64,000 bases of DNA from Akkermansia muciniphila (GTDB taxonomy: Bacteria > Verrucomicrobiota > Verrucomicrobiia > Verrucomicrobiales > Akkermansiaceae): contig CAMDAD010000008.1 in assembly GCA_945888515.1 (NCBI GenBank), positions 62,001 through 126,000 of the forward strand. The letters are read 5' to 3'. Positions 1 through 64,000 of this stretch are shown piece by piece (position 1 is the first letter of the stretch; the number at the start of each line of letters is the position of its first letter). Position numbers and translations under genes: made by a program. The notes under the pieces are model-generated. The model did not search any database. It was not told where the DNA came from and was given only the letters and a program-made list of their open reading frames with translations.

Positions 1-219
1 TGCGGAACGACCGCCAGCTTTGCAGTGCACGAAAATTTCCTGATCTTTTGGCCACTCGTCGATGCGAGATGGTAAGGACGAGAGGGGCACCAAGATACTT
101 CCCTCGATGGATGCTTGCGCATGCTCGTCAGGCTCTCGAACATCGATGAGGCAAATGTTGTTCCCATTATGCCAAAGGGCGTGGAGTTCTTCAACAGTGA
201 TGGAGGGAATGCTGCACAT
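1..219 (-). CDS. Rhodanese-domain protein, 3' end cut by window edge
   Basis: The frame opens with ATG at 219 and runs off the left edge after 73 codons. It contains LIDVREPDEHAQASIEGS followed by HCKAGGRSA, which is the CxxGxRS active-site loop of single-domain rhodaneses with the catalytic Cys in HCKAGG. Such proteins move sulfane sulfur, or act as small sulfur or redox carriers, in the cytoplasm. The start lies inside the end of the upstream rRNA methyltransferase gene (29-base overlap, different frame), so the two are probably translationally coupled. The extreme C-terminus is not visible, so a fusion to another domain cannot be excluded. Confidence 0.85.
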   Translation of the reverse strand, partial: MCSIPSITVEELHALWHNGNNICLIDVREPDEHAQASIEGSILVPLSSLPSRIDEWPKDQEIFVHCKAGGRSA

Positions 220-1558
220 GGGATGGATTCATTGGTTGGGAGAATGATTGCTTCGGACCGTCGAACGTCATAATATTTTCTACATGACGTGTATGCGGAA
301 ATAAATCGAAGGGCTGCACTTCCGTGAGCGTGAATCCTGCGGCAGTAAGAATCGCTAGATCGCGCACCTGAGTGGCAGGGTCACAGGACACATAAACCAC
401 GCGTCGCGGGGAGAAAGCGATCAGCTGATCGAGAAATTCCTGCGTGCAACCCTTGCGTGGCGGATCAATGACCACGGTGGTTTGTTCAGCGGGGTAGGTG
501 ATTCCCTGAAATATGGCCTCGGCACTGGCCGCTAGGAACGTAGCATTGGCGATGCCATTTTTCTCCGCGTTTTTGCGCGCCCAATCGACCGCTGCTTCGG
601 AAACTTCGACTGCGGCCACTTGCTGGAAATGCGGCGCAAGGCAAAGTGCAAACAAGCCTGAGCCGCAGTAGGCGTCGATGAGGAATTGCGTCTCGGGTAA
701 TCGGGCTTGTTTCGTGACATAGCCGACAAATTCTTCAAGGATGAAAGGATTATTCTGGAAAAACTCACCGGCTAGGAAATCGAAGCGCGTGGTGCCGCAG
801 ACTTCGGTGACCACAGCATTGTTATCGGTGGTGACGCGGCGCTGGTTCGTTTCATCGATGGTCGCACGCAGCAGCAAAGTTCCGCCTTTTTTTCCGGGGC
901 GCAGTCTTGTGGCATCCCGAATGCTGGGCAGTGCTTCGTTGATTTCTTTCATCGCGATCGGGCACTGCGGCACGTCAAGGATCTGCGAGCGACGTCCTTG
1001 CGCGAGGAAGCCGATGGGCATGAAATCCTCGGCACTGCGCGGCTTTTGGTAATGCGGCGTGATTTTCGAACGATAGCCCCACTGCTGGGGTGACGGATGA
1101 CAGGAGTTGACGGGAAATGGTATTCCAGCCATGTGTTTCATGAGTTCAGCGACTTGACGTGTTTTCCATGCCAACTGCGCTTGATAGGAAAGGTGCTGAT
1201 ACTGGCAGCCACCGCACTCGCCGAATAGTGAGCAGGCAGGTGTGACTCGATCAGGGGAGGGTGTCAGCACCTCGACGAGATCCGCCTGGGAAAAGTTTTT
1301 TTCATTCCGATAAATGCGTGCGCGCACCGTTTCGCTCGGTAGGCAGTGCGCCACGAAGACCACCCAGCCATCCACGCGAGCCACGCCCATGCCGAGATTG
1401 GTCAAGGAGTCGATGTGCAATGTCAACTCGTGATGATAGGGAAATGGCTCAGGTCGGAATTTTTTCGGTGGTCGCACACACACAGTGAGAAGTGAACGAG
1501 GCGCGAAGAAAAGAGTAAAATGCATCCCGCAGCAAATCGCTAGATTGCTTCTGCGCAC
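191..1558 (-). CDS. rlmD: 23S rRNA (uracil-5-)-methyltransferase, RlmD/RumA type
   Basis: This SAM-dependent enzyme methylates C5 of a uridine in RNA. From the N-terminus there is a TRAM-like beta domain (about residues 42-105), then the Fe-S cysteine set C109, C115, C118 and C199. A FFQNNPF motif follows (266-272), then the SAM loop DAYCGSG (295-301), the DPPRKGC motif near 365, and the catalytic VSCDP with Cys392. The four cluster cysteines and the TRAM domain favour the RlmD/RlmCD branch over TrmA, but the target base cannot be read from sequence. Translation may begin at 1558 or at an in-frame ATG at 1525. The gene starts 25 bases after the epimerase stop and overlaps the rhodanese start. 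Confidence 0.85.
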   Translation of the reverse strand: MRRSNLAICCGMHFTLFFAPRSLLTVCVRPPKKFRPEPFPYHHELTLHIDSLTNLGMGVARVDGWVVFVAHCLPSETVRARIYRNEKNFSQADLVEVLTPSPDRVTPACSLFGECGGCQYQHLSYQAQLAWKTRQVAELMKHMAGIPFPVNSCHPSPQQWGYRSKITPHYQKPRSAEDFMPIGFLAQGRRSQILDVPQCPIAMKEINEALPSIRDATRLRPGKKGGTLLLRATIDETNQRRVTTDNNAVVTEVCGTTRFDFLAGEFFQNNPFILEEFVGYVTKQARLPETQFLIDAYCGSGLFALCLAPHFQQVAAVEVSEAAVDWARKNAEKNGIANATFLAASAEAIFQGITYPAEQTTVVIDPPRKGCTQEFLDQLIAFSPRRVVYVSCDPATQVRDLAILTAAGFTLTEVQPFDLFPHTRHVENIMTFDGPKQSFSQPMNPSHVQHSLHHC

Positions 1559-1583
1559 AATCGAGGCCGCAATGCGGTTGGAT

Positions 1584-2504
1584 TTATGTCAACTGCGAGC
1601 GGAAGTAGGCGAGTGTAGTGGCAAGACCTTCTTCTAACGAAAATTTTGGTCGCCATCCTGCGTTTCGCAATTTTTCTGAGCAAGCACGCGAGTTGCGCAC
1701 ATCGCCCGGTCGCTCTGCGAGGTGCATGATACGCGACTGGCTACCAGCTTCTGCTATGATATTGCTGGCAAGGTCATTGATGGTGATTTGCCCGCCGTAG
1801 CCGGCATTGAAAGTGCCGTGAATGTCATGTTGCGCCGCAAAGACCAGCGCACCGACAATGTCTTTCACGTAGATGAAATCGCGCGTGGCTCCGCCATCTC
1901 CGAAGATCGTGATGTCTTCATTTTTCAATGCTTTTTCGATGAATATGGGCACGGCGGCGGCGTAGGCTCCTCGGGGGTCTTGGCGTGGGCCGAAGACGTT
2001 AAAGAAACGAAGGGAGGTGCTTTGGATCTTGCCTTCACGCCGATAGAGTTCGAGGTAGTATTCGCCGTCGAGTTTCGTGATCGCGTATGGGCTCTTAGGC
2101 TCGGGAATCATGGTTTCGAGCTTGGGCACACTAGGGTTGTCTCCGTAGACCGCGGCAGAAGATGCCAGCACAATTTTTTTCACTCCAGCGGCTGTGGCTG
2201 CCTCTAACACGTTAAGTAGCCCCAGCACATTAATGTCAACGCATTCTGTTGGTTTGCTCATGGACTCAGGCACACTTACGAGTGCGGCCATGTGAAAGAT
2301 GAAGTCGACACCTTGAACGGCTTTCTCCACGAGACAAGGATCAGTGATCGAGCCTTCGATCAGAGTCACTGGGATACCCTCAAGATTTTTTCGATAGCCC
2401 GTGCGGAAGTTATCGAGCACGCGGATCTCCGCAGCGCTGGATTGGAAATGTTCGGCAATGTGTGAGCCGATGAAGCCGCAGCCGCCTGTGATGAGAATTT
2501 TCAT
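1584..2504 (-). CDS. NAD-dependent sugar-nucleotide epimerase/dehydratase
   Basis: This is an extended short-chain dehydrogenase fold of 306 residues. The N-terminus carries the NAD-binding GGCGFIG (residues 7-13). The catalytic set is Ser115 in LASSAAVYG, Tyr140 and Lys144 in SPYAITK. These features fit a UDP-hexose or UDP-HexNAc 4-epimerase (GalE/WbpP-like), although other C4/C5 epimerases share them. Its ATG overlaps the stop of the upstream kinase gene by four bases (2501-2504), and a nucleotidyltransferase precedes both. The set phosphorylates a sugar at C1, activates it with a nucleotide and epimerises it, which strongly suggests a nucleotide-sugar role. Confidence 0.85.
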   Translation of the reverse strand: MKILITGGCGFIGSHIAEHFQSSAAEIRVLDNFRTGYRKNLEGIPVTLIEGSITDPCLVEKAVQGVDFIFHMAALVSVPESMSKPTECVDINVLGLLNVLEAATAAGVKKIVLASSAAVYGDNPSVPKLETMIPEPKSPYAITKLDGEYYLELYRREGKIQSTSLRFFNVFGPRQDPRGAYAAAVPIFIEKALKNEDITIFGDGGATRDFIYVKDIVGALVFAAQHDIHGTFNAGYGGQITINDLASNIIAEAGSQSRIMHLAERPGDVRNSRACSEKLRNAGWRPKFSLEEGLATTLAYFRSQLT

Positions 2505-3616
2505 GAATCAGAAGAGGATGAGAGTTGATGTGCGACCAGATCTTCAAGTTCAGGCATACGGCGCTCCAGTGCTTGAACGAAGGCAAATTGGTTCCGACAG
2601 CGGTCGATATTCTGGCTCGGGCGCTTGATTTTGAAGTATACGTCTCCTTGCAAATAATCGGTAAGGAAACGGATGCCACACTCGAGTGTGAGTAGCTTTC
2701 CCGCGTAGGCGAGTTGGTTGTTTTCCGCTTCGTTAAGAAATGTGGCGGATTGTGTGTAACCTTTGAGCAGTGCCTCAAACATGTCCATTTTCACATCCAT
2801 CGATGAGAGATCCGTTGCTTCCTCGGCGAGTTGGGGCACGGCTGTGCGCACCATATCGCCGAAGTCATACAAAGCCGAGCCCGGCATGGTGGTATCGAGA
2901 TCGATCACACAGACCCCCTCAGCAGTGACGTCATCGAGCAATACATTGTTCAGCTTAGTATCGTTATGGGTCACTCGCTCTGGGATTGCGCCCGAGGCAA
3001 TGAGATCGACGATACGGGAGCAATCGCTTTCATGAGCCCGCACGAAATCGACTTCCTCCGCCACTTCCGCCGCACGTTGGTGAGTGTCCTGTTCCAATGC
3101 TGCCAAAAATGCTTCGTATCGTTTTCTAGTATGATGAAAGTGCGGAATGGTCTCGTGAAGTCGATCGCCTGGCAGACCAGCGGCCAGCTTTTGAAATTCG
3201 CCGAAGGCGCGCGCTGCTTGATAGGCTTGATGGATCGTCTCTAACACATCGTAGCCTCGGGCGCGCTCGATGAAGGGATAGGTACGCCAGACATTTCCCT
3301 CTGCATCAATCGCATACGGCTTGCCATCGCAGGAGGGAACGCAGGTCAGCGTGCGGCGATATGCTTCCGGGTGTCCTTGTTCTAACAGAAGATGCAAGCT
3401 GTGACTTGTGACGCGATCGACATTCTCCATCAAATGGATCGGGTTTTTGAAAACATGGTGATTGATGCGTTGGTGTATGTAACGAATGCGTTGTCCTGCA
3501 GCATCATACCAAGCACAGTAGGTGTCATTGATATGACCAGAGCCGTAGGGGTGAGCATGCACGAAGTCGGCACGCATGTCGAACAATCGCGAGATGGTTT
3601 TCAAATCGTGTTTCAT
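2501..3616 (-). CDS. Aminoglycoside-phosphotransferase-fold sugar kinase, NahK-like
   Basis: The 371-residue protein has the APH/choline-kinase fold. The catalytic loop is THNDTKLNNVLLD with Asp219, and the metal-binding VIDLDT follows with Asp239 and Asp241, before a DFGDMVR segment. HNDTKLNN followed by VIDLDT is characteristic of N-acetylhexosamine 1-kinases (NahK), which phosphorylate GlcNAc or GalNAc at the anomeric carbon. The sugar specificity is inferred. Placement between a sugar nucleotidyltransferase (6 bases upstream) and an epimerase (4-base overlap downstream) supports C1 phosphorylation feeding nucleotide-sugar synthesis. Homoserine or choline kinase activity is the main alternative for this fold. 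Confidence 0.8.
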   Translation of the reverse strand: MKHDLKTISRLFDMRADFVHAHPYGSGHINDTYCAWYDAAGQRIRYIHQRINHHVFKNPIHLMENVDRVTSHSLHLLLEQGHPEAYRRTLTCVPSCDGKPYAIDAEGNVWRTYPFIERARGYDVLETIHQAYQAARAFGEFQKLAAGLPGDRLHETIPHFHHTRKRYEAFLAALEQDTHQRAAEVAEEVDFVRAHESDCSRIVDLIASGAIPERVTHNDTKLNNVLLDDVTAEGVCVIDLDTTMPGSALYDFGDMVRTAVPQLAEEATDLSSMDVKMDMFEALLKGYTQSATFLNEAENNQLAYAGKLLTLECGIRFLTDYLQGDVYFKIKRPSQNIDRCRNQFAFVQALERRMPELEDLVAHQLSSSSDS

Positions 3617-3622
3617 GATTGG

Positions 3623-4540
3623 TTAGATCGAGGAAGGGTATTCGCCGGCGTCAATCAATCTCTGAATGTTAGCGACGACATGCGGCTTGTCTTCAGGGTA
3701 TGTTACCCCGAACCAGGAGCTGTTGGTCGGTAAAACGGCGCAGTCTGCCTTGCGGTTACGGATTAAGGAATCAACCACCGTGGGGATATAGCACTCGGAT
3801 TTTTCCTCATGACCACGTTGTTGCAGAAATTGCGTGAACTCCTCTTCGATTCTTGAGAGAAAGGACGCTTGAAACACCCAAAAGTTCATGGAGACCAGGG
3901 AATCGGTAGGCACCTCATGACGTTCTCCATTGAGGTAATCGCCGTAAATGATACCGCCTTCTTCGCGCTGAATTTTCACTACTTCCTCGACCGAGGCGAG
4001 GTAGCCGCAAGCGTCGCTGCGGCAAATCCCGCGATTGACATCGCCGTGATCGGACAAGGTTTTCAGCAGTTCATAGCCCACCATCGCATAGTGCTCGAGG
4101 CCGTCATCAGTCAATGTGTGTTGAAGAAAATCCACCGCGCGCTGGTAGGAATCACTTCCGTAAAAGTCATCCGCATTTATCACGGCAAACGGTCCCTTAA
4201 CCAACTGGCGCGCGGAGCGGATGGCATGCGTGGTGCCCCACGGCTTAGTACGGCCCTCGGGCACAGTAAAGCCCATAGGGAGATCATCGAGCGATTGATA
4301 GGCATATTCGACATCGATTTTACCAGCGAAACGCGAACCTACGCTGGCTTGAAAAGACTCCGCAAAATCCTTGCGAATAATGAAAATCACACGCTTGAAA
4401 CCGGCTCGTATGGCATCGAATACCGAGTAGTCGAGAACCGTTTCGCCATTCGGCCCCATCGGGTCCATTTGCTTCAGCCCCCCGTAACGGGAGCCCATAC
4501 CGGCTGCTAAAATCAAGAGAGTAGGTGAGGACATACGCAT
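3623..4540 (-). CDS. Sugar-1-phosphate nucleotidyltransferase
   Basis: The protein starts MRMSSPTLLILAAGMGSRYG, with the LAAGxGxR nucleotide-binding signature of NTP_transferase enzymes, then KQMDPMGPNGETVLDY. NADDFYGSD near residue 120 supplies the metal-binding Asp. The length, 305 residues, fits a single-domain pyrophosphorylase without an added acyltransferase. Its likely job is to convert a hexose or HexNAc 1-phosphate made by the adjacent NahK-like kinase into a nucleotide sugar, which the next gene epimerises. It is the first gene of the minus-strand group 4540-191. A second possible start ATG lies at 4534. Confidence 0.85.
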   Translation of the reverse strand: MRMSSPTLLILAAGMGSRYGGLKQMDPMGPNGETVLDYSVFDAIRAGFKRVIFIIRKDFAESFQASVGSRFAGKIDVEYAYQSLDDLPMGFTVPEGRTKPWGTTHAIRSARQLVKGPFAVINADDFYGSDSYQRAVDFLQHTLTDDGLEHYAMVGYELLKTLSDHGDVNRGICRSDACGYLASVEEVVKIQREEGGIIYGDYLNGERHEVPTDSLVSMNFWVFQASFLSRIEEEFTQFLQQRGHEEKSECYIPTVVDSLIRNRKADCAVLPTNSSWFGVTYPEDKPHVVANIQRLIDAGEYPSSI

Positions 4541-4895
4541 GGTGTGCGCGCTGTTCTAGGCATGAATGGACTCACTTGGCAAGAATAGATCGAAAAAATC
4601 TGTTCTAAAGAAAAGAACAGATAATTTGGTGCATGCGATGCTTCGACAATTCGATGCGTTGTGCGGCGAGTCGGGAGAATTGACGCCAGAATCTTGCGAG
4701 TAGGGGATATGATTTTATTGGGCAGCGACAAAAGAATGAATTGTGCCTGCGACCATCTATGAGTAAAACCATTGCAGAAATGCAATACATCTCCCTTTGC
4801 CACACTGCAATCGCTTTCGTTTTCTCGTGCCATGCGTCATGCGAGGAAAAGACGGCACATGAATCGATGGGTCATTGCTTGGTCATCATCCGCGC
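4541..4895. other. Divergent intergenic region with inverted repeat
   Basis: This gap separates the divergently transcribed nucleotidyltransferase (minus) and the SbmA-like gene (plus). Short frames inside it look unlike protein. The only clear structure is a perfect 9-base inverted repeat at 4598-4622, listed separately. Promoters for both directions must lie here, but no convincing -35/-10 pair stands out. Confidence 0.6.
4598..4622 (-). promoter_or_regulatory. Perfect 9+9 inverted repeat followed by T-tract on minus strand
   Basis: Arms ATCTGTTCT (4598-4606) and AGAACAGAT (4614-4622) match perfectly around a 7-base A-rich spacer. Read on the minus strand, the second arm runs into TTTTTT about 58 bases upstream of the nucleotidyltransferase start. 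It could therefore fold as an attenuator-like terminator in that leader. The alternative is an operator for a dimeric repressor controlling the divergent sugar genes. Confidence 0.5.
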
Positions 4896-5939
4896 ATGAA
4901 ACAAGAGAATTCGATTTCGATTCGGCAGACAATTCGTCGGCTGTTTGGTGCGATAGGAAACTTTTTGGTTTCCACTGCGGGTGTTCGCGCGCGCTGGATG
5001 CTAATGGGCCTGTTTGCGCTAATGATCGCGATCAATGTGATGAATGTCGCTAACAGCTATGTGGGGCGCTATTTCATGTCGGCGATCGAGGCGCGTGATC
5101 GTGAGGAATTCGTACATTACGCATGGCTCTATGTAGCCGTTTTTGGCGCTAGCACTTTTTTTGCTGTATGGTTTCGATTTGCTGAAGAGCGTCTCGGTAT
5201 GGTCTGGCGCGAGTGGTTGACGCGGCGTATCACCGAGATCTATGTCACTCGCCAATTGTATCTACCTCGCTGCGGACAGGAGGTGCTGAGCAATCCTGAT
5301 CAGCGGATGACGGAGGACGTGCGTCAGTTGACGACCACCACGCTATCGTTTTTTTTGATGATGATCAATGCCACCCTGACCGTCATTTCTTTTTCGGGAG
5401 TCTTGTGGCAGATTAGTCCGAAATTGTTCGGGGTTTGCGTGCTTTATGCAGTCATTGGTTCACTCGTAACAATCTGGTTGGGGCGCCCGCTCATTCGACT
5501 GAACTATGAACATTCCGATTATGAAGCAAATTTGCGTCTGGAACTCATCCGCATCCGCGAACATGCGGAGCAGGATGCTGTATCGATAAGCAAAGAAGTG
5601 CTGCGTGATCGCATCGCCGCGCGCATCGATGAGTTGATGGTGAACTTGCGGCGCATCATCGAAGTCAATCGCAACCTAGGTTTTTTCAGTACGGGCTACA
5701 ATTATTTGATTCAACTCATTCCTGTTCTGTTAGTGGCTCCTCTTTTTATCGATGGCGATGTGGAGTTCGGCGTGATTGGACAATCAGCGATGGCGTTTGC
5801 GATGCTGCTAGGCGCTTTTTCTCTTATTGTGAATCAGTTTCAAGCCATTTCTTCCTACGCATCCGTGGTCGCGCGTCTATCGGAATTCACCGATCATGCC
5901 GAGCGTTGCGGGGAAATCGAGGGCCAAGCTCCGAACTAA
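4896..5939 (+). CDS. SbmA/BacA- or YddA-like transporter membrane domain without ATPase
   Basis: The 347-residue protein has several membrane helices (around residues 27-50, 75-95, 155-175, 185-205 and 265-310). It carries the family hallmarks RWREWLTRR-like VWREWLTRRI, NPDQRMTEDVRQLT, and EANLRLELIRIREHAE. These belong to the ABC_membrane_2/SbmA_BacA family of inner-membrane peptide or cofactor importers and exporters. The YddA-type members continue into a Walker-containing ATPase domain. Here the protein ends just after the membrane part, and no Walker A or LSGGQ follows. It may be SbmA-like and proton driven, or it may borrow an ATPase. ATG at 4896 is preferred over an upstream TTG at 4875. 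The GH94 gene follows within 20 bases. Confidence 0.75.
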   Translation: MKQENSISIRQTIRRLFGAIGNFLVSTAGVRARWMLMGLFALMIAINVMNVANSYVGRYFMSAIEARDREEFVHYAWLYVAVFGASTFFAVWFRFAEERLGMVWREWLTRRITEIYVTRQLYLPRCGQEVLSNPDQRMTEDVRQLTTTTLSFFLMMINATLTVISFSGVLWQISPKLFGVCVLYAVIGSLVTIWLGRPLIRLNYEHSDYEANLRLELIRIREHAEQDAVSISKEVLRDRIAARIDELMVNLRRIIEVNRNLGFFSTGYNYLIQLIPVLLVAPLFIDGDVEFGVIGQSAMAFAMLLGAFSLIVNQFQAISSYASVVARLSEFTDHAERCGEIEGQAPN

Positions 5940-5955
5940 TCTCCCGCATCCGCAC

Positions 5956-8900
5956 ATGAACGCAAAACACCATTCCATCCAAAAGTTTCCGCGTGAGATG
6001 ACTCATGCTGCTGGGGTTCGCATCTTGCTAAATGACAATGGATCGGTCCGACGCATGGATTGTGAGGATATAATGATCAACCTGTTTCCGGCCCACGCGG
6101 TGGAAGCGGGACCCTGTAATGTATATCTGCGAGTGTTTTGTGAGCATGGCCTAGAGTTGATTCCTTTGTTGGGACCATGCAGCCCCTTGCATTGGGAAAT
6201 TTCTGAGCATTCTTCTGAAGGGCAGGGACGGTGGGAGTTTTTGTCGATCAAGATGAGATTGCAACTCGCGGAGTCTAACAGGTCATGGTTCTGGCATATT
6301 CATCTGCATAATGAGAGCTCCAAACCTTACCGTTGTGATCTGATTCATACACAAGATGTAGGCCTCGCGCACTACGGTGCGATCAGACTCAACGAGTATT
6401 ACGTCAGCCAATACATCGATCATCTCGCGCTCGATCATAGTGAACACGGCGTGTGCGTAGCGTCGAGACAGAACCAACCGATGGGCGGTCGCTATCCGTC
6501 GTTGTTTGTGGGTTCGCTGGGTCGCGCGGTGTCCTTTGCGACTGATGCACTTTCGGTCTACGGCAAAGGGCACCCATGTCATCGTCAAGCCAGCGGGCTT
6601 TACGAGGGTCTTGCAGGAATCAAATGCCAACATGAGCACGCGATGGTGGCTCTGCAAGAAGAGGAGTTTTTGTTGAAACCCGGGCAGGTCGCGCAGCGCG
6701 GATTTTTTGCGCATCTGCTCATCGATCATCCAGAGGCTCTATCTGCCGAGGATCTACAGCGAATGGAAATCGCACTTGCTCTGCCAGAATCGATTTGTTC
6801 ACCTTGGTCTGCACATCCGGACGCTGTGAAGAATCAAGAGGGAAAATTTTCTCACACCAGTGAATTGGAAGTTCACGAAATCAGCGATGAGTTGTTAGAA
6901 TATTTTTTCGGTAAGGAGCACTTGCTGCAAGAGCGAGTGGAAGGGAGATTGTTATCGTTTTTTACACCTCGCCATGAGCATGTGGTGCTGCGCGCGAAAG
7001 AAGCCATGGTGCTTCGTCCTCACGGTCATATCATGCGGAGTGGCTCATCCTTGGTTCCGGAGGAGGTATCGATGACGAGCACCGCATGGATGGCGGGTAT
7101 CTTTCATTCGATGGTCACGCAGGGCCACGTTAGCATCAATCGCTTTCTCTCCACCTGCCACAGTTATCTTGGTATCTTCCGCAGCCACGGACAAAGAATT
7201 TTTGTAGAGATTGATGACGTGTGGCATCTTCTTGCTGTGCCATCGGCTTTCTCCATGGATTCCCAAAAATGTCGATGGATCTATGCTTTTGGCGGCGGAG
7301 TGATCGAGGTGACATCGTCTGCGGATGAAAAATCACATTGCTTGCGCTTGCAGGCTCACGTTGTGATGGGTCCTGCGAGGAAGTTTTTCTTTAGTCATCA
7401 TGTGGCGCTGAATGGTGATGATGGAATGGTTTGCGGCCCTGTGCCGTTTGTTAGTTATGACAACAAAGAAGTGGTGGTGCGCGCGATTCCTGCGAGTGAT
7501 GTGGGGCGTCGATTTCCCGATGGCAGCTTTGTGATTGCCGTCGATGACGAATCCTTATGGGAAACTGTGGGCGGTGACGAGATGCTTTGGGCAGACGGAC
7601 AGTCGCGCGGTGAGCCATTTTTGTGCATAAAAACCCACGCAACGAAGCGTATCGACTTAACCATAACTGGGCGATTGCTTCCAGAAATTGATGCATCCAA
7701 AAAAAACGCACATGATTTTATCGAGCCCCAGTGGCTGCTATCTGTGCAGGCAACCAATCGTTATGCTGCTGACATCGATGCCGTGACGCAAATCATACCA
7801 TGGCTTGTCAACAACGCGATGATTCATTATCTGTCGCCGCGCGGCTTGGAGCAATACTCGGGCGGTGGATGGGGCACGCGAGATGTTTGCCAAGGTCCCA
7901 TGGAGTTTCTCTTGTCTACGGGACATTTTGCTGTTGCGCGCGATTTGTTGTGTCGCGTTTTTTGTCAACAGAATGCCGATGGTGATTGGCCGCAGTGGTT
8001 TATGTTTTTTGAGCGAGAGCGTGACATTCGCCCAAGTGATTCACATGGCGATATCGTTTATTGGCCGGTGTTGGCGCTCGCGCAGTATCTATGCGCTTCA
8101 GGGGATACATCGATTTTGGAGGAAAAATTGCCATATTTTCATCCCGAAAGACACGCGGCGACGGTATGTGTCAGTATCGCGCAACATGTAGAAAAGGCAT
8201 TGGAATTGATACGCAGTCGCGTGATTGCGGGAACAGTATTAGCGGCATATGGACATGGTGATTGGAATGATTCGTTACAGCCCGCGAAGGCCGAAATGCG
8301 GGATCGTCTCTGCAGTGCTTGGACGGTGACTCTGAACTATCAAACTCTTCGCACTTTGGCCGATGCCTACAAGCGCTCGGGAAGGTCATCGGAAGCAGAG
8401 GATATGAACGCAGAGGCTGGGAAAATACTCACGGAGTTTCAACAACTTTTGTTGATCGATGGTGTCGTCACGGGCTTGCTTTATTTTCACCCTGACGGGC
8501 AACACGAAGCGATGCTGCATCCGAGTGATCGGACTACGGGCCTCCGCTACAGCCTCTTGCCAATGATTCATGGGATCATCAATGACATGTTTACTCCTGA
8601 CCAGGCAGCGCATCATCTGCGTCTGATTCGCGAGCATTTGTTAGGACCCGATGGTGCACGTTTGTTTGATCGCCCAATGAAATATCAGGGTGGGATTTCA
8701 CATCATTTCCAGCGTGCAGAGACTGCGAGTTTCTTCGGTCGAGAAATCGGAGTGATGTATACACATGCTCATATTCGCTATGCGGAGGCATTGGCTCGCT
8801 ACGGCGATGCAAGTGGCTTGTGGTTGGCCCTGCGGCAAATCAATCCCATCGGCTTGCAGTCGATTGTGAAATCGGCAGCGTTACGACAATCGAATTGTTA

Positions 8901-9336
8901 CTACTCCAGTTCCGATGCCGCTTTTTCTGATCGCTATGATGCTTACGATCACTACGATCGAGCGCTTAGTGGCGAGGTGTCACTGGAGGGTGGCTGGCGC
9001 GTTTATTCGAGTGGCTCGGGAATTGCTGTCCGTCTCATCGTGCAGTGTTTTCTTGGGATCCGTATGGAAGCGGATGGCCTTATCATCGATCCCGTGATTG
9101 ATCCCGCTTTAACAGGGATGAAGGCATGGGTCGACGTCGGCGGGCGTCGCTGGCATGTGGAGTATACTGTCGGTAAGCGCGGCTGTGGTCCCGTCTCGGC
9201 CTCAACAAACGGCGTAATACTTCAAGGGGAGCGATTGCCAAATCCCTATCGAACGGGTGGCATCCGGATCTCCCATGATCAATGGCAGAAAATATCCTGT
9301 GGTCAGGTCGATTCGCTGCGAATTGTGTTAGAGTGA
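5956..9336 (+). CDS. GH94-type glycoside phosphorylase, long form
   Basis: This protein of 1,126 residues has the GH94 layout. The N-terminal half is a beta-sandwich region (NEYYVSQYIDHLALDH near residue 145). It is followed by an (alpha/alpha)6 barrel with GGWGTRDVCQGP, where Asp643 sits in the position of the GH94 general acid. HGDWNDSL and EGGWRVYSSGSG come next. GH94 enzymes split beta-glucosidic or beta-HexNAc bonds with phosphate, releasing a sugar 1-phosphate. The length above 1,000 residues resembles the 1,2-beta-oligoglucan phosphorylase type rather than the roughly 800-residue cellobiose or chitobiose enzymes; this is inference. There is no signal peptide, so it probably acts in the cytoplasm. 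ATG 5956 is chosen because the earlier start lies inside the preceding gene. Confidence 0.75.
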   Translation: MNAKHHSIQKFPREMTHAAGVRILLNDNGSVRRMDCEDIMINLFPAHAVEAGPCNVYLRVFCEHGLELIPLLGPCSPLHWEISEHSSEGQGRWEFLSIKMRLQLAESNRSWFWHIHLHNESSKPYRCDLIHTQDVGLAHYGAIRLNEYYVSQYIDHLALDHSEHGVCVASRQNQPMGGRYPSLFVGSLGRAVSFATDALSVYGKGHPCHRQASGLYEGLAGIKCQHEHAMVALQEEEFLLKPGQVAQRGFFAHLLIDHPEALSAEDLQRMEIALALPESICSPWSAHPDAVKNQEGKFSHTSELEVHEISDELLEYFFGKEHLLQERVEGRLLSFFTPRHEHVVLRAKEAMVLRPHGHIMRSGSSLVPEEVSMTSTAWMAGIFHSMVTQGHVSINRFLSTCHSYLGIFRSHGQRIFVEIDDVWHLLAVPSAFSMDSQKCRWIYAFGGGVIEVTSSADEKSHCLRLQAHVVMGPARKFFFSHHVALNGDDGMVCGPVPFVSYDNKEVVVRAIPASDVGRRFPDGSFVIAVDDESLWETVGGDEMLWADGQSRGEPFLCIKTHATKRIDLTITGRLLPEIDASKKNAHDFIEPQWLLSVQATNRYAADIDAVTQIIPWLVNNAMIHYLSPRGLEQYSGGGWGTRDVCQGPMEFLLSTGHFAVARDLLCRVFCQQNADGDWPQWFMFFERERDIRPSDSHGDIVYWPVLALAQYLCASGDTSILEEKLPYFHPERHAATVCVSIAQHVEKALELIRSRVIAGTVLAAYGHGDWNDSLQPAKAEMRDRLCSAWTVTLNYQTLRTLADAYKRSGRSSEAEDMNAEAGKILTEFQQLLLIDGVVTGLLYFHPDGQHEAMLHPSDRTTGLRYSLLPMIHGIINDMFTPDQAAHHLRLIREHLLGPDGARLFDRPMKYQGGISHHFQRAETASFFGREIGVMYTHAHIRYAEALARYGDASGLWLALRQINPIGLQSIVKSAALRQSNCYYSSSDAAFSDRYDAYDHYDRALSGEVSLEGGWRVYSSGSGIAVRLIVQCFLGIRMEADGLIIDPVIDPALTGMKAWVDVGGRRWHVEYTVGKRGCGPVSASTNGVILQGERLPNPYRTGGIRISHDQWQKISCGQVDSLRIVLE

Positions 9337-12300
9337 TTTTTCGAAAGCACCGCGCAATCGCAAAAGGGCCGCAAACGGCAGTTGACGGATTGTTATGGCA
9401 TCGGCACTTGGCAAGTTGATTTCACCAAGGCCTTGATGAGTTTCGACGGATGAAAGGCATGCTCCCTCGGGAAGAGGTGGTCTCAGCACCAGACCGCCCG
9501 ACGGGATAATCAGGCTGCCACCCACCTCGACGGTCATCTCCTGATCTGCATTGACGTTCAGGTGCAAATCAAGCGACCCATGCGTAGTTGGCAGATGACG
9601 CACGGCAAAGCCCTCGCCGGTAGCGATCCATTTCCAGGGGAGACCAGCGGCGAGGACCAACGATTGCGTGGCGTCGCGTTCGGAGGCGACCATCGAGGTC
9701 AGCGCGATGATATACTCCGCAGCGATCCAGGTGTGCGGTATATCCCCCAGATGTCCTGGCGAACGTGGATCGCGCCACGTGATTTCCGGCCACTGGTTCC
9801 ATTCGAGAGGGCGACGATCGGATAGGAAAAATTCCAATAACTCTTGAGCTGTATCCCTGTTTCCTAAGCGTACGAAAGCGCCTATAATGCGGATCTCATA
9901 AGCGGTATAGTTGTTCCATGGCATCTCGCCGCGATGCTTGCGGTGGAATGCATCGAGGTAGCTCGCAAGCATGGCTGCAAGAGGTCCAGCGGGCAACGCA
10001 TCCGCGAAGTCGAGCATGGCGATGGCATTGGAAGTCGCTGTTGGATCGAAGTCCGCCCACTCAACAGAACCGGGAATGTAATCGAGATTTTTGTCCGCGA
10101 TGACCCGATCCAGCGAGAGCAGCACGTCGGACTCGAACGCGTTTGCTTCCTCACGCCACAGCGAGGCCTCCGTTTCATATCCCAGCGTTTCGTAGATATC
10201 AGCGCATGCCTCTAGGCCCCGTATGCCCCAGAAATCATCCCAGTAGGAGTGAACCGGATGCGCAAGATATCCTTCGTGGCTCGCGGATTCAGGCAGAAGA
10301 CCGTAGCGCGGATCTTTTTCCTCTTTGCGGTAATCATCCGTCATACGTAGCCCTCGGAGCGTTATCAGATACGCAGCGGCCTTGCGCGCGTGTGGCAGGT
10401 GGCTTTCCAAAAATCCCGCATCTCTCACGTGCCGATAGACTTCGCGAATTCCCCAGAGGAACTGCCCGTGGCTGTCGTGCTCAACGAGCCAGTCGATCCC
10501 ATCGCGGTCAACCACGCATGGGACGAAGCCGTCGTCGCGCTGAAAAGAGGAATACCACTCGATGAACAAACGCAGTGGGTGGGGAAGGCCTGCCTTTGCC
10601 AGAGCCGATCCCATGATGACGCAGTCACGCACCCAAGAGCGAGTGTAACGGCGTGGGCCTGGCTGCATCGCGGGACCATCGCGATTGATCAGTATATGAC
10701 CGGCGCAGGTGCGCCAGCAGTCGAAGGCATTCGCAGCGCACGATGGAACATTCCACTCTACCATACCAAGAGTTTTTTTCCACTGGTCATACATATCCTT
10801 ACGTGTAGTAAAAAATGATGAATGTTTCTGTGGGGCGTATGGCATTGAGACAGTGACTTCACACTCTTTGACACCAGCAGGAATGTCCCAAAGAAAGACA
10901 CCTGAGGCTCTCTCGCTCGGATCATTGACTGGGCTGGAGGGAGGAATTTTTCCTTCGGCCAGATAGGCTAGCACGCCGCCCTCCTCAAAGCTCGCAGCAC
11001 CGCAGTGAGACGGGCGGGGGTGGCCGTGGATGATTCTGCCATCGATGTGCATTGCGGAGAGTTCCTGCCTGATGCTGTGCACGGAACAAACGCCACCAAG
11101 ATTGCGAAACGCTTGCCAAGGGGGATTGACTTGAAATGGACGGATGGCAATGGCGAGGCTTTTGACCGATTCCGGAATGAGCATCTGCAAATGATAGCGC
11201 ACGTGCAAGGTGAGATCATCACCCAGTCCATCGACCCATGGCATGATATCGAGGCAGAGATCCTCATGGCTCCATGTGACTACGGGCAATGGCATGCCAT
11301 CGGCTGCCAGCCCTACTTTTATCGACATGTCTGCCCAAGTGAACAAGCCTGACGTGCTGAGAATCATAGGCTCGAGGGAAAAGGCCCCTTCATCGACTTC
11401 TACCATACCCTCTTCATTGATGAGCGCACGCCGTTTTCCCTCGGGACTTCCGACGGGTGTCCAATACGATTGCTCTCGATGCCAGTAGCGTGGATGCCAG
11501 CCCCTCGGGTAATCGCGGGCGACCGAGTGAATGAATTCGTTCGGTGTTTGTGAAAAGGCATCCGGTTGCCACTGGATGAAGCGCAGCGCGGCATGGGAAG
11601 CGCTTTCAAAAACCAACCGCAGGTAGCGAGTTTCTGCCGCTGGTGTGGGCACATGACTGAGCAATCCCCGCGCCTGTTTTGCTTCAAACAGGGGTTGCCA
11701 TGTCTTTGTATCAGCGGAAATTTCCAACCGATAAGCCCGTGGGGGAAGACCGGCTGGCCAGTGAATGGTGAGGCCACCAAATCGTTGATTGCGACCGAAA
11801 TCGATACTCCACCAAGGCTGTGTGTCGTCAGGCAATGCGCGCCATTCACCCAGATCATCAGAGAGCACCTCCCCAGCGAGATGATGTGGACTTTCGGAGG
11901 AACTGCTGACCGCGGCGGGAGAGCGCATCGTTTGATCTATCAAATAGGCGTCTGCGACGTCGATGTGGCCTTTGCCCCCGGGACCAGCTGCGATGACGAA
12001 TTCGATCGCCTCGATTTCTGAAGCCGCACCGCCTCCATTGGGCCCCCAAGCGAAGAGCATGTCGCGCTCGTTCATCACGACAGCTTGCCAGTTTTTGGGC
12101 AAAGTGAAGTCTTGCCGCGTGTAGCGCCAGACATTGAATCCACCGGTTGAGGCTACTTTGCATTCGAAATGATTGGGTGGTCCTTCACCGCGCAACTGGT
12201 AGCCCCAAGCGAAAGTCGTAGGCAATGTCATGGGAAAAATCCTTCGCATCACTACGAAGCCGCCGCTGTCGTGGAAGTCATAGTGCAAACGCACTGCCGC

Positions 12301-12411
12301 CTTGCCCTCAGGGCCTGTGATTTTTTCCACGTTGCCTGTGGCTTGACCAGAGGCAAAAACTTGCCATGCGCTGGCATCATCAAACAATGATTCAAACGGC
12401 ATTTGGGTCAT
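9328..12411 (-). CDS. Discoidin (F5/8C) plus (alpha/alpha)6 glycosidase-like protein
   Basis: This large protein of 1,027 residues begins with a beta-rich carbohydrate-binding-like region (1-165). A discoidin/F5-8 type C domain follows (about 175-285; WWSIDFGRNQRFGGLTIHWP). A middle region precedes a C-terminal (alpha/alpha)6 barrel (about 560-920; RRYTRSWVRDCVIMGSALAK, then WNNYTAYEIR). The RDxxxxGxALxxxG pattern recalls glycogen-debranching/GH15-like barrels. Acidic residues are present, but the catalytic pair was not identified. No signal peptide is visible. It converges on the GH94 gene with a 9-base overlap of the 3' ends and diverges from the phosphohexomutase, so it belongs to the glycan locus. 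Its substrate is unknown. Confidence 0.7.
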   Translation of the reverse strand: MTQMPFESLFDDASAWQVFASGQATGNVEKITGPEGKAAVRLHYDFHDSGGFVVMRRIFPMTLPTTFAWGYQLRGEGPPNHFECKVASTGGFNVWRYTRQDFTLPKNWQAVVMNERDMLFAWGPNGGGAASEIEAIEFVIAAGPGGKGHIDVADAYLIDQTMRSPAAVSSSSESPHHLAGEVLSDDLGEWRALPDDTQPWWSIDFGRNQRFGGLTIHWPAGLPPRAYRLEISADTKTWQPLFEAKQARGLLSHVPTPAAETRYLRLVFESASHAALRFIQWQPDAFSQTPNEFIHSVARDYPRGWHPRYWHREQSYWTPVGSPEGKRRALINEEGMVEVDEGAFSLEPMILSTSGLFTWADMSIKVGLAADGMPLPVVTWSHEDLCLDIMPWVDGLGDDLTLHVRYHLQMLIPESVKSLAIAIRPFQVNPPWQAFRNLGGVCSVHSIRQELSAMHIDGRIIHGHPRPSHCGAASFEEGGVLAYLAEGKIPPSSPVNDPSERASGVFLWDIPAGVKECEVTVSMPYAPQKHSSFFTTRKDMYDQWKKTLGMVEWNVPSCAANAFDCWRTCAGHILINRDGPAMQPGPRRYTRSWVRDCVIMGSALAKAGLPHPLRLFIEWYSSFQRDDGFVPCVVDRDGIDWLVEHDSHGQFLWGIREVYRHVRDAGFLESHLPHARKAAAYLITLRGLRMTDDYRKEEKDPRYGLLPESASHEGYLAHPVHSYWDDFWGIRGLEACADIYETLGYETEASLWREEANAFESDVLLSLDRVIADKNLDYIPGSVEWADFDPTATSNAIAMLDFADALPAGPLAAMLASYLDAFHRKHRGEMPWNNYTAYEIRIIGAFVRLGNRDTAQELLEFFLSDRRPLEWNQWPEITWRDPRSPGHLGDIPHTWIAAEYIIALTSMVASERDATQSLVLAAGLPWKWIATGEGFAVRHLPTTHGSLDLHLNVNADQEMTVEVGGSLIIPSGGLVLRPPLPEGACLSSVETHQGLGEINLPSADAITIRQLPFAALLRLRGAFEKSL

Positions 12412-12537
12412 GATGGATGCTAGAAAGATCGAGCGATTGTGTCAATGAACATGTCCGCTGTGCCTGTCGAAATATCCTAGATCCGATGACAAAATTGCAT
12501 TGCCAATCATGTGATCGACTCCCTATGCTGCGGGCAG

Positions 12538-14475
12538 ATGAACTCATTGTCCACTGCACTGGATCAGGCTGTCGAAACGGAAAAATTGCTGTCTAGCGCC
12601 AGACAAAACATCCATGCGCTGTTGTCAGGCGCTGCGGATGATTTTGCGGAGCGTGTGGTGATGGAGTTGGTTGAGGGTCAAGAATGGAACGAGCTGAACG
12701 ACCGATTCTTCAAAAAACTGGCCTTCGGAACGGGCGGGTTGCGAGGTCGCACGATCGGTCGGGTCGTAACTTCCTGGGAGCAGGGCAAAGGCGGACCAAA
12801 TGAGAGGCCGGAATTCCCCTGTGTTGGAACGGCAACGATGAATTTTTTCAATGTTAGCCGCGCCGTGCGTGGGTTAGTGGCCTATGCTCAGAAGCACGTC
12901 GGAGCCACGCGCAAGGCTCGTCTGGTTTTTGCGCATGATACTCGCCATTTTTCGCGAGATTTCGCTGAGTTTTGTGCTCAGGTCTGCACGGATCTCGGAG
13001 CCGATGCCTATCTTTTTGAAAGTGCCCGTAGCACGCCGCAGTTGTCCTTTGCCATTCGCGAACTGCGTGCGGACGCCGGTGTGGTTCTGACTGCCAGTCA
13101 CAACCCAGCGCACGACAACGGTTTCAAAGCCTACTTTAACGATGGCGGTCAGATCGTGGATCCGCATGCCACAGCGATCATCGGCTTGGTCAATGCTCTG
13201 GAGACAGAAACCTACCAAAAAGTTGCGCCTGAACAACGAGGGATGTTGACGACGCTCGATGCGGCAATGGATCGTCGCTACATGGATCGGCTCCGCTCGC
13301 TGTTGATGCGTCCCGAACTGCTGCAGAGCGGAACTGCCAAAGTCATTTTCACCAACCTCCACGGCACTGGGGGGAAAATCGTCGTGCCAATGATGCGGGA
13401 GCTCGGCTTCGATGTTGCCACGGTAGCCGCACAAGATACGGAAGATGGTCGTTTTCCTACGGTTGCGTCGCCGAATCCCGAAAACGCGCCCGCCTTGAAA
13501 ATGGCAATCGATTTAGCCGAAACGGAAGGCGCGGAAATTGTGATCGGTACTGATCCTGACAGCGATCGCATGGGGATCGCTGCGCGGGACGCTTCAGGCT
13601 CTATGGTATTGCTCACGGGCAATCAAATCGGCTCGCTAATGGCTTGGTATCGAGTAAAGACGGCGTTTGATCTGGGCTGGATCACCGATGCCACACGCAG
13701 CCGCGCGGTATTGATCAAGACTTTTGTCACTACCGAATTGCAACGTGCGATCGCGGATCACTTCGGGATCCGCGTGGTGGATACGCTCACTGGTTTCAAA
13801 TACATTGCCGAGAAACTACGCAAGTATGAGAATACCATTCCTGCTGCCAAAATCACCGAGCTCAGTGCGGATGGCTATCGCTCTCTGTCCGAAGATCAAT
13901 CTCGCCGCTTGCGTCTGGAGTTTTCGCGTTTCTTTGTTTTCGGTGGTGAGGAAAGTTACGGCTACTTGGGTTGCGACTTTGTTCGTGACAAGGACGCCAA
14001 TGGCGCGGCGGTGATGATGGCAGAAGTCGCGGCATACGCGAAAAGTGTCGGACTCACGCTGCCTGATTTGTTGGATGAAATTTATTCCCAATTCGGCTAC
14101 TATCTTGAAGTAGGAAAATCACTGGTCATGGAAGGAGCCGATGGTGCTGCCAAAATTGCCGCTCTGGCCGCTTCCTACGCCGCTCACCCGCCGAGCGAAT
14201 GCGATGGCTCCGCCGTGGTGCGTGTGCGTGATTTCGCATCGCAGGATTTGTTCGATGACGAGGGCGACGAGTTGCCCAAAGAAAAAATGCTTTTCGTCGA
14301 TCTCGCCGATGGCCGACGCTTCGCGGTTCGTCCCTCAGGCACAGAACCGAAGATTAAGTTTTACCTTTTCGGTTGCGCAGGAACCGATGTCACCCTGACT
14401 CGCGCCAAGCAGATGGTGTCATCTTCTTTGGAGTCCCTTTGGAAATGGATCGAAAAAGACGCAGCACAACGGTAA
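12538..14475 (+). CDS. Phosphoglucomutase/phosphomannomutase
   Basis: The 645-residue alpha-D-phosphohexomutase moves phosphate between C1 and C6 of hexoses. The phosphoserine loop TASHNPAHDNG has Ser187, the metal loop is GTDPDSDRMG, the sugar-binding loop is FGGEESYGY, and the phosphate-binding end RPSGTEPKIKFY closes domain 4. The length fits the PGM2/PgcA-like long branch. ATG 12538 is preferred over a GTG at 12511. It would convert the sugar 1-phosphate released by the nearby GH94 enzyme into a sugar 6-phosphate, linking the locus to glycolysis. Confidence 0.9.
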   Translation: MNSLSTALDQAVETEKLLSSARQNIHALLSGAADDFAERVVMELVEGQEWNELNDRFFKKLAFGTGGLRGRTIGRVVTSWEQGKGGPNERPEFPCVGTATMNFFNVSRAVRGLVAYAQKHVGATRKARLVFAHDTRHFSRDFAEFCAQVCTDLGADAYLFESARSTPQLSFAIRELRADAGVVLTASHNPAHDNGFKAYFNDGGQIVDPHATAIIGLVNALETETYQKVAPEQRGMLTTLDAAMDRRYMDRLRSLLMRPELLQSGTAKVIFTNLHGTGGKIVVPMMRELGFDVATVAAQDTEDGRFPTVASPNPENAPALKMAIDLAETEGAEIVIGTDPDSDRMGIAARDASGSMVLLTGNQIGSLMAWYRVKTAFDLGWITDATRSRAVLIKTFVTTELQRAIADHFGIRVVDTLTGFKYIAEKLRKYENTIPAAKITELSADGYRSLSEDQSRRLRLEFSRFFVFGGEESYGYLGCDFVRDKDANGAAVMMAEVAAYAKSVGLTLPDLLDEIYSQFGYYLEVGKSLVMEGADGAAKIAALAASYAAHPPSECDGSAVVRVRDFASQDLFDDEGDELPKEKMLFVDLADGRRFAVRPSGTEPKIKFYLFGCAGTDVTLTRAKQMVSSSLESLWKWIEKDAAQR

Positions 14476-14483
14476 ATGAGCTT

Positions 14484-15746
14484 CTACGTTTTGATGGCGT
14501 CAAATGATCGGTGAACGCAGTCGGCATCTGCGCAGATCAACGGGCTTGCCGGAGCGTCTTTGAGGCGCTGGGCGATACGATACACTGCTTCGGCGTGATG
14601 TTGCGGGTGAAAGGAGTCGATTAGGGACAGCGGCAGTGGTTGGTGATCGTTCGATAGCGCGGCAGCAATCCAGCTACATGCCTCGTAAAAGTTTTCTCCT
14701 TGGATAATCACTGCGGAAGAGGGATCGCGCCTTACTCGTTTGATGAGTTCGGTTTTGGTGCCTAGTGACTGCCGCGAAAATTCTAACGAATCAATCAGCA
14801 GAGAATCGTAGAGATAAGGATGTGCGATGCCGTATCGTGCGAGATTTTCTTGTATGTGGGGAATCGCGCGACCGATCAGAGGGCGTTGCCATGCAATGGA
14901 TTCGAGAAATGCCATGCCGAATCCTTCCTGCGTGGAAGTGCTGAGAAGGTGAGTACTCTGGGAAATGTGCTCTTCGAGTGGCCAGCCTGAGTTTTCTGCG
15001 ATCGCCCAAGTAATCGGCAGATCGAGTTGTTCTGCGATTTGCTGCCAGTGTCGGTATTCTTCCTGATAGCGTGATGACGCAGGACTGAGAGTGGTGGCAA
15101 AAGTCGCGTTGTCGGGAGAGAGCGAGGCTAACAGCAGCATTTCTCCCATGTTTTTCCGAGTGATAGCGCGGACTGGATAGAGAAGCTGTGGATGTGTTGA
15201 GGCAGAGGCGATGAGTGGCTGGGGCGTGATCGGATTTCCGAGAATCGTTATGTTATCCTGGGGTAATCCCGCTTTGCACAGAATCTCACGGTCGCGCAGC
15301 GTCAGTACGATGTAGTGTATGCGTGCTCCGCAGGGAAACCACGGTGGTCCTTGCCGCAGACTTTGCAAATTCTTTTCCCTAGCGTCCTCCGCGAAATCAT
15401 GAATGTGAAAAAGTAAACGTTCGTTCTTGCTCGCCAATTCATGAACAAGTGACGACATAGCGGGATGGCAGCCAAGAGTGGGGTTATGAATGTGCCAAAT
15501 ATGAGGCCGTGGCAAATTCCGAACGACCGCATCAATCGATTCTTTGAAATCGTCAACGCTCGCGACATGTTGCAGCGCGTAGTCGAGCTCAGGAACCATC
15601 TGGTGTTGCCCCCCAATAGATGATGCGGGACCTGCGCTCAGCGTTACAAAAGGAATGCCCCGCTTAAGAAATTCCGTGGTTTGCTGTTGCAGCACCCGTG
15701 TCACACCACCGGGACGCAGGTGATAATGGACGAACAAATGAGTCAT
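14484..15746 (-). CDS. GT4-like glycosyltransferase
   Basis: The protein of 420 residues begins MTHLFVHYHLRPGGVTRVL, a typical GT-B glycosyltransferase N-terminus with the glycine-rich acceptor-domain loop. The C-terminal half contains STSTQEGFGMAFLESIAWQ, the E-G-F-G-x-x-x-x-E signature of the nucleotide-sugar-binding domain in GT4 enzymes. It should transfer a sugar from a nucleotide sugar to a glycan or lipid at the cytoplasmic face. It ends only 9 bases from the convergent phosphohexomutase. Donor and acceptor are unknown. The stretch between this gene and clpP (15747-15859) holds nothing recognisable. Confidence 0.75.
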   Translation of the reverse strand: MTHLFVHYHLRPGGVTRVLQQQTTEFLKRGIPFVTLSAGPASSIGGQHQMVPELDYALQHVASVDDFKESIDAVVRNLPRPHIWHIHNPTLGCHPAMSSLVHELASKNERLLFHIHDFAEDAREKNLQSLRQGPPWFPCGARIHYIVLTLRDREILCKAGLPQDNITILGNPITPQPLIASASTHPQLLYPVRAITRKNMGEMLLLASLSPDNATFATTLSPASSRYQEEYRHWQQIAEQLDLPITWAIAENSGWPLEEHISQSTHLLSTSTQEGFGMAFLESIAWQRPLIGRAIPHIQENLARYGIAHPYLYDSLLIDSLEFSRQSLGTKTELIKRVRRDPSSAVIIQGENFYEACSWIAAALSNDHQPLPLSLIDSFHPQHHAEAVYRIAQRLKDAPASPLICADADCVHRSFDAIKT

Positions 15747-15859
15747 GGCGGCGCTGGGAATGTCGACATCGAAAGCTGTGCCCTGAACGATGCATCATCA
15801 GCTAGCCCCGCGTTCAACGGGATGACACTCGCCCTCCAGAGCCCGCAGTGTGAAGACAA

Positions 15860-16498
15860 TTACGCCTTCACATCCGGCAGCTCACGTCGGGTCAGAACCT
15901 TATCGACGAGTCCGTAGGCCATCGATTCCTCAGCAGACATGTAATTGTCGCGATCCGAGTCGTGCTCAATCTGCTCCACGGTCTTCCCGGTGTGATGGGC
16001 GAGAATTCCGTTGAGGCGTTTTTTCAAATTGAACATGAAACCGATGGTGCGTTCCACGTCCGATGCCGTTCCGCTGGCTCCGCCCGAGACCTGATGGATC
16101 ATCACGTGCGAGTTCGGTAAGCAGAAGCGCTTGCCCTTGGTTCCTGCGGTGAGAAGAACCGAACCCATGGACGCGCAGATGCCGATGCAGTAAGTGTTCA
16201 CGTCGCAGGTCATGAATTGCATGGTATCATAGATCGCGAGGCCGGCCGTGACAGATCCGCCGGGGGAGTTAATGTAAATGTGGATGTCTTTCTTAGGGTC
16301 CTGCATTTGCAAAAACAACAACTGTGCGATGACAGAGTTTGCGACAAAGTCATCGATGCCAGTCCCGATGAAAATAATACGGTCCTTTAGCAGGCGCGAG
16401 TAGATATCAAAAGAGCGTTCGCCCCGGCCGTCTTGCTCGACGACGACAGGCACGTAGTAGCTATTTTTGGGGGCGATGGACGTAGGGAATTGATTCAT
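15860..16498 (-). CDS. clpP: ATP-dependent Clp protease proteolytic subunit
   Basis: This is ClpP, 212 residues, the barrel-shaped serine protease that works with ClpX or ClpA. The triad is readable: Ser110 in CASMGSVLL, His135 in SHVMIHQ, and Asp184 in [26 protein letters not shown] is also conserved. One small oddity is GICASMG, where most family members have GQAASMG. The ATG overlaps the trigger factor stop by four bases (16495-16498), so clpP is co-translated with tig. This is the usual tig-clpP pairing; clpX is not next to it here. Confidence 0.97.
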
Positions 16499-17826
16499 GC
16501 TTCGGGTGTGGTTGCGGTAGTTTCCGTGACTGAAGCGTGTTCCAGCAGGAAATCAAGTGCTTTGTTGATCAACAGCGAATTGCGGATGCCGGGTATGTGA
16601 CCGTTGCGTTGTAACTCCTTGATGAGCTTGCTCGGATCTTCCTTGCGGCGTTGGGCGATGGAAATGATGTGCTGCACTAGCTCCGAGTCATTGACAACGA
16701 TGCTTTCTTTCTCTGCGATTTCCTGCAGGATAAAATTGGTTTTGATATTGGTCATCGCTTGGGCGGCGGCGGTATCGAGCAAGGCTTCGCGCTGACCCGT
16801 GATCTCGTCATCGCTCATGCCTGACTGCGCTGCGCTCTGGACGAGAGCATCCGCTTGGTTTTGCGTTTCCGCTTGCAGAAGGGTTTCGGGGACTTCGAAC
16901 TCGACCTGTTGATCAAAATAAGCCACCAGTTGGTTGACCTTCATGTCGTCGATCTCCTTTTGCTTGTTCGACTTCATCCCTTCCACAATCGTGTTGCGCA
17001 AGTCCGCCATAGTTTTTTCCGCACCCATGAGTTTTTGCGCAAAGGCATCGTCCAGGTCGGGAAGAATCTGTCGCTTGAGTTCCTTGATAGTGCAGTGAAA
17101 AACGATGGTTTTATCGCGCATCTCTGAGATAGGAAAGTCGCTAGGTAGAACAATCGTCACGTCCTTAGTATCGCCTGCTTTGAGGCCGACAAGTGCAGGT
17201 GTGAAGCCGGGGAGGAAAGAATCTTCCTGCATCTTCAACCAGAAACCTTGGCGACCGGCAAAATATGTGACGGCGCTTCCCAATTCCTCTTCGAGTGGCT
17301 TGCCATCGATGGTGGATGTGAAGTCGATCACGGCAAAATCGCCCGTATCTAATGCGCGGTCCTCGACATCGGCGAAGTCGGCGAATCGCTGTTGCAATCC
17401 ATTCAGCTGGGTATTCACATCTTCGTCACTGACCTCATTCGCGGGCACTTCCACGGCGATACCTTTGTATTCAGGTAATGTGACGTCTGGTGCGAGAGTG
17501 AGAGTCGTTTCAAAGCGGAATGTACCTTCTGCGGTGAATGTCAGTTTTTCGGGATTGCCGAAATCGAGAACCTTAACCGGTTCTTGTTTCAGTGACTCTT
17601 GCAGCGACTGATTGATGAGACGTGATTCTATTTCCTCCTTGATGTCATTTTGAAAGCGCTTTTCGATAACGGCGAGAGGAGCCTTGCCGGGACGGAAACC
17701 TGGGATTTTGGCTTCTTTGGCATACTGAGAGACAATCTTGTTTTTTTGCTCGGCAACAGTCGAGGAGGGAACTTCCACACGCAGGGTGGCGAGGCATTTT
17801 TCTTGGCGTTCGATCGTAATATTCAT
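16495..17826 (-). CDS. tig: Trigger factor, ribosome-bound chaperone
   Basis: The 443-residue protein has three parts. The N-terminal ribosome-binding domain carries the signature [16 protein letters not shown] near residue 43. A central FKBP-type PPIase domain follows (about 150-240, with [14 protein letters not shown] and [15 protein letters not shown]). The C-terminal domain is helical. It binds the ribosomal exit tunnel and folds nascent chains. The start is set at ATG 17826 ([11 protein letters not shown]), which matches the usual N-terminus; an upstream ATG would add six residues. The next gene downstream, clpP, overlaps by four bases. Confidence 0.96.
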
Positions 17827-18090
17827 GAGTGAGAGGTGCGGCACATGCGCTGGGGCGGGAACGCTAGAGGACTGCTCTGCGATTTGTCAATCGTAAAGGT
17901 AGTCGAAATCAGGATGCGATTTCCAGCGGTGAACGATCGTGATGACTCGGCATCCATTGTGAACGCGAATAGCCGTCAAAAAAAGTGCCACAGCATTTTC
18001 TTGACGGGTTCGGGATTTCTTGGCAGTTTGCGCGCCCGCCGTTTTTTCCTTAGTGAGCAAACGGCCCTGATTGACACCCACACTACTACT

Positions 18091-19137
18091 ATGGCCGCTA
18101 AAATTTATACCAACAAAGATGCCTCGCTGGCTCCCTTGAAAAAGAAAACTCTTGCCGTAATCGGCTTCGGTTCTCAAGGACACGCTCACGCTCTGAACCT
18201 GAAAGACAGTGGTCTGAAAGTGATCATCGGGCTTTACAAAAAATCGAAGTCATGGGCTGTCGCTCAGAAGCTTGGCTTTGAAGTGATGGAAACCGCTGAT
18301 GCCGTAAAAGCGGCCGATGTCATCTTTGTTGCGACTCCTGACACTGTTGTGCCTTCGGTCTATCAAAAGGATATCGAGAAAAACCTTAGCAAGGGCAAAA
18401 CCCTGCTTTTCTCGCACGGTTTCGCCGTTCACTTCAAAACCATCACGCCGCCAAAAGATATCGACGTCATTATGGTGGCGCCGAAAGGCCCTGGTCACAC
18501 GGTGCGCTCTCAGTTCGTTAATGGCAAAGGCGTTCCCGGATTGATCGCCGTGCACAATGATGCCTCAGGAAAAGCGAAAGAAACCGCGCTGGCCTGGGCA
18601 CGCGGTGTCGGTTGCACCCGTGCCGGTGTGTTTGAAACCAACTTCCGTGAGGAGACCGTGACCGATCTTTTCGGCGAGCAGTGCGTCCTTTGCGGTGGTG
18701 CTTCGGCACTGGTCAAAGCGGGATTCGAGGTGCTTGTGGAAGCGGGCTATCAGCCAGAAATGGCTTACTTCGAGTGTCTGCATGAACTCAAATTGATTGT
18801 GGACCTGATGAACGAGCAAGGCATCGCTGGTATGCGTTTCTCGATCTCCGAGACCGCAGAATACGGTGACGTGACCGTCGGTCCGAAGATCATCGACAAA
18901 TCGGTCAAGGAGCGCATGCGCAAGCAGCTTAAGGCGATCGAAGACGGGAAATTTGCCAAGGAGTGGACCAAGGAGTTTGCTGATGGTAATAAAAACTTCA
19001 ATGCCATCCGTAAAGCAGAAGCCGCACATCCGATTGAAAAAGTCGGCGAGCGTCTGCGCGGACAAATGAGCTGGATTAAGAGCAAGAAGATCGCTAAAGG
19101 AGCTACGCAAGCGAGCTTCGTGGCTGACTCGAAGTAA
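18091..19137 (+). CDS. ilvC: Ketol-acid reductoisomerase
   Basis: This enzyme catalyses the second common step of valine, leucine and isoleucine synthesis. The cofactor-binding [17 protein letters not shown] lies near residue 24. [10 protein letters not shown] near 130 and [12 protein letters not shown] near 190 carry metal and substrate ligands. [17 protein letters not shown] and the [11 protein letters not shown] stretch are typical of the short class I enzymes. Its length is 348 residues. The start is ATG 18091 because similarity begins there; the open frame upstream is not conserved-looking. A strong intrinsic terminator lies 17 bases past the stop, so it appears to be transcribed alone. 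Confidence 0.97.
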
Positions 19138-19153
19138 TCTGATCGATTGCCAC

Positions 19154-19188
19154 AAAAAGCCGATCTTCGCAAGAAGATCGGCTTTTTT
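19154..19188 (+). terminator. Intrinsic terminator after ilvC
   Basis: The arms AAAAAGCCGATCTTC and GAAGATCGGCTTTTTT pair perfectly across a GCAA tetraloop, and the T-run completes a textbook rho-independent terminator. Confidence 0.95.
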
Positions 19189-19355
19189 GTCTCATGGGGC
19201 TCGATTCAATCAAAGTAGGGTCCATACAAATTCGTTAGACATCACGGTTTTTCCATCAGCGATCAACTAGCTTACTACCCTGTATTCTGCTGATGATGTC
19301 GCGCAATCGAAAACGCACTCTATTCCCTTGATTCAGTTCTCTGTGATCCCCGTAC

Positions 19356-20060
19356 TTATTGTTTCTTCCGCAAGCGCTTCAGTGTGTCTTCAATGGATTC
19401 CTTGAGCGTCATTTTTTCGTGGTCACTCATGCTGACACTGGCAGATGATTTTCGCATGGCCGAGACTTTCTGCGACATCGATGCCTGAGCATAGTGAATG
19501 TCTTCTTCGTTTGCGAAGAAGTTGCTGACTTTGTTGGATTCAATACCCATCGCAGCTGCTGCGGCTATGGCGTCCTGATTGGCGGCGAGGTAGAGAAATT
19601 CCCACTGGTAGACTTCCGTCTGATGACGGATTTTTTCATGAACCTCACTGAGCGAATAGCGCCGTGAGCTGTTTTCGTGACCATCGGTGAGTATGGCAAT
19701 GATGACTTTCTGAGGGCGTTCATTCTCGGGCATAGCTGCCAGCTTGGCACCTAGCTCATCGATCGTCCGACCGATGGCATCGAGCAGGGCTGTATTGCCG
19801 CGCGGCTGAAACGTCTCGCGCGTGAGCGGCTTTGCTTCTGCGATGGGCTGATGCTGCACTACGGGAAGATATTCGTGATCGAATAGAATGAGAGTGAAAT
19901 CGGCGGGCAGGGGACGACCTTCGTCGTCGAGGGTTTGTTGTTGGCCGAGAAGAAATTCATTAAAGCCGTCGATCGCGGCGCGAGCCATTGAATTCATCGA
20001 GCCGGAGCGGTCGAGAATGAATGCAATTTCAGATTTCAGGGATGATGGGGATGGTTGCAT
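19356..20060 (-). CDS. Small von Willebrand factor A (VWA) domain protein
   Basis: This protein of 234 residues is essentially one VWA domain. It begins IAFILDRSGSM, with the MIDAS residues Asp17, Ser19 and Ser21. PRGNTALLDAIG then supplies the MIDAS Thr, and IAILTDGHENSS the MIDAS Asp. The C-terminal 60 residues are charged and helical. There is no signal peptide or membrane helix, so it is cytoplasmic and probably binds a partner through a metal ion. It is divergent from a BrxR/CapW-type WYL regulator with 214 bases between the two starts. Related small VWA proteins are widespread, but their role is not established. Confidence 0.8.
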   Translation of the reverse strand: MQPSPSSLKSEIAFILDRSGSMNSMARAAIDGFNEFLLGQQQTLDDEGRPLPADFTLILFDHEYLPVVQHQPIAEAKPLTRETFQPRGNTALLDAIGRTIDELGAKLAAMPENERPQKVIIAILTDGHENSSRRYSLSEVHEKIRHQTEVYQWEFLYLAANQDAIAAAAAMGIESNKVSNFFANEEDIHYAQASMSQKVSAMRKSSASVSMSDHEKMTLKESIEDTLKRLRKKQ

Positions 20061-20274
20061 AATAGATATTGAGTTGTTTTTTTCACAGGATTGTTGGTTT
20101 GACGCGCGCTTATTGATTTTATGCGTGCCTAACCAAATTGCAGGAGCAGCTTATTTGGAAACTGATCAAAGTCAATTGAAAAAAACGATTTATTCAAAAA
20201 AACGATACGTAATTATTTGGATGACATTTCGCAAAAAAAGACTACAATCCTCGGCGAAGCAACTAACTATATTT

Positions 20275-21135
20275 ATGGGTAATCTAACGAACGAAGAAAA
20301 TTGGGCCGCGCGCGAACGTCTACGCATGATCGAAGTACTTTTGTGGTGGCGTGGCTGGGTTCGCCGTGGTGACTTGATTGATGTCTTTGGCATTTCAGCG
20401 GCACAGGCGAGTGGTGACATTCAGCGTTTCCTAGAATTGAATCGCGCTGGTGTCATCTATCATACCAATCGCAAGCGCTACGAGGCGGGCGAGAGTTTCA
20501 CCTGTCGTCTGCATCGTCCAAGCCTCGCCGAGGCTGTTACCTTGCTGATGGGTCAGCGTGCAGGAAATGCGGCATTGACCATGCGCGCTGAGACTGTGCC
20601 GACTCAAGCGAGCGACCTTGTGGACATCGTCACGATGCCTCAGCGTGTGGCGAACGAGCGTGCGGTGCGGACCTTGGTGATGGCGATGCTGCGCAAGGAG
20701 ACCGTGGAAGTGCGTTATGCCTCCGTGAACAGCTCCACTCGCAAACTGCGGACACTTGTTCCTCGCGCGATTGCTTGGGATGGCACTCGCTGGCATGCAC
20801 GTTGCTGGGACCCAGAGCATTCGGAATGGCGCGACTATGTTCTCGGCCGCATGGAAGAGTGCCGCTGGGCGAAATTTGATGCAGATGAGCCACCCGCAGA
20901 CATCGATTGGGAAACTTTCGTGATTCTTAAACTCAAGCCGAACTCCTCTTTGAGCAAAGACGCGAAGGCGGCGATCAAGATGGATTACGGCATGAGCGCA
21001 GATGTGATCGAAATCCGCGTGCGCAAGGCGATGGTGAAATACGTTCGCCAAAACCTTGGCTTGCCATGGGAGAACGGTTCACAAGCGACCTGGGAGCCAT
21101 ATTTCCAAGTAGTCAGCGAGAAAAAAGAAGCGTAA
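20275..21135 (+). CDS. wHTH-WYL transcriptional regulator, BrxR/CapW type
   Basis: This 286-residue regulator has an N-terminal winged helix (about 10-80; ARERLRMIEVLLWWRGWVRR, then DLIDVFGISAAQASGDIQ). A WYL domain follows (about 128-195; RTLVPRAIAWDGTRWHARCW, then WRDYVLGRM), and then a C-terminal dimerisation part. This order and these motifs match the BrxR/CapW family. Its known members repress BREX, CBASS and other phage-defence operons, and respond to a ligand through the WYL domain. No recognisable defence operon is adjacent; the closest partner is the divergent VWA gene. Start ATG 20275 matches family N-termini; another in-frame ATG lies at 20221. Confidence 0.8.
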   Translation: MGNLTNEENWAARERLRMIEVLLWWRGWVRRGDLIDVFGISAAQASGDIQRFLELNRAGVIYHTNRKRYEAGESFTCRLHRPSLAEAVTLLMGQRAGNAALTMRAETVPTQASDLVDIVTMPQRVANERAVRTLVMAMLRKETVEVRYASVNSSTRKLRTLVPRAIAWDGTRWHARCWDPEHSEWRDYVLGRMEECRWAKFDADEPPADIDWETFVILKLKPNSSLSKDAKAAIKMDYGMSADVIEIRVRKAMVKYVRQNLGLPWENGSQATWEPYFQVVSEKKEA

Positions 21136-21157
21136 TCTGTCCTCGCAAAAATTCTGC

Positions 21158-21208
21158 GTAACGCGCAATTTGTATCTTCCCAAAATACAGATTGCGCGTT
21201 ACTTTTTT
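21158..21208 (+). terminator. Long terminator-type hairpin abutting the ROK start codon
   Basis: Arms GTAACGCGCAATTTGTAT and ATACAGATTGCGCGTTAC pair with two mismatches and are followed by TTTTTT. It terminates the WYL regulator transcript, but it ends only six bases before the next ATG (21214). It may therefore also act as an attenuator or operator for that gene. Confidence 0.85.
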
Positions 21209-21213
21209 GCGCC

Positions 21214-22608
21214 ATGAGTCTCATTGCGATCAGTCCTAAGTTTTCTCCCATTCTTGACCCTGGTTTCGTTCCCGCTGTTTTGTGGAATCGTGCTTATGAA
21301 TCGCTCGCGGCCCAAGACGGTCGGGAGTTGGCGCTGGCACTGACCCGCGACGATGGCACGTGTTTCCGATGGTCCGGTCGCGTCCTGCCCGCGGGCAGTG
21401 AGTATGCGGCAGATACCGAAATGTATATGGATCGCTTGGTGAAGTTTTTGCTGTGGCAAAAAGGAGGAAATGTCATACAGATCGCAGGAGCAGATGATGT
21501 GGTAGCGATGCTTTCACAAAAATACGCGACAGATGGCGCGCGGAAGTTTGATCGCGAGTTCATCGGCACGAAAATTTTCGGCGCGCCCATCGTGGTGAGG
21601 TCGGAAGCGATGGAGAACTTGCCACCGGAGCATGGCGCTGCGATGAAGCTGGGACGTCATTTGGAGGGTTGTCGTATTGGCTTCGATCTCGGTGGTTCCG
21701 ATCGCAAGTGCGCGGCGGTGATCGATGGGGAGGTAGTTTTTTCTGAGGAAGTGGTGTGGGATCCCTATTTTCAGAGCGACCCGAACTACCATCTGGAAGG
21801 CATTCACGATTCTCTCCTCCGTGCTGCGGCGCATTTGCCGCGCGTGGATGCCATCGGAGGCAGTTCAGCAGGCGTCATCATGAACAACCAAGTCCGTGCT
21901 TCATCGCTTTTTCGCGGTGTGAGTGCAGAAAACTATGAGAAGCACATTCGCCATATCTTCTCAACGCTCCAAAAAGACCGATGGAAGGGCGTCCCCTTCG
22001 AGGTGGTCAATGATGGCGAGGTGACAGCTCTTGCGGGTTCCATGGGCTTAGAGGCAAATGCCGTGCTTGGGGTCGCGATGGGAACATCCGAGGCAGCGGG
22101 CTACGTCGACAGCCAGGGGCACATTAAGCCCTGGCTGAATGAACTGGCCTTTGCTCCGGTGGACTATCGGGAAGATGGTCCGCTTTGTGAGTGGTCGGGC
22201 GATCGAGGTTGCGGTGCTCTGTATTTTTCCCAGCAAGCCGTGGCGCGTCTTGCTCCGAGCGCTGGCTTCGATTTTGGCCAGATGCCTTTTCCGCAGCAGC
22301 TCGTGGAAGTCCAAAAAGCCATGAAAGCCGGCGATGAGCGGGCTGCGAAAATTTATCAAACCATTGGCGTATGCTTCGGCTACTCGGTCGCTCACTATGC
22401 CGATTTTTACGACATCGAGAACTTGCTAATTCTTGGTCGCGTGACTTCCGGTGAGGGTGGTGAAATCATCATTCGCGAAGCGAAAAACGTGTTGGCATCT
22501 GAGTTTCCGGAACTGCGTATCAACTTGGTCGTGCCGGATGAAAAGACCAAGCGACACGGCCAAGCGGTGGCGGCGGCGAGCCTTCCCTTGGTCGCAGCGC
22601 AATCCTGA
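21214..22608 (+). CDS. ROK-like sugar kinase family protein
   Basis: The 464-residue protein has an N-terminal region of about 150 residues. This is followed by the phosphate-binding loop of the ASKHA/ROK fold, GFDLGGSDRKCAAVIDG (residues 156-172). GGSSAGVIMNNQ and a second nucleotide-binding loop near VNDGEVTALAG and GVAMGTSEAAG come next. ROK proteins are mostly glucokinases or N-acetylmannosamine kinases. The extra N-terminal part and the GGS rather than GGT loop make the substrate uncertain. No Shine-Dalgarno sequence fits between the terminator hairpin and ATG 21214. It is convergent with the fumarase gene. Confidence 0.7.
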   Translation: MSLIAISPKFSPILDPGFVPAVLWNRAYESLAAQDGRELALALTRDDGTCFRWSGRVLPAGSEYAADTEMYMDRLVKFLLWQKGGNVIQIAGADDVVAMLSQKYATDGARKFDREFIGTKIFGAPIVVRSEAMENLPPEHGAAMKLGRHLEGCRIGFDLGGSDRKCAAVIDGEVVFSEEVVWDPYFQSDPNYHLEGIHDSLLRAAAHLPRVDAIGGSSAGVIMNNQVRASSLFRGVSAENYEKHIRHIFSTLQKDRWKGVPFEVVNDGEVTALAGSMGLEANAVLGVAMGTSEAAGYVDSQGHIKPWLNELAFAPVDYREDGPLCEWSGDRGCGALYFSQQAVARLAPSAGFDFGQMPFPQQLVEVQKAMKAGDERAAKIYQTIGVCFGYSVAHYADFYDIENLLILGRVTSGEGGEIIIREAKNVLASEFPELRINLVVPDEKTKRHGQAVAAASLPLVAAQS

Positions 22609-22667
22609 GACCTTGCACAAAAGTCGATGAACCGCATCGGCCCTGCACGCGGAGAGAGTCGACACGT

Positions 22668-24302
22668 TCAATGCCCCACGGGGCACTGATTGATGCTCTG
22701 GAAAAAGTCGTTGCCTTTGTTATCGACGAGAATGAAAGCCGGGAAATTCTCCACCGTGATTTTCCATACCGCTTCCATCCCCAATTCTGGGTAGGCTACG
22801 ATTTCCTGCGAGCGAATGTGATTTTGCGCCAGCAAGGCCGCAGGGCCTCCGGCAGAGCCGAGGTAGAAGCCGCCGTGCGTTTTGCAGGCGTCGGTGACCT
22901 GCTGCGAACGATTCCCTTTCGCCAGCATGACCATCGATCCGCCATGGGATTGGAAAAGATCGACATAGGAGTCCATCCGCCCGGCAGTGGTTGGTCCAAA
23001 AGAACCGCTTGCCATGCCTGCGGGAGTTTTGGCAGGACCAGCGTAGTAAATCGGATAGTTTTTGAAATAATCCGGAAGCTCACCGTGTTGTTCGAGATAC
23101 TCCTTCATCTTCGCGTGGGCGGAGTCGCGTGCGACGATGATCGTTCCCGTGAGAGATAATGGCGTAGTGACGGGATACTTGCTGAGTGTGGCAAGAGTAG
23201 ACTCCATTCCCAGATCGAGGTTGATTTCCACGCCTTTGAATTTCCAGTTGCGGTAGGCCTCGGGGATGAAACGACCGGGATTTTTTTCGAGCTTTTCGAG
23301 GAAAATGCCGTCTTTGGTGATCTTGGCTTTGGCTTGTCGGTCTGCTGAACAGGAAACGCCGATGCCGACAGGGCATGACGCGCCGTGGCGGGGGAGGCGT
23401 ATGACGCGCACATCGAGTGCGAAGTATTTTCCGCCGAACTGCGCACCGATGCCGATGTTGCGCGCGCACTCTAACAACTCTTTTTCCAATTCGAGATCGC
23501 GGAATGCTTGGCCGTGGGCGTTACCGCTGGTGGGGAGGTTATCGAGGTATTTAGTGGATGCCATTTTCACCGTTTTGAGACAGGCTTCCGCGGAGGTGCC
23601 TCCGATGACAAACACAAGGTGATAGGGGGGGCAGGCTGCGGTGCCGAGCGCGCGCATTTTTTCGATGCAGAACTCGACTAGGCGCTTCGGGTTCAGCAAG
23701 GCCTTGGTTTCCTGATAGAGGAATGTTTTGTTCGCCGATCCACCGCCTTTGCTGACGAAGAGGAATTGGTAGGCATCGCCCGCAGTGGCATAGAGATCGA
23801 TCTGAGCAGGGAGGTTAGTCTTGGTATTGACCTCCTCATACAGAGATAGGGCCGAGGTTTGCGAGTAGCGCAGGTTTTCCTGAGTGTAGGTGGCGTGGAC
23901 TCCTTGTGAGAGTTTTTCTGCATCGTCGCAACCAGTCCAGACTTGCTGGCCTTTTTTGCCGATGATGGTGGCGGTTCCGGTGTCTTGGCAGAAGGGAAGT
24001 ATACCGTGGGCAGCGATCTCTGCATTTCGCAGCATCATGAGTGCGACCATTCGGTCGTTCTCCGTGGCGGTGGGGTCATCCAAAATAGCGGCGACTTGAG
24101 CGAGGTGGGCGGGGCGCAGCATGAAATTGATCGCTTTGAACGCCTCCCGTGCCAGCAAAGTAAGAGCCTCTGGTTGCACCACGAGCATGGGCTGACTGTG
24201 AAAGGATTCAACCGAGACATGATCTGAAGTGAGCCATTCGTATTCGGTAGTATCGGGACCGGTCGCGTAAATGTCTTGATATTGAAATGGCAGATCAGGC
24301 AT
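22668..24302 (-). CDS. Fumarate hydratase, class I (Fe-S)
   Basis: This one-chain class I fumarase of 544 residues interconverts fumarate and malate using a [4Fe-4S] cluster. The cluster cysteines are readable in [19 protein letters not shown] and [38 protein letters not shown] and [20 protein letters not shown] match the N- and C-terminal domains of FumA/FumB-type enzymes. ATG 24302 ([12 protein letters not shown]) is chosen; a TTG-or-ATG extension would add five residues. The gene stands alone, convergent with the ROK gene. Confidence 0.95.
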
Positions 24303-24466
24303 GCACACGGTTAGCATGGATTGAGAACTTCGCCAAGAGGAGAAAATCAGGCTTTTAAGGATATGGGCTTTAATTCAAGGATGTTAGCAAAGATTTCCTG
24401 TGCCAATTCAGACGGTTCGCGTATCGATGTAAGCTACGCATGCCATCATGAGTCAAAAAAGTTTTT
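24303..24466. other. Fumarase upstream region
   Basis: This stretch between the fumarase start and the left end of the IS30 remnant should hold the fumarase promoter. No gene, hairpin or recognisable promoter pair is visible. The short open frames in it look random. Confidence 0.5.
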
Positions 24467-24488
24467 GGATTCAACTCGGAAGTGCAAT
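24467..24488 (+). repeat. Left terminal inverted repeat of IS30 remnant
   Basis: GGATTCAACTCGGAAGTGCA and the two bases after it match the reverse complement of 24723-24744 at 18 of 22 positions. The core TTCAACT-GGAA-TGCAA is shared. Confidence 0.7.
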
Positions 24489-24587
24489 GGATCGGAAATG
24501 AGTGGATCAGGGGCTGAAGAGCGGCTTTGATTCACTTCGTCAAAACCAAATCCAAGCACAACGGTTCTACACGCACGTCATTGAAAT

Positions 24588-24740
24588 TTGCCCAAGTGAA
24601 CCGACTTCAGCAAAATCACCGAGGAGCCACTTGACGAAGTCCAAGAAGAACTCAACAAGCGCCCAAGAAAATGCCTTTGCTGGAACTCACTAAATGAGGT
24701 ATTTTCAACTCCGACAGCGAAAGTTGCAGTTCCAAGTTGA
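24588..24740 (+). pseudogene. IS30-family transposase C-terminal fragment
   Basis: In one frame the stretch reads LPK-stop-TDFSKITEEP, then LDEVQEELNKRPRKCL and WNSLNEVF, and ends at TGA 24738-24740. This is the conserved C-terminus of IS30 transposases, where FPKGTDFS leads into the LNxRPRKxL and P-x-E-V-F motifs. The stop at 24597-24599 occupies the position of the Gly in PKGTD, consistent with a GGA-to-TGA change. The catalytic DDE part is absent. No start codon or coding capacity remains. Confidence 0.8.
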
Positions 24741-24744
24741 AACC
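24723..24744 (+). repeat. Right terminal inverted repeat of IS30 remnant
   Basis: GTTGCAGTTCCAAGTTGAAA plus CC overlaps the transposase stop codon, as usual for the right end of IS30-type elements. It pairs with 24467-24488. Confidence 0.7.
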
Positions 24745-24773
24745 GCCCTATCTATTTCACATTCTTATTTATC

Positions 24774-25520
24774 ATGATCGAGTTCATTTCATTTCTTCGT
24801 AAGCTCTCTGTGGTGTTGGTTGCAGCGGCATTTCTGAGCGGATGTGGTTCTTCCACGGGAGATCTTAGCAAAGGTGAATTGGGTTTATTGCCTGCTACTC
24901 CAGAGAAGGGCACGCTATTCTCCTACTATGAGCCTAAGGGATTGTCCAAATGGAACCGCAACTGGACCTATGATCTGGACCTCACGGGGGTTTCGTGGAA
25001 TGACTCTCGCACGGCCACATTGATTGATCAGCAGTTTGTGGTGATGGCCGCACATTTTACAAGACCTTCCGAGGTGCCTGTCATGTTTCACGATCGCAAA
25101 GGCAATCCGGTGGAGCGATACATCGTAAAAGTCAGATCGCTGGCACCGATGGCCGATGTCGCCGTAGGCAAACTAAATTTACCCGTTCCCGGAGGCATCA
25201 AGCAATACTCCTTCGCGCCGTCTAAGGACCTGTCGCCAGGGCGCGCAGTGCTCATCACGGATCAGACCAAAACCCTCTCCGTGCATCAAATTCAAGCGGT
25301 GACTGGCAAGACCATTTCCTTTGCATTTCATCATGGAATCGATCCGATTTATCGGCGCAATCTCATCGTGGGCGATAGTGGTAATCCTACCTTTATCATT
25401 AGCGGCAACGATCTGAAACTGTTAGAGACTCACCACTTCGGTGGCCCCGGATCAGGGCCATGCTATGCCAATGGCGAAATCCAAGCCGCCATCCGTGGAG
25501 CCATTGCTGAAATGCGTTAG
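24774..25520 (+). CDS. Lipoprotein with trypsin-like serine protease fold
   Basis: The protein of 248 residues starts with a lipoprotein signal ending in the lipobox LSGC (Cys24), so it should be anchored in the cell envelope. A chymotrypsin-like triad can be placed: His94 in VVMAAHF, Asp128 in MADVAVGKL, and Ser202 in VGDSGNPTFI. The spacing fits small bacterial trypsin-like peptidases. GDSGNP instead of GDSGGP is seen in some active enzymes but could also weaken the oxyanion hole. The substrate is unknown. The gene begins 29 bases after the IS30 remnant and has no obvious operon partner. Confidence 0.7.
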   Translation: MIEFISFLRKLSVVLVAAAFLSGCGSSTGDLSKGELGLLPATPEKGTLFSYYEPKGLSKWNRNWTYDLDLTGVSWNDSRTATLIDQQFVVMAAHFTRPSEVPVMFHDRKGNPVERYIVKVRSLAPMADVAVGKLNLPVPGGIKQYSFAPSKDLSPGRAVLITDQTKTLSVHQIQAVTGKTISFAFHHGIDPIYRRNLIVGDSGNPTFIISGNDLKLLETHHFGGPGSGPCYANGEIQAAIRGAIAEMR

Positions 25521-25552
25521 ATCGTAGCGGCATTTTCCTAACGCCCATCTCG

Positions 25553-27118
25553 TTAGTGCAACTTGCCATCGATCAAACGCGGAATCCCCAACGGATTGCT
25601 TTCTTTCAGTTCATCCGGAAGGAAAGCGTCTGGTGTGTTTTGCCAGGCAACCGGGCGGGTGAAGCGACTCGCTGCCATGGTGCCGACGCTAGTGCTGCGT
25701 CCATCGGATGTTGCGGGATAGGGACCTCCGTGAACCATGCTGTGGCAAACTTCCACACCTGTCGGAAAGCCATTGAAAATCAGACGACCAGCCTTGCGCT
25801 CCAGAATTTCGAGCATGACTCCTGCGCTCGCGAAGTCGGCCTCCGTGCCGAAGATCGATGCGGTCAGTTGCCCTTCTACGGCTTCTGCGATTGCAAGTAA
25901 TTGTTCCGTGCTCCCCGTGACGATCAAGCTCGCAGGGCCAAACATTTCGTCGGACAACGCAGAAGATGACAAAAATGTTTCGGCCTCACAGAGGAAGACG
26001 ACAGGCGCAGCTTGTCCGGGAGCGGCGCATTGATTGCTCCTGATGGTAGTGACACCCGGATGCGCTGCGGTGGCAGCGGTCGATTCTTGGTATGCTTGGC
26101 AAATGCCGGCATTCAACATGGTGGCGGAAGCAGCGCTGGAGATTTTTTCTTTCAAAGTTGCGACAAATTCCGATTCGGAACCTTTAGGGAGTAGCAGCAA
26201 GCCGGGGTTGGTACAAAATTGACCAACGCCTAGCGTGAGTGATTGAAAATATCCATCGGCCAGTGACGCGGCTTTTTGCGCGAGCACGTCGGGCATCATG
26301 ATGACAGGATTGATGGAGCTCATTTCCGCATAGACGGGGATGGGCTCCGGACGTGCGGCGGCGAGATCCATCAAAGCGCGTCCGCCTTTGTGCGAACCGG
26401 TAAAGCCTACTGCCTTGATCAACGGATGCCGCACCAGGCTACTTCCTACCGTCACTCCTGATCCGTAGAGCATGGAGAAAACTCCCTCGGGCATGCCGCA
26501 TAGTTGAGCGGCTTTAATGACCGCCTGCGCTACGATTTCCGATGTGCCAGGGTGGGAGGAGTGCGCTTTGACAATCACGGGGCAACCAACGGCGAGAGCA
26601 GATGCCGAATCACCGCCCGCTACCGAGTAAGCAAGCGGAAAGTTCGACGCGCAGAATACGACGACGGGACCGATCGGGCGTAGCATGGATCGGAGGTCGA
26701 CTTTCGGCAGCGGCGTACGGTCCGGTTGGGCATGTTCGATGCGGGCATCGATCCAAGTGCCCTCATCGAGCATGGTGGCAAACAAACGCAGTTGTCCAAG
26801 AGTGCGGCCCGTCTCGCCGCGGAGTCTCGCTTCGGGTAGTCCGGTTTCGGCACATCCACGAGCGGCAATGTCATCCGCTACCATTTCGATCTCCGAGGCG
26901 ATGGCGCGAAGAAACCCTGCGCGTGTCGCTGCAGGAAGATTGCGATAGACGGGAAATGCCTTTGCGGCGAGTTGCACTGCGGACTCGACCTCCTCTGCGG
27001 AGGGCGAGGCATAAGGCGGGTCTAAAATTTCCTGCGAGGTAGGATTGATAGCGGAGGAATACGGTCCGACGTGAGCGCCGCGACTAAATCCCACAAAAGA
27101 AGTTCCGAGCATCATCAT
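25553..27118 (-). CDS. Aldehyde dehydrogenase, alpha-ketoglutaric semialdehyde type
   Basis: This NAD(P)-dependent aldehyde dehydrogenase has 521 residues. The catalytic Cys302 is in GVGQFCTNPGL and the general base Glu265 in VYAEMSSINP. The cofactor region includes FCASNFPLAYSVAGGDSASA and FTGSHKGGRALM. FCASNFPLA, AEMSSINP and QFCTNPGL are the typical wording of 2,5-dioxopentanoate (alpha-ketoglutaric semialdehyde) dehydrogenases. These serve sugar-acid and hydroxyproline catabolism. No pathway partner is adjacent. Three consecutive ATG codons (27118, 27115, 27112) make the exact start ambiguous. Confidence 0.88.
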   Translation of the reverse strand: MMMLGTSFVGFSRGAHVGPYSSAINPTSQEILDPPYASPSAEEVESAVQLAAKAFPVYRNLPAATRAGFLRAIASEIEMVADDIAARGCAETGLPEARLRGETGRTLGQLRLFATMLDEGTWIDARIEHAQPDRTPLPKVDLRSMLRPIGPVVVFCASNFPLAYSVAGGDSASALAVGCPVIVKAHSSHPGTSEIVAQAVIKAAQLCGMPEGVFSMLYGSGVTVGSSLVRHPLIKAVGFTGSHKGGRALMDLAAARPEPIPVYAEMSSINPVIMMPDVLAQKAASLADGYFQSLTLGVGQFCTNPGLLLLPKGSESEFVATLKEKISSAASATMLNAGICQAYQESTAATAAHPGVTTIRSNQCAAPGQAAPVVFLCEAETFLSSSALSDEMFGPASLIVTGSTEQLLAIAEAVEGQLTASIFGTEADFASAGVMLEILERKAGRLIFNGFPTGVEVCHSMVHGGPYPATSDGRSTSVGTMAASRFTRPVAWQNTPDAFLPDELKESNPLGIPRLIDGKLH

Positions 27119-27309
27119 AGTAAAAAGTGAGTCCCTTTGCTGTAGATCAGATTTCTAGGATTGGCAAGGATTGCTTGCGAGCATATTGCCGCTGACGAAT
27201 GATGAATCCGCGAGAAATCCTCGGTGTGATCTCGTTTTTCCCGCATTTTCCTGCATAAGTAAATATGATTGCAAGATTCAGGAAACTCAGCGATTACTGA
27301 TCACGGAAA

Positions 27310-29580
27310 ATGAAAAAATCACTACTTCTGTCGATGCTCGTTTTGGTGTGGCCTTGCAGCGCTGCCAAATGGTTTGAGGAAATGCAGTTTGGACCCGCTT
27401 GGTCGAATACGTTTACGGGCTCCTACCAAGGAAAGTCGCGTGTGGCCGCATTGAAGGGTCTGCTGCTTGACTTGGGCGACCGTAAGAACTGCGCGCTCTA
27501 TGATACGGAAACGTTGAGATGGGTTTCTGCCTACGAGGGTTTTGCCAATTGGGGCGGCACGCCGTGGACAGGGGCTCATGGCAAGCTCGTGACTCTGTCT
27601 GATGAAAAACCTGTGTTTGTCACGGACGCTGCCAGCGGTTACGCCGATGCTTCTGGATCTTTCGACGACAAGCGCCCAATCAAGGGATTCGGCAATCTGC
27701 CCGCAGAGCACGGTCGTTATCTGGGCTACTACAAAAATGGGGGAAACGTCGTGATTCAGGTCGAGGTGCTTGGTGCCCAGGTGCTAGAAACGGCTCGCGT
27801 CGGGCAGAGCGGTATCGATCGCCATTGGGAGATCGGTCCACGAGCGAAAGATTTGTTGGTCTTGCTCGCAGATGAGCCGGGCGATGTGGAAATTCTGGAC
27901 GCGGGCCAATCCGCAAAAAGCGGCCAAGGACTGATGGCAGTGCTTGCATCGAGTGATAAGAACGTGGCGTTTTCTCGTCTTGACGCACGCAAAGGTCGCC
28001 TGGTGATGCGTGTGCCTGCGGGCAAGGAGGTAGTGAAAATCCAAGTGGCTACGGCTCGTAATGCGACTCCTTGCACTGGCAGCTTGGTGACTCTTTCCGA
28101 TCTCACCAAAGGTGGTTCACCGCAGTATGCGGAGACCATCACGACATCAGGAACGATGGGCAAGCCGGAAGAGGGTTCCGCTTGGGCGGTGGATCAAATT
28201 AGTTTACCCATCAACAATCCCTGGAAATCGAATTTGCGATTTGGCGGCTTCGATTTCCTCGATGAAAATACTGCGGTCTTATCGACATGGAATGGCGATG
28301 TGTGGACGGTATCTGGTTTCCAGAAAGATGTTAGTAAGCTAACATGGCGGCGTATCGCCAGCGGGTTGTTTGAAACACTAGGGGTGAGAGTGGTGGACGG
28401 AAAAATTTACGTCAACGGCCGCGATCAGATCACTCGTCTCCACGATCTCAATGGTGACGGCGAGACGGATTATTTTGAGGCGTTCAACCGCGATGTGATC
28501 ATCACGCCGAACTTCCATGAGTTTGCTTTCGATTTGCAGACGGATGCGCAAGGGAATTTTTATTTTAGTAAGGGTTCACCTGTCAAAGGTGGTGGGCGTG
28601 GATTCGATGAAATTCTACCGCACCATGGCATCGTCGCGAAAATCTCTCCTGACGGCAAAAAATTTGATGTGGTCGCCACCGGGTTGCGTGCTCCGGGTGG
28701 TGTCGGTGTCGGACCCCAAGGCCAGATCACCACGGGAGAAAACGAGGGCACTTGGCAACCTTGCTGCAAGATCAATTACTTTACACCAGCGCAGGCACCT
28801 GTCTTTTTGGGTACTGAGCCGAGTCGACATGAGCTGGGCAAGGGCAAAACTTTCCATGAACCGATTTGCTATTTGCCGATGAGTGTGGACAACAGCGGTG
28901 GCTCACAGGTGTGGGTGCCAGAAGGAGCTGATTTCGGCCTGAATGCGGGAGAGCTGATCCATTTATCCTACGGTCAGTCCGCGCTCTATCGTGTCCTTTT
29001 CTGTCCTGCGGGGGATACCATTCAGGGCGGAGTTGTTAGAATTCCAGTAAAGCTGCAGTCATCTGCTATGCGTGCACGTTTCCACAAGGACGGCTCGATG
29101 TTTGTAGTAGGCTTCCGTGGTTGGCAGACCAATGCGCCGACGGAGTGCGCATTGCAACGCGTGCGTTTCGTCAAAGCGGAAACGGTATTGATTCCCACGG
29201 CACAAAAAATCACCAGCAAGGGCGTGGTGCTGACATTTGCGGAGGAGCTCGATGCCGAGCTCGCGAATGATCTGAGCAGCTATGCGGTAGAGCGCTGGAA
29301 CTACGTTCGTGGCCCACAGTATGGATCAGGAGAGTTTTCGGCGGATCAGCCGGATGCACAGGCGTTGGATGCGGCTTTGAAAGCGGAAAGTAAAAATGTT
29401 CGCGTCCATGACAAGGTGGAGGTTCTCTCTGCGACATTACTTAAAGACGGCAAATCGGTGGAGTTGGTGCTCAAGGATATGAAGCCAGCGATGACTTTGA
29501 AAGTCGGTTATGATCTGGAGACGAATGATGGGGATGTCATGATTGGCACGACTTATAGCACAGTGAAAAAACTTCCCTGA
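27310..29580 (+). CDS. Secreted DUF6797-type protein with beta-propeller-like region
   Basis: This protein of 756 residues has a signal peptide (MKKSLLLSMLVLVWPCSAAK). An N-terminal region contains WGGTPWTGAHGKLVTLSDEK and ADASGSFDDKRPIKGFGNLP. A WD/PQQ-like repeat region runs from about 300 to 600 (FGGFDFLDENTAVLSTWNGD, DLNGDGETDYFEAF), and a C-terminal domain follows. The wording resembles the large PVC-bacterial proteins that carry DUF6797 and often a c-type heme domain. No CxxCH is seen here, so it appears to be a heme-less version. It should work in the periplasm or outside the cell. The role is unknown; sugar oxidation is only a guess from relatives. Confidence 0.6.
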   Translation: MKKSLLLSMLVLVWPCSAAKWFEEMQFGPAWSNTFTGSYQGKSRVAALKGLLLDLGDRKNCALYDTETLRWVSAYEGFANWGGTPWTGAHGKLVTLSDEKPVFVTDAASGYADASGSFDDKRPIKGFGNLPAEHGRYLGYYKNGGNVVIQVEVLGAQVLETARVGQSGIDRHWEIGPRAKDLLVLLADEPGDVEILDAGQSAKSGQGLMAVLASSDKNVAFSRLDARKGRLVMRVPAGKEVVKIQVATARNATPCTGSLVTLSDLTKGGSPQYAETITTSGTMGKPEEGSAWAVDQISLPINNPWKSNLRFGGFDFLDENTAVLSTWNGDVWTVSGFQKDVSKLTWRRIASGLFETLGVRVVDGKIYVNGRDQITRLHDLNGDGETDYFEAFNRDVIITPNFHEFAFDLQTDAQGNFYFSKGSPVKGGGRGFDEILPHHGIVAKISPDGKKFDVVATGLRAPGGVGVGPQGQITTGENEGTWQPCCKINYFTPAQAPVFLGTEPSRHELGKGKTFHEPICYLPMSVDNSGGSQVWVPEGADFGLNAGELIHLSYGQSALYRVLFCPAGDTIQGGVVRIPVKLQSSAMRARFHKDGSMFVVGFRGWQTNAPTECALQRVRFVKAETVLIPTAQKITSKGVVLTFAEELDAELANDLSSYAVERWNYVRGPQYGSGEFSADQPDAQALDAALKAESKNVRVHDKVEVLSATLLKDGKSVELVLKDMKPAMTLKVGYDLETNDGDVMIGTTYSTVKKLP

Positions 29581-29596
29581 TCAAAAGACCCACGCA

Positions 29597-29631
29597 AGCG
29601 GGGCGGCTCGATGGGGCCCCGCTCTTTTTTT
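29597..29631 (+). terminator. Intrinsic terminator after the DUF6797-type gene
   Basis: Arms AGCGGGGC and GCCCCGCT enclose an 11-base loop and are followed one base later by a T-run. It lies 17 bases after the stop codon and just before the convergent stress-protein gene. Confidence 0.9.
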
Positions 29632-29635
29632 GCCT

Positions 29636-30085
29636 TCAGGAAATGTGGCACGGAATCACCATGGTCGGACAGACGGCTTTACGCACAAGTCCCTCAGCGA
29701 CACTGCCGATGAGAAGCGCGGCGACAGCACCGTGTCCATGAGTGCCAATGACCACGAGATCAGATGAATTTTGTTTCACGTAGTCGATGATGGCGTGAAG
29801 TGGTGAGCCGATCATCAATTCGGTGCGCACGTCATTGAGTTCTGCCTTGGCGGTAGTCATGGCGTGGTTGAGTTTCATCTCGGCACGTTTTTGTCTTTCC
29901 TGCTGGAATACTTGGATGGCCGGAAATTCCTCGGGTGTCATGCCATAGGCCGTGTAGGTGGGTTCTGGTTCCAGCACATGAACGATGTGCAGTGTGGCAC
30001 CTTGTTGTTTGGCTTGGGAAATGGCGGCAGCTAGCACGGCGTCCGATGCATCCGAAAAATCCAGAGCGGTTACGATATGTTTCAT
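29636..30085 (-). CDS. Universal stress protein (UspA family)
   Basis: The 149-residue protein begins MKHIVTALDFSDASDAVLAA, and it ends with GTHGHGAVAALLIGSVAEGL. The second motif is the G-2x-G-9x-G-S nucleotide-binding motif of ATP-binding Usp proteins. It is cytoplasmic, usually dimeric and induced in growth arrest. The start is set at ATG 30085 because the family N-terminus begins there. It is divergent from the metal ATPase gene with about 130 bases between starts, so the two could share regulation. Confidence 0.92.
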   Translation of the reverse strand: MKHIVTALDFSDASDAVLAAAISQAKQQGATLHIVHVLEPEPTYTAYGMTPEEFPAIQVFQQERQKRAEMKLNHAMTTAKAELNDVRTELMIGSPLHAIIDYVKQNSSDLVVIGTHGHGAVAALLIGSVAEGLVRKAVCPTMVIPCHIS

Positions 30086-30217
30086 AGGTGCCCATTGTGT
30101 CTCAAACCGTATCATTTGACAAGCACAGGCGATGATTGTGCAGATTTAGCAAGGATATGACCGATGGATCGACAATTGGCGATGGAACTGGCTTACGTTC
30201 GATGATACACTGTGGCT

Positions 30218-32107
30218 ATGCAGGATAGTAGATCTCAGGATGCGGAATGGAAGTGGTTGTTGCTTTCCGCTGCCATGTGTGGCCTTTTCCTTTTGTCGGC
30301 CATCGCGCTAGAGCGCGGTTCTTTCGCGAGTATGGCGTTGTATTGTTATTTGTTGTCCTACGCTGCGGGTGGTTGGGATGCTTTGATCGATGCCTGGAAT
30401 AATCTACGACGAGGAAAATGGGAAATTCACTTTCTCATGCTGGCGGTAGCCATCGGTGCCGCCGTGATTGGAGCGTGGTGGGAAGGCGCATCCTTATTGT
30501 TCTTGTTTTCACTGAGCGGGGCGCTGGAGTCAATGGCGATGTCGCGCACGGAGCGGGAAATCCGCTCGTTGTTTCGCGATTCTCCTAAGACAGCCCTGGT
30601 GTTGTCGCCCACCGGGGATACTTCTGAATGGGCAGTGGATCGATTGGTGAAGGGGCAACGGCTGCGGGTGTTGCCAGGTTCACAGTTTCCGGTGGATGCG
30701 GTCATCGCGAGCGGTCAAACGGCTGCGGATGAATCAATGCTGACTGGGGAATCATTGCCCGTCGAAAAAGCGATAGGCGATACCGTATTTGGCGGTACGT
30801 TGAATACGTGGGGAGCCGTTGATGTAGAAGTATTACGCCCACCTAAAGAAAGTGCACACGCTCAAATTATACGATTGATCCGCGATGCGCAGGCAAGTAA
30901 GGCGCCATCGCAGAAATTCACCGATCGATTTGGCACTCCATACACCATAGGGATTTTGCTGCTGAGTTTTCTGGCATTTTGTTGGTGGCATTGGGGCCTT
31001 GGATTACCCGCATGGCATGCACCGGAAGGAGAAACATCGGCTCTCTACCGTGCCATGACACTCCTGGTGGTGAGTTCTCCTTGTGCCTTGGTGATTTCCA
31101 TTCCCAGCGCGATTCTGGCTGGTATCGCTGCTGCAGCGAAGCGTGGCATTCTCTTCCGGGGCGGTATTGCTTTGGAAAATCTCGCGACCATACATCGACT
31201 CGCCGTTGACAAAACAGGGACGCTAACGGAAGGGGAATTTCAGATCACAAGCATCGAGACGTTGCCGCGCGATCGCGAGGATGATTTGCTGCGCATCGCG
31301 GCCGCGCTCTCGCAACAATCTACACATCCTCTCTCGCGGGCAATTGCTCGGGCGTGGAGGCAGAAGCATGACAGTCTGGCGCCTGAGGTCAGTGATGTGG
31401 AGTCAGTCACTGGGAAAGGCGTGCGTGGCAAAATCAATGGAGAAATCGTGACGCAAGGACGCAGGAGTTTGTTTCCGGAGGCCGATTGGCTGTCGCAGTT
31501 CAGCGACCCGAAGCCCGGGCTTACGGAGGTATTAGTACAAGGACCGGAGATCTTGGGGCGTATTTTGTTGCGTGATGCCCCGCGCGTGGAAAGTAAGCCG
31601 TTGATTCAAGAATTGCAGATAATGGGTATCAAGGTGGTAATGCTGACAGGTGATAGGCCGGAATCTGCGACATTGCTTGCTCAGGAATTGGGTTTGGATG
31701 AAGCTCGCTCCAGTATGACGCCCGAGGGAAAAGTGGCCGCGATTCAAGAATGGAAACAACAAGGTGATATCGTGGCGATGCTAGGCGATGGAGTCAATGA
31801 CGCGCCATCGCTCGCATTGGCGGATGTTTCGATCGGCATGGGCCTTCGTGGTTCGGACGCCGTATTGGAACAGGCGGATGTGATCTTGCTAAACGATCAG
31901 TTGGAAAAAGTGCTGATTGCCTATCGTTTGAGCAAACGGTGTCGAGGGATCATCCGGCAGAATATTCTGATTTCTCTGGGAGTCTTGGTGCTATTGGCGC
32001 TGGGTTCGATTGGCTTTACGATCCCACTGCCGTTGGGGGTGCTGGCGCATGAGGGCTCGACTTTGATCGTGGTAATGAACTCTCTGCGGTTGTTGTTCAG
32101 TCGATAA
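30218..32107 (+). CDS. Heavy-metal P-type ATPase, P1B-4 type
   Basis: This transporter of about 630 residues has the P-type motifs TGES near 180, DKTGTLTEG (phosphorylated Asp333, counting from GTG 30212), HPLSRAI and GDGVNDAP. The metal-site helix reads [11 protein letters not shown] (Ser289-Pro290-Cys291), and the last helix carries [15 protein letters not shown] plus HEG(S/G)T defines the P1B-4 class, known for Co, Zn, Cd or Fe export. The N-terminus lacks a heavy-metal-associated domain, which is normal for this class. It is an inner-membrane protein. No metal-responsive regulator is adjacent. Confidence 0.9.
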
Positions 32108-32141
32108 AAAAAGCGGACCTGCCAGTCAAGGCAAGCCCGCT
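32105..32141 (-). terminator. Intrinsic terminator of the Calx-beta protease gene
   Basis: On the minus strand AGCGGGCTTGCC and GGCAGGTCCGCT pair with a single mismatch around TTGACT and run into TTTTTTT. It lies 18 bases past the stop at 32160 and close to the convergent ATPase stop. Confidence 0.88.
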
Positions 32142-32159
32142 CGAAAAGCACAACAACCC

Positions 32160-34247
32160 TCAGGGAGCGTTGCCGGAAATAGTGTATTGACCAATACTCG
32201 CATAGTTCGAGTAGCCGTCTGCCAGAATATCTCCTCGACCAGCACCAGAGATGCGCAGGTAATAAGTGCCTGCGGCAAGACTGGCGCTTACGGAAGCATC
32301 CGTGAGTGTATCAGGGTTGGCAGATGCGATCACCGCGCCTGATCCGTTAAGAATCTCCAGAACGATATCGATGTTTTGGCTAGTGGCATCGCCGAGGGCT
32401 GTGAATGAGCATGCTCCACCCGAAGTAGTGAAGCTGAAAACATCTTGGTCTCCCGTCGTTTCAAGAATCCCGCTGGCACTGCGTGCTCCCGTGGATCCTG
32501 TCAGTGCAACGGTAGTCGCGATCGTATTCGGGACCACATCGGTGCGATAGCCGAATCCATTCAGAGTAGTGATTTTATTCAAATCGTTCTCTGTATTGTT
32601 GGCGCTGAGATATTCCCCACTTGACCACTGCACCAACGATTTGTAGTAGCCGACTCCCATGATAGGAGCCCATCCGACTTCTCCGCTGCCGTGACCTTGG
32701 TAGTAGGCTTCCGAGGGAGAAAGGCGACCATCATGACTGAGTGAGAGCGTGTGACCGATCTCGTGTGTGCTTGCTTCTGCAATGAAGCGTGCGGAGTTGG
32801 ATAGCATGTCGGAAAACACCCAGCATGGGGTGTCACCTGTCCAAGTAAACGAATTAACATAGGCCACGCCGCCTGCGGAGCCGAACCACTCATTGTCGGG
32901 AGTGATGATGCAACGGATGCGGCGATTGGTAGGAGCGGCGAGATAGACACTCTCTTCGGTGGTTACGTTGATTTGGAATGGGGAAAAGTCCTCTGCTGTG
33001 CGACGGCATATTTCCAATAGTTGCGTATTGGTAAGGGTGTCTAAGATGCCACGTGCATTGATCGTCCCTCCACCAGCCCACTGGGTTCCGGATACGACTT
33101 GCCCATCCATGTCTAGAAGAGCCACTGCGGTAGCTCCCGGCAGGCTATTAAATACAGGCACGCCGATTGGTGGCGAATCATCATTGATAATCGTGCCAAT
33201 GGCCTGTGAATCGCTGATTACGGCATTCACTGGGCTTGAGAGATTTACCACGAAATTTTCATTGGATTCAATCGCGGTGTCTCCCGTGATGGATACCGAG
33301 AGAGTGGCTGTAGTTCTTCCTGCGGCAATGCTCACAGTTCCTGAAGTGGCTGTGTAGTCGCTGCCACTGATTGCGGTTCCATTCGCGGTAGCAAAGCGTG
33401 CCGAGATGACTCGGTTGCGGTCTGCTTTGGACAATCTCACGGTGAATGTAAGGCTCTTGCTGCCGCTATTTCCTTCAGTGATGCTCGCATCTGCAATGGT
33501 CAGAGAAAGGCCGTTGGTTCCGCCACCACCGCCGATTTTTGCCTCTTGTATCAATTTTTTTCTTCTTGCGCCGGCAGCCTCTTCTTCATCGTCATCATCT
33601 TCTTCTTTATCTTCATCTTCAGCCTGTTTTGCGCGCACCTTGTCCACGGGAGGAAGTCCCATGTAGCTCACATCGGCAGTCTGATGATCGATAAGCGAAC
33701 AGATCATCTCACTCAATTCATGACGAGTCGCCACTAGGGAGTCTTCGGCTTTTTTGAATTCATAGGCGACAGGATGATTTTGATAATACAGCTGAGCTAA
33801 GAAAAATCCCATAGGGGCATTTTCTTGAATGGTCAGTTGACCTTCCGGCGCTCCAGCGACTTCCAGATTCGTGATGACAGTGCCATCGGACTCTGCTTTA
33901 CGGCCCGTAACGGTAGCTTTGACCGAGGGGATTTGCTTCGAAAACGCAATCGTCAGTTCTGTTCCGATTTCGCTCGATACCGCTTCACGGAAACAGTTGG
34001 CGTCGACGATCATGGTCTTGCTCAAACGATCGCGACCGTTTGCTTCCACGGTTTCCCAGAGTTGACCTTTAGCTGCTAAGGACTGTTCGACAAGGCGATC
34101 GACGTTGATCAATCGTGTCGATTGTTGCGTTGGCTTTGCGGCTTGTGCGATATCGGTGGCTTTGGGCGCGTGATGTTTACTCCATTGAAAAACAGCCAGA
34201 GTTCCCAGCAGCGCGGCAGACGGTAATAAGTATTGGCGCTTTTTCAT
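32160..34247 (-). CDS. Secreted metalloprotease with Calx-beta domain
   Basis: This protein has 695 residues counted from ATG 34247. An N-terminal membrane or signal segment (LLPSAALLGTLAVF) leads into a propeptide-like region. A highly acidic Glu/Asp stretch comes near residue 212. A Calx-beta domain follows (about 247-357; LTIADASITEGNSGS, then TISGDTAIESNENF-like). The zinc peptidase domain has HEIGHTLSLSHDG at about 495. A C-terminal beta-sandwich resembles the PPC domain (TTGDQDVFSFTTSGGACSF). HExxHxxxxxH places it among metzincin-like peptidases. It is probably exported and calcium dependent. A longer start at 34316 would remove the clean signal sequence. Confidence 0.8.
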   Translation of the reverse strand: MKKRQYLLPSAALLGTLAVFQWSKHHAPKATDIAQAAKPTQQSTRLINVDRLVEQSLAAKGQLWETVEANGRDRLSKTMIVDANCFREAVSSEIGTELTIAFSKQIPSVKATVTGRKAESDGTVITNLEVAGAPEGQLTIQENAPMGFFLAQLYYQNHPVAYEFKKAEDSLVATRHELSEMICSLIDHQTADVSYMGLPPVDKVRAKQAEDEDKEEDDDDEEEAAGARRKKLIQEAKIGGGGGTNGLSLTIADASITEGNSGSKSLTFTVRLSKADRNRVISARFATANGTAISGSDYTATSGTVSIAAGRTTATLSVSITGDTAIESNENFVVNLSSPVNAVISDSQAIGTIINDDSPPIGVPVFNSLPGATAVALLDMDGQVVSGTQWAGGGTINARGILDTLTNTQLLEICRRTAEDFSPFQINVTTEESVYLAAPTNRRIRCIITPDNEWFGSAGGVAYVNSFTWTGDTPCWVFSDMLSNSARFIAEASTHEIGHTLSLSHDGRLSPSEAYYQGHGSGEVGWAPIMGVGYYKSLVQWSSGEYLSANNTENDLNKITTLNGFGYRTDVVPNTIATTVALTGSTGARSASGILETTGDQDVFSFTTSGGACSFTALGDATSQNIDIVLEILNGSGAVIASANPDTLTDASVSASLAAGTYYLRISGAGRGDILADGYSNYASIGQYTISGNAP

Positions 34248-34352
34248 AGTTTGTTTACGAAATGAAAAATAATGAAACAGCGTTAAAAGTAAAGCAAAAA
34301 GAGATCGATCGCGCATTGTAGGAACAGCCGTTGCGCATGGATTTAGATGGGG

Positions 34353-35204
34353 CTAGGGACAATCAGGAATAGAAAATAAGCGGGCTGTGTTGGCGCTGAT
34401 CACGTGCGCGCATTCTTCCCAAGTTAATTGATGTATGCGCGCCAAGGCTTCTATGCAGGCGGGAATGTCAGCGGGATGATGGTAGCCATCGCGATGATAA
34501 TTGCCCTGATGTTCGATCGGTGGCGCCATGTCGGGTGCGTCGGACTCCACATGGATGCGATCCAGGGGTATGAATCGGAATGAATCTAAGGCACGAGTCT
34601 TCCGTGGATGTAGAAAGTAGCCTGATAGCGAAAAATGCGCACCTAAATTTACCAACGAGGGAATCATGTCGGCGGGACCACTGAAGCTATGCAAGAGAAA
34701 GGGTGGCAAGGGAGGCGACTGCTTGAGAGCGTGTAACAGCGGATTCCACGCCTTGAGACAGTGCAGTGTGAGAGGTTTATCGAGCTCGCGACTGATGGAG
34801 AAATGAACGGCGAGAATCTCTCTCTGTTGGGCGATGTCAGCATGCGGCATCCAGAGGTCAAGACCGCATTCGCCTATGCTGCTCCCTGGATTTTTCTCTA
34901 ACAGTTCGCGAAGCTGGGCGGCCCAATTTGCACTGCGTGATGCGATGCGCCAGGGATGAAGGCCCAGAGCAGGGGAGAGAAAGGCCGGATCGGCGTGATA
35001 GAGGTCGAGCACCTGCGACCAATCGGCCTCACTGGTGCCGTTGACGATCGCGTGTCTGATTCCCGCCGACTTCATCTCGGTCACGACGCGAGGAAGGTCT
35101 CCGCCAAAACGAGGATCTTGTAGGTGATTGTGAGCGTCGATCAATGTCACTGACCTGAATGGCGTGGACAGCTGGGCCTTGCATCCATCCGGGACGTTGC
35201 TCAT
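34353..35204 (-). CDS. TatD-family metal-dependent hydrolase
   Basis: This TIM-barrel hydrolase has 283 residues. The first metal pair is in IDAHNHLQD (His25, His27), the bridging Glu in SIGECGLDL, further ligands in TLHCLKAW and LHSFSG, and the final Asp in VESDAPD. These match TatD/YcfH DNases and related amidohydrolases, which are cytoplasmic. ATG 35204 is used because the open frame further upstream lies inside the RidA gene. The ridA stop is 4 bases before this start. It probably forms an operon with ridA and the M23 peptidase gene. Confidence 0.88.
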   Translation of the reverse strand: MSNVPDGCKAQLSTPFRSVTLIDAHNHLQDPRFGGDLPRVVTEMKSAGIRHAIVNGTSEADWSQVLDLYHADPAFLSPALGLHPWRIASRSANWAAQLRELLEKNPGSSIGECGLDLWMPHADIAQQREILAVHFSISRELDKPLTLHCLKAWNPLLHALKQSPPLPPFLLHSFSGPADMIPSLVNLGAHFSLSGYFLHPRKTRALDSFRFIPLDRIHVESDAPDMAPPIEHQGNYHRDGYHHPADIPACIEALARIHQLTWEECAHVISANTARLFSIPDCP

Positions 35205-35208
35205 CGGC

Positions 35209-35670
35209 TTAATCAGGCTCCACCTCGATAACGAGATTGATCTCCACAGCGACATTGAGTGGCAATGATGCCACGCCGAGCGCGGTGCGTGAATGCTTGC
35301 CCGCATCGCCGAAGATTTCCAACAGCAACTCCGAGGCGCCGTTGATGACTTTGGGATGATCGTAAAAATCCGCTGCGGAACTGACAAAGCCATTCAGCGT
35401 GACGATGCGGGTGACGCGATCGATGCTGCCGATTTCCCCCTGTACGACGGCGAGGCGATTGAGCACAATCATGCGTGCGGCTTCTTGCGCTTCTTCGATC
35501 GAAACATCGCGCGGCACCTGACCGATGATTTTTTTATCGCCATCGATCGGCAAACCACCTGAGAGGAATAACAAATTTCCTGAGCGAACGCAATTCACGT
35601 AGGCGGCGATGGGCACGGGCACGTGGGGCAGAGTAAGGCCGAGACGGGCGAGATTTTGAGTAGGTGTCAT
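35209..35670 (-). CDS. RidA/YjgF-family reactive-enamine deaminase
   Basis: The 153-residue protein carries the RidA core. FLSGGLPID is followed by a helix (EEAQEAARMIVLNRLAVVQG) and then HSRTALGVASLPLNVAVEI, containing the conserved Arg that holds the substrate carboxylate. Enzymes of this family hydrolyse enamine/imine intermediates of PLP enzymes. The length is slightly above the usual 125-130, as in the RidA branch annotated YjgF/TdcF-like. Start ATG 35670 is chosen over an upstream one that overlaps the M23 gene. It lies between M23 peptidase and TatD genes. Confidence 0.85.
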   Translation of the reverse strand: MTPTQNLARLGLTLPHVPVPIAAYVNCVRSGNLLFLSGGLPIDGDKKIIGQVPRDVSIEEAQEAARMIVLNRLAVVQGEIGSIDRVTRIVTLNGFVSSAADFYDHPKVINGASELLLEIFGDAGKHSRTALGVASLPLNVAVEINLVIEVEPD

Positions 35671-35693
35671 AAAAGTCAATGGAATCGTTATAA

Positions 35694-36734
35694 TCAATGG
35701 TTCTTTTTTGTAGAAGGACTCACTTTAGGTGCGGGGAAGTATCCGGCGAGGAGATCAAGCAGATTTTTGCCATCGCGGGCGAGACTGGCGCGCGCTCCCT
35801 CTCCGGTCAGGAGGTCACGCGTTTTGTAGCGATGGGGAACGGTGGAAGGTTTTACCGCTGTCACTGTCGCGCTGGAAACAACCCTATCGCTGGCGCAGAG
35901 AGTGAGCGGCATACCAGTCTCTGAAAAAGAAATTTCCCAAGAAGCCGATTGGTGGGAGGCGGGAGTTTTTAATAACCACGGATAACGTGTGGCGATCTCC
36001 ACAGGACCTTTGTTTGGCAACGTGACCTTGTAGTAAGTGGGATACGCTGCGAGGAATTGGGAAATGGTGAGTGATGGGTTTGCTTTGTGCGCCAGAAAAA
36101 ACGCGGTCACGTCGAGGCCCGCGAGATTCATGCCGTTGTAAAGTCCATGATAGTTGAGCATATTGGTTGCCCAGTCTGGATAGCGTGCGCTGAGCATAAG
36201 AGCGATTTCCAGATGCACGTGGGCACGCGCCCGAGTGATGCCTTCGCCAGTGTAGCCCATGCGACCGATCAAACCACCTTTGGCAATGCTATCGCCGGTC
36301 TTGCAGGTGATCTCAGCCAGGTGCGCGTAGAGACTCAGAACCGGCGTGTTTTCCCAGTTGTGTTCGATCACCACATACTTGCCGTAATTGCTGCGACCAG
36401 AAATGGTGCAGGCATACACCACTTTTCCCGCGGCAATCGATGAGACCAGATCGAGTGGGTTCCCCGCCTTGTCCCGCTTCATTGGGGCAATGTCAATTCC
36501 CTCATGAAACTTCGTCTGGATGATTTGCACGCCGACTCGCTGACTCGTTCGCACATAGCCGTAGGATCCGCCTTCCCAAGGTTGGCTGTGGTCGCCTTCG
36601 AAGTAGCGGTCCACATACATAAAAAACTTTTCTGGATTTCCCGAAAATAGGTGATCGTTTTCTGTAGGCAATTGCAGATCGATGGACGACCACGCCGTCG
36701 ATGCACTCAGAAAAAAAGCAAACAAGAAACGCAT
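35694..36734 (-). CDS. Secreted M23 (LytM-like) metallopeptidase
   Basis: The protein of 346 residues starts with a signal peptide (MRFLFAFFLSASTAWSS). Its M23 domain includes FHEGIDIAPM, SLYAHLAEI and ARAHVHLEIAL. These give the HxxxD zinc ligands and the paired HxH of lysostaphin/LytM-type endopeptidases. It should cut peptidoglycan cross-links or act as an amidase activator in the periplasm. All zinc ligands are present, so an enzyme is more likely than an EnvC-like scaffold. The C-terminal 150 residues show no known domain. The gene stops 23 bases before the ridA start and begins 14 bases after the secreted protein gene. Confidence 0.9.
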   Translation of the reverse strand: MRFLFAFFLSASTAWSSIDLQLPTENDHLFSGNPEKFFMYVDRYFEGDHSQPWEGGSYGYVRTSQRVGVQIIQTKFHEGIDIAPMKRDKAGNPLDLVSSIAAGKVVYACTISGRSNYGKYVVIEHNWENTPVLSLYAHLAEITCKTGDSIAKGGLIGRMGYTGEGITRARAHVHLEIALMLSARYPDWATNMLNYHGLYNGMNLAGLDVTAFFLAHKANPSLTISQFLAAYPTYYKVTLPNKGPVEIATRYPWLLKTPASHQSASWEISFSETGMPLTLCASDRVVSSATVTAVKPSTVPHRYKTRDLLTGEGARASLARDGKNLLDLLAGYFPAPKVSPSTKKNH

Positions 36735-36748
36735 GACAACTCAGGAGT

Positions 36749-37234
36749 TTACTTCTTTTTATCTTTGTCCTTGCCGATGCGTGGCGCCATTTTATCGCAC
36801 TCCTTGATTTCCGCATCTTGAACGCCATTCCAGATCACGAGAAACCCGTCCTTCACGGGCTTGTCGATGAGAACAACATCCACCACACGGCCATTGCAGG
36901 TAGCGAGCATCAAACGTCCCTGATTGGCGGCGGTGATGCTTTCGAGTCGACTTGCCGAAGCAGGGCGGAGTTGAAACACTACGCCGAAATCGATCTGATT
37001 GTCAGCGAGAAACGGGCTGAAGGCCACGATGTCCTTGGTGTGAAATTCCGGAGACTTCTGGAAGTAGTGTTTTTTTCCGCCAATGGCGTGCTCGAAGACC
37101 ATCTTCGGATTCACGGCGGCTTCCGTTTCCAAATGGAAGGAAACTGCCATGTTCTTGGCTTTTTTGTCTCCGGCCCACGCAGGAATCGCAAAAAGAAAAA
37201 CCGCCGTCAATAGGCGTAACAGTGCGTTGTGCAT
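36749..37234 (-). CDS. Secreted protein resembling the SecD P1 head domain
   Basis: This 161-residue protein starts with a signal peptide (MHNALLRLLTAVFLFAIPAW). The C-terminal half reads FQLRPASASRLESITAAN, then GRLMLATCNGRVVDVVLIDK, then DGFLVIWNGVQ. This pattern (iTaaN-G-la-nG-vv-I-p-dG-I) matches the head part of the SecD/SecDF periplasmic P1 domain, but without any of SecD's membrane helices. The resemblance is an inference from pattern. The function is unknown; it is likely a free periplasmic protein. It is the first gene of the run leading to the M23 peptidase. A hairpin sits directly before its ATG. Confidence 0.55.
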   Translation of the reverse strand: MHNALLRLLTAVFLFAIPAWAGDKKAKNMAVSFHLETEAAVNPKMVFEHAIGGKKHYFQKSPEFHTKDIVAFSPFLADNQIDFGVVFQLRPASASRLESITAANQGRLMLATCNGRVVDVVLIDKPVKDGFLVIWNGVQDAEIKECDKMAPRIGKDKDKKK

Positions 37235-37237
37235 GAA

Positions 37238-37260
37238 AGCTTCTGGCTCATCCAGAAGCT
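37238..37260 (-). promoter_or_regulatory. Perfect hairpin 3 bases before a start codon
   Basis: Arms AGCTTCTGG and CCAGAAGCT pair perfectly across a 5-base loop, ending 3 bases before ATG 37234 on the minus strand. The hairpin covers the normal ribosome-binding window of the secreted SecD-head-like gene, so it could limit translation. If the gene instead starts at 37273, the hairpin would be coding. Confidence 0.45.
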
Positions 37261-37336
37261 GATGGCAAGACAAGAGTCATGAGGGAGGTGAAATTTTCCG
37301 CTCGTTTTCGACGCGTATGGTTGCCAAGATCACACC

Positions 37337-38077
37337 ATGGTTTACGAGCTACCATATTTGCCAGATCATTTCTCATTGGAAACCGATTTGAAGGATCAAC
37401 TGAGTAGTCGCAGCGGTTGCCAGCGATGCATCAGCGGTGAGAGCGGTCAGGTGTTGTTGGTTTTGCACGACGTGCCAAAGCCGGGAATACCTCAGCGCAA
37501 AGCATTGTTTTTCTGGTATGATTCCCAATGTTGGCATTCCGCTGATGGGACAGGCTTACAGAGTCTGTTTCAGTTGTTAGATGAGTATGCCAAATCGATT
37601 GATCAGCAGGAAGCCATCATCGACGACGCGGACACGGCGAAGGAGATTTTCGATCTGATTCGTCATGCGGGTCCGCTGGCTCGCTCCTCGCGCAATTTGT
37701 ATCAAGCCCTAATGGACGCCGCTGTAAAATTCCCAAAAGACAGAGACCTTCGCTCGGCTCGTGATCGAGCGCATGAGAACGAACGCGCAGCTGATTTGCT
37801 CTACTCTGATGCGCGGGTAACCTTGGAGTTCATTCGCGCCGAGCGAGCAGAAGAGCAGGCGAAATCGAGTGATCGTCTCGCGCGTTTGGGCTTTCGACTG
37901 AATTTACTCGCGGGATTCTTTTTGCCATTAGTGGCGCTCGGGGGCTTGATGGGCATGAATGTCAAATTACCGCACTTCGTCATGAACGGCTTCTGGATGA
38001 TCTTTTTGGGCGGCCTGATTTTTGGCATTCTCATTCTTCTCATCGTTGGATACAAAACGGGTGAGTCCAGCGATTAA
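37337..38077 (+). CDS. CorA-like membrane protein
   Basis: The 246-residue protein has an N-terminal cytoplasmic region rich in helices (residues 75-180). Two membrane helices lie at the C-terminus (about 187-206 and 215-240). The first helix ends in LMGMNVKLPHF, which carries the Gly-Met-Asn motif of CorA-type Mg2+ channels. It is shorter than standard CorA (about 316 residues), and the N-terminal alpha/beta domain is reduced. Transport of Mg2+, Co2+ or Zn2+ is plausible but not shown. It is divergent from the secreted SecD-head-like gene. Confidence 0.7.
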   Translation: MVYELPYLPDHFSLETDLKDQLSSRSGCQRCISGESGQVLLVLHDVPKPGIPQRKALFFWYDSQCWHSADGTGLQSLFQLLDEYAKSIDQQEAIIDDADTAKEIFDLIRHAGPLARSSRNLYQALMDAAVKFPKDRDLRSARDRAHENERAADLLYSDARVTLEFIRAERAEEQAKSSDRLARLGFRLNLLAGFFLPLVALGGLMGMNVKLPHFVMNGFWMIFLGGLIFGILILLIVGYKTGESSD

Positions 38078-38398
38078 TATGAGCCAAGGAGGCTTCGATC
38101 ACTTCTCAGAGATTTACCTCGGTCTCTGATTTCCTCCTGCGTTTTCAAGGCCTGCGCATGATTTATGCCGCAGGCTAAGATGAAATTTTAAGACATCTTA
38201 AAAACTTCCACGAAATCTTTTTGAAATTTTTTGTGCGTGGAACGCCTACAGGTAAGGGGATTGCGTGAGGAATCATCTGATAGAGATTTTTTTTGATTTT
38301 GCCTTGGGCGATTTCCCATACACTCGCCCACGCCTCACATCGCAACCGCTTTAGTGCGCTCGATGGGGACGGCCGAGAAATTCAAAAAAATCAGGACT
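38078..38398. other. A+T-rich region upstream of dnaA
   Basis: No gene is seen. The stretch holds several A/T tracts and a near-perfect palindrome at 38186-38203. I found no convincing DnaA boxes (TTATNCACA), so an origin of replication cannot be claimed. The dnaA promoter should lie here. Confidence 0.55.
38186..38203. promoter_or_regulatory. Palindrome upstream of dnaA
   Basis: TTTTAAGACATCTTAAAA consists of 8-base perfect arms around CA. It lies about 195 bases upstream of the dnaA start and could bind a dimeric regulator. No T-run follows that would mark a terminator. Confidence 0.35.
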
Positions 38399-39811
38399 AT
38401 GGAATCAAACGAAGCGTATCAGGTAACTCACACAAACACCCCTGCAGCAGGTATTGATCAATGGCAACAAGTTCAGGAAATTCTCACCAAACGCGTCAGT
38501 AGTGATGCCTATCACCGATGGTTCCGTATGAGTCGCATGCTGGCAGTGGACGAGCAGCAAGTTACCATCGGACTCCCCAACGAAATTCACCTCGTCTGGA
38601 TCGAGACGAACTACTGGCCGGAGTTGTTGGACGCTTGCAATCAGGTATACGGACTACGAGAAATCAAGTTGATGGTGAGCGAGGAAGTGGTTCTACCCAC
38701 ACCGCAGGCGGTAGCGGCGGAATTGCGTCTCGATGATCGCGAAGATAGTCTAGCGCTCGCAGAAGATCCGTTAGAGAAACGTCTCAAACTCGCGGGGCTG
38801 AATACGCAGTTCAATTTTGGTCGTTTTGTGGTCGGTAGCAACAGTCAATTTGCTCATGCTGCGTGCCACGCTGTGGCGAAGCACAAGGCGGTGGGATACA
38901 ATCCTTTATTCATTCATGGCGGTCCAGGGCTGGGCAAGACGCACCTGATGCAGGCGATCGGTCAGGAATGGCTGCGCACACGACCTAACTCCCGCGTGGT
39001 GTATCTCACATGCGAGAAATTCACCAACGAGTTCATCGATGCGGTTCGCAAAGGCGACCTCGAAAAGTTTCGCAAACGGTATCGCACCGCAGAACTGATG
39101 CTGATTGATGATGTTCAGTTCATCGCCGGCAAGGAGCGCTCACAGGAGGAGTTTTTCCATACCTTCAACACTCTGATTGATGGTCAGCGCCAAGTAGTGC
39201 TTACTTGTGACCGACCTGCGTGTGAAATCAAATCGTTCGAACCTCGCCTGATCTCACGTTTCGAGTGTGGTCTGACGGTGGAATTGCAAGTGCCTCTCGA
39301 GGAAACCCGCACGGCGATTTTGCAGCGTAAGATGGAGGAGTGGAAAGTAAATCTGGATGATTCCATCGTGCGCTACCTCGCTGAGCATATCCGCAGCAAT
39401 GTGCGCCGACTGGAGGGAGCGCTCATGCGCGTCGCTACCTATGCCTCACTGGCGGGAGAGCATGTGCCATTGGAAAAAGTCGAGTATCTCCTGCGTGATA
39501 TCCTTCGTGAGGAGGCGACGAAACAGGTGACCATCGATGCCATTCAAAAGGCCGTGGCGGAGCATTTCGATCTGCGTCTTGCGGATATGACGAGCCGCCG
39601 CCGCCCGACAAGTGTCGCATACCCTCGTCAGGTGGCCATGTATCTCAGTCGTCAGCTCACCAAGTCCTCTTTGATGGACATAGGCGAAGCCTTTGGCGGT
39701 CGTGATCACGGCACGGTGATACACGCTTGCAAAAAAGTGACGGAACACATGCGCACGGACAACTCAATCAAAGAGTTGGTGAGCATGTTTGAGTCGAGTT
39801 TGAGACGCTGA
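38399..39811 (+). CDS. dnaA: Chromosomal replication initiator DnaA
   Basis: The 470-residue protein has domain I (WQQVQEILTKRVSSDAYHRW). The AAA+ domain follows, with Walker A GGPGLGKTHL near residue 190 and Walker B LMLIDDVQFIAGKERSQEEF. The C-terminal DNA-binding domain has RRRPTSVAYPRQVAMYLSRQ and the signature GGRDHGTVIHACKK. It binds oriC and melts it. ATG 38399 gives the usual N-terminus; in-frame starts also exist at 38363 (ATG) and 38354 (GTG). Neither dnaN nor recF is adjacent; nusB and ribH are convergent downstream. Confidence 0.97.
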   Translation: MESNEAYQVTHTNTPAAGIDQWQQVQEILTKRVSSDAYHRWFRMSRMLAVDEQQVTIGLPNEIHLVWIETNYWPELLDACNQVYGLREIKLMVSEEVVLPTPQAVAAELRLDDREDSLALAEDPLEKRLKLAGLNTQFNFGRFVVGSNSQFAHAACHAVAKHKAVGYNPLFIHGGPGLGKTHLMQAIGQEWLRTRPNSRVVYLTCEKFTNEFIDAVRKGDLEKFRKRYRTAELMLIDDVQFIAGKERSQEEFFHTFNTLIDGQRQVVLTCDRPACEIKSFEPRLISRFECGLTVELQVPLEETRTAILQRKMEEWKVNLDDSIVRYLAEHIRSNVRRLEGALMRVATYASLAGEHVPLEKVEYLLRDILREEATKQVTIDAIQKAVAEHFDLRLADMTSRRRPTSVAYPRQVAMYLSRQLTKSSLMDIGEAFGGRDHGTVIHACKKVTEHMRTDNSIKELVSMFESSLRR

Positions 39812-39854
39812 GGGGAGTCCCTACGAATCGTGCGAGGAGCCAAGCTCTGCAGGA

Positions 39855-40748
39855 TCAGGATCTTTCCTTGGCGAGTTGATCGAGTATACCATTGACAAAT
39901 CTTCCTGAGTCGTTAGACCCAAATTTTTTAGCAAGATCAACGGCTTCGTTGATGACGATCTTGGCACTGAGCTCGGGACGTGTCAGCAGCTCGCTCGTGC
40001 TGAGCCGAAGAATGGCGCGGTCTACGGGGTCGATGCGCTCAGGGGAGAAATTTTGTATGACGCCAGCGAGAGTTTGGTCAATGCGCTCTTTGTGCTGCAA
40101 AACGGCGTCCACCATCAGATCGGCTTCGCTGCGCAATTGTATCAAATCCGTGTGCGAGGTACACAGGTGCTTGAGATCGGTTTGCTCAGGAAATAGGTTG
40201 GGATTTTCCAGCATCTGAACGCGATCCGAGATACGCTGCATGCGTCTCATCGATGCGGTGACCGACTCAAGCAAGGGGCGCAGGACTGGGAAGTCATCGA
40301 GGGTCTGTTGAAAATTACGTCGTGCGTTGATCAGATCGCGATCGATTGCGTAAAGCTGTTTCAGAGCGGCTTCGAGCTGGCCGACGACACTATCGTTATC
40401 GACATCGCTGAGCGGCATCTTACGGATTTTTTCCCACTGGATCGACCACAGTGACTCATACTGAAGTGTGTCTTGCAGCACTTTTTTCAAGGCTTGCGTC
40501 TCCGTGGCCGCATTCAGGCGGGCGAGAGCAACGGGCGCGCGCTCGGAGAGTTCGAGCAGTCGATCCTGCCGACCCTGTGTGATGTGCTCCAGTGCGCGGA
40601 ACGTGCTTTGCAGGTGGCGACGGCGATCGGGCTCTGTGAGCAGCTCCCAGAATGTGTTGCGATACTCTTCCGCCGGCGCACCTCCTTCGAGGTCGGCACA
40701 GTAGAGAAATTGCACGGCTGCCTCGCGAATTTGGCGACGACTAGGCAT
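39855..40748 (-). CDS. nusB: Transcription antitermination factor NusB, long form
   Basis: The N-terminus (MPSRRQIREAAVQFLYCAD) and the C-terminal part (IDPVDRAILRLSTSELL, then AKIVINEAVDLAKKFG and RFVNGILDQLAKE) are those of NusB, which joins NusE in antitermination of rRNA operons. The usual length is about 140 residues, whereas this protein has 297. The extra 150 or so residues are a helix-rich insertion between the first helices and the second half (about 45-210). ATG overlaps the ribH stop by 8 bases, the classic ribH-nusB pairing. Confidence 0.9.
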   Translation of the reverse strand: MPSRRQIREAAVQFLYCADLEGGAPAEEYRNTFWELLTEPDRRRHLQSTFRALEHITQGRQDRLLELSERAPVALARLNAATETQALKKVLQDTLQYESLWSIQWEKIRKMPLSDVDNDSVVGQLEAALKQLYAIDRDLINARRNFQQTLDDFPVLRPLLESVTASMRRMQRISDRVQMLENPNLFPEQTDLKHLCTSHTDLIQLRSEADLMVDAVLQHKERIDQTLAGVIQNFSPERIDPVDRAILRLSTSELLTRPELSAKIVINEAVDLAKKFGSNDSGRFVNGILDQLAKERS

Positions 40749-41247
40749 TGGAGCGAGGTGTGTTGCGAGGAATCGAGCGATCGAGTTCCTGAAAAATGTC
40801 GATCATCGAAGCCGCGGCACGTGCTGCCTCACGACCACGGTTGATGTTAGCTCCGATGCAACGGGCATAGGCTTGCTTATCGTCATCGACTAGCAAGACT
40901 TCATTGATAACGGGAATCCGGTGTTTGACAGCGAGTTCCTGAAGGGATGTGGTCACCGACTCCGCGACAAGGTCAGCATGTGCGGTGGCACCACGAATGA
41001 TCAAGCCGAGTGCAATGACACAGACGGGAGCCTCACGATGCAGAACATTGGCGATGGTCACGGGAATTTCGAAGGCACCCGGAACGCGCACGAGATCGAC
41101 GCGCGATTGGGGCATCAACTCGCTCAGTTCATCGATGGTATTTTCGACCAGGGCATCCGTGAATTGCTCGTTGTATTTCGAGGCAACAATACAAATGCGC
41201 ACTTTGGCACCCAAGTGCCGGGGACGTGGCGGAAGTATGGAAGACAT
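40741..41247 (-). CDS. ribH: 6,7-dimethyl-8-ribityllumazine synthase
   Basis: The 168-residue enzyme makes the penultimate riboflavin intermediate. SKYNEQFTDALVENTIDEL, VPGAFEIPVTI, GLIIRGATAHADLVAES and the VINEVL stretch are characteristic. The catalytic His is in TAHADLV (family form TxHxD/Y). The start ATG 41247 (MSSILPPRPRH) fits; the longer frame to 41322 is unlikely. No other riboflavin gene lies alongside, and the upstream stretch 41248-41477 shows no recognisable FMN riboswitch. Confidence 0.95.
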   Translation of the reverse strand: MSSILPPRPRHLGAKVRICIVASKYNEQFTDALVENTIDELSELMPQSRVDLVRVPGAFEIPVTIANVLHREAPVCVIALGLIIRGATAHADLVAESVTTSLQELAVKHRIPVINEVLLVDDDKQAYARCIGANINRGREAARAAASMIDIFQELDRSIPRNTPRSNA

Positions 41248-41477
41248 TAGAGCGGTGTTATGCGGGGAAAAGGGAATGATGTCAACGCCCGGAGTGAAGG
41301 AATTTTGAGAGACTACTGACACTCAGAGGATGTCGGATCGCTCATTGCTCACGAGTTGTGTGTTTTTTCGTAAGGGCGCGGACAGATGAATGGTTGAATG
41401 GGATGGTGGTGAGCTGATGCCAAGGGCGCCAGAGTTCACGCTCGGATTGGTAGTAAAATCGATTTTCTACGAATGAA

Positions 41478-44366
41478 TTACTCCGCTGGTTTCGATTGGA
41501 TCGTAACGATGATCGCGTTGTCTTTCTTGAGGTATTGTTTGGCCAAGGCATTGATTTCCGCAAGAGTAATGCTTTCGTAATCGGCCTTGCGATTGCGCGC
41601 GAGATCGAGATTGATAGGACGTTCTTGGCTGCGTGCTAACACGGTGCCGAGCCAGTAGCTGTTATCGCGCAGGGTTTTGTCCATGGCGGCGAGGGTGGGT
41701 TTTAGGGCCCGGTCGAGCTCATCATCGGTAGCACCCTGCGTTGCCAATTCCTCGCCAATAGTGAGAGCGGCTTCGGTGAGTTTTTCCAAGTCTTCGGGTT
41801 TGCCCACGGAGGTTGCCGTGAGGAATCCGAAGTCTTCGAGAGCATCCGAGCCATCGAGGCTAGCATTCGGGCTGTAAGAAGCCCCGAGCTTCTCGCGGAT
41901 TTCTTCGCGCAGGCGGTCACTGAGAATTTCCGCGAGCACATTCAGGCGACGGCTTTCTTTTTGTTGATCACGTAGGCCCTTGGTTTTCCAGTTAGCGATG
42001 GAGACCGCTTGGGAGACTTTGCTATCGTAGCTGGTATCGAGGCGAGACGGTGGTCTCGGGCTCTTCACTTGGCGCAGAGCACTAAGGTCAGTGGTATCGG
42101 CGACGCGAGCGGGGAGGGCTCCGAAGGTTTTTAGCAGCATTGGCAGCATTTCATCGATAGTGAAATCCCCAACGATGCTGAGTTCGATCGGAGCCTGCAT
42201 CAGGGCGGGCGTCAGCCAAGCCTTAACCTCGTCTGCGGTGTAGCCGCCGAGCACTGATACGGGCGGCATCATGTATCGGCTGTCGAGTCCGTGCATCCAA
42301 GCTTCGATCTCCGTTTGCGGTCCGGCTTGGGAATGTTTCAGTTGCTGCTCGATCATCGGAAGAGCGGCCTTGAGCTGGCGCAGGGCTTCCTCGCGATAGC
42401 CGGGATCAGTGAGAGAGGCACACATCAGTTGGAGTTGCAGTTCCAGATCGGTTGGAGTGGTTTTACCCGTAAGAACGAAGGCATCTTCACCAATTTCTAA
42501 GTCCGTGCCAATGTTCTTGCCGGCTAGGATTTGTTGGAGTTCATCGACGCTGTGTTTGCCGAGGCCACCGCCATTAAAAACGGCATTCGCCACGATGGGT
42601 AAACCAGGTTTGTCCTGCGGCATGGTGAGCTGACCGTAACCGAAGCGTGCGATCATGCTGATCGAGTTCTTGGTGAAGTCAGTCGATTTCAAGTTCACCT
42701 TGATGCCATTGGACAGACTGAGTTGGGTGATGCCGAGATCGGCGACTTCATTCCGTTCCGTGACTGTGCCAGCAGGGCCGAAGTCTGTGTAGGCGAAGGC
42801 GCTCTTGGCGCGCACTTCTGGTGCTTTGATCGCGACTTTCGTAGAATCTTGATAGAGTGCTAGCAATTCATCCTTCGCAGTATCCGGTGCTTCTTTGGTG
42901 CTGAGGATGAGGTGGTAGCCATCGACTTGCCAGAACGATTTGAAGGCATTTTGGCAGGCAGCCGTATCAATTTTTTCCAACGCAGCCTTGGCGATTTCCA
43001 GATCGGTTTCGGCGGAAGACAGCACCGAGTTGTCATTGATCGATTGGGCGATAGCGCTGGCAAAAGCATCCGACTTGCGAGTGGCTGCTGCTTTCACTTG
43101 TTGCTCGTAAGCATTGAGGGTATTGGCTTTTACTTCCTCCAACTCGTCCTCAGTGAAGCCGAACTCCAGTGCACGGCGAAACTCCTGCTCCATGACCGCG
43201 ACCGCTTTTTTCCAGTCGTCATCCTTGGCGCTGACATCGATGCTGCCGATTTCCGCGAAGTTGAACATAGGACTGCGCGAGGCGCTACCGGAGATGATGA
43301 TGGCGTTCTCTTGTTTTGCGAGGCGTTCCAATCGTCGATCGATGATGGCGTGTGCCAGTTCCAGCGGCATACGCTCCGTGCGGGTGACTGAGGTGTCTGG
43401 TTTGGGCTGATACGGGCGCACAGAGACCAAGCTCAGGTCTGTGCTGGAAAGCTCTTTGTCCGTAAAAATGGCTGCATCGACTCCTGAGATATTCTCGATT
43501 GTACCGAGGTCGGGATTTTTTCCGGGAGTGGCTGGATTCATCATGCTGCCGAATGCTTTGGATATCAGTTCTTCGGTCTCTTTGGGATTGATGTCACCCA
43601 CCACGATGAAAGTCATGCGCTCGGGAGTGTAATATGAGGAGTAGTAATCGATAAAACGCTGCTGCGGAGCGGATTTGATGCACTCTTCCGTGCCGATCGG
43701 GAATCGCTTTGGCAGGAGGGAATTCGGCATTAGCTCAGAGAACTGCTGGTGCATCATGCGGTAGCTCACCGAGTCGCGACTGGTTTTTTCCGAGAGAATT
43801 ACGCCCCGTTCTTTCTCGATCTCATCAGCCTTGAGCAGGGCCCCATCCGCAAAATCCCGCATCACAGTGTAAGCGAGTTTTACCGTGTCTTCCGAGAGAT
43901 CCGGAAGATCGAGCATATACACTGTTTCATCAAATGATGTATATGCATTAACATGGGCACCGAAGCCGATACCGAGACGCTGCATCCGCGGCACTAGCTC
44001 GTTGGGCGTGAAGTTTTTGGAGCCGTTAAAAACCATGTGCTCGAGAAAATGCGCCACTCCCTGTTGATCGTCTTCTTCCATGAGAGATCCAGTGGAGATG
44101 TGAAGACGAATGGAGACCCGCTGCGGCGGTTCCGTGTTTGGGTAGATGATGTAGCGCATGCCATTCGGTAGCGCTCCAAAGCGTGTGTTCGGGTCCGCAG
44201 GGATGTCGGAAAGCGAATGCGGCCAAGGTTTGGCGACACCAGTCGCGACCATCTCGCCCTGCTTTACGGAGACGGGTGACTCAGCAGGAGGGCCTTGATT
44301 TTTTGACCAATAAAATAAGCCAGCTGCCAAGAGTAGAACAACAACGAGGGGTAATGATTTACGCAT
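41478..44366 (-). CDS. Two-domain M16 zinc metallopeptidase (pitrilysin/PqqL type)
   Basis: This protein of 962 residues starts with a membrane anchor or signal (LPLVVVLLLAAGLFYW). The first M16 domain has the inverted zinc motif HFLEH (His106, Glu109, His110), and the downstream Glu lies in the ERGVILSEKTSRD region. A second, inactive M16 half follows after about residue 520. The full-length, two-domain architecture resembles pitrilysin/PqqL-type proteases, which degrade small proteins or peptides in the periplasm. It stands alone, with its start about 120 bases from tRNA-Leu on the other strand. Confidence 0.9.
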   Translation of the reverse strand: MRKSLPLVVVLLLAAGLFYWSKNQGPPAESPVSVKQGEMVATGVAKPWPHSLSDIPADPNTRFGALPNGMRYIIYPNTEPPQRVSIRLHISTGSLMEEDDQQGVAHFLEHMVFNGSKNFTPNELVPRMQRLGIGFGAHVNAYTSFDETVYMLDLPDLSEDTVKLAYTVMRDFADGALLKADEIEKERGVILSEKTSRDSVSYRMMHQQFSELMPNSLLPKRFPIGTEECIKSAPQQRFIDYYSSYYTPERMTFIVVGDINPKETEELISKAFGSMMNPATPGKNPDLGTIENISGVDAAIFTDKELSSTDLSLVSVRPYQPKPDTSVTRTERMPLELAHAIIDRRLERLAKQENAIIISGSASRSPMFNFAEIGSIDVSAKDDDWKKAVAVMEQEFRRALEFGFTEDELEEVKANTLNAYEQQVKAAATRKSDAFASAIAQSINDNSVLSSAETDLEIAKAALEKIDTAACQNAFKSFWQVDGYHLILSTKEAPDTAKDELLALYQDSTKVAIKAPEVRAKSAFAYTDFGPAGTVTERNEVADLGITQLSLSNGIKVNLKSTDFTKNSISMIARFGYGQLTMPQDKPGLPIVANAVFNGGGLGKHSVDELQQILAGKNIGTDLEIGEDAFVLTGKTTPTDLELQLQLMCASLTDPGYREEALRQLKAALPMIEQQLKHSQAGPQTEIEAWMHGLDSRYMMPPVSVLGGYTADEVKAWLTPALMQAPIELSIVGDFTIDEMLPMLLKTFGALPARVADTTDLSALRQVKSPRPPSRLDTSYDSKVSQAVSIANWKTKGLRDQQKESRRLNVLAEILSDRLREEIREKLGASYSPNASLDGSDALEDFGFLTATSVGKPEDLEKLTEAALTIGEELATQGATDDELDRALKPTLAAMDKTLRDNSYWLGTVLARSQERPINLDLARNRKADYESITLAEINALAKQYLKKDNAIIVTIQSKPAE

Positions 44367-44484
44367 GCATTGATTGGAGCGAAACCCAATGAAGAATCAA
44401 TGTGTTTTTTATTTTTTTTGAAATCGTTGTTGTCAAGTCACGACAATTATGGAGAATCCGCGTCCCGCAAGGGAAATAAGTCAC

Positions 44485-44568
44485 GCGCACGTGGCGGAAT
44501 TGGTAGACGCGCTAGTTTCAGGTACTAGTATTGGCAACGATGTGGAGGTTCGAGTCCTCTCGTGCGCA
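44485..44568 (+). tRNA. tRNA-Leu (anticodon CAG)
   Basis: Acceptor GCGCACG (44485-44491) pairs with CGTGCGC (44561-44567), and A44568 is the discriminator. The anticodon stem CTAGT/ACTAG encloses the loop TTCAGGT with CAG at 44519-44521. A long variable arm and a T-arm (GAGG-TTCGAGT-CCTC) follow, as expected for a class II tRNA. CCA is not encoded. Confidence 0.95.
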
Positions 44569-44586
44569 CTTTCTCAAAAATCCTTT

Positions 44587-44811
44587 ATGCTACAAGGGCC
44601 ACTGTGCGAGCGTGCCGTGGTTCAAATGGGCTGGCACCTTGCGGTGGACTATGAGGCTACTATGCTTCTTCAAGCAACGGAAACAGTTGGAAAGGTGGAC
44701 GCGCTCGCCATGCCTAACGTTTTCGATGAATTGCTGCAATCGTCGAAAGCTCGCACTGTTCACATACGGGCGGCAATCGCTCGCTTGTGGGGCATGGCTC
44801 CCGCTGAATAA
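44587..44811 (+). CDS. Hypothetical small protein, 74 residues
   Basis: An ATG frame 19 bases after the tRNA encodes MLQGPLCERAVVQMGWHLAV and continues for 74 residues, with a balanced, protein-like composition. The frame also runs backwards through the tRNA, so an earlier start is not credible. A copy of the hairpin repeat (44844-44878) lies 33 bases past its stop, in the same position relative to this frame as the second copy is to the next gene. That is the main argument that it is a gene. No function is recognised, and it could be spurious. Confidence 0.35.
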   Translation: MLQGPLCERAVVQMGWHLAVDYEATMLLQATETVGKVDALAMPNVFDELLQSSKARTVHIRAAIARLWGMAPAE

Positions 44812-44843
44812 GATTTCTTTCCGTGGTTCGGAGAAAAAACGTG

Positions 44844-44878
44844 CGCCCTCGTCGAGTCAATTCGGCGGGGCGTTTTGT
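44844..44878 (+). repeat. Hairpin repeat copy 1
   Basis: CGCCCTCGTCGAGTCAAT is identical to copy 2, and the remaining 17 bases are nearly so. The outer CGCCC and GGGCG can pair, followed by a T-rich tail (GTTTTGTATTTTTT), so it may serve as a terminator. See 45465-45500. Confidence 0.75.
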
Positions 44879-44933
44879 ATTTTTTGTAAAAAACCATTGA
44901 GTTTTGTCGTTTGAGTTACTAAAATAGTTACGC

Positions 44934-45437
44934 ATGAAAAAAATATCGCTGATCTTATCGCTACTATGCCTCACTTGTTCAATGTCCTTTGGTCAAATCC
45001 TCCAGTGGACGAAGACGATTACAGTTCCCGGTTCAAGCGAGTGGCGTGAACTTGATACAATTAAAGCAATCTCAAATAATATTTCTACAAGCGCAATTAT
45101 GATAGATGCGGTGAATAACTCTCAATTATATTGGTTTGACAGCAAGGGCAAGGTAATCCACAGCGATAGTATTGCCTACGGAAGATTTTATGGCATAACA
45201 AGCACTCGGCTTGTAGTGTTATATGAATCGCAAACAACTTACAATACAGCTTTTAAAACATTCACGCGCAAGAGTTCCATAGTAACATCAACAGAAATTG
45301 ACTCGGGCACGACTTTGATTTTGGGATTTAGTGAAGGGGGTAACTACGAAATTCCAGCAGCTAGGGATGCCGGCGGTTTCTTTAAATCCGAAAAAGGCGT
45401 TGGTGATACTTGGATCGTCAAACGATATATTTTCTAA
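44934..45437 (+). CDS. Secreted hypothetical protein
   Basis: The 167-residue protein begins with a clear signal peptide (MKKISLILSLLCLTCSMSFG). The mature part is rich in Ser, Thr, Asn and Tyr, and looks beta-stranded. There are no cysteines in the mature chain and no motif I recognise. The gene is visibly richer in A and T than the flanking tRNA, M16 and hemW regions, which suggests recent acquisition. It is bracketed by the two hairpin repeats, the second lying 27 bases past its stop. Confidence 0.65.
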   Translation: MKKISLILSLLCLTCSMSFGQILQWTKTITVPGSSEWRELDTIKAISNNISTSAIMIDAVNNSQLYWFDSKGKVIHSDSIAYGRFYGITSTRLVVLYESQTTYNTAFKTFTRKSSIVTSTEIDSGTTLILGFSEGGNYEIPAARDAGGFFKSEKGVGDTWIVKRYIF

Positions 45438-45464
45438 TCGTTCTCATCATCAACAATCGCTGAT

Positions 45465-45500
45465 CGCCCTCGTCGAGTCAATCCGATGGGGGCGTTTCGT
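45465..45500 (+). repeat. Hairpin repeat copy 2
   Basis: This second copy is 36 bases and shares 18 identical leading bases with copy 1. CGCCC and GGGCG pair and are followed by TTTCGTTTCC. It sits just after the secreted hypothetical gene and before the convergent EF-hand gene, so it could be a shared terminator or a mobile-unit end. Confidence 0.75.
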
Positions 45501-45561
45501 TTCCGGCCCATCCGATAAGCGCGGCGGGACTTGCGGTGGTAGAGCAAGCGGGGGGATGATT

Positions 45562-46125
45562 TTATTTGCTATCTTCTGCGGCTTTATTGCTCTGCTTTAT
45601 AGCTTCTTTAGCCGCTAAGTATTCTTCTCGCGTGATCGTCCCGTTTCCGTCTGTGTCTGCAACAGCAAGAATTTTTTCGTTTTCTTCAGAAATTCCAGAG
45701 GATTCTATTTGTCGCTCTTTTTCTATTTGTCGTCCTTTCTCTATTTTACTATTAACCGATAAGCATGTCGGGACAAGTAAAACAGCAAGAATGATACTAA
45801 ACACAATCAGCGGCAACACGATAAACATACCGCAGCCAAGTTTCACGCCTGACCAGACACCGATATTCTGAGTTGGTGCTTGTTGCTGCGGTAGCGGTGG
45901 GGCATTGCCTGATTGTGGCTGTCGATGTACGGATTGTAATTCGCTCGAAAATGCTTTTTTTTGCTTTTCTTCAGCTCTCATAGCGTCATTTGCAAATCTC
46001 CTCTCTTTGGCTAACGATCGTTGGTATATAATCTTATTTTTTTGTTTTTCACTTCTTTTGCCAGCGTTGAAATCTTCGATCTTTTGGCAGAACACAATCA
46101 AACTTTCACGTATTTCAATCCACAT
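45562..46125 (-). CDS. Single-pass membrane protein with one EF-hand
   Basis: The protein of 187 residues has a charged, helical N-terminus (1-65) and a Pro/Gln-rich linker (68-88). One membrane helix follows (97-118; CGMFIVLPLIVFSIILAVLL). The C-terminal part carries a canonical EF-hand loop, DTDGNGTITREE (Asp157 to Glu168), with all calcium ligands at positions 1, 3, 5, 7 and 12. EF-hands usually come in pairs; only one is present here, so dimerisation would be needed. No family is recognised. It is convergent with the secreted hypothetical gene, and its A+T content is raised. Confidence 0.6.
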   Translation of the reverse strand: MWIEIRESLIVFCQKIEDFNAGKRSEKQKNKIIYQRSLAKERRFANDAMRAEEKQKKAFSSELQSVHRQPQSGNAPPLPQQQAPTQNIGVWSGVKLGCGMFIVLPLIVFSIILAVLLVPTCLSVNSKIEKGRQIEKERQIESSGISEENEKILAVADTDGNGTITREEYLAAKEAIKQSNKAAEDSK

Positions 46126-46293
46126 GTGTGTTTCTATGCAGCACGTAATAAAAGGTCAAGCGCGCCGAGTGCAAAAAAACTACCAACGTTTCCGATGGCA
46201 GGCTAGTGACAAGCACAGAGGGAAATCATGTGGCGGCGAGCGTTTCGGCAGTTGACAGGGTAAAGCAGCGGCGGCTCATTGGGGAGGGCATAG

Positions 46294-46365
46294 CTAGGCA
46301 ATAACGCAGGCCGCATCTGCGAGCCATTGGAGAACGGTGGTGATGATTTCAAGCAATCGCTTCAT
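46294..46365 (-). CDS. Micro-ORF, 23 residues, amphipathic/hydrophobic
   Basis: The frame encodes MKRLLEIITTVLQWLADAAC plus VIA and ends at TAG. Its profile, a basic start followed by a hydrophobic helix, is that of small membrane peptides. No Shine-Dalgarno sequence is evident. It lies 36 bases downstream of the 49-residue frame on the same strand. It may be a leader or membrane peptide, or chance. Confidence 0.25.
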   Translation of the reverse strand: MKRLLEIITTVLQWLADAACVIA

Positions 46366-46401
46366 TTTTAAAACGGATGTTTGAGTGTCCAGTATATCGC
46401 G

Positions 46402-46551
46402 TTAGTATTGGATCTCTGCGGGCTGGTAGTATCGGATCCCGCGGCCTTTCATCTTCATGAAGCAATGCGCTTCAGTTCGGAGCCATGCGCGGTTTCTTGC
46501 GGTTGGCGGCAGGTCTAGGTATCGGAGCGTAAAAGTCTCATCGAGTCGCAT
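46402..46551 (-). CDS. Small hypothetical protein, 49 residues
   Basis: ATG 46551 opens a frame reading MRLDETFTLRYLDLPPTARN, ending RYYQPAEIQY and TAA. The composition is basic and aromatic, with Arg, Tyr and Trp, and clearly more protein-like than other frames in this gap. There is no signal peptide. The family is unknown. It might be the end of a decayed longer gene, but the frame starts and stops cleanly. Confidence 0.35.
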   Translation of the reverse strand: MRLDETFTLRYLDLPPTARNRAWLRTEAHCFMKMKGRGIRYYQPAEIQY

Positions 46552-46686
46552 TTCGGGGCAGGGTGGTAGTTTTTTTCATGGGGAAAAAAGGGGTGAATTT
46601 CCGTCACTAGCGTGACTTTAGAAAACCTCCCTCCTAACTACTCCTCGCCCCATCGCACCGGAACTGCTGTGGAAGCTCGCAGCGTT

Positions 46687-47814
46687 TTACGCGATTTCGC
46701 CAGCGATGGAGTCAACTAACGCACTTCCTCGCTTCGTCAGTGTTAGCGTGCCATCTTGAATGTTCAGCAAGTCCATATCGGCAAGTTGTCGAGCGCGTCG
46801 CAGGCCCGGTTCATCGAGCAGAGAGACAGCGATCCCGTCTGTCGTCCTCAGTCCTAGTGCGATTCGTTCCAATCGAAGGTCCTCCTCTCGCAGTAATTCA
46901 CTCTCGCTTGTGGCATGACCCACGGCGTTGATCATTTCCACGTAGCGAGCGGTATCAGCGATGTTTTTCGATCGAATGCTTGCGATCGTGGAGACCGCCG
47001 AGGGGCCGAGGCCGAGGTAGGGTTCGCCTCGCCAGTAACCGCTATTATGGATCGATTGGTGACCCGGTTTCGCATAGTTAGAAGTTTCGTAGTGCGCGAA
47101 ACCTGCTTTGGTCAGTTGCTCGTGGGCGATGGTGAAATGCTCGTGATCGACTTGGTCATCGACATGCATTTTCCCCTGAAGAAGCGATTCAAAAAAGGCG
47201 GTGTCTTCTTCGTAGGTGAGATTGTAGGCGGAAATGTGATGCGGTTGAAGAGAGATAGCCTGATCGAGACTGTCACGCCATTGTTCCGTCGATTGTCCAG
47301 GGATAGAAAACATCAAGTCGATATTGATCGAGGGAATGTCTGCTTTGTGCAGAAGCTCTACCGAGCGAATCGCTTGTTCGGGATCGTGTTCGCGTCCTAG
47401 CGTTTGCAACACGGGAGATGCGAATGATTGAATGCCTAAAGAAACACGAGTGATGCCTAATGCGCGGAATAGTCGAGCTTTTTCGAGGTCGAACGTCGCT
47501 GGATTGGCTTCTAGCGAAACTTCTTCCAGCTGTGAGAAGTCGATGATCTCATGGAGTGCAGTGAAGAGTTTTTGTAAATGGGTGGGCGATAGCATGGATG
47601 GGGTGCCGCCGCCGAGGAAGAGTGTGCGTGGTTTTTCGCTAAGAGAGTTGATGCGGTTTGTGGATTCCGCTATGATGGCATCGAGAAATGCAGAGATCGG
47701 AGTATTGCCTGGTGTGTGTTTGTAGAACGAGCAATAGGGGCAAACGCGATGGCAGAAGGGGATATGAAGATATGCGAGCACAAGAACGCGCTCATCATGA
47801 GTGACTCGAATCAA
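46687..47814 (-). CDS. hemW: Radical SAM heme chaperone HemW
   Basis: The 375-residue protein carries the radical-SAM cluster motif HIPFCHRVCPYCSFYK with Cys21, Cys25 and Cys28. FLGGGTPSML, LEANPATF, RVSLGIQSF and the SGYWRGEPYLGLGPSA stretch follow. These are HemW hallmarks and separate it from coproporphyrinogen oxidase HemN, which has a fourth cysteine (CxxxCxxCxC) where HemW has CxxxCxxCxF, as here. HemW inserts heme into respiratory enzymes. The gene is alone and divergent from the PSCyt1-type protein, which itself would bind heme. Confidence 0.92.
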   Translation of the reverse strand: MIRVTHDERVLVLAYLHIPFCHRVCPYCSFYKHTPGNTPISAFLDAIIAESTNRINSLSEKPRTLFLGGGTPSMLSPTHLQKLFTALHEIIDFSQLEEVSLEANPATFDLEKARLFRALGITRVSLGIQSFASPVLQTLGREHDPEQAIRSVELLHKADIPSINIDLMFSIPGQSTEQWRDSLDQAISLQPHHISAYNLTYEEDTAFFESLLQGKMHVDDQVDHEHFTIAHEQLTKAGFAHYETSNYAKPGHQSIHNSGYWRGEPYLGLGPSAVSTIASIRSKNIADTARYVEMINAVGHATSESELLREEDLRLERIALGLRTTDGIAVSLLDEPGLRRARQLADMDLLNIQDGTLTLTKRGSALVDSIAGEIA

Positions 47815-47916
47815 GGTGTCAAATCACGAAAAGTTGCTTCGGCAATCAGCTAATACTTGCGGATTTGACGTAAGGAGTTACTTTTTCGCTACGTAGAAGA
47901 AACTATTCTTATTTGC

Positions 47917-50900
47917 ATGCGCACGTTTGCTTTCATCTCCCTTTTTCTCACCTGCGCTGCCGCCAGCGCTAAGGATAAAATCGTTTTCAATCGTGATGTG
48001 CGGCCGATTCTCTCGAAAAACTGTTTTGCCTGTCACGGCTTCGACGCCAACAAGCGCGAGGCAGACTTGCGTCTTGATGAGCGGTCAAGTGCCATTGGAA
48101 AAGCCGAGTCGGGCAAGGCGGCGATTGTGCCCGGCAAGCCGGAGCTTTCCGAGTTATGGCATCGGATCAACTCGACCGATGCCGATGACATCATGCCACC
48201 GCCCAAGCACCACGCGCCACTCGGAGCGAAAGAAATCGAGGTGCTGCGTCGCTGGATCGAGGAAGGTGCCGAGTATCAGGGTCACTGGGCATTTGTGCGT
48301 CCGGAGTCGCCACCCATCCCAGCGCAAGCGGTCGAGGGCGGAAATGCCATTGATGCTTTCGTTCAGCAAAAACACAAAGAGAAACAACTCACGTTTTCGG
48401 CTGAAGCGGATCGTGGAACTTTGCTGCGGCGTGTGAGCCAAGACCTGACCGGACTTCCACCATCGCCGGAGTTAGTCCAGGCATTCATCGCTGACACGCG
48501 TCCGCAGGCATACGAGGAGGCGGTCGATCGTTTGCTCGCATCTCCGCAGTTTGGTGAGCGCATGTCGATGCCGTGGCTGGATGCCGCACGATACGCGGAC
48601 ACGAATGGTTACTCGATCGACGGCGGTCGTCACGCTTGGCTCTGGCGTGACTGGGTGATCAAAGCCTTCAATGACAACATGCCCTATGATCAATTTTTGG
48701 TAAAACAGCTGGCGGGTGATTTGTTGCCCGGAGCCACGGAGTCAGACTTGATTGCTACCGCCTTTCAGCGCAATCACAGTATCACTCACGAGGGCGGTAC
48801 CATCCCTGAGGAAAATCTAACGAATTATGTCGCGGATCGCGTGAAAACTTTCGGCGAGGCAGTGATTGGCCTGACCATGGCTTGTGCGCAGTGTCATGAT
48901 CATAAGTATGATCCGATCACTCAAAAGGATTACTACCAGATGTTTGCGTTTTTCAATCGGCTTGATGACATCGGTCTCGATGGCAACGGCGGAAACAATG
49001 CGCGGCCTGCCATACAGGCGATGTCGCCTCTGGTCCTTCCGGAGGAGGTGGCAAAAGTCAAAGCAGATCTTGCGCAAGCTGAGGCAGAGATGGCTGCGGA
49101 TCATATCGAGCAGCAAATGCGATGGGAGCAACAGCAGCGTGTCATGCATGCCCAACGCGGCAAGGACTTTGCGCTTCAGCCGTGCGAGATGTTAGGTGCG
49201 ACCACACCGAACGGCTCCCCTGATCGGCTGAAGGTCATGCCTGATCAATCGCTGGAAATACACGGCGGCGACTACGCGGCTTACACGGTCAGCACCAAAC
49301 TTCCTGCCGCGATGAAATCTGTAAACGGTGTGCGTTTCATTTTCGAACCATCCGCTCATGCCAAAAATACCATCGGCTATTCCGGTGGCACATTTGTGAT
49401 GACCACCGTGAACGTTGCGGCTAGCGGCTTTCCTGCGGGCAATGTTGATCCGAACGCACCCTTGCCCCTGAAGCGCATCACTGCTAGTGACCAACGAGCG
49501 GGCTTTCCGGTTGTCGCACTCTGGAGTTCCGACCCTCGCACGGGATGGAGTCCGGCAGGTGGCGCGCAGCCGCAGCATGTGACGTTGACCTTTGCGAAGC
49601 CATTGGATGCAGTGAGCTTGCCGTATCTTACCGCCGAGTTGGTTTTCAACTACGCGGGCGGCCACAATCCCGGGAAACTGCGCGTCGTGGCTTTTAGTGG
49701 CGAAACAGACGATAGCGAGTTGCCTGCCGACGTGTGGGCGATCTTGCAAGTCGAGTCCGCACAACGCACCCCCGAACAAGTCGTTCGCGCGAGTCAATAT
49801 TTCCGGGAATTTTCCGACGAACGAGCTGCGATTCGCCATCGTGTAGCGAATCTGCGCGAGAGACTGCAAGTGCTGACGCAAAAGCACTCGGTGCTGGTGA
49901 TGAATGAATCGAAGAAACCTCGCAAAACGCACATACTGGAGAGAGGCGTCTACAGTTCACCGCTAGCGGAGGTGCAGCCTGGCACACCGGCGTTCTTGCC
50001 AGCGATCAACAAACCCAATGCCACCCGCTTGGATCTCGCCCAGTGGACAGTAAGCCGTGATCATCCGCTCACGGCACGTGTGGCGGTAAATCGACTTTGG
50101 GAAATCGCCTTCGGGCAGGGGCTGAGCACATCGACGGCCGACTTCGGATCGCAAGGCGTTTGGCCGACTCATCCGGAATTGTTAGACTGGCTTGCGGTGC
50201 ATTTCATCGAGCGTGGATGGAATGTAAAGGAGATACTCAAGCTGATAGTCATGTCGCGCACCTACCGTCAATCATCGCACACCACGTCGGAAATGTTAGA
50301 GAATGATCCGCTCAATGAATTCTATGCACGCGGACCAAGATTCCGCCTGAGTGCGGAGGCGATTCGCGACCAAGCTCTTGCCGTTTCCGGCCTGTTGGTC
50401 GATCGCATTGGTGGGCCATCAGTCAAAATTTACCAACCCGGCGATCTATGGCGTGCGGTGAGTCACTACGGATCTACGCCTGCAACGGCGCAGACATTCG
50501 TTCAGGATCATGGCGAGAAACTTTATCGGCGTTCGCTTTACACTTATTGGAAACGCACATTACCGCCGACAAATCTCGCGACGTTTGATGCGCCGAATCG
50601 AGAGGTCTGCACCGTTGGTCGCACGAATACGAACACGCCATTGCAAGCGTTGGTTTTGCTGAATGATCCGCAATTTGTCGAAGCCGCACGGCATTTTGCA
50701 CTGAGGATGTTGCGGCAGGGTGACTTGGATGACAGGGCACGCTTGCTTTATGGTTTTCGTGCTGTAACCGCTCGAGATGCCAAGGAAAAGGAAGTGCAGC
50801 TGCTCGAAACCGCCCTGCAAGAGGAGCGGCAGAAATTCCTTGGAAAAACACCACAGGCTCGTGATTATCTAAGCATCGGCGAGAGTCCATTGACGGAAGA

Positions 50901-50982
50901 ATTTCCATTAGAACAGCAGGCAGCATGGACTGCTATGGCGCAATTGCTCTTGAACCTCAGCGAAACCATTACTCGAAACTGA
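47917..50982 (+). CDS. PSCyt1-DUF1549-DUF1553 c-type cytochrome protein
   Basis: This protein of 1,021 residues has a signal peptide (MRTFAFISLFLTCAAASAKD). An N-terminal planctomycete cytochrome C domain contains NCFACHGFD (CxxCH, Cys36, Cys39, His40). The DUF1549 region follows (LLRRVSQDLTGLPPSPELVQ), with a second CxxCH in CAQCHDHKYDP. The C-terminal DUF1553 region (PLTARVAVNRLWEIAFGQGL, then GRTNTNTPLQALVLLNDPQF) closes it. Such proteins are a hallmark of Planctomycetota and Verrucomicrobiota, periplasmic and usually paired with a DUF1501 protein. The role is unproven; links to polysaccharide or sulfatase metabolism have been suggested for the family. Confidence 0.92.
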   Translation: MRTFAFISLFLTCAAASAKDKIVFNRDVRPILSKNCFACHGFDANKREADLRLDERSSAIGKAESGKAAIVPGKPELSELWHRINSTDADDIMPPPKHHAPLGAKEIEVLRRWIEEGAEYQGHWAFVRPESPPIPAQAVEGGNAIDAFVQQKHKEKQLTFSAEADRGTLLRRVSQDLTGLPPSPELVQAFIADTRPQAYEEAVDRLLASPQFGERMSMPWLDAARYADTNGYSIDGGRHAWLWRDWVIKAFNDNMPYDQFLVKQLAGDLLPGATESDLIATAFQRNHSITHEGGTIPEENLTNYVADRVKTFGEAVIGLTMACAQCHDHKYDPITQKDYYQMFAFFNRLDDIGLDGNGGNNARPAIQAMSPLVLPEEVAKVKADLAQAEAEMAADHIEQQMRWEQQQRVMHAQRGKDFALQPCEMLGATTPNGSPDRLKVMPDQSLEIHGGDYAAYTVSTKLPAAMKSVNGVRFIFEPSAHAKNTIGYSGGTFVMTTVNVAASGFPAGNVDPNAPLPLKRITASDQRAGFPVVALWSSDPRTGWSPAGGAQPQHVTLTFAKPLDAVSLPYLTAELVFNYAGGHNPGKLRVVAFSGETDDSELPADVWAILQVESAQRTPEQVVRASQYFREFSDERAAIRHRVANLRERLQVLTQKHSVLVMNESKKPRKTHILERGVYSSPLAEVQPGTPAFLPAINKPNATRLDLAQWTVSRDHPLTARVAVNRLWEIAFGQGLSTSTADFGSQGVWPTHPELLDWLAVHFIERGWNVKEILKLIVMSRTYRQSSHTTSEMLENDPLNEFYARGPRFRLSAEAIRDQALAVSGLLVDRIGGPSVKIYQPGDLWRAVSHYGSTPATAQTFVQDHGEKLYRRSLYTYWKRTLPPTNLATFDAPNREVCTVGRTNTNTPLQALVLLNDPQFVEAARHFALRMLRQGDLDDRARLLYGFRAVTARDAKEKEVQLLETALQEERQKFLGKTPQARDYLSIGESPLTEEFPLEQQAAWTAMAQLLLNLSETITRN

Positions 50983-50984
50983 AT

Positions 50985-52412
50985 ATGTCACAGGATTATT
51001 TCACGCGTCGTGCTTTTCTGGGAACTTCTTCCGCTGCGATGGGTCAGTTGGCGCTGGCCTCATTATTGGGGCAGGAATCTGCCTCTGCCGCGAGTCATGA
51101 GCTGATGAGGACTTTTGCGCCCAAGGCGAAACGCGTCATTTGTTTATTTCAATCGGGCGGCCCGTCCCATGTCGATTTGTTTGACGGTAAGCCATCTCTG
51201 CAAAAATATCATGGTCAAAATCTGCCGAACGAGGTGCGCGGTGATCAGCGGGTCACGGGGATGACCTCAGGTCAATCGTCTTTTCCTGTGGTGCAGCCGA
51301 TCTCCAGCGGCAAACTTTGCGGTCCCGGACAGGTGTATATCAGCGATCTTTTGCCGTGGACGCAAAAAATCGCAGAAGAAATCTGTGTGATTCGCTCGAT
51401 GCATACCGAGGCAATCAATCACGATCCCGCCATCACGCTTGCCAACACGGGCAGCATGCAACTCGGAAATGCCTCGGCAGGGGCGTGGATTAGTTATGGT
51501 CTCGGCACAGATAACTCGAATCTTCCCGCTTTCATGGTCTTGGTCTCTCAAGGAACAGGCAAGAATCCGGGGCAACCGATCTTTTCCCGACTGTGGGGTA
51601 GCGGTTTTTTACCATCCGAGCATCAAGGCGTGCTCCTGCGCGGTGGTGCCGAGCCTGTGTTGTATATCGATAATCCAAGTGGCATCGCACGAGAACATCG
51701 CCGCGCGCAACTCGATTCCCTAGCGGCGATGAATCAGCAATTCGGCGAGTTGTCTGGCGATGCCGAAACCTTTGCTCGCATCCAGCAATACGAAATGGCC
51801 TTCCGCATGCAGGCCTCGGTGCCGGAATTGACGGATCTATCGAATGAGTCTCCCGAAACGTTTGAACTCTACGGTAAGGAGTCCCGCAAGCTCGGCACCT
51901 ATGCGGCGAACTGTTTGCTCGCTCGCCGACTCGCCGAACGCGGTGTGCGTTTCATTCAGCTTTTCCATCGCGGCTGGGACCAGCACATCGCCATCACCAA
52001 GCAGCTTCCTGCCCAATGCCGCGATACGGATCAGCCCAGCGCCGCATTGATTATGGACTTGAAACGTCGTGGCTTGCTCGATGATACTCTGGTCATTTGG
52101 GGTGCGGAATTCGGGCGCACGGTTTATTCGCAAGGTGCTCTTGGCTCTCCCGTTGCAGGACGCGATCATCATGGTCGATGCTTCTCGATCTGGTTGGCTG
52201 GTGGCGGCATCAAGCCAGGATATGTTCATGGGGAAACGGATGACTTCGCTTGGAACATCACGCGTGATCCCGTGCATCTTCGCGATCTACACGCGACCAT
52301 GCTCCATCAACTCGGTCTCAATCATGATCGTTTTGTCTACCCCTATCGCGGGTTGGATCAAAAGCTGGTTGGTGTGGAGCCGGCGCGCGTGGTGAAGCAG
52401 ATTCTGGTCTGA
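50985..52412 (+). CDS. DUF1501 protein with Tat signal (sulfatase-like fold)
   Basis: The 475-residue protein begins MSQDYFTRRAFLGTSSAAMG, a twin-arginine signal with RRAFLG. The body has LFQSGGPSHVDLFDGKP, HTEAINHDPAITLANTGSMQ, WGAEFGRTVYSQG and RDHHGRCFSIWLAGGGIKPG. These are the diagnostic runs of DUF1501, a member of the alkaline phosphatase/sulfatase superfamily. It should fold in the cytoplasm and be exported by Tat. It begins 2 bases after the PSCyt1 stop, so the pair forms an operon. An upstream in-frame start at 50925 lies inside the previous gene and lacks the signal peptide form. Confidence 0.92.
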   Translation: MSQDYFTRRAFLGTSSAAMGQLALASLLGQESASAASHELMRTFAPKAKRVICLFQSGGPSHVDLFDGKPSLQKYHGQNLPNEVRGDQRVTGMTSGQSSFPVVQPISSGKLCGPGQVYISDLLPWTQKIAEEICVIRSMHTEAINHDPAITLANTGSMQLGNASAGAWISYGLGTDNSNLPAFMVLVSQGTGKNPGQPIFSRLWGSGFLPSEHQGVLLRGGAEPVLYIDNPSGIAREHRRAQLDSLAAMNQQFGELSGDAETFARIQQYEMAFRMQASVPELTDLSNESPETFELYGKESRKLGTYAANCLLARRLAERGVRFIQLFHRGWDQHIAITKQLPAQCRDTDQPSAALIMDLKRRGLLDDTLVIWGAEFGRTVYSQGALGSPVAGRDHHGRCFSIWLAGGGIKPGYVHGETDDFAWNITRDPVHLRDLHATMLHQLGLNHDRFVYPYRGLDQKLVGVEPARVVKQILV

Positions 52413-52835
52413 CGATTCGGTGCGAGTACGGGCGTCTTCAACAACATGACTGCCATTGTCAAAGCGGTGCGTTTGGGTGTTAGGTCAGCTTCCGAGAACT
52501 TGATTCTGCTCTTTTCTATGGAGAATGGCTAAAACTCGCTGCACGGCGACGCAAACTAGAGGCGGAGGGTTTTGAATTGCCAGCGACAGTTCTGGCGCAT
52601 AGGCATTGTTGAGAAATCGGCACGAATGGGAAGGTTTCGGAAGCTTCGACATCGCAGTAACCACTGCCGAAGAAAAAGGAATCGTGAGGATGGCGAAATG
52701 CTACTACCGATGCAGTAGAGAAAAAAGCAGACTGAAACATGACCACTCGCGATGAAATGCTCGTCGCGTCACATGCGTTTGGTCCAGTGCAAATCAGGAT
52801 TGCCAGCGCTGTCGGGGGCGTGCTAGTTTCTGGCA
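52413..52835. other. Gap with an orphan open stretch
   Basis: The 423 bases between the DUF1501 stop and the ABC transporter hold no convincing gene. At 52484-52612 (plus) a 42-codon stretch without a start codon reads like protein (FRELDSALFYGEWLKLAARR, ending LAHRHC). It may be the tail of a lost gene. An antisense frame across the gap has low-complexity, non-protein composition. Confidence 0.5.
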
Positions 52836-54635
52836 GTGAAACAAACTGGCTTACGACGCTATTATTCCCTTTTGTGGGAGGCACGATTGACCTTCGGCGG
52901 GGGAATTCTGGCGGGGATTTCCTACGGTCTGGCCAGTGGGCTGGGATTACCGACGCTGGTGAAGTATGTGTTTCCGATCTTGTTTCGTGACAGTGAGGGA
53001 ATGAATCAGGTGCCAGGTTGGCTGATTGATTTCCAAGCGCAGTATTTGAAGGATTCGGTGGAGTCGATGACAATGCTCGTATGCGCATTCATACCATTGA
53101 TTTTTCTCGTGCGCGGTTTATCGGGCTACTTGAATACCTACCTCATCAATAAAACGGGATTTATCGTTCTGGAAAAAGTGCGGTTGTTGGCATTTGCTAA
53201 GTTACAGCGATTACCGATGAGTTACTATCACGGCAACAAGTCCGGCGATTTGTTGTCTCGGTTGACGTATGATGCCGAGGTGATACGCAACGCGATCGCC
53301 CAGGGGAGCAATGACCTGATCAAGCAGCCTGCCACCCTCATCGCGGCCAGCGCTTACTTGATATCGGAAGCGATGAAACAGGGTAGCATGGCGATGGCGA
53401 TGATTGGACTTTTTTCGATCCCCTTGTGTGTGCTGCCGATTTCACGCGCGGGCAAACGCATCGCTCGACGGAGCAAGACTGTGCAGCGTCAGATGGGTGA
53501 GACTTCATCCACGATCAATGAGACGCTGCAATCGCCGCTGGAGGTTCGCGTCTATCAGTTAGAAAAACGTCAGATGGATACCTACAGTGGTCAGGTGCGC
53601 GAGGTATTGCGGCTCTTACTCAAAGTAGTGAAATACAAGGCATTGATTTCACCCTCGATCGAGGTAGTGGCCTCTGTGGGGTTTGCCTTTGCTCTCTACA
53701 TGGGCGTGCAGCGCGGCATGACTTTGGAGCAATTTATGTCCGTAGGAGCCGCGTTATTTATGGCCTACGAGCCAGTAAAAAAACTAGGTGCCGTGAATGC
53801 TTTGTTGCGTCAGGGGAGCGCGGCGGCGGAGCGATTGGAAATGATCATGCAAGCGGACGAGACGGTCAAGGAACCAGAGCCGTCCGAGATCCGTGCGAGC
53901 GGAGTGATCCATGGTCAGGTTGGTTGGCGTGATGTGAGTTTTTCCTACGGCGAGGAGCCAGTGCTGAGTGGGATTTCGCTCACGGTGGAAAAAGGAGAAA
54001 TGGTGGCTTTTGTTGGCCCAAGTGGTTCTGGAAAAACGACTATGGTGAATTTATTGCCTCGTCTTTTTGATCCCATACAGGGACGGGTAGAGATCGATGG
54101 CTGTGACCTGCGACATTGGTCATTGAAGGATTTGCGATACAATATCGCGGTAGTTCCTCAGATGCCTGTGCTATTTCAGGCGAGCATCATCGATAACATT
54201 CGCGTGGGGCGCGAAGATGCCAGCGATGCGGAAGTAATGACGGCGGCGGAAAAAGCGCATGCGCACGAATTCATCCAACGCTTGCCCGAGGGGTATCAGA
54301 CGGTTGTTGGTGAACGCGGATCCAGTCTATCGGGTGGACAAAGGCAGCGCATCGCGATGGCGCGGGCCTTTCTAAAAGACGCGCCGATTCTTATCCTCGA
54401 TGAAGCCACCAGCGCGCTGGATGCGGAGAGCGAGGCGGCTGTGGCTGAGTCCTTGCAGATTCTGTGCGAGGGACGCACGACGTTTCTCATCGCGCATCGC
54501 TTTTCTACCATTCGCATGGCGAAGCGAATCGTGGTGCTCGAGCGCGGTCGTATCGTGGCGAATGGTAGCTTTGAAGAATTGCAATCGCAGCCCGGCACCT
54601 TTCGCAAGTTGCTCGAAGCGGCGGGTGAGGCGTGA
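52836..54635 (+). CDS. MsbA-like ABC exporter (fused membrane and ATPase domains)
   Basis: The 599-residue half-transporter has about six membrane helices (residues 15-310). The ATPase follows with Walker A GPSGSGKTT (393-401), a Q-loop near PQMP, the signature LSGGQRQRIAMARA from 498, and Walker B ILILDEATSALD. It ends with an H-loop IAHRFST. It works as a homodimer in the inner membrane, exporting lipids, peptides or drugs. The sequence is of MsbA/LmrA type. GTG 52836 is the start, since homology begins directly after it. Heparinase-like and DUF2007 genes follow on the same strand. Confidence 0.92.
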   Translation: MKQTGLRRYYSLLWEARLTFGGGILAGISYGLASGLGLPTLVKYVFPILFRDSEGMNQVPGWLIDFQAQYLKDSVESMTMLVCAFIPLIFLVRGLSGYLNTYLINKTGFIVLEKVRLLAFAKLQRLPMSYYHGNKSGDLLSRLTYDAEVIRNAIAQGSNDLIKQPATLIAASAYLISEAMKQGSMAMAMIGLFSIPLCVLPISRAGKRIARRSKTVQRQMGETSSTINETLQSPLEVRVYQLEKRQMDTYSGQVREVLRLLLKVVKYKALISPSIEVVASVGFAFALYMGVQRGMTLEQFMSVGAALFMAYEPVKKLGAVNALLRQGSAAAERLEMIMQADETVKEPEPSEIRASGVIHGQVGWRDVSFSYGEEPVLSGISLTVEKGEMVAFVGPSGSGKTTMVNLLPRLFDPIQGRVEIDGCDLRHWSLKDLRYNIAVVPQMPVLFQASIIDNIRVGREDASDAEVMTAAEKAHAHEFIQRLPEGYQTVVGERGSSLSGGQRQRIAMARAFLKDAPILILDEATSALDAESEAAVAESLQILCEGRTTFLIAHRFSTIRMAKRIVVLERGRIVANGSFEELQSQPGTFRKLLEAAGEA

Positions 54636-54683
54636 TTTCCGGTGCTTGCAAGTTTTGGCACGGAGTCGCCGTATGGTGATAGC

Positions 54684-56474
54684 ATGTGGTTTTGGCGATC
54701 AGTTGCGATAGGGTTTTGTGTGCTCACTTCTTTGGCTGTGGCGCGGCCTTCGGATCATCCGCACCCGCGTTTGTTGTTTCCCGCCTCGATGGAGGTCGAG
54801 ATCAAGCAGCGCATCGCGAACGACCCCTTGGCGGCGGAGTTGCAAAAAAATATTCTGCAGCGGGCCGATGCCGTATTGCGTCAGCGGACCTGTCGCTTTG
54901 AAAAGTCCGATGGCAGGCGTCTGCTGCCCGAGTCGCGTGATGCCTTGCATCGCATCATTCATTGCGCTTGGGCCTGGCGCATGACGGGAGAGCAGAAATA
55001 CAAACAACGCGCTTTGGCGGAAATGGATGCCGCCAGTGCGATGCCGAGCTGGAATCCGGATCACTTTCTCGATACTGCGGAGATGGCCACGGCCATGGCG
55101 ATCGGTTACGACTGGCTCTATCCGAGTCTGACTCCCGAACAGCGCAAGAAGTATGCGGATGCCCTTGATGAAAAAGGCTTGCTCGCACTGGAGAATCACA
55201 AACACAAGTGGTGGAAATCGCCGACCAACAACTGGTCGCAGGTCTGCGGCACCGGCATGGAATTCGCAGCGATTGTTCTTGATGAAGTGCAGCCGCAGCG
55301 CTGTGCCGAGGTGCTGGCGGAGAGTCATCAGTTGGTGGAGGATTGCGTGCGATTTTATCAACCGGATGGCGCCTATCCCGAAGGACCCGGTTACTGGCAC
55401 TATGGGAGCAATTATCAAGTGATGCACTTCGCCGCCCAGCAAGTGATCTCAGGCAAAAAACCGGTGGCTGACATTTGGAAACAAACGGCGGAATTCATGA
55501 TTCATCAGTCCGGACCCACGGGACTGTCATTCAATTATGCGGATAGTGGCACCCGTGGATTTTATCTCACCGCAGCGCAGACATGGATCGCCGCGCAATT
55601 TCCCCAGAGCGCCTTGCCCCGCTGGACGCGCGATGCCTTGGGAACACAGTTGAAACTCTCGCAGGCGGGCTCTTCTCCCGGGGAAGCACGCTTTCATCCA
55701 CTGCATTTGCTGTGGCTGCCTCCGCATTCGGAGAAAGCACCGGCGTTTTCTCTCACAGCTCGTTTTGGTGGCGAGCAGGAAGTGGCTTTCGCCCGCACGG
55801 GATGGAATGCCGATGCCTCATGGCTCGCCATCAAGGGCGGCACGGGAGCCGCCAGCCACGGGCATCTCGATGCTGGATCTTTTGTCTATGAAGCCGGTGG
55901 CGTGCGATGGTTCTACGACCTTGGATCGGACAATTACAACATGCCCGGCTATTTTGGTAAACAGCGCTGGGAGTATTTCCGCTTGAACAATCGTTCGCAC
56001 AATACTCTGGTGATCGCCGATGTCTTACAGGAGGCGCCCATGCCGGGGTGTCCGGTGACACCGTGGCAGGAAGAATTGGATCAAGTCGTAGGATGTGAGA
56101 TTGATCTGACTCGCGCCTATGTCAAGCAGTGTGCGCGCGCCAAGCGGATGGTATTTTTTAATCGTGCGAATGGCGGCGCGACCTTGGAAGATCGAATCGA
56201 AAAGCCAACAGGCGATGTGCGCTGGGCGGTCGTGACCGATGCTCGACTTACGATTCAGGGAAGAACGGTGAAATTGCAAAAAAACGGCAAAACGCTTATC
56301 ATGCAGAGAAAAGATATTTCAGGAGGTGAGTGGCAGGAGTTTTCTCTTCAGCCGCCCACAGCGCAGGAAAATACCAACAAGGGTTTTCGTATGATCGGCT
56401 TCCGCGTGTCACCGAGTGATCAGGTCAAGGTTCGTGTGGGTTGGGAACTTGGCACTAACGAAAAAGAACAATGA
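54684..56474 (+). CDS. Secreted heparinase II/III-family polysaccharide lyase-like protein
   Basis: The 596-residue protein starts with a signal peptide (MWFWRSVAIGFCVLTSLAVA). An (alpha/alpha) toroid follows (about 60-330; AIGYDWLYPSLTPEQRKKYA, NNWSQVCGTGMEFAAIVL, YPEGPGYWHYGSNYQ). A beta-sandwich region comes next with ASHGHLDAGSFVYEAGGVRW, the heparinase II/III motif with its catalytic-site His. Relatives are alginate lyases and heparin/heparan lyases, so it probably cleaves uronic-acid polysaccharides outside the cytoplasm. Substrate is unknown. The gene follows the ABC exporter by 48 bases and overlaps the DUF2007 start by four bases. Confidence 0.82.
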   Translation: MWFWRSVAIGFCVLTSLAVARPSDHPHPRLLFPASMEVEIKQRIANDPLAAELQKNILQRADAVLRQRTCRFEKSDGRRLLPESRDALHRIIHCAWAWRMTGEQKYKQRALAEMDAASAMPSWNPDHFLDTAEMATAMAIGYDWLYPSLTPEQRKKYADALDEKGLLALENHKHKWWKSPTNNWSQVCGTGMEFAAIVLDEVQPQRCAEVLAESHQLVEDCVRFYQPDGAYPEGPGYWHYGSNYQVMHFAAQQVISGKKPVADIWKQTAEFMIHQSGPTGLSFNYADSGTRGFYLTAAQTWIAAQFPQSALPRWTRDALGTQLKLSQAGSSPGEARFHPLHLLWLPPHSEKAPAFSLTARFGGEQEVAFARTGWNADASWLAIKGGTGAASHGHLDAGSFVYEAGGVRWFYDLGSDNYNMPGYFGKQRWEYFRLNNRSHNTLVIADVLQEAPMPGCPVTPWQEELDQVVGCEIDLTRAYVKQCARAKRMVFFNRANGGATLEDRIEKPTGDVRWAVVTDARLTIQGRTVKLQKNGKTLIMQRKDISGGEWQEFSLQPPTAQENTNKGFRMIGFRVSPSDQVKVRVGWELGTNEKEQ

Positions 56475-56794
56475 GAGAAATTTTCGGCAGTCGCGATGGG
56501 TCGATGGTGGGTCACTACCAATCGATTTTGCAGCAAGCGGGCATTCCTTCTTTCATCCGCAACGAGCATGCGGCTGCCTTGAGCGAGCTTCAGGGTCCGG
56601 CATTTTATCCGGTGCTGTGCGTAGATGACGAGAATTATGAAATCGCCATGGAGCTGCTGCAACCCTACTACCAACACTCGCAGCAAGCGGCGGAGGCGGA
56701 GGAATGGGTCTGTCCGCAGTGTGGCGAGACCGTGCCCGGCACGTTTGACATATGTTGGAGCTGTCAGTATGCGAAGGAAGCGACGCCTCCGTGA
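56471..56794 (+). CDS. DUF2007 protein with C-terminal zinc ribbon
   Basis: The protein has 107 residues. The first 75 match DUF2007 (putative signal-transducing fold; IREIF-like MREIFGSRDGSMVGHYQSIL, then AGIPSFIRNEHAAAL). The end has CPQCGETVPGTFDICWSCQY, a CxxC-CxxC zinc ribbon. It is cytoplasmic. The role is unknown; DUF2007 is thought to bind regulatory partners. Its ATG overlaps the heparinase-like stop by four bases, so the two are co-translated, which is an unusual partner for this domain. Confidence 0.85.
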   Translation: MREIFGSRDGSMVGHYQSILQQAGIPSFIRNEHAAALSELQGPAFYPVLCVDDENYEIAMELLQPYYQHSQQAAEAEEWVCPQCGETVPGTFDICWSCQYAKEATPP

Positions 56795-56806
56795 GTGGAA
56801 CTTTTG

Positions 56807-57766
56807 TTACACGGCCTTCTTCGCCTTTTGCCGCGCATTCCACAGGAACGCCAATCCGGCCAGAATCATGAAGAGAGAGTAAAACTGCCCTTTCGTGAGA
56901 GCGGCTATCATCGCGGAATCAGGTTCACGGTATTGTTCCACCACGGTGCGAAAGATCCCGTAGAGAATAAAAAAGATGCCGGTGATCATGCCATGCGGGG
57001 CCTTGGGGTAGCGGAAGCGCAGGAACCACATCAGTGCAAACAGCACCACTCCTTCAAGCAGGCCTTCATACAACTGCGAGGGATGTCGCGCGGTGAGATA
57101 CTCGGCAGCGATTTGTTTGACCTCGGGCGAGAGGCGCACGGCTTCGGTAAGCCCGTGCGGGGTGGTCACCATCTCGGCAAACTCCGGGGCGCGGTCCGCG
57201 CAATCGAGGATGATGTTTTCCTGCACGGTATAACTTTCGGTGGTGAGTGCCTGCGGGAATTTTACGCCCCACGCTAGGTTCGGCGCGACGCGGCCGTAGA
57301 GCTCGCCATTGATGAAATTCGCGAGTCGTCCGAACAACAGCCCCAGCGGCGCGACGATGCAGATGCCATCGCCGATGCCAGTCCACGAGAGCTTGTGCTT
57401 GCGGGCGTAAAAGTAGGTAAAGATGGCAACTCCAAGAAATCCGCCGTGGCTGGCCATACCGCCATCCCACACGCGCAGGACAGAGAGTGGGTCCTCGCGC
57501 AAAAAGCTCATGCCTTCGGCAGGCAGCATGTAAAACAACACATAGCCGAGCCTGCCGCCGATGAAGACGCCGATCATCGCCAGTAGCGCGATGAAGTCGC
57601 CGATGTTTTTTTCCGCGATGACCCAGAGCTTGCGACGCGAAAGGTAGCACAGCAGATAGTAGGCGACGACGAATGCTAACAGATAGGAGAAGCCATACCA
57701 ACGCAGCTTGATGCCACGCCAGATATCGATGATGACAGGATCCCAGTCGTGGACGTAAGCAAGCAC
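56807..57766 (-). CDS. lgt: Prolipoprotein diacylglyceryl transferase
   Basis: The inner-membrane enzyme has 319 residues and about seven helices. GGMASHGGFLG carries the key His, GRLANFINGELYGR the Arg, Asn and Glu residues, and RHPSQLYEGLLEG the conserved C-terminal signature. It adds diacylglycerol to the lipobox cysteine of lipoproteins, such as the one at 24774. It is convergent with the DUF2007 gene and separated from dnaB by 67 bases. The frame at 57066-57779 is a shadow. Confidence 0.95.
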   Translation of the reverse strand: MLAYVHDWDPVIIDIWRGIKLRWYGFSYLLAFVVAYYLLCYLSRRKLWVIAEKNIGDFIALLAMIGVFIGGRLGYVLFYMLPAEGMSFLREDPLSVLRVWDGGMASHGGFLGVAIFTYFYARKHKLSWTGIGDGICIVAPLGLLFGRLANFINGELYGRVAPNLAWGVKFPQALTTESYTVQENIILDCADRAPEFAEMVTTPHGLTEAVRLSPEVKQIAAEYLTARHPSQLYEGLLEGVVLFALMWFLRFRYPKAPHGMITGIFFILYGIFRTVVEQYREPDSAMIAALTKGQFYSLFMILAGLAFLWNARQKAKKAV

Positions 57767-57833
57767 GAGATAAAGACACTACAAACCTTCATCGAGGTCA
57801 AGCAAGTGTCACATGCAGATGCTGATTTTGTCA

Positions 57834-59273
57834 TCAACCCTGAGGCTCTTCCGCAGGTGGACCGGTTTCGAAACGCATCAGCGGCGCGATGAAAGTCAGC
57901 GGCACTTGTCCTGTTTCACCGTTCCGGTTTTTTGCCAATTGAAGAAAAGCACGTCCCTCCTCCTCCTTGCGCTCGTCTTCATTGTCGGCATAGTATGCAC
58001 TACGATAGAGCAAACCCACCATGTCGGCATCTTGCTCGATCGATCCGGATTCACGGAGGTCGGACATCCGTGGGGTGCCTCCGGTACGTCCTTCCGGGCC
58101 ACGGTTGAGCTGCGCTAGAACGATTACGGGAATGCCCAGTTCTTTGGCTAAGGCCTTGAGGCCAGAGGAAATTTCGGCAATTTCGCGCTCGCGCGCGTTC
58201 GACGCCTGTTTGCTGAGAGAGCGCATGAGTTGCAAGTAATCGACAGCGATCAACTGGATGTCTTCATCGCGTTTTTTACGTCGAGCCTTAGCCCTCAAGT
58301 CGTTGATGGTGATGCTGGGAGTGTCATCGATAAATAATTTAGCGTTCGCGATCTCTTCCGATGCGCGCTTGATGCTGACTAGGTCCCTTTTTTGTGGCAA
58401 CAGCCCCTTGCTCAGATCTGAGAGTTTGTAGCGGGCACGAGAAAAAACCAAACGCTGGACGATCTGAAAGGTGGTCATCTCGCAGGAAAACACCATCGCG
58501 GGCTTGCTTTGATCGATACAGATATGCTCCACGATGTTCATCATGAAAGAGGTTTTTCCCATCGAAGGGCGGGCGGCGATGATGAACATCTCCCCCGGCT
58601 TGAGTCCTCCACACATGCGGTCCAGAACTTCGTAGCCTGTCATGAAGCCCTGAGATTTTTTCTCCTGACTGCATAAAGCCGCGAAAGATTCCATCACTTC
58701 CTTTACCGCGGTATGAATGGTGACTGCGCGATTGACCTCGGAATTTTCGCGAATCGCGAGGACCGCCGTTTCGACGCTATCGAGTAATTGCGGAACGTCC
58801 TCGGGATTATCAAAAGCATGGGCGATCGCCTCGTTACAGGAGTTGATGATCGAGCGCAGGGTGAATTTGTCTTTGACGAAATTCAGGTGAGAGATGAAAT
58901 GCCCCGAATTGGGCGCATAGGAATACAACTCGGTGAGTGCTGCAGGTCCCCCCACGCTTTCGAGTAGTCCTTTGTCGATGAGTTTCTGCACTAATGACAC
59001 CAACTCGACCGCGATGCCTTTTTCGGAGCATTCCATCAGCAGTTCAAAAATAATGCCGTGCGCAGGCAGATAGAAGTGCTCTTTGGTGAGCTTTTCTTCG
59101 ACCGCCGTGCCGATGTGTTCGAGCGGGTTCTGCAGCATGGAACTAAGAATCGACTTCTCCGGTCCGAGGGCGTGTGGCATCGCGCGCATCACATCATCAA
59201 CTTTCGCCTCGTTTGCCTGCTGCAGCGCGAATTTACTCTTATCGGAGGTGCTTGATTGTTCGGCAGAGGTCAT
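57834..59273 (-). CDS. dnaB: Replicative DNA helicase DnaB
   Basis: The 479-residue helicase has the N-terminal domain (GPEKSILSSMLQNPLEHIG). The RecA-like motor carries Walker A ARPSMGKTSFMMNI near 240, then FSCEMTTFQIVQRL, IAVDYLQLMRS, VIVLAQLNRGPEGR and the RESGSIEQDADMV arginine-finger region. It unwinds DNA at the fork after loading at oriC. The gene stands alone before lgt on the same strand. Confidence 0.96.
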   Translation of the reverse strand: MTSAEQSSTSDKSKFALQQANEAKVDDVMRAMPHALGPEKSILSSMLQNPLEHIGTAVEEKLTKEHFYLPAHGIIFELLMECSEKGIAVELVSLVQKLIDKGLLESVGGPAALTELYSYAPNSGHFISHLNFVKDKFTLRSIINSCNEAIAHAFDNPEDVPQLLDSVETAVLAIRENSEVNRAVTIHTAVKEVMESFAALCSQEKKSQGFMTGYEVLDRMCGGLKPGEMFIIAARPSMGKTSFMMNIVEHICIDQSKPAMVFSCEMTTFQIVQRLVFSRARYKLSDLSKGLLPQKRDLVSIKRASEEIANAKLFIDDTPSITINDLRAKARRKKRDEDIQLIAVDYLQLMRSLSKQASNAREREIAEISSGLKALAKELGIPVIVLAQLNRGPEGRTGGTPRMSDLRESGSIEQDADMVGLLYRSAYYADNEDERKEEEGRAFLQLAKNRNGETGQVPLTFIAPLMRFETGPPAEEPQG

Positions 59274-59449
59274 GTGGTGCAGAGTGTGCCAAATGACCTA
59301 CCCTTTCGTCAATCCTGCCGAGAGGGTAGGGGGCATTTTGTCGGCGATCCATCGCAGGGAAATGGACGCGCGGATGACGCGATGCGAAATTTTATCGAAA
59401 AAGACTTGTCCCCGCAGTAGCTTCCCACAATCTTGCATTTGCGCACGTC

Positions 59450-60142
59450 ATGATACCTACGATTTTTTCCTGTGAACACGCTACCTGTGCCGTGCCGGAT
59501 GCTTTTAAAGAAGTCCTGAGCGAGGATATGGAGCTCATTACCTCATCTGAAGGGTGGGATCTCGGTGCGCTCAATTTGGCGCAGGCCTTAGCCATGAAAT
59601 TCCGCACACCACTGATGCACTGTGGAATCAGCCGTCTCATCATCGACTGTCATCTTCAGGAATCAACTCCAGAGCGCTGGAGTGCGATTTCGATGAAGCT
59701 GACCGAGGCACAGCGCGAAAAATTACACGAGCGTCAAGTGGTGCCGCATTTGAGTGCTTTGCGACAGCGAATTTCCAGCGAATTGGAGCGTCACGCTTCG
59801 TTGCTACACGTGTCGGTGCATACCTTCGATCCGCTTCGCCATCCTGACCTGCACGTCAGTCTGCTCTACAGCGAGGGGCGCGTGGGTGAGTCATCTTTGG
59901 CTCTTCATTGGCTGCAAGCGATGCAAGAACGACTACCCACACTGACCATTAGGGGTAATCAAACATTTTATCCAGAACAGACCAAGACGATTCTCGACAC
60001 ACTGCGAAAGGAACGATCCTCCGCTCAGTATCAGGGCATCGAATTACAGGTAAGCAATCAGATCTTTCTTGAGGCCCAGCCCATGCGCTGGGATGCGTTC
60101 AAGAATGGCTTGATCGAATCCCTGCGCACCGTCATCGAATGA
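59450..60142 (+). CDS. N-formylglutamate amidohydrolase-like protein
   Basis: This protein of 230 residues opens with MIPTIFSCEHATCAVPDAF, the CEH motif (Glu9, His10) of the FGase family. SRLIIDCHLQ follows in place of the usual RLxxDxNR, then a helix. LHVSVHTFDP ends the core, matching the family HSFTP motif with one change. The family hydrolyses N-formyl or N-acyl amino acids as zinc enzymes. The altered motifs suggest a divergent subgroup with a different substrate. It is convergent with the TIGR01777 gene and has no operon partners. Confidence 0.65.
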   Translation: MIPTIFSCEHATCAVPDAFKEVLSEDMELITSSEGWDLGALNLAQALAMKFRTPLMHCGISRLIIDCHLQESTPERWSAISMKLTEAQREKLHERQVVPHLSALRQRISSELERHASLLHVSVHTFDPLRHPDLHVSLLYSEGRVGESSLALHWLQAMQERLPTLTIRGNQTFYPEQTKTILDTLRKERSSAQYQGIELQVSNQIFLEAQPMRWDAFKNGLIESLRTVIE

Positions 60143-60146
60143 TGTC

Positions 60147-61142
60147 TTAGGTCGCCGTCGCCCACACGCGGGCACCCATGGCGCGACGTTCTTTGGTGGC
60201 AAAAAATCCGTCCAATCCCGGCCGAGCCAGTAAATCCGCTATCATCGAGTTTGCAACCCTATGGCGCCAACGAAAACCTTCCTCCTCAAGTCTCAATGGG
60301 CGCACCCATCGACTTTTAAGAACCAGTTCGGCCTCTGTGCGTAGCATCCATGCGCCCAGTTTCACGAGTGGTGCCGGTGCGGGTAGTCCAAGCGGCATGG
60401 CTAATTCCTCACGCAGCGATTGCTGCAGATGTTGGTTTGTGCAGGCCTCGGGAGCGGTGATATTGAATACCCCATCAAGTAGCGGATTTCCGACGAGAAA
60501 ATCCAGCGCGGCAAGCCAATCCTCCATATGAATCCAACTGACTCTCTGACGCCCGGTGCCCTGTGATCCACCCAAACCCCACCGAGTGAGGTTGGTTAAC
60601 ACATGGAAGGCCGACCGAGCTTCGTTCGCCATAACGATGCCTGTGCGCAAGGCAATTTTGCGCGTTGCAGCAGGCGTTTGTTCGCGGAAAAATGTCTCTT
60701 CCCAAGCGCGCGCTACGCCCACCGAAAATCCATCGCCCATTTCGCCACGCCATTCATCTTGTGGTCCATCCTCGGCATGCCGATACCACGTTGCCGTGCT
60801 CGCATTCATCCAAACAGCGGGAGCTTTCTGACATTGTCGGATAGCACGCGCGATGGCACGAGTGCTATCGATGCGCGAGTCGAAAATCTCCTTGCGGTTC
60901 TGCTGATTGTAGCGGCAATCGACCGAACGACCGCTGAGATTGATCACCACGGCGGCTCCCTCAAGCGCGAGCTCCCAAGGGCCACTGTTTTTTCCGTCCC
61001 AGGGCAAAAACATGCCATCGCCGCTCCATCCTTCTCGGTGGCGGGCGATCGCCACGATTTCATATCCTTTGCGTGCCCAGTGGCGGCAAAGATAACGACC
61101 TAAAAATCCACTGGCTCCAAAAATAACTGCGATTGGTTTCAT
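60147..61142 (-). CDS. TIGR01777-family NAD(P)-dependent epimerase
   Basis: The 331-residue protein begins MKPIAVIFGASGFLGRYLC with the dinucleotide-binding GASGFLG. It has VVINLSGRSVDCRYN and the ASTATWYRH active-site stretch. RQRVSWIHMEDWLAALDFL and the C-terminal DUF1731 domain (PLVKLGAWMLRTEAELVL) follow. This matches the TIGR01777 (YfcH/SulA-like) epimerases, often found in light- or stress-induced gene sets. It is the last gene of the four-gene minus operon, starting 4 bases after the DCC gene. ATG 61142 is chosen because the fold begins there. Confidence 0.9.
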   Translation of the reverse strand: MKPIAVIFGASGFLGRYLCRHWARKGYEIVAIARHREGWSGDGMFLPWDGKNSGPWELALEGAAVVINLSGRSVDCRYNQQNRKEIFDSRIDSTRAIARAIRQCQKAPAVWMNASTATWYRHAEDGPQDEWRGEMGDGFSVGVARAWEETFFREQTPAATRKIALRTGIVMANEARSAFHVLTNLTRWGLGGSQGTGRQRVSWIHMEDWLAALDFLVGNPLLDGVFNITAPEACTNQHLQQSLREELAMPLGLPAPAPLVKLGAWMLRTEAELVLKSRWVRPLRLEEEGFRWRHRVANSMIADLLARPGLDGFFATKERRAMGARVWATAT

Positions 61143-61146
61143 ACGA

Positions 61147-61647
61147 TTAGTGTGTGGTGATTGTGTTTTGTTTTGCTTGAGTGAGATAAGGGAGTGCAGG
61201 CGGTTTGATGCGTGGCAACTGACAGCTGCCATCAATACAAGTTTCATCTTGTAGCTGGGCAACGGCACTCCAGAGTTGCCCTTCGCTTTTCAGCCCCATC
61301 AGTTGGGAAATTTGATGGCGACGATTAGACAACGCGTGCACCAAGCGTTTCACCATCGGCTGCCACTGCGGCGTAGCGAGGCGGAATGACCAAGCACGAT
61401 ATTCGAATGTGGTCCACAAGCAAACGATCCACGCCGCACTGCCCTGCCACCAACGGCCATCGTCGGCGAGGACGATGATTTCCTGATCGGCATGGAGTTG
61501 GCGAATGTTAGGCATACGCTCCTCGGCTTGCTTGCTGCTGTAGCCGATGAACTCTACGCGCACGGATTTTTTCTGCCTCTCCAGCCACAGCCGGAAAGTC
61601 GTGCACAGCCCACAGTGCGGATCGTAAAATATCGATAGAGTGTTCAT
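61147..61647 (-). CDS. DCC-family (DUF393) thiol-disulfide-like protein
   Basis: The 166-residue protein carries FYDPHCGLCTTFRLWLER, the D-x-x-C-x-x-C motif that defines the DCC family, in a thioredoxin-like fold. It is predicted to be a thiol oxidoreductase in the cytoplasm. Near the C-terminus CIDGSC could be a second redox pair, which is not typical for the family. It lies between a small membrane protein and the TIGR01777 epimerase with spacings of 19 and 4 bases. Confidence 0.82.
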   Translation of the reverse strand: MNTLSIFYDPHCGLCTTFRLWLERQKKSVRVEFIGYSSKQAEERMPNIRQLHADQEIIVLADDGRWWQGSAAWIVCLWTTFEYRAWSFRLATPQWQPMVKRLVHALSNRRHQISQLMGLKSEGQLWSAVAQLQDETCIDGSCQLPRIKPPALPYLTQAKQNTITTH

Positions 61648-61666
61648 GGTCGTTAGAGGACGAAGA

Positions 61667-62071
61667 TTAGTGGGCGATGGTTCCAGTGGGCTCGACAGGT
61701 GGTCCCATTTTTTCCCAGGTCGCACGCTTTCTCGTGCGAGTAAGGATGTAGAGATTGAAAAAGTGCATCACGCCGAGAATGAGCATCACTACCCCAAGCT
61801 TGCCGCTGCACGCTTCAAAGATGCCCTTGGTGTTGGCGACCTCGAGATCGAGTTTCATGTAGAGGGCCACGAAGCCGATGTTAACGAGGTAAAAACCGAC
61901 AACCAGCAGATGATTGACACTGTCGGCGAGTTGCTCGTTGCCGTGAAAGCAGTCGACGAGAAAGATTCGCCCGCTCTTGTGCAGTGTCCGCGCGACCCAG
62001 ATGGTCAGCGGAATGGCGATTCCGAGATAGATTCCGTAAGCGATGACTGTTTGCGGGATGGTGTCGTTCAT
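61667..62071 (-). CDS. Small integral membrane protein
   Basis: The 134-residue protein has three membrane helices (about 8-25, 52-72 and 92-112), with short basic loops and a cytoplasmic tail of Arg and Lys. Conserved-looking features are a CFHGNEQLADSVNHLLVVGF helix start and GVMHFFNLYILT. I do not recognise the family by name. A GGAAAG Shine-Dalgarno sequence precedes the ATG at good spacing. It follows the regulator gene by 93 bases and precedes the DCC gene by 19, so it belongs to that operon. Confidence 0.7.
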   Translation of the reverse strand: MNDTIPQTVIAYGIYLGIAIPLTIWVARTLHKSGRIFLVDCFHGNEQLADSVNHLLVVGFYLVNIGFVALYMKLDLEVANTKGIFEACSGKLGVVMLILGVMHFFNLYILTRTRKRATWEKMGPPVEPTGTIAH

Positions 62072-62164
62072 GGTGTTCTTTCCTTTCGTTGTGTTTTCTG
62101 TTATTTCTGTTGTTTTCTTTTTTTCAGTAAAAAGTGAAAATTGGGATTAAAAAAAGGGATTGAG

Positions 62165-62716
62165 TTAGCCGAGAAGTTTGGCGGCGAGTTGCACGGCGAA
62201 ACCGTGCTTCATGCTGGAAACTTGATCGGCGACTTTCGAGGCAAAACTGACAAACTCTTCTAGTTGGCGCATTTGTTTGTGAAACGCCTTGGCCTCCGCA
62301 CTGTCCCAGCTGCGACTCTTTTCTACGCAATCGCGCAACACGCCGAGAGCCGGTTCGATTTCCCGACGCTTGCGCTCGCGGGCGACGGTGCGCGCAATTT
62401 CCCAAACATCCTTTTCTGCTTCAAAGTATTCTTTGCGTTCGCCGCGAATCACCACCGTTCGCACCAGACCCCATGCGATCAGTTCTTTGACATTCGAGTG
62501 AGCATTACCGCGACTGATTTCCAATACCTCCATCAGATCGTCGGTGGTCATGGGCTGATCAACGGTCATCAGGAGCGCGTGGATCTGCGCCATCGTGCGG
62601 TTGATCCCCCATTGCGAACCGAGTGCCCCCCACTGCGAAACAAACTCATCCCGCGCCGCTTTCAGGGCGGCTTTTTCTGCGTTGATTTGTTCTGCTTTGC
62701 TGCTCACGATTTTCAT
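62165..62716 (-). CDS. GbsR/MarR-family transcriptional regulator
   Basis: The protein of 183 residues has a winged helix (about 30-105) with QPMTTDDLMEVLEISRGNAH, a recognition-helix motif typical of GbsR-type MarR regulators. LIAWGLVRTVVIRGERKEYF forms the wing. The C-terminal half is helical and likely dimerises. The start is ATG 62716, supported by an inverted repeat overlapping that codon (62709-62730). It is the first gene of the operon and probably represses itself and the three genes behind it. A divergent protein gene starts 64 bases away. Confidence 0.88.
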   Translation of the reverse strand: MKIVSSKAEQINAEKAALKAARDEFVSQWGALGSQWGINRTMAQIHALLMTVDQPMTTDDLMEVLEISRGNAHSNVKELIAWGLVRTVVIRGERKEYFEAEKDVWEIARTVARERKRREIEPALGVLRDCVEKSRSWDSAEAKAFHKQMRQLEEFVSFASKVADQVSSMKHGFAVQLAAKLLG

Positions 62717-62730
62717 TATATTCTGAAAAT
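62709..62730 (-). promoter_or_regulatory. Putative autoregulatory operator
   Basis: ATTTTCA (62709-62715) and TGAAAAT (62724-62730) form perfect 7-base arms around an 8-base spacer that contains part of the ATG (62716-62714). The site spans the start codon of the GbsR/MarR regulator and lies 50 bases from the divergent start at 62781. Its size and A+T-rich dyad fit a MarR/GbsR-type operator. Confidence 0.6.
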
Positions 62731-62780
62731 TGCATAAATCAACGATTATTTTTGCTTTTTTTTGATCGGGTTGCCGCGGC

Positions 62781-64000
62781 ATGAGTAATCGTGACAAACC
62801 CGTCACACCGCATCTCTCGCCAATACTCTTCGGCGCACGCTTGATCCACGCGCACATGGAACTTTTTCTCATTGATGCCATCGGGCCGTTTTTTCGCAAC
62901 TATGAGAAAAACCGCATCAATTGGTCGAAGATTCCTTTTTCGCATCTTCTCACCACTGGTCCGCAGGCCGCGGAACAATGGCAACAGATCCACCGGGACA
63001 TGCGCGATTTTGCCCGTGAGGCTTCCGCTCTGGGCTACAATGCCGTCACGCTCGATGACCTCGCTCACCTCGCGAGCCATCCGCAGCACGAGCCGGAAAT
63101 CGCTGCGCGCATCGCATTTTTTCGCGAACAATTTGCCTCGCTGTTCGATCTGCTCACGCAGGAATTCGGGCTCAAGGTTTTCCTCACCAGTGATGTCATT
63201 CCTCTAACACCCGCGATCGAGTCATCGCTCTTGGGTAAGAAGTCCGATCTGGAAAACTACTACCTCTCTCTCATTCAGAACACGCTCGATCATTTCCCGC
63301 AACTCACCGGCATCATCCTTCGCATCGGCGAGAGTGATGGGGTCGATGTGAAAGATCCGATCCGCACGCGACTCCACTTGCGCAATCCGCGCGAGACAAA
63401 TCGATTGCTCAAAAAACTCTTACCCGAGTTTGAGAAGCGCGCTAAAAAACTCATCCTCCGCACTTGGACGGTGGGCGCACATCGCATCGGCGATTTGATC
63501 TGGCACCGCGGCACACTCAGCGAGACCTTGGAGGGCATCGAGTCGCCCGATTTCATTGTCTCCATGAAACATGGCGAGAGTGATTTTTTCCGTCACATCC
63601 CTCTGAACAAGGCCTTTTTCCACGTCAAGCAAGCCAAAATTATCGAGCTCCAGGCCCGGCGTGAATACGAAGGGGCAGGGGAGTTTCCTTCCTACATCGG
63701 GGCTGATTGCGAGCACTTCGCCCGCGAGCTTGAGGGCGCGGAGAATATGGTCGGGATGTCGATCTGGTGCCAGACTGGTGGCTGGCATCGTTTCCGCCGT
63801 CTGGCATTTCTCAGCGGCAATCGCCACTCCGATGTCTGGATCCGCCTGAACGTCGCCGTCGCCATCCATGTGTTTCGCGACAAATGCGGCATCGAACAAT
63901 CCATCGAAAAAATCCTCGGACCACAGCGCGCGCCCGCCGCTGTGGAACTGCTGCGCCATGCCGATACTGTGATCCGGCAGATTTACTACATCGAGGAATT
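62781..64000 (+). CDS. Unrecognised large protein, 3' end cut by window edge
   Basis: ATG 62781 opens a frame that stays open to the end of the window (406 complete codons). It has no signal peptide. The alternation of helices and strands (LTGIILRIGESDGVD, RTWTVGAHRIGD, FIVSMKHGESDFFR, NMVGMSIWCQTGGWHRF) suggests a TIM-barrel, glycosidase-like fold. The Glu in RIGESDG may be a catalytic candidate. I do not recognise the family. Start and direction are divergent from the GbsR/MarR regulator with a shared 64-base intergenic region. The operator there could therefore control it too. Confidence 0.7.
   Translation, partial: MSNRDKPVTPHLSPILFGARLIHAHMELFLIDAIGPFFRNYEKNRINWSKIPFSHLLTTGPQAAEQWQQIHRDMRDFAREASALGYNAVTLDDLAHLASHPQHEPEIAARIAFFREQFASLFDLLTQEFGLKVFLTSDVIPLTPAIESSLLGKKSDLENYYLSLIQNTLDHFPQLTGIILRIGESDGVDVKDPIRTRLHLRNPRETNRLLKKLLPEFEKRAKKLILRTWTVGAHRIGDLIWHRGTLSETLEGIESPDFIVSMKHGESDFFRHIPLNKAFFHVKQAKIIELQARREYEGAGEFPSYIGADCEHFARELEGAENMVGMSIWCQTGGWHRFRRLAFLSGNRHSDVWIRLNVAVAIHVFRDKCGIEQSIEKILGPQRAPAAVELLRHADTVIRQIYYIEE

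Follow-up and report, generated by a model that had tools for sequence, protein, structure and literature searches.

A candidate salvage module for β-1,2-glucans in Akkermansia muciniphila: a 1,2-β-oligoglucan phosphorylase, a GH15-like partner and an ATPase-less transporter

Many Gram-negative bacteria carry osmoregulated periplasmic glucans (OPGs) as major glycans of the envelope. Our literature searches found no pathway that returns them to the cytosol. Intracellular use of β-1,2-oligoglucans is described for the sophoro-oligosaccharide clusters of Listeria innocua and Streptomyces griseus, which comprise a phosphorylase or glucanase, a β-glucosidase and an importer (PMC12369401). This importer is an ABC transporter with a sugar-binding protein, and the available part of that account mentions neither opgGH nor a protein like DISC, described below. 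In cyclic-glucan synthases, a phosphorylase half is assigned to length control during synthesis in the accessible portion of the source (PMC10901819). Another group of interest is the membrane domain family that includes Rv1819c/BacA, YddA and SbmA. According to the accessible parts of two reports, characterised members carry peptides or cobalamin, the mycobacterial BacA in both directions (PMC10960864, PMC13316013), and a step from an ABC pump to an ATP-free carrier has been proposed for SbmA (PMC13316013).

The window, that is, the whole 64-kb stretch of DNA analysed here, carries a locus that resembles the Listeria and Streptomyces clusters in its predicted intracellular use of β-1,2-oligoglucans. 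It differs from loci of known 1,2-β-oligoglucan phosphorylases (SOGPs) in the company of the phosphorylase, which consists of a discoidin protein, DISC, and an ATPase-less transporter. An earlier note had reported the GH94 and discoidin genes as a tail-to-tail pair. Both genes are real open reading frames (5896-9336, plus strand; 9328-12411, minus strand), and they converge with their 3′ ends overlapping by 9 bases at 9328-9336, stop codons counted in. The GH94 frame encodes 1146 residues from its first ATG and 1126 from a start at 5956; the orthologous ORF in relative G009 is likewise 1126 residues long. The transporter at 4875-5939, the OPG link and the GH15-like nature of DISC had been passed over in the earlier note.

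Table 1. Features of the locus, in window coordinates
Feature	Position	Strand	Basis
Transporter, BacA/YddA-type, membrane domain only, 354 aa	4875-5939	+	PF06472 and SbmA_BacA profiles
GH94 SOGP gene	5956-9336	+	Frame open from 5896
Codon of Asp663 (Asp643 from the 5956 start), -1/+2 sugar ligand	7882-7884	+	Equivalent to LpSOGP Asp631
Codon of the predicted catalytic acid, Asp792 (Asp772 when counted from 5956), in the GDWND stretch	8269-8271	+	Equivalent to LpSOGP Asp760
DISC, discoidin and GH15-like barrel protein, 1027 aa	9328-12411	-	ORF, Pfam, AlphaFold2
DISC residues 169-273, F5/8 type C (CBM32-like) module	11593-11907	-	Pfam, E 1.4e-11
DISC residues 545-925, predicted GH15-like (α/α)6 barrel	9637-10779	-	AlphaFold2, pLDDT 91.3; dextran dextrinase, Z 34.6
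DISC R595-D596 of the W-[IV]-R-D motif, proposed to bind sugar at subsite -1	10624-10629	-	Invariant, 64/64; codons checked
DISC Glu713, proposed general acid, SHEGY	10273-10275	-	Invariant, 64/64; weak alignment
DISC Glu876, proposed general base, NQWPEI	9784-9786	-	Invariant, 64/64; position from spacing only
Phosphohexomutase-family protein	12511-14475	+	Four PGM/PMM domains

The phosphorylase and the upstream transporter

By sequence, the GH94 protein is a clear SOGP, as the earlier note had supposed. It contains four Pfam domains that all pass their cut-offs (SOGP_N, SOGP_2nd, GH94 catalytic and SOGP_4th), in the order common to LpSOGP (5h3z) and LiSOGP (Lin1839), and it matches LpSOGP over its full length (E 4e-188) with about one-third identity, judged by eye. 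The positions checked were the catalytic Asp and the -1, +1, +2 and phosphate ligands of LpSOGP. Fifteen of these 17 are identical in the window protein, and the other two, LpSOGP G623 and A626, are replaced by the small residues Ser and Gly. The same 15 positions are identical in all 17 SOGP homologues compared, a set that excludes the truncated copies L064 and L108 and in which one contig (L053, the same as G053) was entered twice. Asp643 does lie in the GGWGTRD motif, as first described; its candidacy as the catalytic acid is ruled out by alignment with LpSOGP Asp631, a sugar contact at -1 and +2, and the acid is predicted to be Asp772.

Neither the GH94 protein nor DISC has a hydrophobic N-terminal stretch in a Kyte-Doolittle scan, which is not a signal-peptide predictor and in which the open frames of several relatives scored as high as the secreted control, perhaps because their starts were called too far upstream. 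The scan agrees with the earlier claim that signal peptides are absent, and intracellular action is probable.

The protein encoded at 4875-5939 matches PF06472 (E 6e-37) and SbmA_BacA (E 8e-11). Its best solved relative is Rv1819c/BacA (E 1e-22), SbmA giving E 4e-4. No Walker A or ATPase region was found, the nucleotide-binding domain (NBD) being missing altogether. That is, the protein lacks the NBD with Walker A and B of an ABC transporter, and its 354 residues form a membrane domain without NBD, as in SbmA-like peptide transporters (SLiPTs). Loss of the NBD is shared with SbmA, but the six-residue glutamate ladder of SbmA is not: E193 and E276 are kept, whereas positions 203, 269, 287 and 378 are L, N, R and S. 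These residues rule out an SbmA-type proton ladder. Relatives of the transporter form a series from intact YddA-like proteins through those retaining a dead NBD, unlike the window protein, to those that have lost it.

DISC, a protein with a GH15-like barrel

The earlier description of DISC as a discoidin (α/α)6 protein is borne out by Pfam and AlphaFold2. Its F5/8C module has a profile match to the carbohydrate-binding modules of glucanase/chitosanase (E 6e-12), and the whole model (pLDDT 92.6) contains an (α/α)6-type barrel. The modelled barrel is closest in structure to dextran dextrinase (Z 34.6, 2.7 Å, 338 residues), glucodextranase and isomaltose glucohydrolase. For the GH15 enzymes, including glucoamylase, Z runs from 34.6 to 30.3 with 14-18% identity in the structural alignments, compared with 28.5 for a GH116 β-glucosidase; in Foldseek alone, a GH100 invertase is about level with dextran dextrinase. 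We describe the barrel as GH15-like, as the model suggests. DISC resembles GH15 enzymes in its fold, its W-x-R-D motif and a possible acid Glu, and differs from them in its own N-terminal modules, in having β-1,2-glucan enzymes as neighbours and in giving no match to the GH15 Pfam model (PF00723) up to E 0.01. TIGR01577 scored 30.1 bits (cut-off 820.7), and hhalign of DISC with the GH15 proteins of relatives gave a weak match to a poor template, on which we do not rely. DISC was also considered as an endo-β-1,2-glucanase of the GH144 clan (GH144/162/189/192-194). This reading seems less likely: DISC has no match to PF10091, which covers GH144, and no clan member is among the fold matches listed. 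DISC is probably an unclassified cytosolic hydrolase. No Pfam model covers its barrel, and at least 535 relatives were confirmed in one scan.

Candidate catalytic residues were sought in an alignment of the window protein with 63 of 76 DISC frames, after manual removal of 13 that were cut short, ran too long or nearly duplicated another; a second alignment kept the window protein and 47 of those 63, without the closest relatives. E713, E876 and R595-D596 are invariant (64/64). The W-[IV]-R-D motif around R595-D596 aligned with that of the GH15 enzymes, and E713 aligns with the Glu of SIWEDMY in dextran dextrinase, a weak match (E 0.056; 0.92 for the stretch itself). GH15 enzymes use glutamates in catalysis, among them E178 and E335 of isomaltose glucohydrolase, mutants of which appear as entry titles. 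We propose Glu713 as the acid and Glu876 as the base. The structure prediction suggested earlier as a way to find an acidic pair thus yielded a GH15-like barrel, and the candidate pair comes from the weak alignment and from spacing. D725 or D726, at first considered as general acid from spacing, was superseded by E713; both Asp residues are also nearly invariant.

Gene company across genomes and loci

Two overlapping sets were compared, as follows. The first consists of 57 related genomes, nine with full-length DISC and 48 others; partial or distant matches in G015, G046 and G052 were not counted as DISC. The second comprises 80 DISC loci from named genomes, the closest among the matches listed; five of them are the same contigs as members of the first set. 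As controls, GH94 was counted over whole genomes, and 14 control genomes were included in the family searches.

A GH94 match occurs in all nine full-length-DISC genomes and in five of the 48 others. OpgG is likewise present in 9/9 versus 21/48 (p 0.002), a weaker link because opgG is so common in relatives without DISC. The closest association is that of the BacA/YddA-type transporter with a dead or missing ATPase, exactly one of which is found in each DISC genome and none in the 48 others. Adjacency is not strict: DISC and the transporter gene lie on different contigs in G003 and G053, and in G021 the transporter gene adjoins SOGP, with DISC on another contig.

Among the 80 closest listed loci, a GH94 enzyme is near DISC in 40, and at one locus the two are fused. 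These GH94 neighbours are either SOGPs or, in 26 of the 80, resemble the phosphorylase half of cyclic-glucan synthase; those scanned are free-standing, unlike the synthase, with no GT84 synthase domain seen. Since DISC and a GH94 gene are kept together in other phyla, a functional pairing is supported, although the tail-to-tail arrangement is not general, a converging SOGP within 1.2 kb of DISC occurring in 5/80 listed loci. The transporter is near DISC in 49 of the 80, three being weak matches (L091, L092, L100); four truncated loci of the 49 were left out of the transporter comparisons, and later also L059 and L064, whose frames are doubtful. Other neighbours in the same 80 are GH1 (11 loci, 10 strong), opgG with an opgH-like gene (5) and GH144 endoglucanase genes (4). 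Of 42 loci with at least 5 kb on each side of DISC, six have no GH94, transporter or GH144.

Mutual exclusion of DISC and GH144 was hinted at by the first set, in which GH144 occurs in 4/57 relatives, none with DISC (p 1.0). It was rejected because four listed loci have both, so that DISC need not replace GH144. Families K12 and K13 beside DISC proved to be antisense open frames. The phosphohexomutase-family neighbour, put forward earlier as the consumer of the sugar 1-phosphate, could consume glucose 1-phosphate. In G000, G009 and G001 it lies next to the GH94 and DISC genes; in G005 it does not. The only strong matches among the 80 listed loci, L033 and L041, are on contigs already represented by G009 and G001, so this neighbour is confined to close relatives and not general.

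A proposed salvage route and its alternatives

On balance, and with modest confidence, we favour a role of the module in the intracellular salvage of β-1,2-glucans, most likely OPGs, whether the cell's own or scavenged; opgG-opgH is present in the same genome. The ATPase-less BacA/YddA-type protein would admit hydrophilic oligosaccharide to the cytosol, pulled by its consumption. SOGP, judging by its very strong homology, would then phosphorolyse the β-1,2 links down to sophorose, releasing α-glucose 1-phosphate without ATP cost. DISC, acting as an exo-acting inverting hydrolase through E713, E876 and R595-D596, would take off a glucosyl link that SOGP cannot cut; the chain may be held by its N-terminal β-sandwich modules. 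Judged by fold, the leading candidate for this link is the one α-1,6 link of Group 3 OPGs; β-1,6 branches and sophorose itself are alternatives. Since an exo enzyme would be unable to open a ring, an endo-acting enzyme would have to cut Group 3 glucans beforehand.

The substrate of DISC is where a rival reading has most to offer. Short GH3 proteins are often NagZ-like, and the sole GH3 of this genome is a short single-domain protein; no GH1 match was found in the genome, and for GH116 there is just a weak, partial one. It follows that something else must deal with sophorose. DISC may thus cut β-glucosidic bonds itself, either in sophorose and short β-1,2-oligoglucans, in the role usually filled by a GH3 or GH1 enzyme, or at the β-1,6 branches that Group 1 OPGs carry in the accessible part of one report (PMC10514313), with the rest of the module unchanged. 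Barrels of this type also occur in β-glucosidases, such as the GH116 enzyme above, and in β-phosphorylases. However, the nearest structural relatives of the DISC barrel are, going by their entry names, presumably enzymes of α-glucosides, and a GH1 β-glucosidase is already near DISC in ten loci. We regard this reading as a real possibility, though not the probable one.

The ten GH1 clusters also point to breakdown, against a module that makes or trims glucan, with the phosphorylase reversed or used for length control and the transporter as exporter. Phosphorylases are reversible, the phosphorylase half of cyclic-glucan synthase offers a precedent for length control (PMC10901819), and opgGH lies near DISC in five loci. 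Yet the apparent acid/base pair of DISC is that of a hydrolase, and the free-standing GH94 proteins scanned have no synthase domain; we consider a biosynthetic role quite improbable. It is unlikely, too, that the transporter is unrelated to glucans, carrying peptides or cobalamin-type cargo and lying beside glycan genes by chance. The cargoes of its characterised relatives would suit such a role, and so would the bidirectional mycobacterial BacA (PMC10960864, PMC13316013), but the ATPase-dead form tracks full-length DISC exactly and recurs near it in the listed loci. Five paralogues with intact Walker A served as a control. They follow DISC less closely, four being in DISC genomes and the fifth in G015; the frames of two of them, L117 and L118, are interrupted.

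Returning to the salvage of OPGs, it is tempting to go further and suppose that DISC founds a new GH15-related family for the lone α-1,6 link of α-1,6-cyclised β-1,2-glucans, and that with GH94 and an ATP-free BacA-type facilitator, pulled by phosphorolysis, it forms an undescribed OPG-recycling pathway. The facilitator would then be the second ABC transporter, independently of the first, to have become an ATP-free carrier. This fuller proposal is speculative, and we hold it as rather doubtful. Titles and abstract openings in the open-access literature gave no description of DISC, the DISC-GH94 pair or OPG recycling. If the module does recycle OPGs, DISC would provide a substrate for a large hydrolase family that has no Pfam model over its barrel. 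The transporter series offers present-day intermediates of the transition proposed for SbmA, in which an ABC pump becomes independent of ATP. If the module salvages OPGs, the genes for a direct test are named here, with Allochromatium, Thiocystis and Solimonas as cultured hosts.

The convergent pair and its phosphorylase

Both open frames lie where the earlier note had placed them. They run towards each other, and the 9 bases that they share include both stop codons. Pfam places four SOGP/GH94 domains, all in order, in the phosphorylase (SOGP), and the characterised reference enzyme LpSOGP (5h3z) matches along its length (E 4.2e-188). In parts of its text, the LpSOGP structure paper (PMC5309861) names 17 positions, which we mapped onto a set of 17 homologues that contains the window protein; L053 and G053 are the same contig, so 16 of the 17 are distinct. 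Fifteen positions are identical in 17/17. The other two are Gly623 (Ser in 14, Thr in 2, Asn in 1) and Ala626 (Gly in 15, Ala in 2), which in LpSOGP leave room for subsite +2, according to the same passages (PMC5309861). Given the 15 identical positions, SOGP specificity is the natural prediction, and the earlier assignment to the 1,2-beta-oligoglucan phosphorylase type appears sound. Asp792 (Asp772 in the frame that starts at 5956) is the predicted catalytic acid; Asp643, the residue singled out by the earlier note, corresponds instead to LpSOGP Asp631, a sugar ligand. The window SOGP is a further member of an already known enzyme kind.

Next to the pair lies a phosphohexomutase whose first PGM domain begins only near residue 106; either its N-terminal extension is unusual or its start was called over-long. 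On the other side, an APH-type kinase adjoins a nucleotidyltransferase and an NAD-dependent epimerase, and the kinase and nucleotidyltransferase keep their positions in G009, a related genome. This group presumably resembles the AmgK-MurU sugar-recycling pair.

Features of the window and of other loci
Source	Feature	Position	Strand	Length
Window	APH-type kinase adjoining nucleotidyltransferase and NAD-dependent epimerase	2501-3616; 3623-4540; 1584-2504	-
Window	transporter (BacA/YddA-type)	4875-5939	+	354 aa
Window	SOGP	5956-9336	+	1126 aa (1146 aa from ATG at 5896)
Window	DISC	9328-12411	-	1027 aa
Window	phosphohexomutase	12511-14475	+	654 aa
L031 (G022)	PF10091 (GH144-type) gene, SOGP gene directly behind	7369-8733; 8742-12128
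L097	DISC fused to synthase-type GH94	9686-16282	+	2198 aa
L010	protein remotely resembling DISC barrel	1318-3672	-	784 aa
L011	protein remotely resembling DISC barrel	670-3150	+	at least 827 aa

Predicted fold and putative catalytic residues of DISC

In the partner protein, DISC, the only features that Pfam and NCBIfam recognise are the discoidin module and, weakly, part of a GH15-type amylase model (30.1 bits versus a cut-off of 820.7). AlphaFold2 with 64 sequences gave a pLDDT of 92.6 and a pTM of 0.92 (91.3 and 0.91 for the barrel alone). In VIA-align, the barrel is closest to dextran dextrinase (Z 34.6, 338 residues, 2.7 Å, 18% identity), followed by glucodextranase (31.4), isomaltose glucohydrolase (30.7) and bacterial glucoamylase (30.3); GH65, MmpH, GH125 and GH116 enzymes come next, with Z from 28.8 down to 28.5. 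The Foldseek order is less clear: a GH100 invertase ranks first and dextran dextrinase second, both with E near 1e-6. A fold common to DISC and other families shows no function.

A profile of the barrel matched MmpH at E 4.5e-4, dextran dextrinase at 0.056 and isomaltose glucohydrolase at 0.06 or higher, and aligned the W-[IV]-R-D motif of DISC with theirs. Glu713 (SHEGY) aligns with the Glu in the SIWEDMY stretch of dextran dextrinase; since this stretch by itself reaches no better than 0.92, Glu713 is a proposal for the general acid. Glu876, placed by spacing, is proposed as the general base. R595, D596, E713 and E876 are invariant in 64/64 sequences, as are several other acidic residues. 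We infer that DISC is an exo-acting inverting hydrolase.

The L010 and L011 proteins, for which a Pfam scan gave no match, may represent additional families that share this fold and lack annotation.

Distribution of the module and a degenerate transporter

Nine of the 57 related genomes have a DISC match that spans most of the protein; three more matches are partial or distant. A GH94 match (E 0.001 or better) occurs in 9/9 DISC genomes versus 5/48 others (Fisher 2e-7). The DISC-SOGP pair is tail-to-tail in G000, G009, G005 and G001. G053 has the two genes head-to-tail, and in G021 they lie on separate contigs. Matches to the SOGP query occur in 8/57 genomes, the G046 match lying inside a 2848-aa synthase-like frame. 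In G027, G051 and G003, DISC adjoins another kind of GH94 protein. In G027 and G003 this protein combines supersandwich domains with a GH94 catalytic domain; the G051 contig ends within the gene. Phosphorolysis of beta-1,2-glucans is known for both kinds of companion enzyme, an indication that they and DISC share a substrate. G022, without DISC, has a PF10091-SOGP pair, a beta-1,2-glucan pair of the more familiar sort.

The scan of named genomes confirmed at least 535 DISC relatives, of which the best 80 were kept; the counts given here therefore describe the closest ones. Five of these loci sit on contigs that also belong to the 57-genome set. A GH94 enzyme lies in 40/80 (14 SOGP, 26 synthase-type), a transporter match in 49 (44 at 300 bits or more), both together in 29 and GH144 in 4. 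Many loci are on short contigs; among the 42 in which DISC is flanked by 5 kb or more in each direction, GH94 is present in 28, the transporter in 28, one or both of them in 35, and none of GH94, transporter or GH144 in six. L097 carries DISC and a synthase-type GH94 as a single fused open frame. Among the matches listed, DISC spreads to Chromatiaceae, Solimonas, Phycisphaerales and MAGs labelled Deltaproteobacteria, Binatia and Rokubacteria; the nearest, own-genome records possibly excluded, are Verrucomicrobiota MAGs, mostly labelled Akkermansiaceae (closest 78% identical). The module is also present in MAG records titled Akkermansia muciniphila (L041, L042, L050, L097), a label that looks doubtful because both the isolate names and the relatives point to MAGs of environmental origin.

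The nearest relative of the membrane protein upstream of SOGP is Rv1819c/BacA. In most relatives the transporter is full length with a degenerate ATPase domain; this domain is absent in the window's clade (G000, G009, G005, G001, L034). Of 42 proteins with the region, one keeps the Walker B Glu; 23 have Arg at this position, 15 His, two Gly and one Lys. The Walker A pattern is kept in L038, L091 and L100, the latter two being weak matches that look like other YddA-like proteins. PF06472 gave 14 matches in 10 of the 57 relatives. Walker A is intact in five of them (G003, G005, G015, G027, G051) but not in the other nine, of which there is exactly one per DISC genome and none elsewhere. Two YddA-like paralogues, G003:C152 (L117) and G005:C60 (L118), have an intact Walker A stretch and interrupted reading frames. 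The six-residue glutamate ladder of SbmA is not present in the transporter. Passages of PMC10960864 describe BacA as transporting cobalamin in both directions and as enclosing a large cavity of hydrophilic character, so the ATPase-less relative may plausibly act as a facilitator.

A possible link to osmoregulated periplasmic glucans

OpgG (PF04349, GH186) occurs in 9/9 DISC genomes versus 21/48 others (p 0.002). In the window's own genome (3.36 Mb, 54 contigs, 97.5% complete), opgG is the direct neighbour of opgH on contig 6. Five of the best 80 of at least 535 loci carry opgG and an opgH-like gene (L065, L070, L071, L088, L094); Pfam confirms opgG in three, and NCBIfam confirms opgH in L065.

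Passages of PMC10514313 describe beta-1,6 branches in Group 1 osmoregulated periplasmic glucans (OPGs) and one alpha-1,6 link within the beta-1,2 ring in Group 3, whose type is made by Ralstonia, Xanthomonas and Cereibacter according to part of PMC11842490. A phosphorylase reading beta-1,2 links would need a helper for either group, and the modelled GH15-type fold of DISC would favour the alpha-1,6 link as substrate. The ring would have to be opened first; GH186 proteins are candidate openers because EcOpgD is a beta-1,2-glucanase (PMC10514313, in part). The same passages suggest beta-glucosidase breakdown of unbranched E. coli glucans as possible, so other OPG fates have already been considered. 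A GH1 beta-glucosidase lies in 11 of the same 80 loci (10 strong; that of L086, the sole one scanned, exceeds the NCBIfam cut-off). A search of the own genome found no GH1, one short GH3 and one weak GH116 match; DISC itself is therefore a candidate for sophorose cleavage there.

The DISC-GH94-transporter association is a conserved, widespread module and the real find; it includes a predicted hydrolase without classification and an ATPase-dead carrier beside a GH94 enzyme of known kind.
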